The notes beneath the pieces were generated by a model, which saw only the letters and a program-made list of their open reading frames with translations, did not search any database and was not told the DNA's origin. Shown here piece after piece: positions 1-64,000 of a DNA stretch of 64,000 nucleotides. The stretch's first letter is position 1. Every line of letters begins with the position of its first letter. Origin of the DNA: Protonemura montana (lineage: Eukaryota; Arthropoda; Insecta; Plecoptera; Nemouridae); NCBI GenBank assembly GCA_947568835.1, contig OX387607.1, positions 14,647,701 through 14,711,700 of the forward strand, in the 5' to 3' direction. The position numbers and the translations under genes are program-made.

Positions 1-514
1 CGGTTGATGAACAGGCACAACATTCTGCACAATTTTCAAGCTTAGATCGTGAATAATGACTAACAAATATCAATAAATAAGCGACAAGGAATTTCCAATC
101 ACGCTCGAAGTACGACTATAACCTGGCGTCTTCATCCGCAAATGAGGTCAATCCTGGATTAATTTCACATCGATTGAATGTGATAAAATTTAGCCGTGAA
201 TGTCACGACCCTCGTTCAGTCGGCGCTATTATTGGACGCATTTGAATATTTATTGGGTAAAGGTGAACAGGGTCCAACTACTGTAATACATTCCGTTCTA
301 GTTTCTTAGGACGCATATATCTTCCTTCATATTGCCTGTTTATTTAGTAGTGGCAACATGTTCTACACTTTTTAGCATCCAGGCTGGATTTATTTTTACA
401 TACACTTAGATTTAACTACATTTCAAAGCTTTTTTGTCTCTCAATCTCTCAAACTCATTTCAGAATTGATCGGAAGGTTGATTGTGTTACGATATCGAAT
501 GAGTTCACGCCATT

Positions 515-803
515 AATCTCAAATAACATGGAAATTGTAACGGATCGGGACCAGCTGATCTCAAATAACCTGGATAGAACATAGGATCCAGCCAGCTGAT
601 CTCAAATAACCCGAATAGAGCACAGGAGACAGGCAGCTGATCTCAAATAACCCGGATAGAGCATAGGATCCAGCCAGTTGATCTCAAATAACCTGGATAG
701 AGCATAGAATCCAGCCAGTTGATCTCAAATAACCGGGATAGAGCATAGGATCCAGCCGGCTGATCTAAAACAACCTGGGTAGAGCATAGAATTCAGCCAG
801 CTC
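515..803 (+). repeat. 41-bp minisatellite array 1 (about 7 units)
   Basis: Unit of 41 bases containing GATCTCAAATAACCTGG, ATAGAGCATAGGATCC and AGCCAGCT, imperfectly repeated. GGATCC and CAGCTG palindromes occur once per unit. The array is followed by AATGAAGCCAGGCAATCCAT and TAGCAACAGGTAGGGGTC, a flank shared with array 2. Edges are less conserved than the centre. Confidence 0.9.
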
Positions 804-1496
804 GCTAAAAATGAAGCCAGGCAATCCATTTTTAGCAACAGGTAGGGGTCCCTAAATCTGAGGTTTCCCTATCCTTTTAAAAGTAATTTTGAAGCACGAT
901 TTCAACCAATTGCTATGGATATTACATTTCACGGGCCATTTGAGAAAACTCAAAATCAATGACTCTCAGGAGGGTGGTCTTAGCTTCAAATGATCTCTAT
1001 GGCAGCAGCTATCTTCTTCTTGACAACTTTGTCGTGAAGTTGTACACAATTTCCCACCGTGGACCGAAAACTGAACCACCTTAATTTGTGGGTAAAGTTG
1101 TTAGTGTCGTTTACCCCTGAACATTTGGAAACAAGGTCTGTTATTGGATAATCACCTTTTAGCCTTACAGTTACAAATTAAACTATGCAACTATTACAAT
1201 ATACTTGCAGTCAGGTGATTCAGAGAATTTTAAATGATGCGCTGTGAAAATGACATGAGTGTTGGTAACAATATGTCCAATGCAATATAATGCAATCTCA
1301 TGGAACTACTCCATAATCACTTAATACGCACTCTATGTGCATATACATGGTCATTAATTTAAAGCTGTCATGATTAGCTGATTAGATTGATGAGCATGTG
1401 TACAGAATTAATTTACATTAATAATGATTATCTGTTTAGTGAGTGCTGCTTTACCATAGAAATGCATTTCAATTTTAAATCTTCTCAATCCGATTT

Positions 1497-1902
1497 ACCG
1501 AACGGTTTGGCGTGTTGGGAATATTGGTTCTCATGAGATCACCAAAGTTAAGCAACACTGCGCTGGGTCAGGTATTGGATGGATGACCATCATTCACATG
1601 ACCAGTACTGTTTGGGAGAGAGGTTGGAGGGATGAAAGTTAGTACAGCAACTTCATTCGCCTCGCTTATCAACCTCTCGACAGCATGGATTTGGAGGAAT
1701 CCTGCTGTTCGAGTTGTACCGTCCTTCGGAAGGGACGCTGAGTCGGTGGACCCCTTGGTGCTCTTCGACAGGAGTAGGCTACGTGCCGGCACCGGGTTTT
1801 CCCTCCTCCCTTCTAGGCTAGGTTAGGTTCATCATCATTTGCTTCTTCACCGACGCTATTTGACCATTGCCACATGGCCAGATGTCAAAACAGTGCGTCG
1901 TT
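1497..1902 (+). mobile_element. 5S rRNA-derived SINE, copy 1 (near full length)
   Basis: The head resembles 5S rRNA: AAAGTTAAGCAACACTGCGC (A-box region), GGTCAGGTATTGGATGGATG and ACC (intermediate element and C box), the internal pol III promoter of 5S genes. The body continues with GGAGAGAGGTTGGAGGGATG, TCAACCTCTCGACAGCATGG and CCGTCCTTCGGAAGGGACG, and a tail with ATCATCATT and ACAGTGCGTCGTT. Eight pieces of this family lie in the window. Confidence 0.85.
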
Positions 1903-2017
1903 CAATCTCAATAGTCTTCATCATCATCAAAATCATCTTAAGAAGTTGATTATATTTTAGTTTAACAATTTATTTTCATTTTAATTAATTTTGACGTGAC
2001 GAAGGCTAGCATTACTG

Positions 2018-2225
2018 GAATCAGAGTGACTGTGAGTATTCACAGCCACTTGGTTCTACTCCTTGCAGATCCGTCATTCTCATCAAATACACTAAAATCC
2101 TCTGAAAAAAGCCATAACTTAAAATTTCAACATCTGCGACAGGTGGGGATCGGGGTTTGAGTCCCGGGCACCAATTTATTGATGAGTTGTTATTTTTATT
2201 AACAATAAAATACCTTGCCCGATGC
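2018..2225 (+). mobile_element. tRNA-derived SINE (family S2), older copy
   Basis: GACTGTGAGTATTCACAGCC, TTGGTTCTACTCCTTG, CGTCATTCTCATCAAATACA and GCGACAGGTGGGGATCGGGG with GTTTGAGTCCCGGG (B-box side). The A-box half of the tRNA part is degraded. The tail AACAATAAAATA matches the copy at 20 kb. Confidence 0.65.
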
Positions 2226-3354
2226 ACGCAGAAGTAATTTAAATCATATTTCAAATATGTGTGTTTCTTAACGTATGAAATAATATCGATTCTTGTGTAC
2301 CTAGCGTTATAACGATGCAGTTTAATGATGATTTTGTTTTTTTATATCCTTTGTTTGCCTAATGAGGCCACCATATAGAAAGCAGCTTGCTAAAAGAGAA
2401 AACAACCCTCAACAAAATCTCTGGGCAAAGCAAAGATGAAAAGCTTTCATTCCAGTCTGCAGAGTTTTCACAAAATGCGCGAGCCATCACTAGCAAAGTT
2501 CACATAAAACACTCTTCAACCCACTAATAAAGTGGGACCATAGAAGAAGTAAATTAATTCCTCGGCTATCGTAACTAATTAATTCAAAGAACAGGCAAAA
2601 TGCGAGCAAACTCTTCATCTTTTATCCGCATGCCCACAGCTCGAGTGGATGAACAGAAAGCGAAAACAAGCATATGTGAAATAATCAAACGATTTGCATC
2701 TGCTAAAATCTCCATGGTGATTATTCAGAGACAAAGGCAGTACTTTCAGAAGGAGTGTGGAGTGAATGTTCATTGCAAGCATCTCTTTCACATCCATTTC
2801 AAATGCCGCCGGGCAAAGTTGGTTCAAACTCGCAATTAAGTTCGAGATGAAATCCGTTTTGGACCTCGCATTGGCTAGCGGCCATTATTAGGCGGCTGCA
2901 CCTTTGTTGAGCAACGAGGCGATCCTTTGGCCCGGCACGTAGACCCTTTATTGTGGCAAACGCGATTCGTTTTCCCTTTCTGATATTTCAGTCCCTAATG
3001 TGATGATTTCAATTGGACTTTATTGGGGTTTCACTGTAGTTTACTTTTTGGAAGTGATTATACAAATACGTGTCTGGTAATGAGCGTTACTGGAAACTAT
3101 TTTGACCACACGGAGCGCGAGAAACTGCAAATGATTTTCCGTAATGATGTTTTAGAGGAAAACAGATGAGAGCTATCTCAACGTGCATCTGTTTTTATAT
3201 GTCCCATGGATGTTGACTTTCCGGAAATGTAACGTTATAAGTTGATTACATTTTCGTGGAACAGGTAATGCTTTTTGTGCTTCTTAAACTGCAAGCTAGT
3301 ATTATTTTGAATGTATACTTTTTGTTATGTGACTTCCATTCAATTTTTAAATTC

Positions 3355-3392
<38 letters not shown>
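3355..3392 (+). repeat. (AAT)n microsatellite
   Basis: About twelve consecutive AAT units, followed closely by AT-rich sequence. The Asn run it would encode is not part of a gene. Confidence 0.9.
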
Positions 3393-3394
<2 letters not shown>

Positions 3395-3481
3395 TATATT
3401 TTATTCTACGAACAATACGTTACAGAGTAAGTAAGGTTTGTTATAGAATATGTCAGAATACATAAAATGAGAGAACCAGCA

Positions 3482-3532
3482 GTAGAATAGCATAGAATAG
3501 AATAGAATAGAATAGAATAGAATAGAATAGCA
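3482..3532 (+). repeat. (AGAAT)n pentanucleotide microsatellite
   Basis: About eight to ten units of TAGAA/AGAAT, with two interrupted units (GCATAGAA, GCATAGGA) at the edges. Confidence 0.9.
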
Positions 3533-3991
3533 TAGGAAATTCAGATTCTGTCTTCTACATGTGAATGATAATCCTGTAATGCATATTGGAATATCTTGCC
3601 CATGGGTATTTGGGGATTGGGTAATTGGGTAATAATCCCATGGGGAAATGGGTAATTGATCCATAATAATATCCATCTGTACATCTTTAACCTTGTTTCA
3701 ATTGCTTCAAGGCAATACACAATTGAAGGGGAAAATGCTGATTGTACTTGCATTTACTTGTAGTACAGTCACAAGACGAATTCTCAAAGAAAATTGGGAT
3801 TCCGGTTAGAAGAACTTGAATGGTTTTGAATTAAAAAAAGAGGTTTTGAAAAAAGAAACGGGATAATGATTGAGGATCCAAAGAGTTTCAGGAAATGGTT
3901 AAAAGACACGATGTGAACTTGAGCTAGATACACGGTGTTGGAAAATAAAAGATGAAAGATGCTGGTCCTTGCTAACGGACAACAGGTACAA

Positions 3992-4035
3992 TTTAGCATG
4001 TGACAGAAGATACCAGCACAAATACTGTCCCAAGC
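3992..4035 (-). repeat. Single reverse copy of the 54-bp unit
   Basis: On plus, AGCATGTGACAGAAGATACC and AGCACAAATACTGTCCC match the reverse complement of the 54-bp unit over about 44 bases. It ends directly against a copy of repeat family A. Confidence 0.65.
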
Positions 4036-4148
4036 GCCATCGGGTGGCACCTACCGTTACCACATGTTACCGGCTCGTTTGCTCAGCAGAAATATTAACA
4101 TAAACAAAGGCTCTCTGACTTTACCTATAAACTCAATTATTTTACCAA
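4036..4148 (+). repeat. Dispersed repeat family A, 3' part only
   Basis: GCGCCATCGGGTGGCACCTA, GGCTCGTTTGCTCAGCAGAA, TTAACATAAAC and ACCTATAAACTCAATTATTT match the second half of copies 1 and 3. A shorter echo of the last module (CTTAACCTATAAACTCACCG) is at about 6191-6215. Confidence 0.6.
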
Positions 4149-4725
4149 ATTTTTGCAAGAAATGAGAGATTTGCATATGAAAACATTTTTTCTCATGCCA
4201 AATGGGCAAGGCACGCTTGGTGCGTGCTATCGTCTGACCAAAGCTGACCGTCAATATTCTGAGAACGTCTTCTGTCGAACTTTTTGTGTAGCATCAACAT
4301 CAACTCAAATACCAATAGCATTAGCATACGCAGAAGCAAGTCGGCTGGAAATACCACTTCGAGGCATATTGCGGTTTCCTAAAATAAGCAATCAAATGGA
4401 GGTTCAATGAAACCCTCCAAAATGGCATTCGATAGATAAAAGAGGCGGTCAGAATAGAAAGACCCGTTTCAATTTAAATCTCTATAGAGCCTCGAAATTG
4501 TTTGACATCTAATATTAGTGTCCAGAGATAATGTTGGTCGATGAAAGCAAAGGTTGGTTATCGAATGCAGTAGGTGTGTTCACCACAGTAGAAAATAATT
4601 GACCAGTAGAAAATAATCCTGATTAATACCGATTGCGTCAATAGCTTGCAACAGAGGTTATTGTCCTTTACATTTTGAGCTGAGGTTGAGTCGATACCCA
4701 AAATATAGCGTTTTATGCTATTTAA

Positions 4726-5072
4726 ATGAGATAACCGAAGTTAAGTACCACTGCTCTGGATCAGGTAGTAGATGGTTGACAATTGTAAACGTGACCAGTT
4801 TTGTTTGGGAGAGAAGTTGAAAAGATTTATTTAAGAATAATGATACACCCACCTTGCTTATCAACCTCTCGTCAGCATTGATTAACGGAGGTTTAAGTTG
4901 AGTCGTCCTTCGGAAGAAATGTTGAACTGATTATTACTTTGGAGCACTTTGACAGGAGAAGACCAGGCCTCCCTCCGCCTGCTTTAAACTCGATTATAGG
5001 TTTATAATTATCACCCACTCATTCGCCGACCCATTAGACCAGTACCACAGTGCTTATCAAACACTACAAATC
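4726..5072 (+). mobile_element. 5S rRNA-derived SINE, copy 2 (diverged)
   Basis: Same order as copy 1 but with many substitutions: CCGAAGTTAAGTACCACTGC in the head, then GGGAGAGAAGTTG, TTGCTTATCAACCTCTCGTC, GTCGTCCTTCGGAAG and a tail near GACCAGTACCACAGTGC. The start of the 5S part is eroded. An old copy. Confidence 0.75.
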
Positions 5073-8000
5073 AATTGATTGATCATTAGATCTATAATTG
5101 TGATGGACTGGGATCCGCTCATTTTCGGAAATGCCTATTACTCTTAGGGAAATAAAAGTCTTGACAACATTCCGACATGAATGCAAAACTAAAAAAAAAA
5201 AAATATTATTTTTAAGGTATGTAAGTGAATGATATGCAATGGAAATAATTTGTTAATGTACTTTGCAAGTATGTAGGTAATGTGAAACAATGAAAATTGC
5301 TAAAAAAAATGTAATACACAAATTAATTACAAAAAAAAGATCAGAAATCACACTGTAGGATTTTTAAATTCAGATACATTCGCTGTGATTCTGAAATCAT
5401 CACAAGTGACGTTTCCAACAGAAGTGAAAGTTTTTTTTGCAGTTTTTTTCCAAGATTTTTACTGAAACTTTGATACGACAGTCCCTCAGTTCACAGCTTT
5501 CAAAACAATTCTCAAAATAAAAGAAGCAGGTAAATTAATAATGTATATTCTGTAAGGGACAGGCAAAGGAAAAATAACAGAAAACTATCAGAAAACAACG
5601 ACTCGGGAAAAGGGCTCGAAAATCCGTCAGTGAATTTGAATTATTGAAGGAAATATCTTTGTTGGAGAAATGTTTTTTCACATACGGAATCAAAATGCCA
5701 TGAGGCTTCGTCACTGTTGTACTTGCACAAGACTAAGCAATTGAAGATGAAAACATATATGATTTATAAACTCAATTCAAGGCATAGACTTCAAACAGAA
5801 GTGTTGACGTCGAAAAATGTAAGCAGATAAATGAGAGACTGAATGCCGTGTTTTTACAGCATAAAAGCTTTGAGTTTGAAAGTTTGAACCGACAATGCGT
5901 GGTAATGCTAGCTTTTGCTAGTTGACTCTTGCGGCTGTTCTTTTCGACAAACCTCTACTATTAAATAAATTAACCTGAAATATTGATAAATACTATAATT
6001 AAATCGTTGAGTTCTTAGAGATTATTATTTTTAAGCGTTACCCAGGTTTGAATGCAAGAAATCTACAGGAAATAGGGGAATTAAATGAATAATACTCGAA
6101 TCGACGGTGAATCCACCTAGAAGCATTTTCATCAGTTAAGAATTAGAGCGTCGGTATTTTTTTTTGCAGAGACTGTTCGCACGAGACTGACTTAACCTAT
6201 AAACTCACCGATTGGAATTTTCTAAGCCACAAAATACAGACAGTGAACCTGTCGACAATTTTGTGCGAGAAAAGAAAAGTTTCTCTCATTTCATTAGCTG
6301 TATGTTCTCTGATTTCATGAACTTAAATCATTTTCTAGTAAGAAATGTCTGGTTATCTAGCGAACCTCTCTGGGAGCGTAGGGTACTTCACGAGTACTCA
6401 TCTGACTCTAAATCTTTGTCTTGGCGTTTAGGTGGAATGACATATTTTCAAAAACACTTTTCATATACATTGGCACAACAGTCGGTATATTTATTCAAGC
6501 ATTTGTTCGCACATTTAACGGTTAATTTAACATCTAGTACATCATTTAATTCATATATTGGTACACTCAATTTTTTTTTGCAGAACAACGACTCGATTTT
6601 TATTTTTATTACTATTTAACTTTGCAACATGGGTGTCAGTTACAAGCGTCTGGATTTTGTTTTCATCATGAGAATTGAATTATTAACATTAAAATAATAC
6701 ACTACACAGTTCAGAGTGCACATTTTAAGCAAAAGAAAACTGCACAATTGGTTAAACATTTTCCGGTTCATACTTTTTTGAAAGACACATAGAAGCATTA
6801 CAAAAAAAAAAAGATAGCCATGCAAATTTTAATAATTTAGTGAAACATCAAGTAGTTGTTATTACTTTCGACACCAGTTTACCATCACTTAAAAATTGTG
6901 GTATTTCTATAATGACTTTCAGAGTTCTTGCTTTCATTTACATTTAAGTTAACGCACATTATTTGATATTTTCTCAGCTCCCAGCAAGAATTTTCTCGCC
7001 TGTGATCTTGTAATCACTTGAACAAGTTTGCAAAATTGTCACATGCTACAATTTCGTTAAAGTTTCTCTATTTTTTCCAATTCTATCTTTCCAGCAATCA
7101 TTTTCGATCAGTCTATTTCATTTATTCGATGCAATATCAATGTAGGCCTTAATCGAATATAGATATATATATATATTGATAATTAATTTAATTAACAGAT
7201 CATTTATGAACATATCTACCTACTCACTTAGTATTTTCTTATAACATATTTTTGGTTTCTGATCCATCCACTATTCCGAGTTACCGCTAAGTTATCACAG
7301 ATATTTCAACAGTTCAAAAACAAACGAATTACTTACCAGATACACTTTCTCACCACAGGAAAGCTCAGCCAAAACCTTCTACAAAAAAAAAAACCCTAAC
7401 AACCCGTTCCTAACGTACGTCATACATGTTTAACGACACATATTTGCGACAGCTACGAGAGCTGCCGATATTATTTGCAGGTTTTAGTGGAACGCCATAA
7501 AAGGACAACGTACTTTTAAGTATAGCTAGATACTTAAACGGGGCCCAATGTTGAGCTTTTATGACGCTGCACTTTGTTGAAACAGAATTATTATAAATGC
7601 CATAGTTCAAGTAACCCATTTATGAAACTAGCACGCTAGACTAAGGTATGGTAACACATATGGCTAATTCTAAAGTTGACCAAAAAGGTCAAAGAATATC
7701 CACGTATGCCAATTTCAAACCATTTGGTTTGGCTTTGAACTTTTGAATAGTTAAACCAGTGCTAGCTTAACACCTAATACATGTACAAATTAAAAATGAC
7801 AGTCAATCTCATATTTGTTATAATACTATCTAGTACGTTTAGCATAACCTACCTACAAATATGGTTTAATATACTCGTTACACCATAGACTAAAAACAAA
7901 TATTACAATGTTAACAAGATTGCGCACGGTTGAGTGAAAAATTGTACCAGATTGGCTGTGACTATGGAGATGACTCCTTAACGGGTAGTTATCTTGCTAA

Positions 8001-8350
8001 CGGAAAATTGTTGTAATATTATTAATATTATTAGCTACTTATGTTATGTTTTAGAGCGTCATATTTTTATCTTGGCAGAATATGATCAGATTTGGTTCCT
8101 GCTGTATTTTGAAATGTTTCGTGTTTGGCCACAGAAAATGACTCGTTTATTTCCACCATATTGACAAAAAGATTACTGACAGCAAAAGTAATCATCGTTT
8201 ATGTCAATTTTGTAATAATTTGCTGTTAATTTTGCTAATTGTTCTTGTTTTGACACTTATTCACTTGCATCAATGATCGTTTTTTTTCGACAAGTACCTC
8301 AAATTTTAATATGAACAAAATTAAAGCCAACAAAGCTTTCGGTTAAATAA

Positions 8351-8434
8351 AACTCTGCTATTAGGATGAACTCTTATTTAAATTGCAAACGCTTGCAATG
8401 CGCGGGGTATTTTATTATTAACAACTCTGCTATT
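8351..8434 (+). mobile_element. Mini-insertion (about 60 bp) with perfect 12-bp target duplication
   Basis: AACTCTGCTATT at 8351-8362 is repeated exactly at 8423-8434. Between them lies AGGATGAACTCTTATTTAAA, the semi-palindrome TTGCAAACGCTTGCAA, TGCGCGGGG, and an AT-rich end (TATTTTATTATTAAC). The same core occurs at 37.46 kb with its own target duplication. Element and duplication are direct observations; the family is not known to me. Confidence 0.75.
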
Positions 8435-9138
8435 TTGTTTAAATCGTGTTGAAGCTTACTTCGAAAGCTTTGCAAACAAAAGCACACAGTTAACAGTTGA
8501 AAAAAATACACTTTTCAAGTTTTTAAAACTTGTAATTTTGAAGAGGGGTTTTTGTAAAAATGAACGGTCAAAGTTTTGGTGACAATTCATTGCAATTTCA
8601 GGATCAAAACCCATTGATACGGGAAGGTAAGAATTTGCTTGTGAGCGATCATAGTTTGACTTAACTTTTGGGTGACTTTTTACATAGATAAGTGATCCAT
8701 TTTCAAAAAGGCGAAAAAGTAAATTGTATGTGAAATTAAAAGTACAGCCTTCAATCTAGTTACCCAGAAAATCTAATCAACTGCGAAAAAAATCACGTGG
8801 GTGTATCAATGAAACCGTCGTCGGGTCAATTACGTAACATACATTTTTACCTTTTTTTTTAAGTTTACATAAAAAGTAATCCGAAACTTCTTTTTCTTCG
8901 AAAAGCAATTGACAATCAAGTTCATCTTTGCCATCCAAGCCAAGTCGATGCTGCGAGACGAGGATTCCAAGAAAATCCAAGAGCTCATTTCAGATCTGCA
9001 ACAAAAATTCAAATCAAACATCAGTATTTTGTAAACTTTCAACTTATTTCAATAGAAGACAGATTTCAATAAAAAGATTCAGCTTTAATACAAAACTGTA
9101 TTACAAACACTACTTGAAAACGAGTTTAATCTTTTATT

Positions 9139-9345
9139 AGGGACACAACTTCCCTTGCAAGAATCGATTTCCATACAGGGATTCGAACTCCGATCTCCAC
9201 CTATCGTGGTTGTTGCTCTTACCCATTGAGCTACTTGAATTTATAAGAGGATTTTAGTGCATTTGATGAGAATGACCGATCTCCAAGGAGTAGAACCATA
9301 AGGATTCTAGTGACGCTATACCACGTCACAATCATTCCATCAGAT
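9139..9345 (-). mobile_element. tRNA-derived SINE (family S2), reverse copy
   Basis: On the minus strand: GGTTCTACTCCTTGGAGATC, CATTCTCATCAAATGCACTA, then AAGTAGCTCAATGGGTAAGA (A box), GGTGGAGATCGGAGTTCGAA (B box) and TCCCTGTATGGAA. Both pol III boxes are kept. Confidence 0.65.
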
Positions 9346-11246
9346 TTCACAAGTTTCATCTATTATCCTAGTTACAATTATTGCTTTCCCTTTGAGGAAT
9401 TTTTAATAACGCACTCCAGGAAAATCGTTGCGGTCTATAATCAGTGGAATGATAGCAAAGTGTGGCTTAACTAACGCCGCTAGTGTACAAGGGGTACAAG
9501 GGGGTTCTGAAGGTTGCTTTAGTGGTCGACCACGCAATAACGGGACTCTGTGGAGTGCTCGCCGTGGGAAACTGTTTTGTTGGGACAGTTGTCTATGTGT
9601 GTGATTAATTAAGCTATGTACAACGGCGAAATGTTATATGCTTTATGCAAATAATAAAACTGATTGTAAGGAAGTCTGTTCTTGATGTGTAATATAGCAG
9701 TAAGGTCCCGTTTGAACTATTTTTATTTTTTTATTTTCAAATTATGTTTAGTTTTTGTAATTTATTTTAATCTTTGTAAATCCTTAAAAAAAAAACATAT
9801 ACCTATGAAGAAAGTACCAAATTCATAAGGTTTCTATTTGCGATCAGAAAGTTTATAGTAGCGCTATTTTTCAAATTTTTGGTCGTAATTGATTTTATTT
9901 ACTGACTTAAAATACAAAAAAAAAAGTCTTGACAGTTTGGTATCTTATTTAAAAGCACCCAAAGTGCATGTTCTTAGTTCTAAAGGCTTTGTAGGAAGAT
10001 TTACTGTCATCGTAGCACGTTTTAAAAACAGCCTCTCACCACAAAATATTTAAAAAGTTGTTTTCTAGTTTTAGTTATTTCAAAGAAGCTTTTACAAGAC
10101 TTCAAAGTTTAAATCAACTGTCAAAACCATTCAAACGTGAAGCTATTGAATCTCCCATCGACTTCCCTACCATTACTGATAATCGATGCGGTTGTCAACA
10201 AAATTAGAACGTTTCTCAAACCTAGTTTTGTGAACCGCAATTTTCTTTTTTGCAAAAGGGGGACTGCTATTCAAAAAGTGGGTAAAGACAAATATTTGCT
10301 CGAAATTTCGATTCAGCTCTGAAATCCTTGCAGAAGCTGGAAGTCTTCGACTGTCGATCTAAGATTAAGCATGGCACGTGCTCAATTCTCATGTGCCTTC
10401 GTCTGAAACTTAGGTATCTTCGCGGGTTGATTAATTTGCAAGTTACAAGTTTTACACTCAAATTTTAATGCATCATAAACTTACAAGATTTATTTACGCT
10501 GGCTGCAAGATATCGTGTCAAAAGAAAATGCTTTTGATTATATCAAAAAAATAAAAAATAAATAAAAACGTCTAGATTCTGATATGAAGTTGACTTTGGG
10601 AACTTTCTAACTAAATTAATTATTTTTCAGGCACAACATTCTTTACACTTTGAGAGATTGCTTTCAATTTTAAAGCCATTTTTTACATTCGCAGTAATCG
10701 AATTACTTTTTTACTATGCACAGAATCAATGCCCCTCTTGCTCTTTCATCCTTTCATAATTAAATACAATCTTTGTCCATCTTTTCTTAGTAAACGAAAT
10801 AAATGACCTTTAAACGCATTATCCGAGAGTCTCAAATTCTGACTTTTCTGAGAATCTAGTTGAATTTTACCGTCGCAGAGATCTTATAAGCCTATAAGAC
10901 TTTCATTAAAAATCAAGGGTGGATCTCTCTAATCAGTTTTCTTGCGAAGACTGACAAAGACTTTGTGAAGATCACTATCAAAGCTGGAAAAGTCTGTGAA
11001 AATCCCCAAGCAAGTTCTAACATTGCCAGAGTTTTCTTCACTGGTTTGCTTTGACCTTCGTAAGAACTTGGACGCGATATCTGGCCGAACTTTGGGCTCA
11101 AATTGGCTAAAAGTCTCTCTTCTTACCGAACTTATCATCAAGTAGAGATATATTGAGATATGATGAGATAAGAGCCCCGTTGTTGAATAGGTACAAAGAT
11201 TTTTCTAGCTTGAGGTCAGAGCTCCTTCGATCGGGTTTTACCAAAA

Positions 11247-11422
11247 TGTTGAACTATAAGTTGGATCTCTAGCCCACAGAAACATCTGAATTTCACTGCA
11301 TGTGATTGGGAGTCGCCATGGCAACAGTTTAAAAAAAATGTTGAACTTTAAGTTGAACCTCTAGCTCACAGAAACATCTGAATTTCACTGCATGTGATTG
11401 GAAGTCGTCATGGCAACTGTTT
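11247..11422 (+). repeat. 92-bp direct repeat, two tandem copies
   Basis: Copies at 11247-11330 and 11339-11422: GTTGAACTATAAGTTGGATC, AGAAACATCTGAATTTCACT, GCATGTGATTGGGAGTCGCC and ATGGCAAC, repeated with few changes. A third, more diverged copy follows at about 12012-12095. Confidence 0.8.
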
Positions 11423-12011
11423 CACCCAAAACATCAATTAGAAGTGAAGATTTTGGTAGAACAGGGCTTGTTCCTGAACAGGGCAAGTGTGAACACACTT
11501 GGTCTGATTTAAAGACAAAACCAGCAGGATCTCGTTGAAGGATGAGCGATTTAAAATGTTGCAAACCAGAGATAGTTGGTGCTGCCAACAAAGATCGCAT
11601 CTTTTTGAACTAAACTTATTCTGTTTAAAATCTTCATATGCCGTTTTAGATTTTCACACCAATCGTTGTTAGTCAAAATTAACTTTAAACCAAAACTGTG
11701 CAATTTTTTTGCCGTCGTTTTCGCCAAATTGTAATATGTAGCTTACTCATTTCACCACATTGTGGCACACACTGTAAAAATTGTATATTTTTATGCTGTA
11801 ACATTGTTACTTTGTCTTGAAACCGGTAATGAACACCACTATTTTTAACCAATTTGAAGCGAAAATCAATTTCTTTATCAATTGGCCGAGGCGATCTCTA
11901 AAAAAAAGCAACTTTATCCTCGTAACACCTTTCTAAAGTCCTTTTGTGTATGACAAAATTCCACCGTGCCTTTCATTTCACTACAAAAGTCCTTTGACCC
12001 AGTTTAACAAT

Positions 12012-12095
12012 ATGTTTGAACTCAGAGTTAAGCACCTAACTCTCAAAAACAGCTGACTTTCACTGCCTGTGATTGCTTGTTGCCATGGCAATCGA
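12012..12095 (+). repeat. Third, diverged copy of the 92-bp repeat
   Basis: TTTGAACTCAGAGTTAAGCA, GCTGACTTTCACTGCCTGTG and GTTGCCATGGCAATCG. It contains the palindrome TTGCCATGGCAA. It lies 340 bases upstream of the candidate promoter of the channel gene. Confidence 0.65.
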
Positions 12096-12433
12096 TTTAA
12101 CTCCCACTTTATTTAGGAATAAAGAAAATTGCCACACCGTGCAATAAAGATAAAGATAAAACTGTGGCAAACCATTCGTTCTTCAGTGGTTCCATGCTAA
12201 ATAACTCGTTCACTCATTCTGAACACTTATCTCAAATGTATACAGTGTAGGTACTCGACAGGATAAAATAAGAAAATGACTGGTGACGCAATAATTAGGT
12301 GGAATTTGTAGGCACTAACTGGTCGTAATGCAAGAGTAAATCGTTCCCGCGTGCTCGAGTCGACATTAATCACTTACATTCATTTGTTATAAACGTGATA
12401 GCTGCTGGTGGCTGAAACGAGGAGTTGGGACCG

Positions 12434-12468
12434 TATATAAGTCTGTGCGGGAAAACCTGGCATCACTC
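12434..12468 (+). promoter_or_regulatory. Candidate TATA/initiator core promoter of the pickpocket-like gene
   Basis: TATATAA at 12434-12440 is followed by an initiator-like TCACTC with its A at 12465, which is 31 bases from the first T of the TATA box, the usual distance. It lies 520 bases before the first coding ATG. A short upstream reading frame of 22 codons starts at 12481. A 5' UTR intron ending at 12959 is possible. This is inference from motif spacing only. Confidence 0.35.
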
Positions 12469-12544
12469 ACACGTGTGCTAATGGCGAGCGTGTGCCGTGC
12501 TTTTCTCTGTGACGTCAGGAAAATTTGTCTATTGCAGTGGTTCG

Positions 12545-12765
12545 GGTGACTGGTGGAGGTGCCGGTTTTAAGCTTTTCTTTGACAAACTTTGTCTTAAGC
12601 TTTTGGGTGGAGGTGCCAGGTCTAAGTTAATTTTTATTTTGGACAACATATTTTTCAAGCTTTTAGGTGCTTTTAGGTATAAGATTTAAGCTTTTTCTTG
12701 TAAAGCCCTGGACAAATTTTTTTTAAGCTTTTTCGGACCTGGTGGAGGTGCCAGATTTAAGCGTT
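12545..12765 (+). repeat. Degenerate repeats with GGTGGAGGTGCC core
   Basis: The phrase GGTGGAGGTGCC followed by a TTTAAGC- or CTAAG-type run occurs three times (about 12553, 12606 and 12739), with AAGCTTTT runs between. The block sits between the candidate promoter and coding exon 1. Its function is unknown; it may simply be a decayed tandem repeat in the 5' UTR or first intron. Confidence 0.5.
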
Positions 12766-12985
12766 TTGTTCCTAATAAACACCTGGAAAAACTTGTCTCA
12801 AAACTTCAAACCTGCAGAAAGTTTCTGCTGGCATTTGGCAACGCTTGAAGTACCTGTTCCAAGCTTAGGTACAATATTTTTTAAAACCTTGAGCAAACTA
12901 TCTTGAAAACTTGGTATTTGCCAATTAGAAAATGTATTTTCAATTGTTTTAAATAACAGGTAAAAAATATTTGTACATATTTAAA

Positions 12986-13178
12986 ATGCACCGCCGACCA
13001 ACGATAAGAACAAAAAGACAAAATTTCCGGGGAATATTTTGGGCCAGAGAAGAAGAGACCCGACCGATGATTAACGTAATACGGTCTTCGATTTCTGATT
13101 ACTTTTCTAATACAACTGTGCACGGGCTGCGATATCTGGTTGAGCCTGGACGTCCGATGTTTGAACGCTTCTTGTGGG
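12986..13178 (+). CDS. pickpocket-like gene, coding exon 1
   Basis: Starts at the ATG of MHRRPTIRTK, the first ATG in this frame after a possible acceptor (AG at 12958-12959). It encodes the cytoplasmic N-terminus with the DEG/ENaC motif TTVHGLRYL and runs into TM1 (FERFLWG). The donor GTACGA at 13179 is phase 1; the split Gly codon is completed exactly by exon 2. An upstream coding exon is not excluded, but the length before the HG motif is normal for the family. Confidence 0.85.
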
Positions 13179-16100
13179 GTACGAACAGCATACATTTTAT
13201 CACGTCCTCACTCACACACACTCATACGCACGAGCCCAATTTAAGCAATCAAAATTTCATATGCAAATATTATTTATTTTCACAAAACCGCGGCTTTGCG
13301 CAAGCAAAATTTGTATTTGTCGCTAGTAATTTTGCGCGTCGCCGATTTCCAGACCTACTCTTCAGGCTGGCAAATTTTCTGTCCCTAATTTACTTTTAGA
13401 ATTAATTTCAACGCCATCTGAATTAAACCAAGAACGTAAAAGCAGAACTTTTGTCACACATCCTGAGGGTCGAGAGTGAAATTGCTGGAAAGACCGCATG
13501 GCTTGTATATGCATTTCATGGAATGGAATGGTTTTTAAAAAGGAGCCTTAGTATTTATATTTTTCAAGTCTGCGATGAAAAGGAAGCACTGAATTAAAAT
13601 AACTTAAAAAGAGCATAGGACCCAGCCAGCTGATCTCAAATATCCTGGATAGAGCATAGGATCCAGCCAGCTGATCTCAAATAACATGGATAGAGCATAG
13701 GATCCAGCCAGCTGATCTCAAACAACATGGATAAAGCATAGGATCCAGCCAGCTGATCTCAAATAACATGGATAGAGCATAGGATCCAGCCAGCTGATCT
13801 CAAATAACATAGATAGAGCATAGGATCCAGCCAGCTGATCTCAAATAACATGGATAGAGCATAGGATCCAGCCAGCTGATCTCAAATAACGTGGATAGAG
13901 CATAGAATCTAGCCAGCTGATCTCAAATAACCTAGATAGAACATAGCATCCAGCCAGCTGATCTCAAATAACCTGGATAGAGCTTAGGATCCAGCCAGCT
14001 GATCTCAAATAACCTGGATGGAGCATTGGATTCAGCCAGCAGATCACAAACCACCTGGATGGAGCATAGAAACCACCCAGCTGATCAAAATTTGAGTCAG
14101 GAAATCCATTCCTAGCAACAGGTAGGAGTCTCTAAGCCCGATGTGTCCCTGTGAATATCGATTCTAATCATAGAGTTTCTTAAAGACGTTTTTAAACTAT
14201 TTTGATCATAAAAGTGGTTGAAATTACAAAAATCACGAAAACTTTTGATGAAAACACATAAAGTAGGTCGGGCTTTTTGACAGAACTCAAAATCATCAGT
14301 GAAAATAACTCATCCCTCCACTTCCAGAACTGTACCCTTGAACACTTTGAATACAGTTTTTAATGTGGAGTACTTTTGGAGAAAAGTCATTCACGTTTTA
14401 ATGGAAGTGGTTTCACGGTGTTTGCTCTAATTTGAAGGTTGTGCAGTTTTAAAAAGGACGTTTCGGCGATGTACGCTTCGCCATCTCCGTTAACTACGTA
14501 CCCCATCAACCAATGGGTCTAAAAACCACTGAAAAATCATTCACACGATAGCTTTATATTTTTATTCGTTGTTCACATAGATACAACTTTTGTAAAAAAA
14601 AAAAAAATACACTCTACCGTTTCACAAATTGAAAACTTCTCGCTAAAACCATTACTACCAAGGAACAAAAATATATATATTAAAAACGTTCAAGTATTCG
14701 TTAACACTGTCAAGCAATTGCAAGTTAAGGCGCCCTAAATAAGACCAGAAAGCATTTCACTTTATGTTTTGCCATGAGAATATTTCCAGCACTTTTCCCC
14801 CTGAAATCTCTTAGCGTTAATGAGTTTCACCAAGTCGTCGCTTGTGGCACCTGTTTTTCAGGCACCGTTTGCCTCTCAGCCATCTGGGGTTGCTACTACA
14901 TGTCCGATGTCGCTTGGACCAAATATCTCACCTCACCAACCATTACCGTTGTTGAAAGCACCGGCTACTCTGTAGCCAACATCCCTTTCCCGGCTGTCAC
15001 CGTTTGCGAAGTGAACAGAGTCAACTGGGAGCGTACTCTCCGCTACCAGGAAAAGCTGAGTGAAATGGATTGCTTCGTATATAAAGATATTTGATATCCC
15101 GATACGTTACAGTGTAACAGAATTTTTATTCGCTTTCGTTCTCTTTCTTATAACGTGTGGTGGAATTTCTTATACCTGTAAAAAGTATTCGCGCCATATT
15201 GATATGGTATAAATAGATTTGCGATCGACAAAGAAAATTGTTGGAAAAACTGTTCAAAGTTGTGCTGGGTATGAAACAAATGGAGAGAAATTCGTTCCGC
15301 TACGGAAAATATTAAATCAAGTCGTTCATCTCGAGGAAGTTTGAAATTGTGTTTGGAAAGATTTGCATGACGACTAGGAGTTTTATCTGCCGAGTGTGGA
15401 TCGTCGGGGTGACGGCATGGCTACGCATAATTTCGTGAGTCGACTAGAGTTGATGCTCTCAATTCGTACGACATTTCGTTCTGCGAGGGAATTTTTTCTG
15501 TTCGCAATTTAATTGAGTTCAAGCACATCGATTCTGAATTCATTGAAAAGGTTTTATTTCGGGCGTAGAATTTTCTGAGTAAATATTTAAATCAAAATTG
15601 AGTACTTTCAAGTGTTTTGTTGCGCTACAAATTAGAAAAGAAAGAAAATCGATATTTATCATAGATAAGATATTAAACGATATCGATTGTACTTCTAAAC
15701 GTCTCATCTGTCAAATCTACTGCGTTGAAGCATTTCACTCAAACACTAGAACTATGGAAACCCTTTAAAAAGAAGCCCGTGCCCGGTATCGGAAAATTCA
15801 TAAAATTGTATTAGTAATTGGCGGGTGAAACAAGGTCGGTCTAAGAAATCTGAAAGCGATCTCGATTTAAACCTGTGAATCCCGGGATATAACCAAGATG
15901 TGGTCTTTACTAACATGTTCACCTCATTTGAAACACAGGTACTTGCCCGATTTAAGTCAGAAGCAGAAAGAAGCCTTCTTCAATCTGGTCGGCGCGTTAT
16001 CAATCGCTGCTTTCGGTGACTTTGACCAGGTTTTGCTCAGCATCAACAATGACACGACTATTTTGGACACCTTGCCCCTGATTAACGTCAGTCATCTCAT

Positions 16101-19100
16101 GTACGAGGTAAGTTAGGCCTGCATCCGGACAAAAATCTCTATAAATCAATATTTTTTGCAAAACTCAAGTGTGCGCTTAGCTACAGTTTTTGGCCTTTTA
16201 CCTTCTAGAATTTAGATTCAAGACGAAAACAGTTATGTGTATGCCAGTTTTGAGCGCCTTGAACCTTGACACTGCCATTACATATGATGACATATATTTT
16301 CGAAGCTGATAAGTCGAATTGAGTGCCCATTAAAGACTGACACCGATCCAAAATGTCACTTTTAACATACACAAACGGCCACAGATTTTCGCGGTATTTT
16401 ACTATTAAAACTTTTGTCAAAAAAACACAGTTGGCCTGCTGTTTTATCGTAAAATATCTCATCGAATCCGATTCATTAGCAAGCCGCGGAAATTAGTTGG
16501 AAATTGTGATGGAAATTGTTTTGAAAATTCCTCGTGGATGCCGCAGGTTCGAACGCGTTGTGAAGACTTCTTCTCGGCCCTTTGTTGGTGGCGAAACAAG
16601 GACGTGCGCTGCTGCGAATTGTTTGAATTGCAAAGATCGGAGACGGGATGGTGTTATTCTTTCAACTCGGAGCTGTCTCTGGAACGCAAGGGGAACGCCA
16701 GCGATGAGAAACGACCACGACGCACGAGCGGGAAAGGCATTTGGAGCGCGCTCAGGGTCAGGATGTTCATAGATCAAAGTAAAATGCCGCCAATGAATGC
16801 CAATACGACGGAGCCATCGATTATCGTGAGTGGACAATTTGTAGACTTTTGTGATGCTTGAAATTTCCGACAGAAATACGTTGCAAGTTGCACGGTGACG
16901 GATTGGTGAAATGTTGTTTGGTTTGGTAGACGGGTCGGTTTTGTTGGAATTGGTTTTGATGGAAAAAAGAACGGGGGAAAGATAGAGGGTGCCCCTTCAG
17001 TTCTCTAGATGAGCTTAGCGATTGACAGGAAGGCTTTATTTGAATGCCAAGAAAGATAAATACACACCATTCGTAGCTAGACTCATGTCTACTATATTTA
17101 ACCTTAGCACTAGTTTTGGAAAAAAACAATTAAACTGTGTTTTTTTTTTATGCAAGTAAAACGACTTATTTTGCCGACGTTTCGTAACTTACGCCTGTTA
17201 ATTCATTAAATACTTGAAAGGTTGTTTATTTTTTGTGATGTTCTTTTGTGTGCTTGTGATTTATTTTGATTAATTTTTTAGAAACCTTTAAAATCATTCG
17301 AAACTATTTTGCAAATATTTTGCCAATAGGTCTTTAATTTTGTCGAATCGATTATAACAGAACAAGAATGCAACTCTTTAAACACGTAATTAAAGCGAAA
17401 CACATTTTGATACTTTTAGCAAACTGCAAATATTTGAGGATTACCTAGAAAATTAGTAACTTAACTCTTGTTGTATTACCAATTTTAAGATATCTGATTT
17501 TTGTAAATATATTTTAGTTAAAAGAAAAACTATTTGAAATGGGTTTTGAATGCTAAGTAAAGGACAACTAAAATGTCCCATAGTTTTTCTTAAAACTAGT
17601 GCTAAGGATAAATCAAGTAGACATGAGTCTAAAAACCATCATCTTTTAGTTCTTTCGATTTACTCTTAAAGGCCTGTCTTTAGTCACAAACAAGAAGTTA
17701 AATATTTCCGTAGCATTATTTACCGTCAGCATGACCTTCTGTAACTTTTGTTCAGTGAAAAAAATGAAATATGATATGAAACAGTTTTTTTTTTTTCAAT
17801 GATAACAATGGTAACAAAAGCTACAGAACAACGGTATCAATAAGCTCATTCTTCAACGAGAGCCATTTCACTTTACCAGATAACAAAAACTGTCAGACGC
17901 ATTTTCCAAGAAAGTTTTGTCAAAAAAATATTATTCTATCTTTGCAACCCTTCTTTGGGTGATAAATTTTCACTCACACAAATAATTAGTTTAAATTTTG
18001 GCACGATTCTTTTTTTTTTGCCAGAGAAAGGCAATTCTGACGCCACAAAATCGTTCAGTCTTTGAACTCGTAAAGGTTTATACGTGCTATGAGTGTGTCA
18101 GCTTCAGCGAGCAAGCAAACATAAAACTAGGTAATATCACATGATTACAATTTTTATAGCTAATTTTTCTAGTCCATTGAAGTTCAAATATGAATGCTGT
18201 GAGCTTTGAGTGCATTTCATTCTCGTCATATCGACTTTGTGTGAGCGTTACGTAGATAGCTTCAAAAACTTGACATGAAAGCGAGTTTTTTGCTCAAAAA
18301 CCAATAGAAAAATACACTTTTTTACCCTCGAAAACATTTATATAAAGCTTGTCAAACGCGTGTTTACAAAAAAAGCCTACATCATGCGTTGGAAAAATTG
18401 TTATTAATGGTTTCTTCGTGTTAATATTTTCCGAACAACTATTCTTAACTTATGTCAAAGTACTTTACCATGACATGCACGCAATGTAGCGGCCTTTTTA
18501 CTTCTCTTGCTACAATTTAATTGTGAAATACTTAAAGCATTTGCTCTTTCAGCTTAAGAGAATAATTTAAATCAAGCACCTTCTGTATTCCTGAAAGCAT
18601 GTCGTCTTCAACTCCCAAGTAATAATACTTCTAGCTATCTTAGCTTGAAAGAGCCATTAGACATCGTAGACTAAATTTTAAACAAAGCTAGACATGCTAA
18701 AATTAAACATGCTAATAAGCCTTTTCACGTTAAGTGGTAGAGAAACTAAAATATAACATGCATTTACACGTAGTTTAAGTAGTTTTTTTTAGAGAAGGTA
18801 ACTGTTTCAAAATGTCGTCATCAGCTTCACTTGCATAAACAATACTGTAAAATTAGTAGAAGCTGAATTAATGACTTGTTTTAGACACCGATATCAAACA
18901 TCTTCCTTCTAAAAAATTATGCCAGCCACACGAAAACACAACACTTGTGTTTGCACCGAACGGTTTGGCGTTTTCGCAACGCCGGTTCTCGTAAGATCAT
19001 CGAAGTTAAGCAACACTGCGCTGAGTCAGGTATTGGGTGGGTGACCATCATACACTTGACCAGTTCTGTTCGGGAGAGATGTTGGAGGGATGAAAGTTAG

Positions 19101-22100
19101 TACAGCAACTTCATTCACCTTGCTTATCAACCTCTAGTCAGTATGGATTTGTGGAATAATCCTGTTGGTCGAGTTGTTTCGTCCTTCGGAAGGGAATTTA
19201 AGCTGGCTATCCCCTCCTCCTTCAACATTATCACCATCATAATAATTCAATCATCACCGACACCATCAGACCAGTACCGCAGGGCCCGTTGTCAAAACAG
19301 TGCGTCGTAAAACCCCACTAGACAATCAAAGTGTGTTTGCATTTTTGTCTGCAAAATAAATCGAAAATCCCGATTTGAGTAACGGAGTCTCTCTCATTAA
19401 AGCTCATTGAAAACATCTTGAAAACTAAATCTTCGAGTGGCTGAAATGTTAAGACGTTTGGAGTGGGAGCTTGTCCTAGAAGCTTCTTTTGTGCTTGCAC
19501 ATGTTCATTTCACATTAAATACATCGACTTATTAGCTTTATTACATTAATTTCCTGCTCAGTGCACTTGTTTCAAACCACTTTGCGCCATTGTCTTGCTT
19601 CACATTCAAGTTGTGTTGTTGAGTCACAGAGGATTCTGTCACTTTTCTTCCTACCTTCCCACTTCACCGTTTCATATCTCCGGTGAGAGGGGCTTGGGGC
19701 CACTGACTATCTCTCTCTCTTCCATTGTAGACTCCAAAATATCTACAAAATCCCTGATTCTAGAAACAATAATAATAATTATTATTATTCAGAATAATAA
19801 TACTTTAAAAATAATGATGATAATAATAAGCTATAAGTCTGGGAAATCTGATTTAAATTGCAAATGCTTGCAATGCTCGGGATGTGAAGTGGTGTGCGTC
19901 ATTTAGAATCAGATTGACTGTGAGTATTCACAGCCTCTTGGTTCTACTCCTTGGAGATCCGTCATTCTCATCAAATACACTAAAATACTCTCAAATAACG
20001 ATATGTCCAAGTAGCTCAATTGGTAAGAGCAACACCCGCGACAGGTGGAGATCGAGGTTCGATTTCCCGTTTGGGCATCAATTTTTGAGAGGTTATTAGT
20101 GTTCCTAATAATAAAATAAAGCTATTTATATTTTAAATCACATTGTTTTGCTCCCAATCATATAAAGAATAGCGACTCCAAGCAATAAACACTGGTAACA
20201 GTTTGACCGGCAAATAGGCAACACGATTGGCCAAAATCGTGTCCAATCATTGACCACAGAACCAGTCCTTACATTTAAAGTTATAATTTTACTATTTTTT
20301 TTATTTGGCCGACAACTGTGTTTTTATCTCTTATTTTTAGAAAGAAAGCAAGGACTTTTTCTAAAGTACGTCAACTTTCAATTTATTTTTCCAGTTTATT
20401 CGATTTAATCCAAGCTTGATGTTTTTCAAAGCTTAGTTCAAAACATGAAATAAAGATGATAAAGTTTCAGATTTAAACTCTCACTGGCAGAACGTTTTAA
20501 TCTTAAATTAGTTTAGATATATTTTAGTTCTAATCTTATACTGGCCCTTCGTAGTACATGAAAGTGATCTTTTTGTCCCATCAGCTGATGGTTCACGACC
20601 CCCAGGCGTACCCCTCTTTCGGCACCTCCATCATTGGCAGCCAGTTCACTCAGATTGCAGTGGTAGCGACAGCATCTTACGCCATCCCCTCCATCCGAGA
20701 CCTGAAGCCGGCCCGAAGAAACTGTCTGTACCCTGACGAGATGACCTTGAGAGGGTTCGGTCAGGAGATGTATGTCTTTGAGAACTGTTTGACGGAATGT
20801 CATCACCGTTACGCGCTCAATTACTGCAATTGCACTCCGCATTTCTTTCCGGAAATAGGTGAGTTGTTTGCGTTGGTTTTTAGTTCGATGAACTTTTTGA
20901 AGAGTTATTTTTAATAGGCGTTTCACCTTCACTTACAAGCTAATTTATATGACATGATCCATAAACCACTCGCCTTCAAAAGATGTTATAAAAAAAATTT
21001 CAATACCCAAACTCACCGCAAGAATTAGTTATGAAACAACTATCATGTGGTAATTACAATCACTATTTTTTTCACCTTTTGTTAGTTCCTACCCTCATTA
21101 AAAAAAATCCGTTCTAAATTTGAATTTCTTTTTCCTTCAATTCAAATATTTATTGGTAATTTCTAGATTAAGCTTATAAGATAACAGTTATCATATCATA
21201 AGCATAGATAATTGTTTGTCAAACTAGCACTAATCACAAGCTTAAGATGAAATTAAACATTTTTACAATAAAATACCTTAACTATATTTTTAACTGCAAG
21301 TTAAAGAATCATCTCTATGGTTACCTCCGGTTATCTTCTGGACCGGATTGTAAAACTGACTCGTTATGAACCAGTTTCTTAATTTCATGCATGCTTGGCT
21401 ACAGCCAATCATAAGATGTTTTTCGTTTGTAAACGGTCTGTTAGTTTTCAAAATTTCCACTGAAAACCCGGCACCCAGAAGCAACCAAAACCAGAAATAG
21501 CATTTAATAAACTAACAAACATTTCCTCCAACTACCAACTTAACCAGAGTCAAACCTTCCCCCATAATGCTAAGCCTTTTCAGAACTAGCAAGCTGCTGA
21601 ACTGTCTTTGTCTTTTCCTTTGCTTTCAGAGGAGTACCGATCTTGTGGAATTCAAGGCATCCTTTGCTTGGCGAGATTCAATGGTAATTAAATTATTGAG
21701 TTGCTAATTGGCGTTTCTCAGTCATTCTGCGGGTACGAAGCCACAAATGCAGAAGCTTGTAACGCCAAAAAGCAACACACCTTCGCTTATAAACTATAAT
21801 ATGGTCTGTGAACGTGAGGATCGCATAAAATAATTAGCATAGCACACTGTTCAAGGTTTCCTTTGCGAAATGCAGACATTAGTGCTGGTAGGTTGTGTGC
21901 TCATCCTAGTGGAAATTATAGCGGCTATAATTCCATTGAATCACACATGAAAATGATCCTTGTATAGATAATATGTAACAATCTCTAGCGTTGCTGTGGC
22001 CTGTGCTAGCAGGATCTACATTTCAAGAGAATGTTGGCTTTTATGCACTGGATTATGGGGTATAGGACACAGTGTTCTGAGTGGTGCATGCAAATATATT

Positions 22101-25100
22101 ATGATCTGCATCAGCTCGGAAGTCGGATCGTTTCCGCATAAATCACGTTTCTAATGTGTGTACTTGCCAGCTGGTAATGGAGATGGTGTTTTCTTAAGAA
22201 ACTCGTGGCTATTTCAAAAATATTGTCTCAACTGTGAGTTGTCTTTTGTTTGCGCTTGTAAAGTAATTTGTGTGGCCGTTGTAAAGAGTGCGTTCGAAAT
22301 GCAAAATAATTTCTCAGATTTTGCTCGCGTATTTAGTTTGAATTTAAATTTAAATTGGTGACACAATTGCAACGCAGTGACCACGTTTGTTGAATGTAAG
22401 AAAAATTATTTGTAAGCGTTCAAAATCAGCTGGCCTTAAGATCAACGTGGATATTTTTCCAAGTCTCTGGAGTGGATGCATTGTTAGATAATCCACAAAG
22501 CACAGAAAGTGACCGCAAATCTTAAAAGCAAACTAGTCTATCTTAAGTTTTTCTATCTGTGGTTATATTATTAAAAAATAAATTGACTTTTATGGTTTTT
22601 AGACTCATGCAAAACTCGTGTCTAAAAGACTATTTAAAAACTGATAAACGCAAGGAAAATTAGCTGTTTAACTTTAAATGTATTTCATTTATTCATTTAT
22701 CGAAGCAAGTGGTGAAAACTAGTGTAACACGGTAATCCTAACGTTGCTTTCATCAGTTTCAAATTCAATACAAAATATTATTCATAGCCTGTGAAAACCG
22801 GCCTAAGCCCACACTCTTCACATTAATCCTATGCCACAATAACTTACTTTAGAATTTCGGTTAAAACCGAGAGAATAATGAGTATTGGGTTACCCTTGGG
22901 GGTTAACGAGGGATTAGCTTAACAAGGGTCGCCGCGCGATGGCGGCGGTAAGCACACAGATCATGGGATGTTATCAACGCGTGTTTGTGCTGCATGCCAA
23001 AAACCAAATTCAAAACAACGGACACAGAAAACGACTTTCGCCGCACGAACTAGAGGACAGCCGAAATTAATTTTCTTTTGTGTGAAAACTCGCGGTCGGG
23101 TTAAGTCGTTAGCTTCGCTGCCCGGAAAGAAGCAGTTGGAATTCACTCGACAATTTTTATTGTCCCCCAGGACAGAGCAACTGTTTTTTCTTTTCATTTT
23201 TCGTGTAACAAAATACGGTTTCATGATCCGAGCGTTTTGAAATGTGAAACACACAAATAAAAACGCCTCGCGTATGTTAGACTGTGCTGCCGGCTGCAAA
23301 AAAAAAATAGTTATTTTGTTAAAATTGCCCCAAAAATTGGTGAAACACGGTGGCGATTGTTGAAATCCGCAGTTTTTTTGTTGTATTTTTGACCGACAGC
23401 ACCAAATAACACCAAATAAATAAGCAAGAGACAGAGAAATTGTAAAACATCAAATAAAAAAGTAAAAGAAGATAAATAACCGAGGACGCTCAATAAGAGA
23501 AAAATTCTTTTATCTTAATTTTCCTTTTCTGCTCGTTCTTCTCTGACTTATGTCTGGTTCAGCTAGTGGACTTTACGTTCAGCATCTTGTGAGTCCCTGT
23601 TTCCTAACCCGCCGTCCCAATCCCTGTCCCTGTCCCAGACCTGAGCCCCAGTAGCCCACCGCCCTCAATTCCCAAGTGCATTTGACCTAGAACCACAAGC
23701 AACTGGAAAACTGTTAATTAGTTTAGAGATCCTAACACGACTCTGTCCTGCTGCAGATGTGTTTAACTACGACATTCCGGGCGACGAGAACGAGTACTTC
23801 AGCGCCAGTGACCTCGGCATGAACTGCTCTTGTCTGCTCGGCTGCAAACGTCACGTTTACACAACTGAAATCTACAAATCGCCAATCGGGTATGTACCTC
23901 GGGCACTCTCTGAGCTGGACCAGACAACGTAGCATGCAGTACGGGCACTCCCTGGGCTGGAGCAGAAAACGTGCCATCGACGCTGTTGCCAATGAAGTTT
24001 TTGGCAACTCAAAATTCCATTAATTAATGCAAAAATTTAATTAAAATGAACGTGGCTTTTATTTCTTCTCATGGTTTATGTGAGAAACCAAACCAAAAAT
24101 ACTTTAGCATGTTGCTTGAGTCATTCCCCATAAAGAAGTGGAGCTACTTTTAGAAAATTTAATTCACAATACTGCAACGGAGATAGTTTTTTTCTTGGAA
24201 ACTTATTTTCAAACGAGCCCTTGTTTTTCACGACGTGGGAAAGCTGAGATTCAGGTCATGGAGGTGTGACAACAATCAAATTGTTGCTGTTTAACTTGAT
24301 CCGATCGATTAGTGTTGTTTAACGACGCATTGTTTTGACAAGGCGCCCTTTGGCGCCACCATGTGTAATGGAAATACGACGCCAAAGTGTATTCAACGCC
24401 GAGGGCTTTGTTTGACTTGGATGGGTTAGATATTTAGTTTCACAGTTTGTGCAATTAAATTCCCTATAAAGAATCGAGATTTTTGTTAAATTACTTGACG
24501 TTTCTACTTAGTACCTAATTGTCTCAAATAATAACAAGTAGGTTGCGTTTTTCATCACATGAATAATTGGTCTTATTATGCCAACCATAAAAAAAAAACT
24601 TCCGAAACGCTTTATTTTGATGGTAATTCAATTGTGTAAACCAGATGACGCTATTTCATCTTTACAACACAACAAAATGTCTGGTAATTTTATAAAAATG
24701 TTTGTGCATTATTGTTAATGAATTGAAACACAATTTTAGTCGATTTTTCTTTAAAAAAGAATAGTAGAAAACAAAAAAAGGGGGACAAAAATGCTTCTGA
24801 AGATCAAATTAAAAACACACCAGTCGTTTCGCTGGTGGTGAGAGCCCGAAATCTGTACACAATTAAAGCTGAAAACTGCCGTGAAAATGTGTCACTAATG
24901 AAGTGGAGTTTCAGATTTTCCTTCGCTTGCTACGCTCACTTTAGACTTTAACAAAATACATTGAAAGAATTGACTGTGTATTCATTTACTCAACAACCTC
25001 GCGGTCTGCAGAGAGCGCTCACAGTTCATTTATTTTTAATCGAAATGTTTGATATTATGCCGAGCTGCATTACAATCCTATTTGCTTGGCTACGGGACAT

Positions 25101-28100
25101 TATACAAATCCAACCAAGCGCAAATCCCTCGGGAACTTTTCTCTCAATGTGTAAAAGCAGACAAACATTGAGATAAATTTCATCGAAACTTGCATCGCTT
25201 CCTTTGCTGCGCTCATAGCACGCGTACAAAAACCCTATTTCTGTTTTCACACGCTTCCAAATTGTGCCGCTCTGAACGAGCGAAGTGGTAGCATTTCGAT
25301 CGCAATTCAAACTCATCGCTGATTTGATTGCTGTTTGAACGTTACTGCCGGGCACGTTGAGTTGAAACCTGGCGCCCATATTTTCATGGTTTCACATGCC
25401 ATGTCCTGCAATTTGCTGGCTAGCAAATAAACCGCTAGTCTAAACGAATTCATAGTCGAACACGAATTCAAGGTTCCATAAACCTGGGTAAATGTTTTCG
25501 AAACGTGACCGAAACTGTAACCCTTTCCGGTTCCACGTCAAATTTCATTCGAAATATACCTACTTTTCTTTTTTCATTGTAGTTATAATGCAAGTATTGG
25601 CCAATTTTTTCACTGTTATCATACTTTAAAAGTTTTTAAAGTGTAAATAATAAGGATATTATTGAAAATATATTCCAAATTCTATATTATTGTAACTACA
25701 AATAAATTGTTTTAATTGCATGTATATTCCAAAGTATTTTCATCTATTTGATACTGGAAACCCTGGCCTGGCATTCGCTGGGTCACCTTATATAAACGAA
25801 AACTCTTGATTTTACAATTTTTTAAATTAATTTATATGATTGGATTCGATTCTGAAAGCAGATTCTAGCTGATGTCAAGTCAAAGTTTTCAGACGTCAGA
25901 TAAAGATTCTGTCAGACTTCAAAGTTGGTATTTTATTCTTGAAATCGGGCAGATCGTCGTCAAACGTCGACTCAAGACGTCCATGTTGACATAAAATATG
26001 CAAACTCTACATTGGGGACGCAGTCAGTCTTTCGAAGGTCGAAATTTATTCAAAAAATTCTAAAAAATAAAATAATCCTGGAAACGCTGTGGTCATGGTT
26101 GCTAATATGTATTTCTTTCATTTCACATATGGTCTTCTTCACACAAAATCTGCAATAATATGTGTATTATGATCCTTTTTAAAAATTCCATTCCGTTTAC
26201 GTTTTAAAAAATATCAAATTCTGAATTTTAAGCAACCCTATGTAGACACACTCTGCCATTTAACATTCAAATCTTTGTTTAATGATTCAATCTTTGACCA
26301 GTTGGACCTGTGCCAGCATAGACGACATGAAATATCAACGCAGTCATCACAGTTTGGCCGTTGATTAATTTTATTTCATGCACAAGTGAAAAATGCATCC
26401 ACCATTCATCATCAGCTATTAATTAAGCCTTGCAGACCTGCGTCTAGACAGGCCCGCATGTAATCAACGCCTCTATCCCTTTTGTCGTCGTAAAAGCCCA
26501 GAGCTGGTCTATTTGCATCCCTATTCGACTGCCCTTGCCCATTCACTATAAGGTCACACTAGGACAAGCTAAGGGTAGGACAACCCTTCATGGTCGCCAG
26601 ACGATGATCAGCCGCAATTCAACTGCAAATGCAAATGGATGTCTGTAGCTAGTCGCGCTTCTGGGAGGGCGTCGGCAAGGGGATGGGGGGGGGGGAATCG
26701 ACTTCATTCTCTCATGGCCATGTATCCGTTAGGAACGTCTTCGGAGCACAAGATTTCGAAGTGGGTTTTGGGGGGAGGGTTATCATTAGTATAGGCGTAC
26801 TACCAGAGCGGTAATGATTAACTGTCTTCGCAAAATGGCTGCCAAATAACAACTTTACCGACAAAATGGAGGATACTACTCGAAGGAGTCACCGTCGTTA
26901 CGAGTGTTAAGAAATTTAGTTTAATTATTTCTTGCAGATTACTTACATTTTAGTCTAGTTTATGCTTAAATAATCTTTATAATTAATAACGATTTTAATA
27001 CCTCAAAATAAAGAGGACGGCTGCTAGCGCCATCAGGTGGCACCTACCACCACTCAGTGTTATCAGCTCGTTTGCTTAGCAAAACTTTTAACATTAACGC
27101 TGGCCCCTCTGACAATGCCTATTAACTCGATGGTAAAGGCATTTTAGCAAAAAAAAATTTAAAACACAAAGAAGTAAAAATATGTTAAGCATACATATAA
27201 GTACACAGTAAACTTCCGCCAACTAGTGAAAGGGAAAAGGGGGCGAGATGCAGAATCATGGAATTTGACTATAAAATTGTAATGATTTCGGAATTTCTTC
27301 TAGTTTACAAAACTTTCAAATTGCCGACTTTTCGTCATATTTTTGGGGTATTGTCATCTTTTACCTATACAGTGGTATGGGCCACAATGTTGGAAAAACT
27401 AGCTGTATTTTACCTGTTTACCTAGAACTTCTCATTAAAAATAATTACTACTTCGCTTTTCATTTAATTCCTCTCTACAGTTTGATGCGACTTACGACTT
27501 TTGTTGTTGTTGCAGCTTCAAGCGATTTTGTCAGAAATGTCTAGAAAAAGTAATCTTGTTTTCTGGGGAAATGCTTATTAGGCATTCAAGTCCAACGCTT
27601 TATTTTAGTAAGACCGGCTGGGATACCATATTTGGATGTTTTTTGTTAAGCAAAAATAATAGAAAAAATCGTAGTCGAAGAGCACAAACAAAAGCTTTGC
27701 GCTTTTCAGCGATTCGTTCAAGGTGCCCAATTATTTTTTCTTTAAATAACAAAATTGGAAAATCTCGCGTAAACACCATGTAAGCAACTTCAATCGAGAC
27801 AACAGTTGGTAATTGAAGAAATTCATTGCAGTGATCAACGTTTCTTAGTTTGGGGAACATACTTTTGTCAGGGGACAGACCCGAAGTGTTCTAAAAACCA
27901 ATTACCCCAGAGATTTGTATTTGTATTTGTATTTTGTTTTATTTCCTTTTTGATCACATACATGATATTGGACACGTCAGTTAAACAATGCAATATATTT
28001 ACAATATACAATGAATACAATGTGCAGTTTGAACACAACAGTCAAAGCTTGTAAAATTCATCCACCTTGTAAAAGCTTTTTTCTAAAAGAAAAGATTTAA

Positions 28101-31100
28101 GGTTTTGTTTAAAACTAGTTGTGTTATTTTTAATATTGATGGGCAATGCGCTATACAATTTTATACCCGCGTACAGTGGCGACCTTGTGTAGTACTTATG
28201 CCTATGCATCTTTGTTTTTGGGTTTTGTTTTGTTCTTGTGTCATGTGAGTGTGTTAATTCCCCCTTGTGTGCATTTGTTTTTACAACATACATTATCACC
28301 TGATAAATATAAATACATGCTAAAGTCATTATGTTAAAACGTTGAAATAAAGTCTTGCATGAATCTTTTATGTAGACCTCAGCTGTTGGATTTCTGCTCG
28401 CTTTGGCCATATACCGAACAGCTCTTTTTTGCAGTTTAAATAGTCTTTGGGTTTTTGAGTGGTTGCCCCAGAGTATGATTCCGTAACTAAGTTTTGCTTG
28501 TATGTAAGCATGGTATACTAGCTTACTTGCTGCTAGTCCGGCCACCTCCATTAGTCTTTTTAGCAATAGACAACTTGACGCAATTTGTTTGCTTATTGTG
28601 TCGATGTGTGTGCACCAGTCAGTACCGTCACCGAGGTGAAGACCAAGAAACTTCGTATTCGTTTGTAGCGCGATACTTTTCCCGTGTAGTTTAATGTAAG
28701 GGCTTGTGTCAGTCTTTTCCTTGGCCGTGTTTCTCATGCAAGTTGTTTTCGCGTCATTCAATAAGATGTCATTTTGGTTGCACCAATTATCTAGAGCGCT
28801 TACTGCCTTGTTTGCTTGTTCTATTAAGATTCTCTGGTCCGGGTTAGATAGAAAGTGAGTGGTGTCGTCCGCGAAGAGTGTCAGTTCTCCCTGTTCTACA
28901 CTTTCGGGAAGGTCATTTGTAAATAAAATGAACAGCAAAGGCGATAAAACCGACCCCTGGGGGATTCCGATGTTAGTTGTAGTTTCTTGAGATATGTAAG
29001 TTCTTCCATTACTGTATATATGTACCGATTGTCTTCTATTTTTTAAGTATGATTCTATCCATTTGTTTCCTATCCCAGTTATCCCAAGCCTTTCTAGTTT
29101 TGAAAGCAGCCGCCTGTGGGAGATTAAATCGAATGCTTTTTTAAAGTCATAAAATATTCCAATCGCTGGTTTGTGGTTGTCACGTGCTTCTAGTATGTTA
29201 TTTACAAATCCTGCTACCGCCGTCGTTGTGGATTTTCCTCTTGTAAATCCATGTTGGTTACTACTTAGCAGCTCATATTGAGTGGTAAAATTTTCCAGCC
29301 TTTTATACATCGCAGTTTCAAATATTTTAGCAAAAGTGGAGAGTAAGGCTATTGGCCTATAATTACCGATTTCCTCATTGTCCCCCTTTTTATATATGGG
29401 AATGATTTTTGCCTCTTTCAATTTGGTTGGGAAGCATCCTTCCGTGAATGATGCATTAATAATGTGTGAGAGCGGTCCCATTATGTTTGTACCTATGCTT
29501 TTGACGATGTTGCCAGGTATGTCATCATAACCGGTTGATCGTTTTTTGCCTATTTTGTTGATTATTTCTAGAAATTCTTTTGCTTCAATTGGCTTAAGGA
29601 ATATTACTTTATTACAACGTTTGCTACCTTTAACTTCCTGTAATTTCTCTTTCGTCAAGTTTTTTGTCAGGTCGTTTACGGTTTTATCGAAATAGATATT
29701 GAATAATTCTGCAATTTCCTGATGTGATGTTATTTCAGTTTCCTTAATCTTTAGCGAGATATCCTTCCTAGCGTTGCCCTTGCTATTTATTTTTGAATTT
29801 ATTATATGCCATGCAGCTTTGCATTTGTTCGGTGCATTGGTTACTATGTTGTTATTATGGGTTCTTTCTGCTTTCTTACATGCTTGTCTGTATTTCCGTT
29901 TGGAGTCTTGATATTTTCTGTTACCTACCTCACTTATTTTTGAGTAGTTATAGTCTGATTGTACGTTGTTTGCTAGTGTTTGCAGTTCTGGTGTATACCA
30001 TGGTCTCTTTGGCCCATTTCCCAATTTAGGTTTTATTTTGTGTAGACCTAGTGGGAATGCTTTATTAAAATACTTGTTGAAAATTTCCGTAAATTCTTCA
30101 AACATATCATCTACTTTTTCGTGTTGGTAGACGGTAGTCCAACTTTCCTCCCTTATGAGTGCTTTAAAGAGCTCCCTGTTTTTTGTGTTAAATATACGTT
30201 TTGTTACAATTGGTGCTTCTTCGGGTGGCCTCTCGCTATTCCATAAAACTATTTGTGTGTGGTGGTCTGCTACATGCAGATTTATGTTTTCTATTCTAAA
30301 GATGTTGTCGTTGTCAGTGAAGATGTTGTCAATACATGTACTTGTGGTTTGAGATTACCTGGCCGTAAAGTTGGAGCTAGAATGCTGTTAATTGAGTATG
30401 TTAAAAAAATATATATACATTTTGAGACAACAGTGTTATTTTTTTTAAATTATCTCTCCGGTTGCCAAAATGAACCCCAAAAATGCACTGTTCACTAAAG
30501 TTCAGGTTATCGTATATAACAAAGTAAATACAATTTTGATGAGTAACATCAAGAATCTCATCGGTTACTAATGGATGGAGAGGAAAGAAAACGAAGGAAA
30601 GGAAGAAGAGGAAGGGTCGAAATTTAATTTGGTCTACAACATACGCGATTATTACCATTCTTCCCTTTTAGTTAAGTCTCAAGTATTTCTGGAAAGTTTA
30701 AAATGTTTCCCGAATTATGCACTTTGATTTTGTGACTTTAGTCTCCTGGAGAATCTCAAATAACCTGGATAGAGCATAGGATCCAGCCAGCTGATCTCAA
30801 ATAACCTAGATAAAGCATAGGATCCAGCCAGCTAATCTCAAATTACCTGGATAGAGCATAGGGTCCAACCAGCTGATCTCAAATCACCTGGATAGAGCAT
30901 TGGATCCAGCCAGCTGATCTCAAATAACCTGGATAGAGCATAGGATCCAGCCAGCTGATCTCACATAACCTGGATAGAGCATAGTATCCAGCCAGCTGAT
31001 CTCAAATAACCTGGATAGAGCATAGGATCCAGCCAGCTGATCTCACATAACCTGGATAGAGCATAGGATCCAGACAGCTGATCTCAAATAACCTCGATAG

Positions 31101-34100
31101 AGCATAGGGTCCAGCCAGCTGATCTCAAATAACTTGGATAGAGCATAGGATCCAGCCTGCTGATCTCAAATAACCTGGATAGAGCATAGGATCCAGCCAG
31201 CTGATCTCAAATAACCTCGATAGAGCAAAGGGTCCAGCCAGTTAGTAAAAAATGAAGTCAGGCAATTTATTATTGGTTTAGAGCTGAACTAGGTTTGAGT
31301 CAAAGAACAAAAAAATTAAATTAAGAGCGTGGATCCTTTTACTGTAGAGGTACTATTACAACAATTAGTTTTTTTTCAATACAAACAAAACACGCGTTTG
31401 ACTGGTGAGATTTTTGGTTCAAAATAATATTGCTCTTATATTCAGCATTCCGTGAGGATATTGTAAATTACCTTTAGCACGAGATGGAGATGGAGATGAA
31501 GATTATAAGGAAGAGAGAGACAGACCAGCGGTATGCTAAAAAGACCAAAAGTTTAAGCAAACGAATAGATAGTTGAAGATAAAATGGTTTTGACTCACGC
31601 AAGCCATACGTTGAAACTTTGCAAGAACAACATTCCACACCTGAAGGCCCCGGTCCAGTGGATTTGTTTATACCGCCTATCCAAACGGAAAACGCGCTGC
31701 AATTGTGCTTTCCGCCGCAAGACGATTGGTCGAAACTCGTGGAAATTTCACTGCGCTATTTAAAGTGAATGTTAGTTTTGCCATCTCTGCTAGAGGGTGT
31801 TTATTTACAGCGCTTCAGACAATTTGCATTTGGTAATTTCATCGGAAATTGTCTGATGCTATGATTAATTTGCGACCTCTGTTGCTATAAAATACGAACT
31901 GTGTTTATTCTTGACAAAATTGCTGCAACTTTGCACGACCAATGCTAATTGAATACGTTGATACGTTTTTAATCTTGCTCTTTGTACTGGGGTTGGGGTT
32001 AGACATTACCTTAGAAAACTCGGACCTAGAAGTGAAGCCTTCCCTAGCGGTGTAGGTGACCGTAGGTACCCTAGATTTTTTTTCCGTAACCGAAATGAAC
32101 AGTTTTAAAATTAAAATATTTTTTGACACCCTCCATTTCAAAACTGCTCCAAAAAGCTCCAAAATCACTTTAAAAATCACTCCAAAGTTTGCTTCTATAT
32201 ACTAGGCCGATTAAAATTTACAGGTCATCTAAGAACGCTATTTAGAGATAATCTTGATTCAAATAAATAGAAGAAAACTAAGGAATTTGAAAAATTCTGA
32301 TTAATCTACCTGTGTAACCTCTACTCTACCTCCACCTTTGTTACCAGATCCAAGAACTTTGTGAAGCTGTTTTGAACGAGAGAAATGCATAATGTAAAAT
32401 AACAGTAATACAAACTTTAAAAAATAACGGATTTTCTCCGAGATCCGACTACAATTGATTGGTTTCCTTCCTCCGACGCAGAATCCAAAAAGAAAAAGAC
32501 CGACCGGAAACCGAGATGCAGGTGTTTCTCGACATCCACTTCCGGCACCCGGTGATCGTGCGCTACCGAACGGAAGTCACCTTCGACTGGATCACGTTGA
32601 CAAGTAAGTATGAGTCAGCTGACCTGAGACACAACCCTCTTCATTCATCTGCAGCCAACATGCACAGTAGATGCACGGGGACAGCTGAGAGTGGAATTAC
32701 AGACAGATTTATTCTGTTTAAATTGTTGGGGTTTTTATGTTGAGTGCTCTTTTATTGAAAGTTTGCAGTTCTAGAAAACTTTGGTGAGCCAAAGTTTCGA
32801 TAGATACACTGGTGACCGATATCACCAATGCCGGGGGTGATTTTAACCGGTGCAGTAATAATGAAACACGTGTATGTTGTATTTTACATACTCAAACATT
32901 TAGACAGCAGATTAAGAACGAAATTAGTCAATTTTGACAATATGATCGCTTCGAAACAAATTATTCGGCTGCATGGAAATAAAAAATGTATTTACTGGAC
33001 AACGTATTGCGATCCCCAACACGGTTTAAAAGTTACCCCTCCCCCAGCGCCCGTCTAGGTTGAGATATTAACCGGCAATTTTGAGCAGAGAGAAACAGGT
33101 AAATCCATTTTGTGTTTTTATTTCATTATTAACATTCTATATTTCTGAATGTCTACTAAAAGGTAAACTTGAATGGGGCCTTCAAACCTACTTTAAGTGA
33201 CGTTGGGGAAATGGTACAGGTGATACTGCCATTTACCGTTTTCAGAGAAAAATTGGTAATTGATCTTGGCCGAACCTTTGTCCTTTTTGTTACTTCACCC
33301 CTTCATAAAAGAGCCGTAAAAATGTAAAATCACACGTATCATCAATAGTGGGCTCTGCAAGTATTTTAAAAATCATTCTGTTCCAAGAAATATCAAGTTT
33401 TTTTACATTTTTCCAGAAATTTCTTGACCAGCTTTCTTCCCTTTCCAGTTCGTTATATCTGTGCTAGATTCTTCACTCTCCATTGAACTGAATTCTTCTA
33501 TGCACTATCAGAATTTAATGCGATACAGCAGAACTACTTCATTCGTTGGAGATGTTGGGATGCGTTACAAACATAAAATACGTTATTCAATAAGGTGTTT
33601 ATCTTTATTAACGACGCATTGAAAACACGAGCATACTCCGTAATCCATGATGGCACACAACGTACTGCTCCAGTTTTTACCATTAAACATGAGTCACGAG
33701 TTCCCTGACCTCCCAGACTGTTGCTTCAGTCCCTGGTTTGGCCACAAAATCCAGCGTGTTTTAGATTTCAACCTCCGATGACTCCTTGCGTTGCATCATA
33801 GACCTGCGCTGTCTGTTAGCCAAAAGAAGCGGCGCGTAGTTGACTTCGTCGAGACGGAAGTTTTCGTTCAATGACGGTCGGAAGCCGCTTGGCTCGTCCC
33901 AAGCTTTTCTGCAATTCTTTGCGATCCATTTGGCTTCTGATTTCGTGGGGATCCTGCGAAGAGGTCGGAAATTTGCGAATAAAGATCCAATGGCTGTTCG
34001 GGAACTTTGTGCTTTTGATTTTTTTGGCTACCTTTGATGGTTTCAATAAGAAACAGACAATGGCGCCTCTGTGTTGCTCAAACTCACTTTCAATGATGCT

Positions 34101-37100
34101 TTGACGATGTTTGGTGTGATGGCATCATTGAAACTTGGGTATCAATTTTGCCAAACAATTGGTGTAAGGTGGTCCATACCGTTAACTTCTTCTTTTGTGC
34201 AAAATCTTAGGTTTCGAATATCGTAAGAATTGAACCAAAGTCGTGAAAGAGGAAGTTAGAGAGAGCACATTTTAGGGCAAGAAATCCTGTGGGATTTCTG
34301 TATTTGTCTTATGGAAAAAAACATACAAAATTGTAGTGAGATACCCAAAACTTTCGATCCCCGCTAAAAAATAAACTGGGATAACTGTCAGAGGTCCCAG
34401 CCAACGACCTTAAAGCTAGAGAATCACTAGAAAATAACTATTTTTGTATACTAAATTTAACTCCAACCGTTTTTGGAGCGAAAAAAAGCACCTAATAATG
34501 TTTCCGGTGGTCGCCGAAGTGACACATCTGGTCTTCGGATTATAAAACCCATCGCCCGTGTCATAGCACCCTTCGGGTATTGTCCTTGTCGGCTGCTGCT
34601 GCGTCTTCAATGACGTGCAGACAGGCCTCAGACCGCATTTAATCTCCTGCTGGAACCTCCTATCCGGAGTCTTCGAACTGCAGTACGCCCAGTCAGTGAG
34701 CTCGTACACCAGACCGTCAGGGAATGTGTAGGTGGAGGGTACCAGCTTGCCGTGGGTGAAAAAGCCTTCCACCCTGCCCTTGTTTGGGTAGGCTAGGGTG
34801 CCGAAGCTGTCGAATCGACCGTCGAGCATGGCGCCTTCGTAGATAACACCTGTTTGGTGGGGTCAGGGAAGAGATAGTGATACCCTGCAGTGTCTTTGAA
34901 GCGAGGCTTTGTTAATTGACTTATTGGTATTTACTATTTGGTAACAAATCAATGAACATTGATTTGTTGTGTTACGTGAGGCATTTGTTTAAAAATTGGT
35001 TACGTTTATGTCGTCTTATGGCGCCGTCAAATGAGAAGGTGATGATACGGATGATGATGATAATGGCAGACATAACCTAAGCTAGAAATAAGAATCAGAC
35101 AAACAGAATCCAGTGCCTGCAGATAGCCTATTCCTGTTGAAAAGCACTTAAGGAACCACTGGCTGAATGTCCTTTCCGATGTACGGTACAACCCAAACAA
35201 CAGGATACCTCCACAAATCCATGCTGTTTGAAGGTGGTATAACAAAACGAATGAAGTTATTCATTTCATTCTATCAACCTCTCTCCCGAATAAACGTTCG
35301 GTAGCGGGAGCGGTAACACCTGATCGAGGGCTGTACCTCTTGCTTAACTGAGGTTTTCACAAAAGATCCATTGTCCCCCGTTCGACACCCGTTCGATACG
35401 AAAATAAATACAGTTTACAAACACATTTGCTTACCATGAGGCATCGTGTATGAACAATCCCCCTCCATGCCGATCGGGTCTACTTGTCCCACGAAAGAGC
35501 TTCCCGTGCAAAGTTCACGCTCTTCCTGTTTCCTCTCGATCGACATCTCGGACTGCTTCAGCTTCTGGATGACCTCTACCGAGCAGGTAGCCCCGCGGCG
35601 CTTAGAAATCACCTTGTTCCAATCGCCCCCCATGATGTTTCCGCTGTCTTTCCGCCCACCGCGACCTAAGAACTGGTCCATCTTCACCTGCTGCCCACTG
35701 GGACTGATAAACACTTCAGCTCTTTTTGATACACCTGACTTGATCTGATTTCCACTAGCGCTTGATGGAACTGGTAGGTTCAAAGATTGGTGGCTACCAG
35801 CTGTGATTGTTGCCCCACTACCGGCAGCAAATACTCTTGATCCTCTCATCCGATGGCCGCTGGTTGTGCTGGCAGCAAGGCGATCTTTGTTGAAAAGGTA
35901 GCTGTTGCCTCCGGTGAGGGATCTACCCATGGTGCTGGCCACTTTTACACCCAATCTTGACGCGAGTCGCTCCTTGAAAGTGAGGCGACTGCTAGCGACA
36001 GCATGGATTGCTTTTTCTTCAGTTGCGGGCTCGGAACCATCAGCGCTGGTATCATGTTCACTCCGCTCTTCTTTTGTACTTTCTTCTTCGTTTTCGCGTT
36101 CTACCGGTTTTTCGTTCTCTTCTACCTGTACATGCTTGTCACTATTTGTTCTTTCTTCTCTAATCATTTCCAGTTTTTCCTTCTCTTCTCTGATCTCTTC
36201 TAGTTTTTCCTCCTCTTTTCTGCATTCTTCTAAATTTTCCTCTTCCTTGGTTGCGGCATCTTCTTCCTCTACTTCTTCCATGATCACGTTTTCTTTGACC
36301 CTCTCCGAAAGTTCGCCGCTCGCCACGTGCGTGGCACTGTTTCTCATTTCAACAGACTGGGCCTTCATTATTTAGAAATGTGTGTTTCGATTTGAGTTAC
36401 GATTTGCGAGTATTTAATAGGTTAATAAATATATAAATATAAATAAATAAACTAATTTGACTAGTTACATTCTGTTGTGTTTTCACAAACGCGAGGCTAA
36501 TCTTTCTACGAAACCCGTTCATTTCCGTACATCGTGTCACTTTAGTAATGACTTATATCTATGGAAACAAAACTGGTGACTTGACAATCTGGCAAATAAA
36601 AACGATTATTACAAAGATTTTTTTTAGAAATGTTTCGTCGTGCACTTCACAATGCACAGATACAGAGGACAGTTACGAGGTGGGAAGTTCTGGAAGATTC
36701 TCGGATGTCCTGGGAGGTTCTGCTGGCAAGATGGCAAGACTTACTCCAGTGTATATCTATGGTTTCTTAAAGGATCGAGGTTTTAATGCGGTATATAAAG
36801 TTATAGGGATTTAGTTATCTGAAACTTGAAATGTGCCAACCCGATAATTTTGCTACAAAAAGAAGATTTCAAATCATCTTAGGAAACTAGTGCAATGGTA
36901 TTTTTTTCTGTCTTTTACCAATCCAAACCGTAACTCTGCTATGGCAATTTTTAAATTGAATTGCAGCATGGGGCAGAAAAAGAGCATTCCAGCAATACCA
37001 TCAATATTTTGTAATCTTGCAAGACACATTTTTCTTAAGATGCATTCAAGTTTATTATATTGACCAAAAGCCATAAATCAACTTGTCAACGATCTAACTG

Positions 37101-40100
37101 ACGCTTATCCGCTATCCACTTATGACGCTAAACATCCGCTTGCAGATCTCTTCTCTAGTTTTCATTTCTTCAACGCTTATTTGATGGTGTAAAATGGATC
37201 TCCGCCGCTTCTCCATGAGCAACGGCGCGTAGTTGACGTCATCTTCTGTGAAACTATCGCGTGCGTTGGGCCGGAATCCTGCGTTCTCGTCCCACGCTCT
37301 TCTACAATATTTCATAATCCAGCTAGCCTCTGTTTCTGTTGGTATTCTGCAACAGTTCGCACGCCGTTTGTAACAACTGCTCAATCTCATTTCCTTTCCG
37401 AGAACACGCTTCTATCGAATTTTTGGTTAGACTGATTAACATTCCAAAATAAGAACTCGGATTAGGATGAAATCTTATTTAAATTGCAAACGCTTGCAAT
37501 GCGCGGGTAAAAAAGAACTCGGAAATCTCGAATCGTCTGGTTTCTCAAGAAATACAACTCACCTCAAAACTGTATACCGAAAAAACTCGTTGTAAGGTTT
37601 TTTGCGTTTTTTTTTTAACAATTCCAATACCTTCCAAATATGTTTGCTATTGATTTGCAAGAACACGCTCCAAAAATCCTGATACGTCCATTCCAAAAAC
37701 ACACCTGATTATCTGTCCCGTTCTCTCTGACGTGACACACCTCGTCTTCGGGCTGTAGAACCCATCGCCAGTGTCATAGCATCCTTCCGGTATTGTCCGC
37801 GTCGGTTGCTGCTGTGTTTTCATCGTGGTGCACACCGGTCTCAGGCCAAACTTAATTTCCTGTTGGAAGCGCCGGTCGAGTGGCAGGCATGAAGAACAGT
37901 ACTTCCAGTTGGTCTGCTCGAAGACCAGGCCGTCGTCAAACGTGTACGTGGCAGGTGTGAGCGCTCCGTGGTGGAACATGCCGTCGACGCGGCCGTGGCT
38001 AGGGTAAATTACCGTGCCTACGCCGTTAAACTGGCCGTCGTGCATGTCGCCATCGATTGAAACGTCTGTTTGGAAACGCGGACAACTTCTAGTTAATGGA
38101 TCATTTGTTTGTGGTGTTTAACGATGCGCTGCTGTGCTAACGGACCTCTCTGTCTGTCTGTTTGATGATGATGATGATGATGATGTCTGATAAGTGGGTG
38201 GCGATAAATTTAGCTTTGCCGAGAATGGAGGAAGGCAAAATTCGGTGCCGGAAGGTAGCCAGCTCATGTCGAAGAGCGCCAAGGATACCAACAGGTACCC
38301 TTGGCCTGAAACCCCTTCCGAAGGACGGTACAACTAAAAGAAGATTGTTTTTTTCTTCTGATAAATGCTATCAATAGGTTAATACGCCAGGTGAATGAGA
38401 CGCTGTTGTACTGACACTGTTTGTCGGGTGTACGAGTGGGTGTTCAGAACAGTTCAATCTCGGCACAATGGCAAATTAGTTGTATTGTACTTCACTGGCT
38501 AAAACCAAGCCTGGTTCGCAGGAAATTTTGATCGGTAAACATTTTGATTTCAAGCAAAATATTTTCGTGTCATTTGAAACTTGTGTTACCGATTCAAAAG
38601 TCAAAACATGCGTAACGCACAGCTCGCAATCCATACTTAATTTTTTTTTTTTTTGCTTCACTTTACAGAAAGTGTGTAACTATTCATTAAATCCCAAGCC
38701 ACAGTACTGGCTTAATTTCGTGGGTCTTGCAATTTAATTGAAAGCTGGATGACATGAATTGGCTCCTTGAGCAGAGATGGTCTTAATTCAGTAAGATGAC
38801 CGCTGGAGCTCTATATGGGGTCACTAAAAGCGGAGCTCAACATAATATGTGTTATTAGAAAAAGAATAGATCACTACAAAGTATTGCAAAACAACAGTCA
38901 GGAACGGTTCATTTTTCAATCCGCACATGATTTAAAATTTACCCTGGACGCGTTCCCCACGGAAATCACTTCTCAATTACCGTGCTCCATAGAGTAAACG
39001 CACTCCCCCTCAATACCAAGCGCGTCGACTTCGCCACGAGCGAAACTCCCTGTGCAAAAGTGACGTTCCTCTTTGTGAACGACCGCACCGAACGTAGGCT
39101 TCAACCGCGAGATGACCTCGACGGAACAGGTCGCCCCACGGCGTTTCCTCGAGATGACCTTCCTCCAATCTCCGCCCATGATCCCGCCATCTTTGTTTTG
39201 TTCAAAGCCCAGTTCAAAGCCTAGTTCAGTGACTTGCTCTGGTTTGCTACTCGTTGTTCTGAGAATAGCGTTCGATGATATGGTCACATTCGTTAAGTTT
39301 GAATGATTGCTATGCGCGTTGTAATTCATTTTGACGGTATGTTATTTGTATTTTCTGTTGGTGTGTGATTTATTATGAATCTTCAAAGATTTCTCGATAA
39401 TTTTGAAAAGTGTGTAGTTTGAGAATGAGTATAAATATCCAAGTATGAATTGAAGTAGTGTTTTAATTAGTACAGCCAGTGCACGAAGGGTAGTTGGTGT
39501 TGGTTTTGCCTGTGTTTCAGGGTGTTTGTGCTAACTGGCGAGCTGCACTTTTCCATGGAAACATTCCTTGTACATAACCCAGGGGGTGTAATATTGCTCG
39601 TAATTGTTCATTTTATTCTCACATAAGATTCACTGATGGAATGTGTAAGTTGGTCGAGTTTCATCGTCAATCATTGCGGTCTAAATTCTGTAAAACACAA
39701 AAATGAGTTCTAATTTTATTCTAACTCATTATTTTCGTGTTAAACAGAACGTCAAATACAAGTTTCTTTCAAAGAGTTTCTTTCAAAGCATGCATTTGAT
39801 GTAATGTGCACTGACCTGCTTCAATATTTGTTTACTTCAACGTCACTGAAATAACTTTGACTGAAGTATTTTTAAGTCTATCTGACAAATGATAGAACGA
39901 AAGAAAGCAAAGCGTTTGTAACGAGAATAGGTAGTATATACTGCCTAGAACTTGACAACATTTTCATTTTTACAACAACACCCTTTTTGTGATTTTTTAC
40001 ACATCTAATTCTCATCTATATTTTTTTATTTTGCACATCTCATCTAATGGACAATTTATCTAAATGCACGATTTGAAACATCAGATGTCCTATTTTCCTC

Positions 40101-40576
40101 TCGAAAAAACCTTGCCCTTCGCTCAAATTCTAGGAGCTTCGAGCACCTAAGACCTCGTAAAACCTAAGAGCACCGTAGCATTTAGTTGACTAATATTGGA
40201 TTCTCAGTTCCAGTACAATACAAGTTCATTTTGTGAACATGTTATTTTGAGACATGCCTCTGTATTATTTCTGTGCACAGTCGGGTTCGGCGGGATCGCC
40301 GGTCTGTTTCTCGGCTGCTCCCTTCTGAGCGCCGTGGAGCTCGTCTACTACTTCACCCTCCGTGTCGTCGGGTCCCAAATCGCCAGCCGGGAAAAGCGCA
40401 AAACACGACCACAGCCACCCAACAACAAATCGTCGCTACTCCAGCCCACAACATCTCATCGTCGCTCACCCTTAACGGCGTGGTCCAGTAATTTAAATCG
40501 CTCGAAGGCAAAACAAACCTTTTACAATAGGTGGTCCACATCTTTTATCAAGCCTCTAGAACCCGTGCGGTATTGA
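12986..40576 (+). CDS. Pickpocket-like DEG/ENaC channel, whole gene (9 recognised coding exons)
   Basis: Arthropod pickpocket (PPK) proteins are trimeric, amiloride-sensitive-type sodium channel subunits of the plasma membrane, used in mechanosensation, chemosensation or fluid balance. Exons: 12986-13178, 14862-15059, 15939-16107, 16547-16825, 20585-20858, 21630-21683, 23757-23889, 32482-32603 and 40281-40576, about 572 residues in all. Seen in the translation: the cytoplasmic gating motif HG (TTVHGLRYL, residues 42-50), TM1 beginning at ERFLWG, the extracellular start NIPFPAVTVCEVN, Cys-rich finger/palm segments (CEDFF..LCWW, ECC-like CCELF, GWCYSFNS), the pre-TM2 segment VIVRYRTEVTFDW, and TM2 with the selectivity-filter pattern GxS (LGCSLL). 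Length is normal for the family. All junction phases agree except exon 2 to exon 3, where a short exon may be missing. Introns 7 and 8 are very large; intron 8 holds two antisense genes. The exact PPK subfamily cannot be assigned by eye. Confidence 0.9.
13599..14086 (+). repeat. 41-bp minisatellite array 2 (about 12 units), channel-gene intron 1
   Basis: Same 41-bp unit and orientation as arrays 1 and 3; many internal units have ATAACATGGATAG, a local variant spread across neighbours. The right flank GAGTCAGGAAATCCATTCCT and AGCAACAGGTAGGAGTC matches the right flank of array 1. Confidence 0.93.
14862..15059 (+). CDS. pickpocket-like gene, coding exon 2
   Basis: Acceptor CTGTTTTTCAG at 14851-14861 joins phase 1 to give FLWGTVCLSAIWGC, the rest of TM1, then the conserved post-TM1 run (TSPTITVVES, then NIPFPAVTVCEVNRVN). 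The likely donor is GTGAAA at 15060 (phase 1), ending in RYQEKL. An alternative donor GTACTC lies at 15033, also phase 1. Neither matches the phase of the next recognised exon, so the 3' end is the least certain part. Confidence 0.8.
15939..16107 (+). CDS. pickpocket-like gene, coding exon 3
   Basis: Acceptor CACAG at 15934-15938 is preceded by a perfect TACTAAC branch-point sequence about 25-30 bases upstream. The exon reads RYLPDLSQKQKEAFFNLVGA and ends in SHLMYE before a strong donor GTAAGT at 16108 (phase 0). Family position: the extracellular stretch between the post-TM1 VTVC motif and the first Cys-rich block. The acceptor needs two bases from the previous exon, while exon 2 supplies one. 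Confidence 0.82.
16547..16825 (+). CDS. pickpocket-like gene, coding exon 4
   Basis: Acceptor GCCGCAG at 16540-16546, phase 0, and donor GTGAGT at 16826, phase 0. It encodes the hallmark Cys-rich PPK block: RCEDFFSALCWW, then RCCELFELQRSETGWCYSFN, then the segment GIWSALRVRMFID that leads into the palm domain. The exact CC and GxCYSFN spacing is typical of DEG/ENaC extracellular domains. Confidence 0.9.
17080..17629 (+). mobile_element. 550-bp MITE with TA target duplication (channel-gene intron 4)
   Basis: Terminal inverted repeats of about 45 bases: GACTCATGTCTACTATATTT and CCTTAGCACTAGTTTT at the left, their reverse complement at 17585-17629 on the right. TA dinucleotides flank both ends (17078-17079 and 17630-17631). 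No coding capacity. TA duplication suggests mobilisation by a Tc1/mariner-type transposase. A related piece lies at 63.5 kb. Confidence 0.78.
18955..19309 (+). mobile_element. 5S rRNA-derived SINE, copy 3 (in channel-gene intron 4)
   Basis: Starts ACCGAACGGTTTGGCG as in copy 1, followed by GATCATCGAAGTTAAGCAAC and GTATTGGGTGGGTGACCATC, very close to the 5S internal promoter. The body and tail end in GTCAAAACAGTGCGTCGT. Part of the 3' body is missing compared with copy 1. Confidence 0.85.
19842..19881 (+). repeat. Diverged relative of the mini-insertion core
   Basis: CTGATTTAAATTGCAAATGC and TTGCAATGCTCGGGA match the core of the mini-insertions with several changes. It directly precedes the S2 SINE at 19897 and may be part of it or an older insertion into it. 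Confidence 0.6.
19897..20125 (+). mobile_element. tRNA-derived SINE (family S2) with an almost intact tRNA fold
   Basis: An upstream module (GTGAGTATTCACAGCCTCTT, GAGATCCGTCATTCTCATCA) is followed by a tRNA-like region at 20004-20077: acceptor stem TGTCCAA with TTGGGCA, D-arm GCTC..GAGC around an A box TAGCTCAATTGG, an anticodon-like stem CACC/GGTG, and a B box GGTTCGATTTC. An AT-rich tail (CCTAATAATAAAATAAAGC) follows. AAGCTAT before the preceding region (about 19830) and after the tail may be a target duplication. Called a SINE because the tRNA part is fused to a repeated module and lacks a usual anticodon loop. Confidence 0.7.
20585..20858 (+). CDS. pickpocket-like gene, coding exon 5
   Basis: Acceptor CCCATCAG ends at 20584 (phase 0). 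The exon starts LMVHDPQAYPSFGTSI, the usual VHDP..P family motif, continues with RNCLYPDE, and ends in the Cys cluster ENCLTECHHRYALNYCNCTP. Donor GTGAGT at 20859, phase 1. These Cys residues form part of the conserved disulfide ladder in the palm and thumb. Confidence 0.92.
21630..21683 (+). CDS. pickpocket-like gene, coding exon 6 (54 bp)
   Basis: A short exon between acceptor TTTGCTTTCAG (ends 21629) and donor GTAATT at 21684, phase 1 on both sides. It adds EEYRSCGIQGILCLARFN, matching the family pattern C..x..GxxCL that follows the CxC cluster. Frame continuity with exons 5 and 7 is exact. Confidence 0.85.
23757..23889 (+). CDS. pickpocket-like gene, coding exon 7
   Basis: Acceptor CTGCTGCAG (ends 23756) and donor GTATGT at 23890 (phase 2). 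It encodes the acidic stretch DVFNYDIPGDENEYFS, then MNCSCLLGCKRHVYTTEIYK, the conserved CxCLxxC....Y..E thumb motif of the family. Confidence 0.92.
24318..24345 (-). mobile_element. 5S-SINE tail fragment
   Basis: TTAACGACGCATTGTTTTGA on the plus strand is the reverse complement of the conserved end of the 5S-SINE tail. Only about 28 bases are recognisable. It lies in channel-gene intron 7. Confidence 0.4.
26872..27135 (+). repeat. Dispersed repeat family A, copy 1
   Basis: Segments in order: GGAGTCACCGTCGTTACGAG, GCAGATTACTTACATTTTAG, GTTTATGCTTAAATAATC, GCGCCATCAGGTGGCACCTA, CAGCTCGTTTGCTTAGCAAA, and GCCTATTAACTCGATGG. The same order recurs at 46.6 and 53.6 kb and in part at 4 kb. No coding, no clear pol III boxes; probably a non-autonomous element. 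Confidence 0.6.
27914..30420 (-). mobile_element. LINE (non-LTR retrotransposon), 5'-truncated
   Basis: Inserted antisense in intron 7 of the channel gene. The 3' end on the minus strand finishes with a short (ACAAAT)n tail at 27914-27935, the usual signature of target-primed insertion in clades without long poly(A). It carries the C-terminal end of an endonuclease domain (TSTCIDNIFTDND and VADHHTQIVL) and a complete reverse transcriptase domain. The endonuclease start, 5' UTR and any ORF1 are missing, so the copy is truncated. Reverse transcriptase style (LQKRAVRYMA, C-terminal LYAGIKLYSALP) suggests the jockey/CR1 side of LINEs; the clade is not fixed. Confidence 0.9.
28042..30354 (-). CDS. 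LINE ORF2 fragment: endonuclease end plus reverse transcriptase
   Basis: About 770 codons without a stop; the first in-frame ATG is at 30105, leaving 687 residues. Motifs from that Met: STGYDDIPGNIVK, GCFPTKLKEAKIIPIYKKGD, NYRPIALLSTFAKIFE, QHGFTRGKSTTTA, DFKKAFDLISHRRLL, GIPQGSVLSPLLFILFTNDL, and catalytic FADD near residue 410. The thumb and C-terminal region end in FYKVDEFYKL. Upstream of 30354 an in-frame TAA (30357-30355) and frame loss interrupt the endonuclease reading. The long undamaged RT frame suggests a fairly recent insertion. Confidence 0.9.
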   Translation of the reverse strand, partial: SQTTSTCIDNIFTDNDNIFRIENINLHVADHHTQIVLWNSERPPEEAPIVTKRIFNTKNRELFKALIREESWTTVYQHEKVDDMFEEFTEIFNKYFNKAFPLGLHKIKPKLGNGPKRPWYTPELQTLANNVQSDYNYSKISEVGNRKYQDSKRKYRQACKKAERTHNNNIVTNAPNKCKAAWHIINSKINSKGNARKDISLKIKETEITSHQEIAELFNIYFDKTVNDLTKNLTKEKLQEVKGSKRCNKVIFLKPIEAKEFLEIINKIGKKRSTGYDDIPGNIVKSIGTNIMGPLSHIINASFTEGCFPTKLKEAKIIPIYKKGDNEEIGNYRPIALLSTFAKIFETAMYKRLENFTTQYELLSSNQHGFTRGKSTTTAVAGFVNNILEARDNHKPAIGIFYDFKKAFDLISHRRLLSKLERLGITGIGNKWIESYLKNRRQSVHIYSNGRTYISQETTTNIGIPQGSVLSPLLFILFTNDLPESVEQGELTLFADDTTHFLSNPDQRILIEQANKAVSALDNWCNQNDILLNDAKTTCMRNTAKEKTDTSPYIKLHGKSIALQTNTKFLGLHLGDGTDWCTHIDTISKQIASSCLLLKRLMEVAGLAASKLVYHAYIQAKLSYGIILWGNHSKTQRLFKLQKRAVRYMAKASRNPTAEVYIKDSCKTLFQRFNIMTLACIYIYQVIMYVVKTNAHKGELTHSHDTRTKQNPKTKMHRHKYYTRSPLYAGIKLYSALPINIKNNTTSFKQNLKSFLLEKSFYKVDEFYKL
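30751..31243 (+). repeat. 41-bp minisatellite array 3 (about 12 units), channel-gene intron 7
   Basis: Same unit and orientation; mostly the ATAACCTGGATAG variant, with less divergence between units than array 1. Right flank TGAAGTCAGGCAATTTATTA matches the start of the flank of arrays 1 and 2 for about 20 bases only. The left flank is not shared. Confidence 0.93.
32482..32603 (+). CDS. pickpocket-like gene, coding exon 8
   Basis: Acceptor CTCCGACGCAG (ends 32481) and donor GTAAGT at 32604 (phase 1). It encodes EMQVFLDIHFRHPVIVRYRT and EVTFDWITLT, the last beta strand and the pre-TM2 segment. It follows an 8.6-kb intron yet keeps frame exactly (GG plus A completes a Gly codon). Confidence 0.92.
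33604..33609 (-). terminator. Candidate poly(A) signal of MORN5 paralogue A
   Basis: AATAAA on the minus strand (TTTATT on plus), about 150 bases after the stop codon. Position and exact hexamer fit a cleavage signal; no other AATAAA is closer. Confidence 0.45.
33761..33953 (-). CDS. MORN5 paralogue A, exon 3
   Basis: Acceptor CTCTTCGCAG (minus) joins AG plus G to give Arg, then IPTKSEAKWIAKNCRKAWDE, the conserved WI..xCRKxW end of MORN5. It continues with FRLDEVNYAPLL, which paralogue B shares. Stop TAA at 33763-33761. Confidence 0.88.
33761..36368 (-). CDS. MORN repeat-containing protein 5 paralogue A (3 exons)
   Basis: Exons 36368-35435, 34849-34492 and 33953-33761 join without a phase break (phases 1 and 2) into 494 residues. 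The C-terminal 180 or so residues match MORN5: a first MORN-like unit (MEGDCSYTMPHG), a second (MLDGRFDSFGTLAYPNKG), then FPDGLVYE, DRRFQQEI, PEGCYDTGDGFYNPKTR and the end IPTKSEAKWIAKNCRKAWDE. Mammalian MORN5 is about 160 residues and is known mainly from testis and ciliated tissue; MORN repeats are small beta-hairpin units. Odd: about 310 residues precede the MORN part, including a Glu/Lys-rich, probably coiled-coil stretch (residues 25-110). The gene lies antisense inside intron 8 of the channel gene, 0.7 kb downstream of paralogue B. The function in this animal is not known. Confidence 0.88.
34492..34849 (-). CDS. MORN5 paralogue A, exon 2 (MORN core)
   Basis: Acceptor ACCAAACAG (minus) completes a Gly codon: GVIYEGAMLDGRFDSFGTLA. 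The exon carries MORN unit 2, TYTFPDGLVYE, DRRFQQEIKCGLRPVC and EGCYDTGDGFYNPKTRCV, and ends in GNII with donor GTGCTT, phase 2. Confidence 0.9.
35035..35365 (-). mobile_element. 5S-SINE, diverged, in intron 1 of MORN5 paralogue A
   Basis: Minus orientation. The tail with GATGATGATG is at 35043-35061, CAGGATACCTCCACAAATCC and CGGTACAACCCAAACAACAG mark the body, and CAACCTCTCTCCCGAATAAA leads into a badly eroded 5S head near 35,290-35,365. It fills much of the 585-bp intron. Confidence 0.65.
35435..36368 (-). CDS. MORN5 paralogue A, exon 1
   Basis: Starts at ATG (MKAQSVEMRN) at 36368 and ends at donor GTAAGC (minus strand, from 35434), phase 1. Residues 25-110 are dominated by Glu, Lys and Arg with a heptad-like pattern (EECRKEEEKLEEIREEKEKL), so a coiled coil is likely. 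The middle is Ser/Gly/Ala-rich. The end holds the block GGDWNKVISKRRGATCSVEV shared with paralogue B, then the first MORN unit. Confidence 0.88.
37051..37056 (-). terminator. Candidate poly(A) signal of MORN5 paralogue B
   Basis: AATAAA on the minus strand (TTTATT at 37051-37056), 55 bases after the stop codon. Confidence 0.45.
37112..37346 (-). CDS. MORN5 paralogue B, exon 3
   Basis: Acceptor AACTGTTGCAG (minus) joins to Arg, then IPTETEASWIMKYCRRAWDE and FTEDDVNYAPLLMEKRRRSI, colinear with exon 3 of paralogue A but with a longer end (EEICKRMFSVISG). Stop TAG at 37114-37112. Confidence 0.88.
37112..39329 (-). CDS. MORN repeat-containing protein 5 paralogue B (3 exons)
   Basis: Exons 39329-38981, 38065-37705 and 37346-37112 join with phases 1 and 2, exactly as in paralogue A, into 314 residues. 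The MORN5 core is clear: IEGECVYSMEHG, MHDGQFNGVGTVIYPSHG, YTFDDGLVFE, DRRFQQEIKFGLRPVC, PEGCYDTGDGFYSPKTR, IPTETEASWIMKYCRRAWDE. The N-terminal extension is only about 110 residues and lacks the Glu-rich coiled coil of paralogue A, but keeps the block MGGDWRKVISRKRRGATCSV. Same strand and order as A, so a head-to-tail tandem duplication is the simplest origin. It is nested antisense in intron 8 of the channel gene. Confidence 0.88.
37451..37523 (+). mobile_element. Mini-insertion (51 bp) with perfect 11-bp target duplication, in MORN5-B intron 2
   Basis: AAGAACTCGGA at 37451-37461 recurs exactly at 37513-37523. The 51 bp between start TTAGGATGAAATCTTATTTA, contain TTGCAAACGCTTGCAA and TGCGCGGG, and end in TAAAA. 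The core differs from the 8.36-kb copy at about one base in 43, so both look young. Confidence 0.78.
37705..38065 (-). CDS. MORN5 paralogue B, exon 2 (MORN core)
   Basis: Acceptor TTTCCAAACAG (minus), phase 1, giving DVSIDGDMHDGQFNGVG. Contains FDDGLVFEQTNWKYC, DRRFQQEIKFGLRPVC and GCYDTGDGFYSPKTRCV. Ends in GQII with donor GTGTGT, phase 2. Confidence 0.9.
38108..38340 (-). mobile_element. 5S-SINE, 5'-truncated, in intron 1 of MORN5 paralogue B
   Basis: Minus orientation: TTTAACGATGCGCTG tail end, (GAT)7 at about 38165-38185, GGTGCCGGAAGGTAGCC, TCGAAGAGCGCCAAGG and CCTTCCGAAGGACGGTACAA. The 5S head is absent. Confidence 0.7.
38981..39329 (-). CDS. MORN5 paralogue B, exon 1
   Basis: ATG at 39329 (MNYNAHSNHSNLTNVT) to donor GTAATT (minus, from 38980), phase 1. 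It carries the shared pre-MORN block (GGDWRKVISRKRRGATCSVE), HFCTGSFARGEVD, and the first MORN unit ending in SMEHG. Confidence 0.87.
40281..40576 (+). CDS. pickpocket-like gene, last coding exon (TM2 and C-tail)
   Basis: Acceptor CTGTGCACAG (ends 40280) completes an Ile codon and gives IGFGGIAGLFLGCSLLSAVE and LVYYFTLR: TM2 with the GxS selectivity filter (G-C-S). The cytoplasmic tail of about 70 residues is basic and Ser/Thr/Gln-rich. TGA stop at 40574-40576. I see no clear AATAAA in the 400 bases after the stop, so the 3' end is open. Confidence 0.92.
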
Positions 40577-41036
40577 ATTCAGCATAGCACGCTGAAGTAA
40601 CTTCGGTTGACGTTTCAAACGTACAATTAGTTGATTACGAGCGACATATTTCAATTGAATTCGCTGTGGATTGTTTGTTAACTTTGCAATCGCAGAATTG
40701 GTTCCAAAATTCGATCCATTACAAATTTCGTTAATCTCCTCTGTCCAGTCCGTGACATGGCTATACTCCGTTCAGAGAAAGAACATCCTTTTCCGGCAAA
40801 GGCACCACCGGTCGCTTCGGGGTGACATGTGGAGCAACTGTCATTGTTTTTAAATTATCTCCGCTGGTGTTGTCATTTTTCTTTGCTGTAAAGCTTTTGT
40901 CATGCCGAGATTGTTTTGTTTCAAGTTATTTTAACAATCCTGGGAATTATTTGGTGGGTATAAGTATTACTAGACCCCGTCACTGAAACCAAAACTAAAA
41001 TTATTTCATAAGTTAAATAGGTTCATAAGTAGTAAT

Positions 41037-41467
41037 TCTGGGGACAGTCTTTGTGCTGATATCTTCTCTAACTGGCTAGACTGTAGCAATCCTGGGGACA
41101 GTCTTTGTGCTGGTATCTTCTCTCACGGGCTAGACTGTAGCAATGCTGGGGACAGTCTTTGTGCTGGTATCTTCTCTCACGGGCTAGACTGTAGCAATGC
41201 AGGGGACAGTCCTTGTGCTGGTATTTTCTCTCACGGGCTAGACTGTAGCAATGCTGGGGACAGTCCTTGTGCTGGTATCTTTTCTCACGGGCTAGACTGT
41301 AGTAATGCAGGGACAGTCCTTGTGCTGGTATCTTCTCTCACGGGCTAGACTGTAGTAATGCAGGGGACAGTCCATGTGCTGGTATCTTCTCTCACGGGCT
41401 AGACTGTAACAATGCAGGGGACAGTCCATGTGCTGGTATCTTCTCTCACGGGCTAGACTGTAACAAT
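41037..41467 (+). repeat. 54-bp tandem array (8 units)
   Basis: Unit holds GGGGACAGTCTTTGTGCTGG, TATCTTCTCTCACGGGCTAG and ACTGTAGCAATGC. Units differ at few positions; one unit has lost a base. It begins 460 bases after the stop codon of the channel gene, so it could fall in the 3' UTR if that is long. Confidence 0.93.
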
Positions 41468-44400
41468 ATTTAAACCAACGTGGACTGCACGCTCACTAGT
41501 GTATCATGAACACTCTGTCACTTAATACGCCTCAACGCTGATTTCTAATTTGAATAATAGAATTTGATTTGCGATGCAAATTGAATTACTACAGTGATTC
41601 CGGATTAAAGTTGACTAAAGTTGAGGAAGTCCGTGTTGTCATCCGATTCCAGGCGACGCGTGCTAAGATACGAGCTACTCGTGACACTAACGACCTTAAG
41701 ATTCAAGGCTTCCAATGTTTGCAAGTCGTGATCTTGTCTTCAGTGGGGTGCAGGGGATGCAATAGTTACTTTGTCTTGAATATTTGCGGAGACCTGAGAC
41801 TTTGGGGCGGACTATAAAAAACAAAATTGATGTTTGTAGATTTTCTTGATTTTATATAGGTGAAATTGTAGATTTTTTAAGAGTTGATTGGGTATTTTGT
41901 TTGCTATTTCACTTTTCAAAAACTTTAATTACGTAATGACAACAATAATAGATTACATCTTATAGTCTGTAACTATCTGGTAATCAGCTGCTTCAACTGT
42001 TTGTTTTTATTTACACTGCAATTCACCTTATAGCCACTGTCCTTTATGACCTAGCAGAGCACAATTACATACCCTGACAGTCAGGGATTGCACGTGCGAC
42101 ACAAAGCGGCATTAACAAGGCTGACAAACTGACACGCTACCCCGTCCCGCGGTTTTGTACGCCAACCCAACTGACTTGCAGATAATGGCTGCAGGAAACT
42201 CAAGAAACCACAAACAGGATTTAGTTCCATACAAGTCATACGACTTGCAAATGTGTTAAAGCTATCAATGACACAGATGCAACTCAAGAAGAAGAGATGC
42301 AATCCGGGTTTGAGTTCGTTGTAAGAAAGTCGGGACATATTCTTCGGTTCTCGTCCTTATGCCAAGCTTTGGAAATTGAAAACTCTGAAGTATAAACCTC
42401 AAGTTTGATTTATATTGTCGTTGTAACGAGTTAGGGATCACATGGATCATAAGATTTGCAAGCAATGTTTGCGGTTGTTTTGGTATGCAGTTCTTGTAGG
42501 TGTGTAATAAAATGCGACTTCGACACAGTAATTAAAATTGGGAAAGTATACAGCGTCAATCGATACGGCATGCCAGGAAAGAGTAATGGCATGGCTTGGA
42601 AGTTTCCGTACAGGAAAAACTAATACAGGTGTCGGTTGATAAAAAAAAGAGTTGGCTTTGCTTTGGGAGGTGAGCTAGAGTATATATCCTCGAGTGAGCA
42701 GACGGTTCTTGATCCAAAAACAGAACAAAGTAGAAAAAAAGAGAACATTCGCCTCTCTTGTGGATCGATGGCATGCCTCGAAAACTCGTGTTGTCGAATT
42801 TTATGTTAGCTTTCTTCTAGTTTCATTTAACTCGCGTAACGTTGTTTTGTTGTTTAACTGAATTTCCTTTCTAAAAATAACGAAGTGAGATGAAAGAGCT
42901 CGACGGGAAAACGTCTCGGAAAATGCCGTACAGTTATTGCTCACAAGCGAGATAGAATGGTTCCACGCAAAGTTTTCGAGTATTTTTTCCCATAATGAGA
43001 TGAAATGTAATTTTATTTTCTTGTTTTAGTAAAATTTGTGTGCGAGTCTTAAGTGTGTGTATATGTACACAGCTACAAAACCTCTTGGCGCTGTATTTTA
43101 ATTAAATTATCTCAGTCACAGCTTGATTAAATGTATTTTACCTTGATGCTCACAAAAAATGATTCTGGTATGCAGCAAACAAACAATTCCTCTTGCCCAA
43201 TATTTCATACCCCGAAGCACGCCTCCTGCCAACGCGACAGCTTAAAAGCTTTCCGTGGAGGAGCCGGGATTGCCTTAGCTCAATTTATAACCCGCCCTCG
43301 GCATTGGCTGAAAACACAACGTCAACTCTGATCTCACCAACTTGACTTCACGAAACTCCAAGTATTTCCGAAATTTGAATAATCTTTACTGTGCTCTGAA
43401 TTTTCGAATAACTATGCCATGTACATCAAACAATTTGTCAACATGATAAATGCACCGTCATCACTGACAGCTGAGTTGAAATCTTCATCCCGTTTGCTTA
43501 ACGGATCCGACTGACGAATGAGCTCAGATATAAAACTTAAAGCTTTGAACACTTCTCACCGCACGTGGCTGCTAGCTCAGAGACCGGGATTCGATGCCTG
43601 ATTGATGCCAGGATTCTAAAGTGTCTAAATCTAGTGAAATGGCAATCGCATCTCGCCACTCGACTGTGGGCTGGCGATTCTGTGCGAGGGGAAAAAATGG
43701 AAATTTCACGTCTGGTTTGGTTCCCAATGGCAATTATTGGATTATGCAACATTATTTAAACCAGCTGTTTGCCAATTTGGTACGCAATGAAAATGTATCC
43801 TTTGGTAAACGACGCAGTTAACACAGTTGGTTAATTCGGATAAATTGCAAAATATCTTTTTTTGATTAAACGAACCTATTTTTTTTACTTTTTTTACTTT
43901 TTAACGCGATAGAATTGACTTTTCACAAACGTCTGTTACATAATTTGTTACTGCGAACATTTCTCCCGCCAATTTGCGTACTGTTCAGCGAAGAGGATAT
44001 GAATTTCTCATCGAAATTTTAGCTTCGTCGTTGGCAATTCCGAATTTTCCACCGTAATGATTCGGCGATCTCCCGAGGATTCCTTGCAAAGAGACGACAT
44101 TCATGCTCACTCATCGACACCGGTTGTATTTGTTATCTTTGATCTTATAAATTGACGAAGACTCTTCGAAGAGCTTCCTTCGCTGGAATAACAAGGAAAT
44201 CTTCGAATGCGAACTTCAATCTCGTTTGTCTACACCACAGAATGGAGAATAATGATAAGCACCGATTTTTATTTTATTTTTTTAAGAAGTAGAGGAAATG
44301 ATATGAATGAAAATCACAGAGTCTGCGTGGCTAGGAAACCTTTTTAATAAAGCAAGAAGTGGTATAAGTGCATGAAAAGGAGAAACAAATAATGCATAAA

Positions 44401-46587
44401 CCCTTCGTTAGCGTATAGTTAATAATTGACTATGAAAGGCAACGTAGAGGACGTTTATTCAGAAACTTGAATTAACAAGGTTTCAGTAAAATATAATGTG
44501 TATCAATTTCCAATTCAGAATAAATGAACACTTTCAAGATAAGTTTGTCATAAAGTTAGAATCCAATTATGGAAGAAACTAAATTCGTGCCAAGATCGAC
44601 TTTTTGATAGCAATTTGGCGAATAAAAAACGTAGGGTTTTCCTTCTTTGTAAACTTAGAAGCTTAAGTTGTCAAGGAAAAATGCAACTGAAATGTTTTTT
44701 ATCACAAGCTTAATTACAGTTCATTCGATTAGCTTAGTGGCATAAAGCCTTGTCATTGAAAAATTCCTTTGAGCTACAAGAATAAATTAATTTTCGAACG
44801 TTCTTTTTCAATCATTTATTCGTTTAAAGTGCAGCTTTAAATCAGGTTTAAGTGTGCGCCTAACTTTTCAATTGCAATGTTGTATGAAGTGCACTTGGAT
44901 GCAGTGCACCTGGGACTGATAGCACCTAAAAGCTAACTATTTATCAAATACTTTCATCCACTAGTTTATATTTACATGGCGATAAGCTCAACCCTTCGAT
45001 ACGGCAAGGATTCAAGGCATTCGACAGGAAGCGCTCAAAACTTGGACTAGGAATTTGATCCATAAAAGAAGTGAGAATTGGCTATTTCAATGTAAACTTT
45101 GTTTAGGTAAAAGATCCTTTACTTCTTTAGAATCTGTCTCAGGCTCAAGAGACCTCTCGAGTTTTCCCTTTCCACGTAGTTGTGGTTAGAGTTGTAGTAG
45201 AATACGAGTAGAATTAAAATATCATATCCGTATTTCGTTACACAGTTTCCCATACTGCTATAAAAACTAATTTGTTTGTATTATTTTATTAAATTTCCAT
45301 TTTTCTTTTATAACTGTAGCTTATTTAATAATTGTTTTTAATTGGTATTAATTATTATTAACTTTTTTTCATTTAAATGCATATAAAATTAATTTTTACG
45401 CGGGGAAAAAAATAAGAAACAGATAAAAAATGTAAAACAGTTAAAATTATAAAACTAGAGATCAAGTTTGAGGCAGACAAAAGATTGCTTGGGAATTTCT
45501 TGAACAGATTGTTTTTTTCTAATATTTTATTTACTTTACATAGTAGGTACCTACTTTTTCCCGATCATGGTTAAAAACTTGTCTTTTGGATGCTCATTTT
45601 ATCCGGTGGGTAAAAAATAAATTAAAAATTACAAAAGCATGTTGAAACAAACTTTAATTGTTTGTCTGCCATATACTAGATTTCTAGTTTTCTTGGGTTC
45701 TCAACACGACCAGGAGATTTCACCACAAATTGGTCTGAAATCACTGAGGGTTCCCTTTAAAGTGACATATTTTCTCATATTACGTCAAAAAAAAATTGTC
45801 TGTTAGGGTGTGATTATTAACGTTGCCTAGCTACTTATGAAGTGAAAATTATATTTTTTTATTTTATGAGGAAAGCAGGTTTTTACTTTAAAAAAAAAAA
45901 AGAAAAAAAACATCTAAGCCCCAGTTTGAAAACCTTCTTTTTGGTTGAGAACTGGTGCTCAGAATATTGAAAGTATAGACTTATGCGTGTCAAATGCATA
46001 AAAGTGAAGTATGCTCTCATATTTGTTAGAATCGTTTAGCGATATAACTAAACAATATTGCACGTTCAACACGTGCCACGTGTACAAGAACGTGACAGGC
46101 CACGTGCCCCGTTGTGTTCACAAGCAAGCAATGTGTAGGCGTGCTCACTCGTGCCAGAACGCAGAAGATATTTTGTATTTTTGTAAAAATTCCCAATATT
46201 CACGGCGCGAAGTTCATGCGGCCGACAGCCCATCCGTTCCATCAATCTCGCAGGGATAATAAAACTGGCTTTGCGTAAGCTTTCTGCTAACAATGGCGTC
46301 CGATCGACAGTGGACGTCGTCGTCTGAGCAAGAAACGACGTCTCAACTCGACGCTCTGACCGACGCCGGCATAGCGCGAGAAGCAAGAACAAATCAATCA
46401 TGTGTCAGCTGAGAAGCCTGTCGGGGAGAAAATGTGTGGATGTTGAAAGTTTTGATAAAGATGTATCATTAAGTAAGGTATGGTTTCAAATGGGAATTGG
46501 GTTTTTACGTTTAGTCAGAGACGCAGCGCAAATGTTGAGCTGTCGTCTCCGGAAATGATCGACCGACATAAATGGTAGTCGCTCAGA

Positions 46588-46815
46588 GATGGAGTCACCG
46601 TCACTTCGAGTGATTTTATATTTAATTTATTTTTTTTAGCAGATTACTTGTATTTGAGGCGTTTTTACGATCAATTAACCGTTATAAATGCTAAAATCGA
46701 CTTTTGTTCTACATGCATATTTTGAGCTGTTATTATTGAATTTTAGGGTTTTTTTAAAGCGGTCGCTAACGCCATTGAGCGGGCACCCGATGTCGGGTGT
46801 TAATTTAATATTTGA
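46588..46815 (+). repeat. Dispersed repeat family A, copy 2
   Basis: GATGGAGTCACCGTCACTTC, AGCAGATTACTTGTATTTGA, TAACGCCATTGAGCGGGCAC and a truncated end. The middle is diverged. The end (TGAGCTGTCAAATG) does not extend to the last module of copy 1. Confidence 0.5.
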
Positions 46816-49800
46816 GCTGTCAAATGATTGTAATTAATGAATATAAGACAGCGGTAAAGAGGCGGTTGTTCAAGTTCATTCAATTGTTTTCTACTCAAGA
46901 GCATTCATATTTCGTATTGTACGTTTCAGTCTTACACGTTTTAAACTGCGAGGAAAATTATATTTTTCTGAAGTGTTAGTACTTCTTTAAAGGTTGGAAT
47001 TCTGACGTAAAGACGAATAGAATGAAAAATGAATTAGACCAGTGACTAAAACGCATCGCATGCCGTAACATCTTAGATGAAGAATGGTTTCTCTGTCGAC
47101 ATAATATTTTGATGGATACTGTTCTGGTGCAACGGCGAATGGGCGGATGTCCGTGTCGGATCGAATGCCAAGCCTCCCTGGGGGGTGCTTTTAGGTGCAA
47201 TTAATTTGCGGCTAAAGCCATGGGTCATTGCAGTAAACGGCCATTCCATTTGACTGCACAATTGGTAATGGAATGTCACGACTTCGCAATGTCACCGATG
47301 CATTGTGCTTTAGCTTTGGCCGATTTTGGTTTTAGCAAATATTCACAATTATCCTCCTACTCTACACACATGTTTAGTTTTTTTTTTTTTTTACTAAAAC
47401 GTCCCGACTTTAAAACAAGACGAATGATTGTAAGTTATAGTGGGACCTCAGAATTAGTTAAAAAAATAAAACAAAAAATTGGGGCAAATGACAGGAGTGC
47501 TTAGTGGCATGCTAGTTCTAAAAATGCAATTCCTTTTCAGTGCATACTCATAGCAAACCCCCTTTTTTCATTCTTATAAGACAATATTAAAAACACATAT
47601 AAATATAGATATAATTAAATGTCGATGAGAATTAGCTAGTTTTTAGGCCTTGGCTGGACAAAAATTAGTAACAAGCTGCATTTTTCGGGAGATCTTCAGA
47701 ACACCCCTGAAAAATTGCCCAAAATTTTATAATAATCGACGCATCATTGTTTTCACCCCTATTTAGGATTGGTTTTTAATAAAAACATGATTATTAACAA
47801 ATCTTGGGGGGATATAAAAGGAGGTGTAGATAGCAATGTTGTAGTTTACTACATTGCTAATCCAACGACACAAGAAAATTATTGAGGGGTGACCAAGACA
47901 TTGCAATCTGAAGTTTCCACTTTTTACGCGTTTGCAAAATTTGACCTAAATGAGCGTCTATAATAACACAATAGCATATTGTGCTATTAGATATTCTATA
48001 TTCTATTGATATAGTATATTATTTATGATATTAGTTAACTATAGTTAACTTCTTAGTTAACTATATCCCTGCTATCATATCCTAGTAGCATTTAGCTATA
48101 AACTCATCTAAAAGTTAATCTATTTGATCTCCTAGCGCATAAATGAAACACTTCACACCCACGGTAATTGGGGTTGATTCTAAAAGTTTGCCCCCTTGAA
48201 AGCTCACGCATATGAGCGAGCTAAAATAGAAACACTCATGCGCCTAGCAAGAGATATCTCAGCAGATTCAAAGACGAGCAATCTTACTTTTGAAAGTTCG
48301 AAGAGCACACAATCTATTACACATGAGGTTTGAAAAGAGGACGAGTAATTTATATTGCATATTTACATAATACGAACGACATCTTGCAAATAAAAAATTG
48401 TCATACTTTTCCTTTGAAGAGTTGGAAGGTACGGTGTAGAAGTTTGAAGGGTAAAATATATTTTCTAAGACGCATATGCACGACCTTCTTGGTGGATCGT
48501 CTTCAGTTAGATGGTGTGCAAGAAGGTTTGCGCCGTGTACACAGCCAGAGGATACGAGAAAGTCACTTTCATGTCTAAAGGCAGGCAAGTTTTGTGGTGT
48601 CGCTTGGCTTCTTCGATGAGTTTCAGTGGTATTTTGCTCTCAAACGAAGACTAACGTCTAACGTAGTACACCAGTTTCAGGCGCGAAATTTCGTCTGATC
48701 TCTATAAGTACATCTTGCCGATTTCGAATGCGTGTCCGTGCGCTCACGCACTGCGCAGATATATTTTTAAACAGATTTCGAACAACATTTTGGGTGGATT
48801 AAATTATTTAACACGACGCGCTAGCTGTAAACCGTTCATCGGTAGCATTTACAGCGGCGTTAAACTGAAATATATTATTTATAAGTTTGTATACCTTCGT
48901 GTTTGGGAGTTAAGAGAACTTGGCTTGCTCAAAAGATGGACCATCAAAATCTAAAAACAGGATTGGTTCTACCAAGAAAGGGCCTGGTGAACTCTAGATT
49001 TTTATATTGCATTTAAGTAATATGCTTTTTCTGGGTCGAAGCTAATGGAGTCAGTTTTGCGTTTGGAGCGATTTTGATCCTTTATTAAGTAGCCAACAAA
49101 CGTTCTCGATTCTTAAGAACCGTCCAAGTAGTTGATCTTTATATTTTAGAGATAACCTGGGGCTTCGCGAACGCGTTTTGAGTCGGGTTTTATGAGGAAC
49201 GAAGCGATATTGCAGCAAAACAGGCAAAATTGACAGGATTTGTGAATAAAAAGAGAAATAAAACAAACACGGCTCAAAAACTTTACAGCTACTTAATTCT
49301 GATAAATCTCTCATCTTTGCAAAGTTTAGTAAAAAAATATCAAACACTTTCGGCGATGCAACTACAAAACGGGCTCACAAAATCTAAAAATGTTTGTAAA
49401 GTTCAAATAGCTTCAAAAATATTTGGATGATTTTGTTGAAATACTCATGAAAAAACGCAAGTTGAGAACACAAATATGTTCTTTGCAAATTTCGTTGAAA
49501 TCAGAGCAGGTGTTTGGCTGATAGACTGCCAACAAAAACGAAAAAAAAAAACATACACATGCAAGTTTGCCAAGAAGCTACATTAATTGAAACCTCGCTA
49601 CGCTCATTAAATTAGGTCCATAACATGAAATTGTCAAGAAAAGTTTAGCTTCCATCATTGCAAGCGTTATATGATTGAAGGGCTGACCTGCCCTACATTA
49701 CCAAGGTAGCCGTCTGCAACCAACTTCGCTATTAAACTTCAATTAATAAAGAACTTCATAGACGTCAGCAATAAGCAACTTAACTAGCACCATCACGAAG

Positions 49801-50851
49801 CAAGTGTCAATATTATTTATAAAAAAATATAAATATAAATGCACTTCTTGTAATATAAATCAAACTAATAAAATATCTATAACCTTTCAATTCATTTTCA
49901 TTATAGTAGAGTTTCTCGGTATAAAAATCAGACATCATTGCACTTGGCAAGGTAATAAAAATGTGATATGTGACTGCAATTTCTTCGCTGCCTAGTTTTT
50001 TTGATTGGCAGGGCACGTTCAGTGCTCGGGCAAGGTTAAGAGAGCTTGGAAAATGTGATTTCCTTGAGAGAAATTCAATTGTGTGTGCGTGTTGCCAGGA
50101 AAGCGCTTTACCCGGCGCTTTTCCGCCAACAGTTTTTCCAGCTGCAGTGTTGCCATTTTAAGCGTAAACGTGAACTTTGATGAAGAGAGTACAGATGTAA
50201 GTAAGCTTCGGCTTAAAAGTAAGCTTAGAAGAGCACTTATTGGACACTGTTAGATAGATGGGAAGATAACGATCGCTTCAGAGGAAATAGAATACGGTAT
50301 CATTCTTTCGTCTTAATTTCACTCCGTCTCGTCATATCGTAAGGCATTTAATTTTCTCGTGACTCTAGTTTCCAACTTTTCAAAGTGCCATGTCAGTACG
50401 TTCTAGTTTTTGTTCTGAATGCAATAGATTTTCAAGTTTTCTGAGTTAGTTTTTGCATTTCTTTTCTTCTTTGAAGCTCATACGGGTAGGTTATGAACTT
50501 ATTTTGTAAGAATCACTGAATTACAGTGTCAATTACGAAGATTTGTGGATAAAGTAGTAACCGAAATAAAATGAAAACGAATGTTCGGTTGTACCAGTTG
50601 TTGAACAAGTTCCACCTTTATCATTTCAACAATAATTCATAAACCCCATATTTTTGTTGTCTATTTAGAACAGAACAAACCAGATAAACTCGAATAACTC
50701 ACGTTCTAGTAATTAGTTCTGCGAAACAACCCTGTATTAACTGTCCGGGAAAACTAATTTTCCGTAAATTAATATTCACGTCACATATACACGAGTCGCA
50801 AGACGTTAAAACGTGGAACAACAAATGTAACCCCGTTATTGAAATGGTAGA

Positions 50852-50886
50852 CCTCCACCCAACCCCACCCAACCCCACCCAACCCC
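50852..50886 (-). repeat. G-rich short tandem repeat (GGGGTTGGGTGG type)
   Basis: On plus, CACCCAACCCC is repeated three times; the minus strand has at least four runs of three or four G separated by one or two bases, so it could form a G-quadruplex. Confidence 0.7.
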
Positions 50887-51344
50887 TTATGATTGTGTCA
50901 CATCTGAAAAATAACCACGCCGTTTGCAAGTGTACTCGTAGAAGTAATGTTGCCCTAGAATGTCCATTTGTCCGACAGACATGCGGGTGAACATTACAAA
51001 AAGTAGTTGCATTTGTGTTATTTATGGATTGGACAAAGGTTAATCTGGAAGATTAAACCTGTTCGGTTGCTGCAGATTTGGCTTAAAAACACACCAGGGG
51101 ATGATGTTGTGGTACAGAACACTCTATGTTCCGTTTGGGGATGCATTTTTTAATTTTAATAGGACGTGGCTTTCATTACTCGAAGCTGGGTAAGAGAAAA
51201 ATATGTTTACGTTGCACTTTTTTTTTAATGATGTAGATACGTTCGTTAGTGAGATGCTGCAACAAAACAAGGATAAGGTACTCTTTTGTGAGAAATAGAA
51301 TCTATAAAGGGGGATGTAGATATTGATTCAATAATTACTGATGT

Positions 51345-51941
51345 TTGACACAGCAGTGCTCTGGAACTGGCCATGCGGCACTGGTTTAATGGCGTTGGTG
51401 AATGAGTGGATAGTTATGATGATGATGAACTTTTCCTAGCCTAGGAAAGGAAGAAGAAATCCGGTGCCGCTACGAGGCTTTCTCCCGTCAAAAAAAACCT
51501 AGGGGACCACCGGCTTAAACCGTCCTTCGTCACTTACGAAGGACGGTACAATGCGAGCAACAGGATTCCTCCACAAATCCGTGCTTTCGAGAGGTTGATA
51601 AGCAAGGCGAGTGAAGTTGCTGTACTAACTTTTATCCCTCGAACCTCTCTCCAGAACAGAACTGGTCATGTGTATGATGGTCACCCATTCAATACCTAAC
51701 CCAGCGCAGTGTAGCTTAACTTTCATCCCTCCAACCTCTCTCCCGAACAGAACTGGTCATGTTTATAATGGTCACTCATCCAATACCTAACCCAGCGCAG
51801 TGTTGCTTAACTTTCATCCCTCCAACCTCTCTCCCGAACAGAACTGGTCATGTGTATAATGGTCACTCATCCAATACCTGACCCAGCGCAGTGTTGCTTA
51901 ACTTCGATGATGTTTCCTACAGGCTAAACCGTTCGGTGGGA
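51345..51941 (-). mobile_element. 5S-SINE with a tandemly triplicated promoter head
   Basis: Minus orientation. Tail and body at 51345-51620 resemble the other copies (CCTTCGTCACTTACGAAGGA, ATTCCTCCACAAATCCGTGC). The head segment with the 5S promoter (on plus: CAATACCTAACCCAGCGCAG, TGTTGCTTAACTT) is then present three times with a period of about 91 bases (the phrase ACTGGTCATG at 51661, 51752 and 51843). The outer end AAACCGTTCGGT at 51926-51937 matches the normal element start. Confidence 0.82.
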
Positions 51942-52459
51942 AGTTCAAAGTAAAAATAGAAGAAAAAGTTGTATCATTTGTTAAAATCAGGGCTCATTAT
52001 ACTCTTTGATCGTTTTTATTTCCATGCTATAAAAATAAACCATTAACGTTTATTGCCTAGCGCAATGGGGTCACTTTTATTTTGTAAATTTGGCAATGCA
52101 ATAAAATATTTGAACGACAGTCAAAGACATTTCTTTATGCTTGAGGAAGTTGTTACTGGAATGAACACAAATTTAAATGTTTTCCACCAGACATCGCCAC
52201 TCTGTTTTGCATTGTTTGTGTTTTTGTTTTTATCTGAATACATGGCGGCAAGTGTTCGGAACGAGCGTAGTTTCGCTGGTGAATGTTAGTTTAGTTTCCG
52301 GTGGTGCCATCTGTTGGCAAATTTATCCCAGTATTTGCGCATTTCAACGAAATAGAACAAACAAAAAACTTTGATGCAGCAATCGTCGAGTTCGAAGTAT
52401 GGACAAAATATATGAAAACGTGAATAACTACGAGTAATTGCAGTGTTTTTTTGGTTTTT

Positions 52460-52610
52460 CTGACATTTCCGTTAGGGAGCTTAAACCAGCAAGCAGATGA
52501 TGGAAAGGAAGCTAGACTAGAAAGATGTGCAACTGAACCAGGATACGAACCCGGGACCTCCCAATTGCCAGTCGGGTGCTTTACCTCTCCCAATTGTTGT
52601 ATTAACAGGA
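52460..52610 (-). mobile_element. tRNA-Ala-like SINE head, different family
   Basis: On the minus strand near 52540-52605: GGTAAAGCACCCGACTGGCA, ATTGGGAGGTCCCGGGTTCG and TATCC. The anticodon arm CCCGA / CTGGCAA / TTGGG gives anticodon GGC (Ala), with a good T-arm and B box. The A-box side is weak, and the sequence continues without a proper acceptor stem into TTGCACATCTTTCTAGTCTA, so it is a tRNA-derived repeat rather than a working gene. Confidence 0.5.
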
Positions 52611-53629
52611 AACATTAACAAGTTGCTAGTAAAAAGTAAACTGCAGTGAAAGAAAGTAAGACCACAGGTAATACGTTTTGTCAAATAAACAAATTATGTT
52701 TTTTTTTTCGCTCTGTTACATCCAATATATTTTGAGTTTATACAAAATATCAATTAAGTTTTTATGCCACCGCTGCAACTTTTCTATTAAAAGACACAAA
52801 TTATTACAATTTTTTATACATAAAAAACCGAAGTGTTTTTCTTTCCAATTTAACAACAAAGACATTATTTTTTCCAATTTCAAACAAAATTTTAATAACT
52901 GGGGAAATATTGGGTGTCATGAACCCTTTCATGGAAGCGATAAAAATACTTTAAAAAACACAAGTTGCCAATTTTGAGTACAGCCTGTGGTAACTCCATT
53001 TCAAAAATTTTTTAATCTCTAGTTTTCAAAACGACTGTTACATTCTTTTTTTTTGTCACCGAAATCTTGCTTGTTCCCAAAATTTCGTTAAACTTTATAT
53101 TTTATTGGGTAACTAACATATTCACATAAGATCAAAAACTTTAGATTAGGTTTCAATTTTCTTTGAATATGTGTCTCTAAATAGCTACAAAAAGTTACAC
53201 AGTCGCTGTCAGTACCACAATTATCACAATTACAACATTATCACAATTACAAAATTAACAAAAACCACCATAGCACGTTTAAGCCCCGTTTCGACCAGCA
53301 ATCCGGATCAAAGTACTGGTCTGCACGGGCCTTTACTGTCAGTAGGATTAGCTATTGGTCATATTCAATGAGCCATGGTAATTATCTGATTGATAATGAT
53401 AAGCCCCTGCGTCAAATGGAAATCTCTCAAATAATTTAATTAAATACAGTAGCACAGCAAGAACTCCAAGATAATCGTCGCCAAATGCCAAATGCCAATA
53501 TTTTTTTATATGTTTCAGTAATATTTTTCCTACATTTCTAGTTTACATACATAACAGTACCATCAACAGTATAACATAGGACCAAAGAACCAAAATGTCA
53601 TAAAAAATATCTATCTTTAAAGAGAAAAA

Positions 53630-53930
53630 TGGAGAATCCTTCTAGGTGGAAATTCACATTGTTTCGAGTGTTAAGCAATTTTATATCGTTATTACTCGCA
53701 CATTTCTCGTATTTAAGACTGGTTTATGCTTAATTAATTTTTATTTACGGTTTATACCCTCAACTATTGATATATTTTGACTTTTGAGTCGTAATTATTT
53801 CATTGAACAGGTTTGTGAAAAAAGACAGCACCTACTCTTACCATGATGTGGCTCTTTTGCACAGCAGAAGGTTTAACTTTGACGTTGTCCTTCTACCTAA
53901 GCCTATAAACTCAATGATTTAATACTTTTA
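53630..53930 (+). repeat. Dispersed repeat family A, copy 3
   Basis: TTTCGAGTGTTAAGCAATTT, TTTCTCGTATTTAAGACTGG, TTTATGCTTAATTAATTTTT, CAGCACCTACTCTTACCATG, TTTTGCACAGCAGAAGG and GCCTATAAACTCAATGATTT in the same order as copy 1. Confidence 0.55.
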
Positions 53931-55293
53931 TTTCCTATTATAATCAAAACCGTTACACATGTTCAATATGTGCCGTAGAGTTCAGTAAAAATACTTTTGG
54001 TTCCAATAAATGTCACTGATCCTAACAAAATGAAATTGGCTTCGCGAGCTTCCCCCTTATTAAAGCCAGGAGGATGGAATAAGAGGAACGAAATTGGGAG
54101 CTTTCTGGTGAAGCAAGACAACGTGAGGGGTGAGACAGAGCCGAGGCGGGTGGCAGGGAGATGGATTTTGGTTTTGCTCCAACGAGCATCCTACCGATTT
54201 CAAAAAGTGCTATCCCCCACACGTATTGGATTTCCTACGTTGTTTTCGCTCTGGTGAAAACGAATTATCGAACAGTACGCAAGATAAATAACAAATAATC
54301 GGTTTCACTCCATCTCGTCTTGACTTTTTGAAACAAACCCCTAACATTTACCAAAGCATAAATCTTTGGCGAATGGATTGTGTAAGGGCAACGATTTAAG
54401 ATTCACATTTTTTTTCCCTTGGCGTGGCTAGTGTAAGACGAAGACAGAGTTGTGTTAACTTCGTTAATTATTCTTTGCAGCGCTAAGTTGATTAGTCGAT
54501 GTCTTAGAAGTTCAATGTTTAGGTTGATTTACCTCGCGGGAGTCGAGGTAGGGTAGTTCAGCATCCTCACTGATCTGCCCTTTCCAATTTACTTTGCTTA
54601 CTCTTTTACAAAGCTTTAACGCCGCTTCGGAATGATATATACATCTCGGATTATATAAGGTTAATTTTGTTAAGACACAAGAACTGCTGAATTTCCTTGT
54701 TTTAAAGCATTTGAGACTAAGGGTAGGTACCTTACAGTAATATATTTTTTTATTTTCTTGACAACAGCCAATCATTATTGGCTTGTTCACGGTCTGTTTA
54801 TTACTTAACATCTCGCTGAAAGACCAGCCCTAAACTTCATATTAATGGTTTCATAAGACACTGACATTTATCTCGTATGATTGTGGTTTTTATACTTTTT
54901 GGTCTACTTTATCTAACCTTAGAATTAGATTAAGATATTTATATTTTAAACAGGATTTAAAAACACTGGGTTTGTTAAATTTTGTTTGTTTGTTATTTTA
55001 AACGGGGTTTAACAGGGTTTTTTAAATAGACCTTTCTTTACTTTCTTATATATCTAACTATTTATTTACTTTTTACTTGATTTTTATTAGCATTCCAAAA
55101 GCCTTTTTTTATTGTGCAAAGGCACAATCATTTCTTTTATTCATTCTTCCGTATGAGTTAGATTTAGCTTGATGATACGACACTGCATCCAGTATTATTT
55201 ATGTAAAAACTCTATCTCACCCTTGAGAGGTGGTACCTACAATTTTTAGAAAGCCCTCCAGAGCCATTTTTTGCAACAAACTCATCTCTTTAG

Positions 55294-55665
55294 ATTCAAT
55301 TCAATTCAATAATATATTTATTTCATTGTACAATATACATAGATATTAGGTACACACTCCTTAGTTCAAGGTATAGTCTAAAAAATACACTTGTGAGTAT
55401 AGAAATTCGTCTGTTTTGTTAAATGTACAGGTTCCTTCGCTTTATATTATATTATATACATTTTATACAGTCACATTTTTTCTTGTTCCTATATTCGTCT
55501 AAGTCGTAAAAACAGTTATCAATTAAAAAACGTTTCGTCATATTTTTTAAATTATCTCTATCACCCGACTTTTCCTTCAGACACCTCGGCAGGCTGTTGT
55601 AGAGGGCTGCCCCCGCGTATGAGGCGTTTTGTCTTGATAGATACCCTGGTATATTCTCTCAAGCG
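55294..55665 (-). mobile_element. LINE 3' fragment of a second family
   Basis: On the minus strand the frame reads YLSRQNASYAGAALYNSLPR, then LKEKSGDRDNLKNMTKRF, and ends near FYDLDEYRNKKKCDCIKCI with a stop. This is the usual C-terminal end of LINE ORF2 (x-YxGxxLYNSLP). A 3' UTR follows, ending in (ATTGA)n repeats at 55294-55311. It differs in sequence from the LINE at 28-30 kb, so it is another family. It is severely 5'-truncated. Confidence 0.75.
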
Positions 55666-55675
55666 CTAGACTGTA
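55645..55675 (+). repeat. Single copy of the 54-bp unit core, at the edge of a LINE fragment
   Basis: CTGGTATATTCTCTCAAGCG and CTAGACTGTA match the unit CTGGTATCTTCTCTCACGGG and CTAGACTGTA at 27 of 30 bases. It abuts or belongs to the LINE 3' fragment on the opposite strand. Confidence 0.6.
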
Positions 55676-57762
55676 TTTCCAATTTTTATCACACAAATAG
55701 GTAACGACAACAATCTCAACTCCTTATCTTGCAAAAAATGTGATAAGATTGCTAAGATTTTATATCGTTATTTGATATTAAAGGAGCCATCAGCTTTAAA
55801 TGCTCTAATCGCAGATGGTCGATGAACGTTCGTTTCCCCGAAGATAATGGTCTTAAACGCTATTACCTTTCAACATGATAGCGTCGTGAAAATCGAGGAT
55901 AAAATCAGCTGGAGGCTCACTCAGGATTCGTTAGATGGAGCTCAATATAAATAATACTACTTCATAAACTTTATCAAAGCGCTAAAAGTGTCGTTAACGT
56001 TGTATCGATTGGTGTAAGTGAGACATCAATTATATGTTCTTGAATATTGAGTCAAAAACCGAAATAGCATAGCCGTTTGGCCTAGTGATCAGTTTAATTG
56101 CTGATCTATTTTCTTTCAAATCTATCATTCGCTAACGAAATTCACTTTTGAAATCGTTCTAAAAAAAGATGGACGGTTTAATAGCCTCGTTTGTGCACAT
56201 CTGTAAGAATGTCGATCGTAAATTTCCGTTTCATGTTCACAGGAGGTCTAAAAATTAAAAAGCTAGCACATCAATGTTTCAATGTTGAGTCTGCCAAAAG
56301 GCAAAAGAGAGTGTTATTTCTATTTATAATTTTCACACGCTCTCCATTCGTCGGATGATTATTTGAGTTTTGGTTAAGAAAATAGACATGTCTGCTTGGC
56401 TCTTAACGAGCGCGTGTTTTGTGGCCTGGAGTTAATGTCAACCAAAGGTTCGCGTTCAAAGGCATGTCACTTTATCAGCTGGTCAACGGCTAGACTGTTC
56501 TCTTTTCAGAGATCATTAAGTCAACGCGTTTTTAACCATGATTTGTGTTTGCGTTTAATAATAGGTACGCGTGACGGTTTTGGGTTATTTGGTAAATTGT
56601 GTCTATTAAATATATCTGACAGTTTTTTTTTGTCAACAATTAAGTTCAAGGTCGTCACACTGACAGTATGAAACCTAAAATAACTGTAATATCTTTTTTA
56701 ATACATTTAAAAAATACACTAAATTTGTTTAAGCAATTTCTGTATTCTGATTTATTAATGCTGTTGTCTGCTAGGATCACATTTATTGGGTCGAATTCCA
56801 ACAAAGCCTCAAAGTGGTAATCGTGGTAGAATTTTTAAATTGTGTCCCATTGTTTGACCTTCAGACCTTGATCACTGCGAATTCAAACTTTGAATCTATG
56901 ACAACACCGTTTTGGAACACATCCAAGCTCACAGCCATCTAGATTCTAGAGAACAGCTGTTTTTGAGAAAGTGGCCATGAATTAGTCAGACTTGGCAGTT
57001 TCATTTGTTTATTACAATTGAACTTGTCCCCGATCCATGCTAATATTTGCAAACATCGCATTGGAGAGACCAACACTGTGACACCCCTCACAGAATAGAA
57101 TAGTACAAGAGTACAGTCAAGTCAATAATCGTTACTCGAAAATAGAGTTTTTTCTTTTTAGAAACGACCGGAATCAAGAATCTCTCCACATCGGTAGCCT
57201 CCAACAAGGAATGAAACGAAAAGACTAAACGCCACTCCATATTTATTGATGCAGACACAATAAAAATAGAAATAAGAATTTCTCTGCGTTTTGAAAATAT
57301 TTTCCAATCTGATATCGAGCAGTCTTGCCTCACTGAGCTCCCCTTGCCGAGAGCAATATAGATTTTCTGCCTTGTGCCACTTACCGTTCATCTACGATTA
57401 ATTCCGTTGCCGAGAAGGGCTAAGTCATTGCCTGTATAGGGCTAATTAGCCGGTAGTTCCAGAGCAATGTCTGGTACTTGTTCGACTTGTGATTCTTATA
57501 ATGAGCTTAGTTTGAGTGAAGTTTCAATGTACTGAGTTTTCCATTATCACGTCACGGCGATTGTTGTTAGTACGTATATGTACATATTGGCGTGGACGAC
57601 AGGTGCATTTTCCTGTATGGAAGATTTTCTATGGCCGCATAATAATCATTGGCATTTCAACTAGGTATGTTATTAAGTTACAATACCACGTTCTTTGTTG
57701 GAATCATTTTGCATCAATTCGAAGAGTGGAACGCTATGACTGATATCAAAACATTAATTAGT

Positions 57763-58013
57763 GAGGTTTAATGACAAAATGTTTTGACTATGGACGCTGT
57801 GGCACTGGTCTATTAGTGGATGATGACAAAGGATGATGATGTTCTAACCTAGCCTAGAATGGAGGAGGGAAAACCCGGTGCCGGCACGTAGCCCACTCCT
57901 GTCGAAGAGCACCAAGGGGACCACTAACTTAACGTCCCTTCCGAAGGACGGTACAAAGCGAACAACAGGATTCCTCCACAAAATAGTGTCGAGAGGTTGA
58001 TAAGCGAGGTAAA
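57763..58013 (-). mobile_element. 5S-SINE, 5'-truncated
   Basis: Minus orientation: GGCACTGGTCTATTAG, GATGATGACAAAGGATGATG, TAGCCTAGAATGGAGGAGGG, CCGGTGCCGGCACGTAGCCC, CTTCCGAAGGACGGTACAAA and GTCGAGAGGTTGATAAGCGA. The 5S head is missing. It lies about 0.9 kb downstream of the sNPF receptor stop. Confidence 0.75.
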
Positions 58014-58878
58014 ATCAGCTAATTCCTTTCCAATCACAATCAATAAAGTCAATAAATGAGACAGTGGTATAATTTTGAAGGGTCTTGGGTGGTTACAGCT
58101 CAGTAAACCATTTAGATTGCTCTCGGATAACGGCTAAAATTATTCGTTGAAAAGCCACGGTGGAAAACGAATTCGCAAACGAGTTAATGAGTTAATATTA
58201 CATTTCGACAGCGCCAAGTTGCGATTACGTTTTGGGCTACACACTGATAATCGTATGGTTCTCGAAATTGTATCGATTGAATTCTATCTGCGTTATCAGT
58301 CCACGTGTATTTTTACAAGCACCAGGGTGGGCACTCAAGATAGGGCAGCTCTCAGTCACCCGCTTACTTATAGTATTTTTTGTTTTCAAATAGTTCTTGT
58401 TCGCTGAACCTAACTGGAAACACTACAATAGAATTTGAGAACTTATCTTGTGGTGTCATTGGCACTGTAGCATATAAATCAACGTATTCCCTTTCTTTTC
58501 CAATTAGGTCAAACAATAAATTGCAGTTTTTCAAAGTTGCACAAGACGAAGATCCTGTTTTCAATTTACAGAAAAGCGGTTTTAAACAACACATTGTCGA
58601 GATGCTAGTAGGTACAAACTGGCAACTACCAGCGAGTTGTTTGAGAACATATGAAATTGTTCAGTCTTGCAGCACAGTCCCGTGGATAAGCAAACTCGAA
58701 TGTTTGAATGATTGGAACGAAATTCCCGCGCGAAGCCAATAAAGTTTCAAGCGCGGGGAAATCAACTTCACCATATCGACGAATCCCACGCGGCCCACCA
58801 ATAACCACTGGGATTGTCGCATACCAGCAGCATACCACAACGCAAACATATTCAACAAACCCAACGACAGGTCTCGGT

Positions 58879-58884
58879 ACTCAC
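58879..58884 (-). promoter_or_regulatory. Consensus splice donor directly after the sNPF receptor stop codon
   Basis: On the minus strand the reading frame ends TTC ATC TAG and is followed at once by GTGAGT, a perfect AG|GTGAGT donor. If it is used, the gene has a 3' UTR intron beginning at the base after the stop. No AATAAA is seen on this strand within several hundred bases after the stop, which fits a distant terminal exon. Use is not proven. Confidence 0.45.
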
Positions 58885-60321
58885 CTAGATGAACGTACTC
58901 GAAATCTGACTCTTCAACTCGATGCTCTCAAAGCCTTCCCCATTCTTGACGATCTCCTTCGCGGGCGGCGAGGTTCTCCCATCTCCAGCGATCAAACGCA
59001 GGTGAACGCTCTCGCTGTCGGCTGCGAACATGGCCGACGGCACCAGGACAGTCTCGACGTCCACGCTGTCTTCTTTGCTCGGCTTCCCGCGCGCCTCGAT
59101 CATCGGCCTCTCCTCGAGGATCGGCGTCGGCAAAACGTCGTCAACCATCTTGATTCTCACCGAACCCATGCGGTTCACTGTCGACGTGACCAGCGTGTCT
59201 TGGATCGTCTCGTTGTTGCCGTTGCACGTTCTCTCCGAGCGCCAGTTGCCAGAGCGTCCAGCGCTGCCGGGCGCGTTCCTGCCAGCAGCGTCGAAGAACG
59301 GCAACACTTGTTTGAACTCTTTTCTGAAGTTTTCGTTTAGCCAGGCGTACAGGAATGGGTTGTAGCAGGTCGAGCTCATCGCCAGCGCGTGCACCATGAA
59401 GAAGCACAAGTAGTAGTATTTCGTCATCGCTATCGTCAAGGAGATGTCGTTGGCGAAATTGACGACGTTGAGCGGCAGCCAGGAAACGGCGAAGATGGTG
59501 ACCATGGCGATGAGCATCCGGTTGGTTCGACGTTTGCGCTCGCGATCCGATTCCTCTTTTCTCGAGTTTTTCGCCCCCGGCTTGGAGCGAGCGCGGTCCT
59601 TCAGTTTCAGCGATACTTTAATGTAGCAGAAAGCGATTATGAACAACGGGATCACGAACTGCGTGATGGCCGTCAACGCACCGAAGATCTGGCGAAATCT
59701 CTCAGACGGCCAGTCTTCGTCACAGTAGTATTTGCCGTTGCCGTTTAGGTTGTGACTCATGTAAATGCCGTAAGGCAAAGTGACCATTAGGGAGAATATC
59801 CAGATACCAGTAATGATCGCGAAGCAAGTAGACAGCTTCATTCGGGGGTGAAACGGGTAGATGATGACACAGTATCTGTCGATAGCGATCGACATGAGCG
59901 TCAAGGTTGAAATGTAAACGCTCGTGCCTTGGGCGTACGCCACTAGATGGCAGAGCACGCTGCCGAACACCCACTGCGCCAGGAACGAGTACAGTGGAGT
60001 GAACGGAACCGACAGGGAGCATAGAAGAATGTCGGAGAGTGCCAAGTTGGTGATGAAGAAGTTGGTGACCGTTTGCATGGCACGGTTTCTGTAGACTACG
60101 TAGCAGACGAGCACGTTGCCGAAGACGCCGAGGACGAAGATGGTCGAGTACAGGAGACAGAACAGTGCTTGTATGGCGTCGTTCTGGATGATGTCGTAGT
60201 GGTCAACGAAGGTTGTGTTGTAGGCGGCGTTTGTCGCGGTCATGTTGTCGTCGAAGGTGAAGTTGTCCGGAATCTGTGAGCTCGACTCCCACACGTCGAA
60301 GGCCGTGTGATTTTCAAACAT
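58885..60321 (-). CDS. sNPF-R: Short neuropeptide F receptor (rhodopsin-like GPCR), single exon
   Basis: 478 residues with seven TM segments. Extracellular N-terminus has four N-glycosylation sequons (N4, N20, N26, N35). TM1 GN at 68-69; LALSD with D97; disulfide Cys C124 and C200; DRY at 148-150; W174; WLP at 281-283 in TM6; NPFLY at 321-325. Family-specific runs match insect sNPF receptors: SVPFTPLYSF, QGTSVYISTLTL, YPFHPRMKLSTC, CDEDWPSE, DRARSKPGAKNSRKEE, RTNRMLIAMVTIF and SSTCYNPFLYAWLNENFRKE. Such receptors bind short neuropeptide F at the neuronal or endocrine cell surface and couple to G proteins in feeding and growth control. The tail is about 140 residues long and ends in STFI, a possible class I PDZ ligand. 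The sequence is GC-richer than its surroundings. The stop codon directly abuts a consensus splice donor. Confidence 0.93.
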   Translation of the reverse strand: MFENHTAFDVWESSSQIPDNFTFDDNMTATNAAYNTTFVDHYDIIQNDAIQALFCLLYSTIFVLGVFGNVLVCYVVYRNRAMQTVTNFFITNLALSDILLCSLSVPFTPLYSFLAQWVFGSVLCHLVAYAQGTSVYISTLTLMSIAIDRYCVIIYPFHPRMKLSTCFAIITGIWIFSLMVTLPYGIYMSHNLNGNGKYYCDEDWPSERFRQIFGALTAITQFVIPLFIIAFCYIKVSLKLKDRARSKPGAKNSRKEESDRERKRRTNRMLIAMVTIFAVSWLPLNVVNFANDISLTIAMTKYYYLCFFMVHALAMSSTCYNPFLYAWLNENFRKEFKQVLPFFDAAGRNAPGSAGRSGNWRSERTCNGNNETIQDTLVTSTVNRMGSVRIKMVDDVLPTPILEERPMIEARGKPSKEDSVDVETVLVPSAMFAADSESVHLRLIAGDGRTSPPAKEIVKNGEGFESIELKSQISSTFI

Positions 60322-63300
60322 TTTCCGGCGGTTGTTGGCGCTCGTCGGTCGATGCTCGTTGAATTTATTTGTTGCACGTTCGGCGCGATTCGCGCACAGA
60401 GAGGAGTTTATCTAGATTAGCGCGCGTACACATTGTTGCTGTTGACCGAACGCAAACAATAGGGATAAATCGCGGATTATTCGCGAAATGAACATTAACA
60501 ATATTTTACATTGCTGCTGTTTTTTTTTTTTTCACATTACGAAAAAAAACGCTAGGGTTGAATGTTAACAATAGTTTTCCAAGTAAACATATAATTCATT
60601 AATCACTTTTAAAGAGTGACAGTAATCGAAGAACTCACGATCGGCCTGCACTCAAATCGTTTTCGAATCTACAACGCAATCAATCAACCCCCATGGTTCG
60701 TTTGTCGTCGCCGTGCCCGCCGCGCCTGTGGAGGCGACTGAAACGCCCGAAAACACGACTCGTCCGGGACGCACCCGTCTAAAGACTAAATTTCACTCAT
60801 TACACGCGAGTACGTCACCAATTAGCGCCGGCACGCATTACGAAAGCTATTTACTCGACAATTAGAGTCCGCGCCAAATCGTGTTGTGCCGCGGCGACTG
60901 AAAGCCAGGACACATTTGTTTAACAAGATGTATTGATTCGAATCGAGTCACCTTGAAGATGTTACGCGCCGAGACTGAACGCACAACTCGCGCGATTTTT
61001 TTTGCCCGGTCAACTTGCACATGATGGTAATTTAACTCCCGAACTAGCCCACCACTTGTTGCGTTTGGCACTGCACGAAGAATCTATCGGTGTTGACAGG
61101 AAACTAATCGTCCAGCTTGGTTTTTATCTTGTTTTTAGTTCAACGAGCCCGCCGTTGGTAACCTCGGACAAAATTGACGCATCAATTCACGTTTGCTGCT
61201 TCTTTGGGTTACAAATCTTGGGTGGAGCGCTGGTATTCATTTGGCGTTTTTTCGGGTTTCACACGGTAGTTCTTTCTGCTATTGTCAATTTAGTCCGAAA
61301 TTGCAGCCATGCCTGACGGCAATACGGGATACGCGGTCTCCAAGCGCAAAGATATCAGGAATAAGACATTGGACGTAGACTGAAGCTTTGTGTCACTGAA
61401 ATGTTAAAATGTTGTTATTCTTCGATCTCCTCTACGCGGCCGGAGAGTAATGTTTCTTAACCAAATATTGTATTTTTTACGAAAAGGCTTCTGTGCAAAG
61501 TCACGAATTGTTCATTTTTACACACAAAGAAGACATTTTTATAAATAAACAGCTAGAATATATCTTGAGGCTGTTTTTTCTTCTATTTATTTTGCTCACA
61601 TATTACGAGAAAAAAAACAGCTTGACACGTGCAAAATAGAGTGTAATTCGCTACGAGTTTGTTCAACACTTCATTATCGTGGTTATATGCATTATCATTA
61701 GGCCGACTCAGAAATAAAACCACTTGCTGTAGGAACCGAAAACGAACAAGCCACGTTAAGTGTTTTGAACAGAAATCATTTCAGCAACACTTTCACGAAC
61801 CATCTAGGTGTATTACATTTTCGTTTGGGACAATTTTATTGTCAATAAAACAGGAATCAAAAATTTACGAATGTCTCGCAACGAACACAGTTCTTCTCTA
61901 AAATAACTAATTAAAAATTAAATTTCATCATTAGCTAACTTGGCGTCGAAAAGAACAGTCCAACAGGTATCGCAAGGCGTTTGTCGCCGCGACGTCGTAG
62001 CGGCGAGGCGTCGAGGGCGTCGAGGGCGTCTGTTCAGCGAAGCGTCGGAACAGAGACTGATGATCGCCGACGAACGCAGCCAGCGATTCGTCGTGGACCA
62101 TGCGCGCCCAGGTCGACGTCGTGGTCGCTGCGCGCATAGATTAACATTATCACACACTTAGGCGCCGGTCGGCGTCGTCATCGGCGTCGGGACGCTCTTG
62201 AGTTGCTATTCATGACAGTTTGTCTTAAATGTGATATGGAGAAGATTCTCTATTAGTTACTGAATTTTTAATAAGGTGCTGAGGTGTATTTTATTGCGAT
62301 TATAAACTTTTATGCTATTTTTTAAGATTTGGTGTAGAACTTTTAAACGAAGAACCTAATTTATAAACGTGCTTTACCACCTAAAGCAAGACAATGTCAT
62401 AAAAGCTAAATTTTTGTGTGTGTTTGTGCATTTCAAATTTAAGTAGGGAAACCAACGTGGTGCGCTGCTATCAAACAATATTGATTTGAGCTTGTACCAT
62501 CAAAGTTGCAAAGCATTTCTTGCCAATAAAATCGTATACCAACCCTTTAAAACATTTTACAGTGCATGAATATTCATAAATGGAGCACACAAGCATCTCG
62601 GAAAGCACTTCTTTCATGCATCATAAAAGAGCGTCCCGTCGTTCGGCCTTGGGCCCGTAATAAAAACCTTGGGGGACGCCATCGAATCGTCTCGTCAGGA
62701 TCTCATCAACATTCACCAGTTTCGGTTAGAAAAGTTTCCACGACCGAGTGTCGACCATGTTAAAGTGGAATTCTTGTGGGTAGTAAATACTGAAGTAGTT
62801 TTTAGCCGGTTTCAGAAAAATACATTTATCTGGAATTTTAACAAATTCCGGAACGTGACTAATTTAATTAATTTGAGAGATGAGGAAGGATTTGAGGAGA
62901 TTAGAGATGCTGGAAAGGAAAATATCGGAAATTTGATTAAGTCAAAGAAATCTGTAGACATTAAAAATTAACGTAGAGAGTGAAGTGAAACTTTCAATTT
63001 GATATAAGTTGTGTTTTAATTGTTCGCGGGTCGGTTTTGATTTATTTTTATTGTGCCATTTTGGGCCAGTTTAACAATGTCAAGTTATTAAATAACAGGG
63101 GGTTACGATGACAACATTAGCATCTGGTTGGCTGTGAGATGAGTATTTAACTGGCAGTTAACTTTTAAACCAAACATTGCAAAACTGGTCGTTAGCGTGC
63201 TCAGATGAGACCCATGCGTTTCTTAACAAGACAGAACTGCGAAACAAGTTCGGGGGCAAGAAAAATTTTTAAATCATCCGAATTATCGCAAAGCTGTTCT

Positions 63301-64000
63301 ACGCTTTTTAATACAAACGTTTTTCATTTATCAAAAAAAAACTTTCAAGTCACTAAATCTTACAGAAATAATTAGCGTGAATTTGACGTTCAATTTTTGA
63401 TCGTTGATGATTTTTGTTCATTTTGATCAATTTTTCAAGATTTTTCAGAATTTTTTATGGATTTTAGAATCATGTCTACTTGATTTAGCCTTAGCACTAG
63501 TTTTAAGAAAAACTATTAGAAAAGGGTTTTGAATGCTAAGTAAAGGACAACTAAAATTCCTAAAGTTATTCTTAACTAAATTTTGTTGTCCTTTACTTAG
63601 CATTAAAAACCCATTTCAAAAAGTTTTGGTTATTTCAAAATTTGTATTTACATTTTTAAAGAAATGTATAGGTTTAACCCAACTAAATACTAAATAATAT
63701 CAAATCAATTTTTGCACCGCCGCTCCTAGCTTCTTGTTCAGTCAACATCGCCATATTGTTTTCACTTTCAACCAACTACGAACAAAATAAAACAACGCTC
63801 ATCTACGTTTCTCCGACTGCCCCCTGGTTTATTTCTGTCAGTAACTCGTCACTCTCTGTGCTAACTAGGGGCGTGACGTCACGGGATGTCCACGCCTGGC
63901 ATATGGAACCGATCGGACGAAATGCCGCGGGACATAATGATGAAATGTGATCAATATTAACAAACTTCATTCCTTTGTGGCCAGATTGATACCAACTGGA
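60322..64000. other. Upstream of the sNPF receptor, no further gene recognised
   Basis: The first 600 bases upstream of the receptor ATG are GC-richer (many CG dinucleotides near 60,700-60,900 and 61,960-62,200), which suits a promoter region, but no TATA box at a convincing distance is seen. The frames at 61,918-62,161 are Arg-rich on both strands and look like low-complexity CGTCG sequence. The MITE relative lies at the right end. Confidence 0.5.
63467..63626 (+). mobile_element. Fold-back relative of the 550-bp MITE
   Basis: AATCATGTCTACTTGATTTA and GCCTTAGCACTAGTTTTAAG match one terminal repeat of the 17-kb MITE and are preceded by TA. An inverted repeat follows with arms of about 35 bases: GGGTTTTGAATGCTAAGTAA from 63524 and TTGTCCTTTACTTAGCATTA ending near 63612. 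The second terminal repeat is not recognised. Confidence 0.6.

Follow-up and report, generated by a model that had tools for sequence, protein, structure and literature searches.

We analysed a 64 kb window from Protonemura montana (Plecoptera, Nemouridae; GCA_947568835.1, OX387607.1, positions 14,647,701-14,711,700, forward strand). The window is eukaryotic and of animal type, with a MORN5-matching ORF, a peptide-receptor GPCR, and ASC sodium-channel exons, as well as 5S-related and tRNA-type repeats. In the PDB, the ORF at 37647-38117 (minus strand) matches two chains that carry the name MORN repeat-containing protein 5, with E 1.6e-30 for the better one. A paralogous MORN5-like stretch occurs at 34416-34862 (minus strand) and is 70.9% alike at the DNA level over 381 aligned columns; the PDB search covered the 37647-38117 stretch. 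Between this ORF and the next open stretch (37112-37411, minus strand) lies a short insertion, c1, whose position fits a predicted intron of the MORN5-like gene, in agreement with a preliminary description of this sequence that had placed it in an intron of a MORN5 paralogue.

The window also contains a long open frame at 28042-30354 (minus strand) with an RVT_1 domain (E 1.3e-36), which is of LINE type and has ACAAAT-type repeats in its 3' flank. In a separate family of repeats, two copies carry a 5S rRNA-like head according to Rfam; the family is found at 1497-1735, 18955-19195, 4726-4883, 51367-51914, 35107-35290, 38218-38415, and 57759-58013, related stretches included; the copy near 51.6-51.9 kb contains a 91-bp unit repeated 3.1 times.

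Insertion c1 has a near-identical counterpart, c2, elsewhere in the window (Table 1). The two share a 44-base core (37464-37507 in c1 and 8363-8406 in c2) that is identical at 43 of 44 positions, and each is enclosed by an exact direct repeat. Coordinates and sequences of both mini-insertions, of 51 and 60 bp, agree with the preliminary description, and the insertions are real and recent. On the plus strand of the window, the c1 repeat occurs only at 37451 and 37513 and the c2 repeat only at 8351 and 8423. Among 30,000 random places outside listed tandem repeats, 12 had an exact repeat of at least 11 bp in the geometry of c1 and c2, so the direct repeats lie far beyond chance; with tandem repeats included, the count was 179 of 20,000. 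The c1 repeat can equally well be taken as 15 bp long with a single mismatch (37447-37461 versus 37509-37523, 93.3%); if this is adopted, the insert is 47 bp long (37462-37508) and has no A/T tail. The left flanks of c1 and c2 have AAATAA(G)AACTC in common, but an equal score was obtained for 113 of 5,000 random flank pairs, so this is not significant as a target motif.

Table 1. Insertions c1 and c2, their target-site duplications, and related core and SINE sequences in the 64 kb window
Feature	Position	Strand	Remarks
c1 left target-site duplication	37451-37461	no strand	AAGAACTCGGA, 11 bp, exact
Insert c1	37462-37512	- (strand of preferred reading)	51 bp; element proper probably 37462-37508
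c1 right target-site duplication	37513-37523	no strand	AAGAACTCGGA again
c2 left target-site duplication	8351-8362	no strand	AACTCTGCTATT, 12 bp, exact
Insert c2	8363-8422	-	60 bp; core plus 16 nt matching the 3' end of SINE-associated c4
c2 right target-site duplication	8423-8434	no strand	AACTCTGCTATT again
Core copy c3	19843-19881	-	36/39 identical to c1; directly 5' of a tRNA-type SINE
Diverged copy c4 (core and tail)	2199-2253	+ (matches c2 on the opposite strand)	at SINE 3' end
tRNA-type SINE copy	19882-20118	+	tRNA-like stretch 20004-20079
SINE copy	1986-2212	+	runs into c4; SINE similarity ends at 2212
Third copy of the same SINE family	9125-9298	-	5' side without significant match to c1 core

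Two further sequences in the window are related to the core, so that the family considered here comprises four members. An ungapped scan of both strands (127,920 places) with the 40-nt c2 core returned c2 itself (40), c1 (39), c3 (35), and c4 (26), and the best match beyond these was 24/40. The diverged core reported earlier ahead of the SINE at 19.84 kb is c3, which is beyond doubt (gapped score 33, compared to a highest value of 16 among 60 shuffled-core maxima). The c4 core alone is not significant, since 13 of 60 shuffles scored as high as its 15 in the gapped scan. However, c4 also matches the stretch behind the c2 core in 15 of 16 positions, in register, and then continues into a SINE. 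A match of at least 14/15 to the 15 nt behind the c2 core occurs at three of 127,970 places (the c2 position, the in-register c4 position, and a third place), and c2 core and tail together score 25 against c4, compared to a best window score of 21 over 100 shuffled queries. Thus, the outer stretch of c2 is family sequence that leads into a SINE in c4 rather than a private tail, contrary to the earlier statement that each copy has its own A/T-rich end, and the inserts do not resemble an independent unit with such a tail.

In a four-way alignment, c1 and c2 lose similarity exactly at the duplications and c3 and c4 within approximately 9 nt of the same border; on the opposite side, the copies differ from one another. 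Neither c1 nor c2 resembles c3 or c4 as closely as the two resemble each other. An HMM trained on all four sequences recovers them, by construction, and then nothing better than E 0.44. We found no duplication at c3 itself (1997/2000), around the 2.0 kb SINE together with c4 (976/2000), or around c4 alone (1270/2000). No outside copies of a 22-base core pattern or a 20-base SINE pattern were present in viral_contigs or genome_contigs, virus and prokaryote collections in which absence is weakly informative. A text search of the literature with short stretches gave no match to the letters of the core palindrome; a match of a 13-base stretch in one plant-gene paper was taken as chance.

The SINEs adjoining c3 and c4 belong to a tRNA-type family with three copies in the window (BLAST pairs 77-79% identical). 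Continuity of the core with a SINE is seen through c4 and c3, c1 and c2 being truncated at their own loci. The core lies on the 5' side of the SINE in c3 and at the 3' end in c4, facing outward in opposite directions. A core at the 3' end of the 19.8 kb SINE is doubtful (824/3000 shuffles reach the score of c1 and 88/3000 that of c2), and the 9.1 kb SINE has none at the corresponding end (1973/3000 for c1 and 678/3000 for c2). By eye, the 5' edge of the latter copy looked like a promising place for a core, but this was rejected, with 81 to 1,405 of 3,000 shuffles reaching its score depending on query and gap cost (651/3000 and 1405/3000 for the c1 core); one high score there had taken in the SINE body. 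When inverted, the 3' edges of the 2.0 kb SINE (1/3000 shuffles) and of the 19.8 kb SINE itself (9/3000) resemble the 5' edge of the 19.8 kb SINE, these being two tests among others that were not significant. Of the duplications flanking the SINEs, that of the 9.1 kb copy is strong (0/2000), and those of the 19.8 kb (94/2000) and 2.0 kb (392/2000) copies are weak; other choices of ends gave nothing.

A 7-bp stem is present in c1, c2, and c3 and lost in c4. It is no more stable than shuffled sequence (z -0.28 and -0.08), on either strand, and the idea of a special hairpin was rejected; in the whole window there are 52 stems of 7 perfect base pairs that have loops of 3-5. Nor do c1 and c2 appear to be SINEs in their own right, as ARAGORN and an Rfam search at gathering score call no internal pol III promoter-type gene in either insert; the closest tRNA-like sequence is that within the 19.8 kb SINE. 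Across the whole window, the Rfam gathering score is reached only by two 5S rRNA matches and a single tRNA match, all of them outside c1 and c2. A relaxed Rfam search, limited to 37301-37700 (the c2 region was searched at gathering score only), returned three matches, all below gathering score, and a small-RNA origin of c1 was rejected; the match overlapping c1 is a snoRNA with 18.6 bits compared to the 50 needed (E 4.4).

Based on these observations, c1 and c2 probably lie on the minus strand as extremely 5'-truncated copies (~47 and 62 nt) of a SINE-like retroposon, of which they retain the 3' end, and target-primed reverse transcription would have inserted them. The duplications vary in length (11 and 12 bp in the two copies), and each insert combines one fixed and one variable end, ends that are set by duplications only in c1 and c2. 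Because this combination is the signature of target-primed reverse transcription, with the fixed end corresponding to the 3' end of the RNA, the minus-strand reading fits best. Read in this direction, the inserts would have one fixed 3' end in common (..TTTCATCCTAA or ..GTTCATCCTAA) and would end ..CATCCTAA, and their differing 5' ends would mark the points where copying stopped. A LINE enzyme would start at the 3' end of the element RNA, reverse transcription would break off after ~50-60 nt, and the cDNA would be joined to the target, producing duplications of 11-12 (or 15) bp. The stop in c1 would lie just beyond the hairpin and CCCGCGC, and that in c2 15 nt further, within the AT-rich 3' part of the SINE. 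As the source, we presume a SINE of this kind and not a LINE that shares its 3' end. Of the target-primed origin proposed earlier, the duplications of that type and the recent insertion hold up, but the private, variable A/T tail does not, that of c2 being family sequence; the abortive end of a SINE, listed then as one option, comes near to our reading with its orientation reversed.

Several observations count against the truncated 3' end. Given the position of c3, 5' of its SINE, a single 3' tail does not explain c3 and c4 together; the opposite placement indicates either a SINE with inverted ends or a separate event giving rise to c3. In addition to its insignificant core, c4 has lost the stem. 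The doubtful or missing core at the 3' ends of the 19.8 and 9.1 kb SINEs, the lack of a duplication around c4 with or without its SINE, and the unremarkable stability of the hairpin weigh in the same direction. No partner LINE with the core was found in the window, where the LINE at 28042-30354 lacks it (at most 24/40 outside the four places). Truncated LINE copies are given as 100-1,000 bp long (excerpt of PMC3747384), a range that the inserts do not reach.

Other origins account for part of this evidence. The nearly equal extent of the two recent inserts, the end of c1 right after the core, and the close resemblance of c1 to c2 would suit a free-standing minimal retroposon of ~45 nt on the plus strand, with two small hairpins and a variable tail, that multiplies by itself. 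However, the supposed c2 tail is common to c4, in register, two of the four cores touch SINEs, and no pol III promoter-like gene is called in the inserts, leaving this element unlikely. A free-standing minimal hairpin element and a retroposed small RNA, both suggested in the preliminary description, are likewise weakened because two of four window cores run into tRNA-type SINEs, which is close to what that description had named as evidence against its own proposal, namely genome-wide copies that all extend into a long SINE. Alternatively, the inserts could be plus-strand, 3'-truncated copies of the 5' end of a SINE RNA, similar to mammalian tailless retropseudogenes, which an excerpt of PMC5322556 describes as 3'-truncated RNAs with duplications but without a tail, in L1 systems. 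c1 and c2 are like these in being short RNA-piece inserts without poly(A) between duplications, and c3, on the 5' side of its SINE, is oriented as they are. A 5'-complete, 3'-truncated structure fits c3 but not c2 or c4, since beyond the core c2 follows c4, at the SINE 3' edge, and not c3, at the 5' edge; this sequence past the core points to a 3' end. Together with the lack of a match between the c1 core and the sequence 5' of the 9.1 kb SINE, this makes a 5'-end origin quite unlikely.

The outward-facing core at opposite SINE edges, as well as the inverted-edge similarities of the 19.8 kb SINE, could also be reconciled with a core that forms the terminal inverted repeats of a SINE-like element, c1 and c2 being solo ends generated by a transposase or by unusual retroposition. 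We consider this very unlikely: by inspection, neither c1 nor c2 contains terminal inverted repeats of its own, their exact duplications differ in length (11 versus 12 bp) instead of having the fixed length of a DNA transposon or MITE, and none of the copies within the window shows the core clearly at its two ends. It is also distinctly improbable that the source is a SINE-type retroposon with the same hairpin module inverted at both ends, possibly forming an RNA panhandle, whose module alone can insert as a 47-62 bp element; if so, it would be among the smallest mobile retroposon units.

Among known systems, the preferred 3'-end reading most closely involves LINE/SINE pairs. 5'-truncated LINE copies have been described, as have LINE enzymes that require a 3' stem-loop common to a partner SINE (excerpts of PMC3747384 and PMC4176376); in truncated human L1, microhomology occurs at nearly 80% of 5' junctions (excerpt of PMC2912911). 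As in the stringent-type pairs UnaL2 and ZfL2, as far as those excerpts describe them, c1 and c2 have, on this reading, a fixed 3' end with a predicted stem-loop nearby, a variable 5' end, and duplications; the predicted stem is no better than shuffles. Unlike these pairs, c1 and c2 are much shorter than the truncated LINE range, and the window contains neither a partner LINE with their 3' end nor terminal short repeats. The adjoining repeat family resembles insect tRNA-derived SINEs (e.g., those in an excerpt of PMC8010984) in its tRNA-like stretch and several copies; by comparison, c1 and c2 lack a tRNA-like part, and the upstream repeat part and the core at both edges are unusual.

c1 and c2 probably represent ordinary debris left by a family of retroposons. 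If the 3'-end reading is correct, they are useful chiefly as recent markers of an active SINE/LINE pair, as well as a case of reverse transcription stopping within ~50 nt. If instead the core is mobile alone or forms both SINE ends, it would help to establish how small an RNA can be and still be inserted by a LINE enzyme. The points of note are the very small size of the inserts and the inverted placement of the core.

The window contains several other repeats. A 41-bp tandem unit forms three arrays at 551-802, 13610-14086, and 30753-31241, with ~6, 12, and 12 copies, respectively, that are roughly 86-93% alike. A 54-bp tandem array of 8.1 copies is found at 41029-41467, and a related single unit occurs inverted 37 kb away at 3987-4035. 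The stretch at 17078-17639 has inverted ends (17078-17124 versus 17631-17584, 89.6%) and is related to 63457-63652 at the end of the window; it looks like a MITE-type element.
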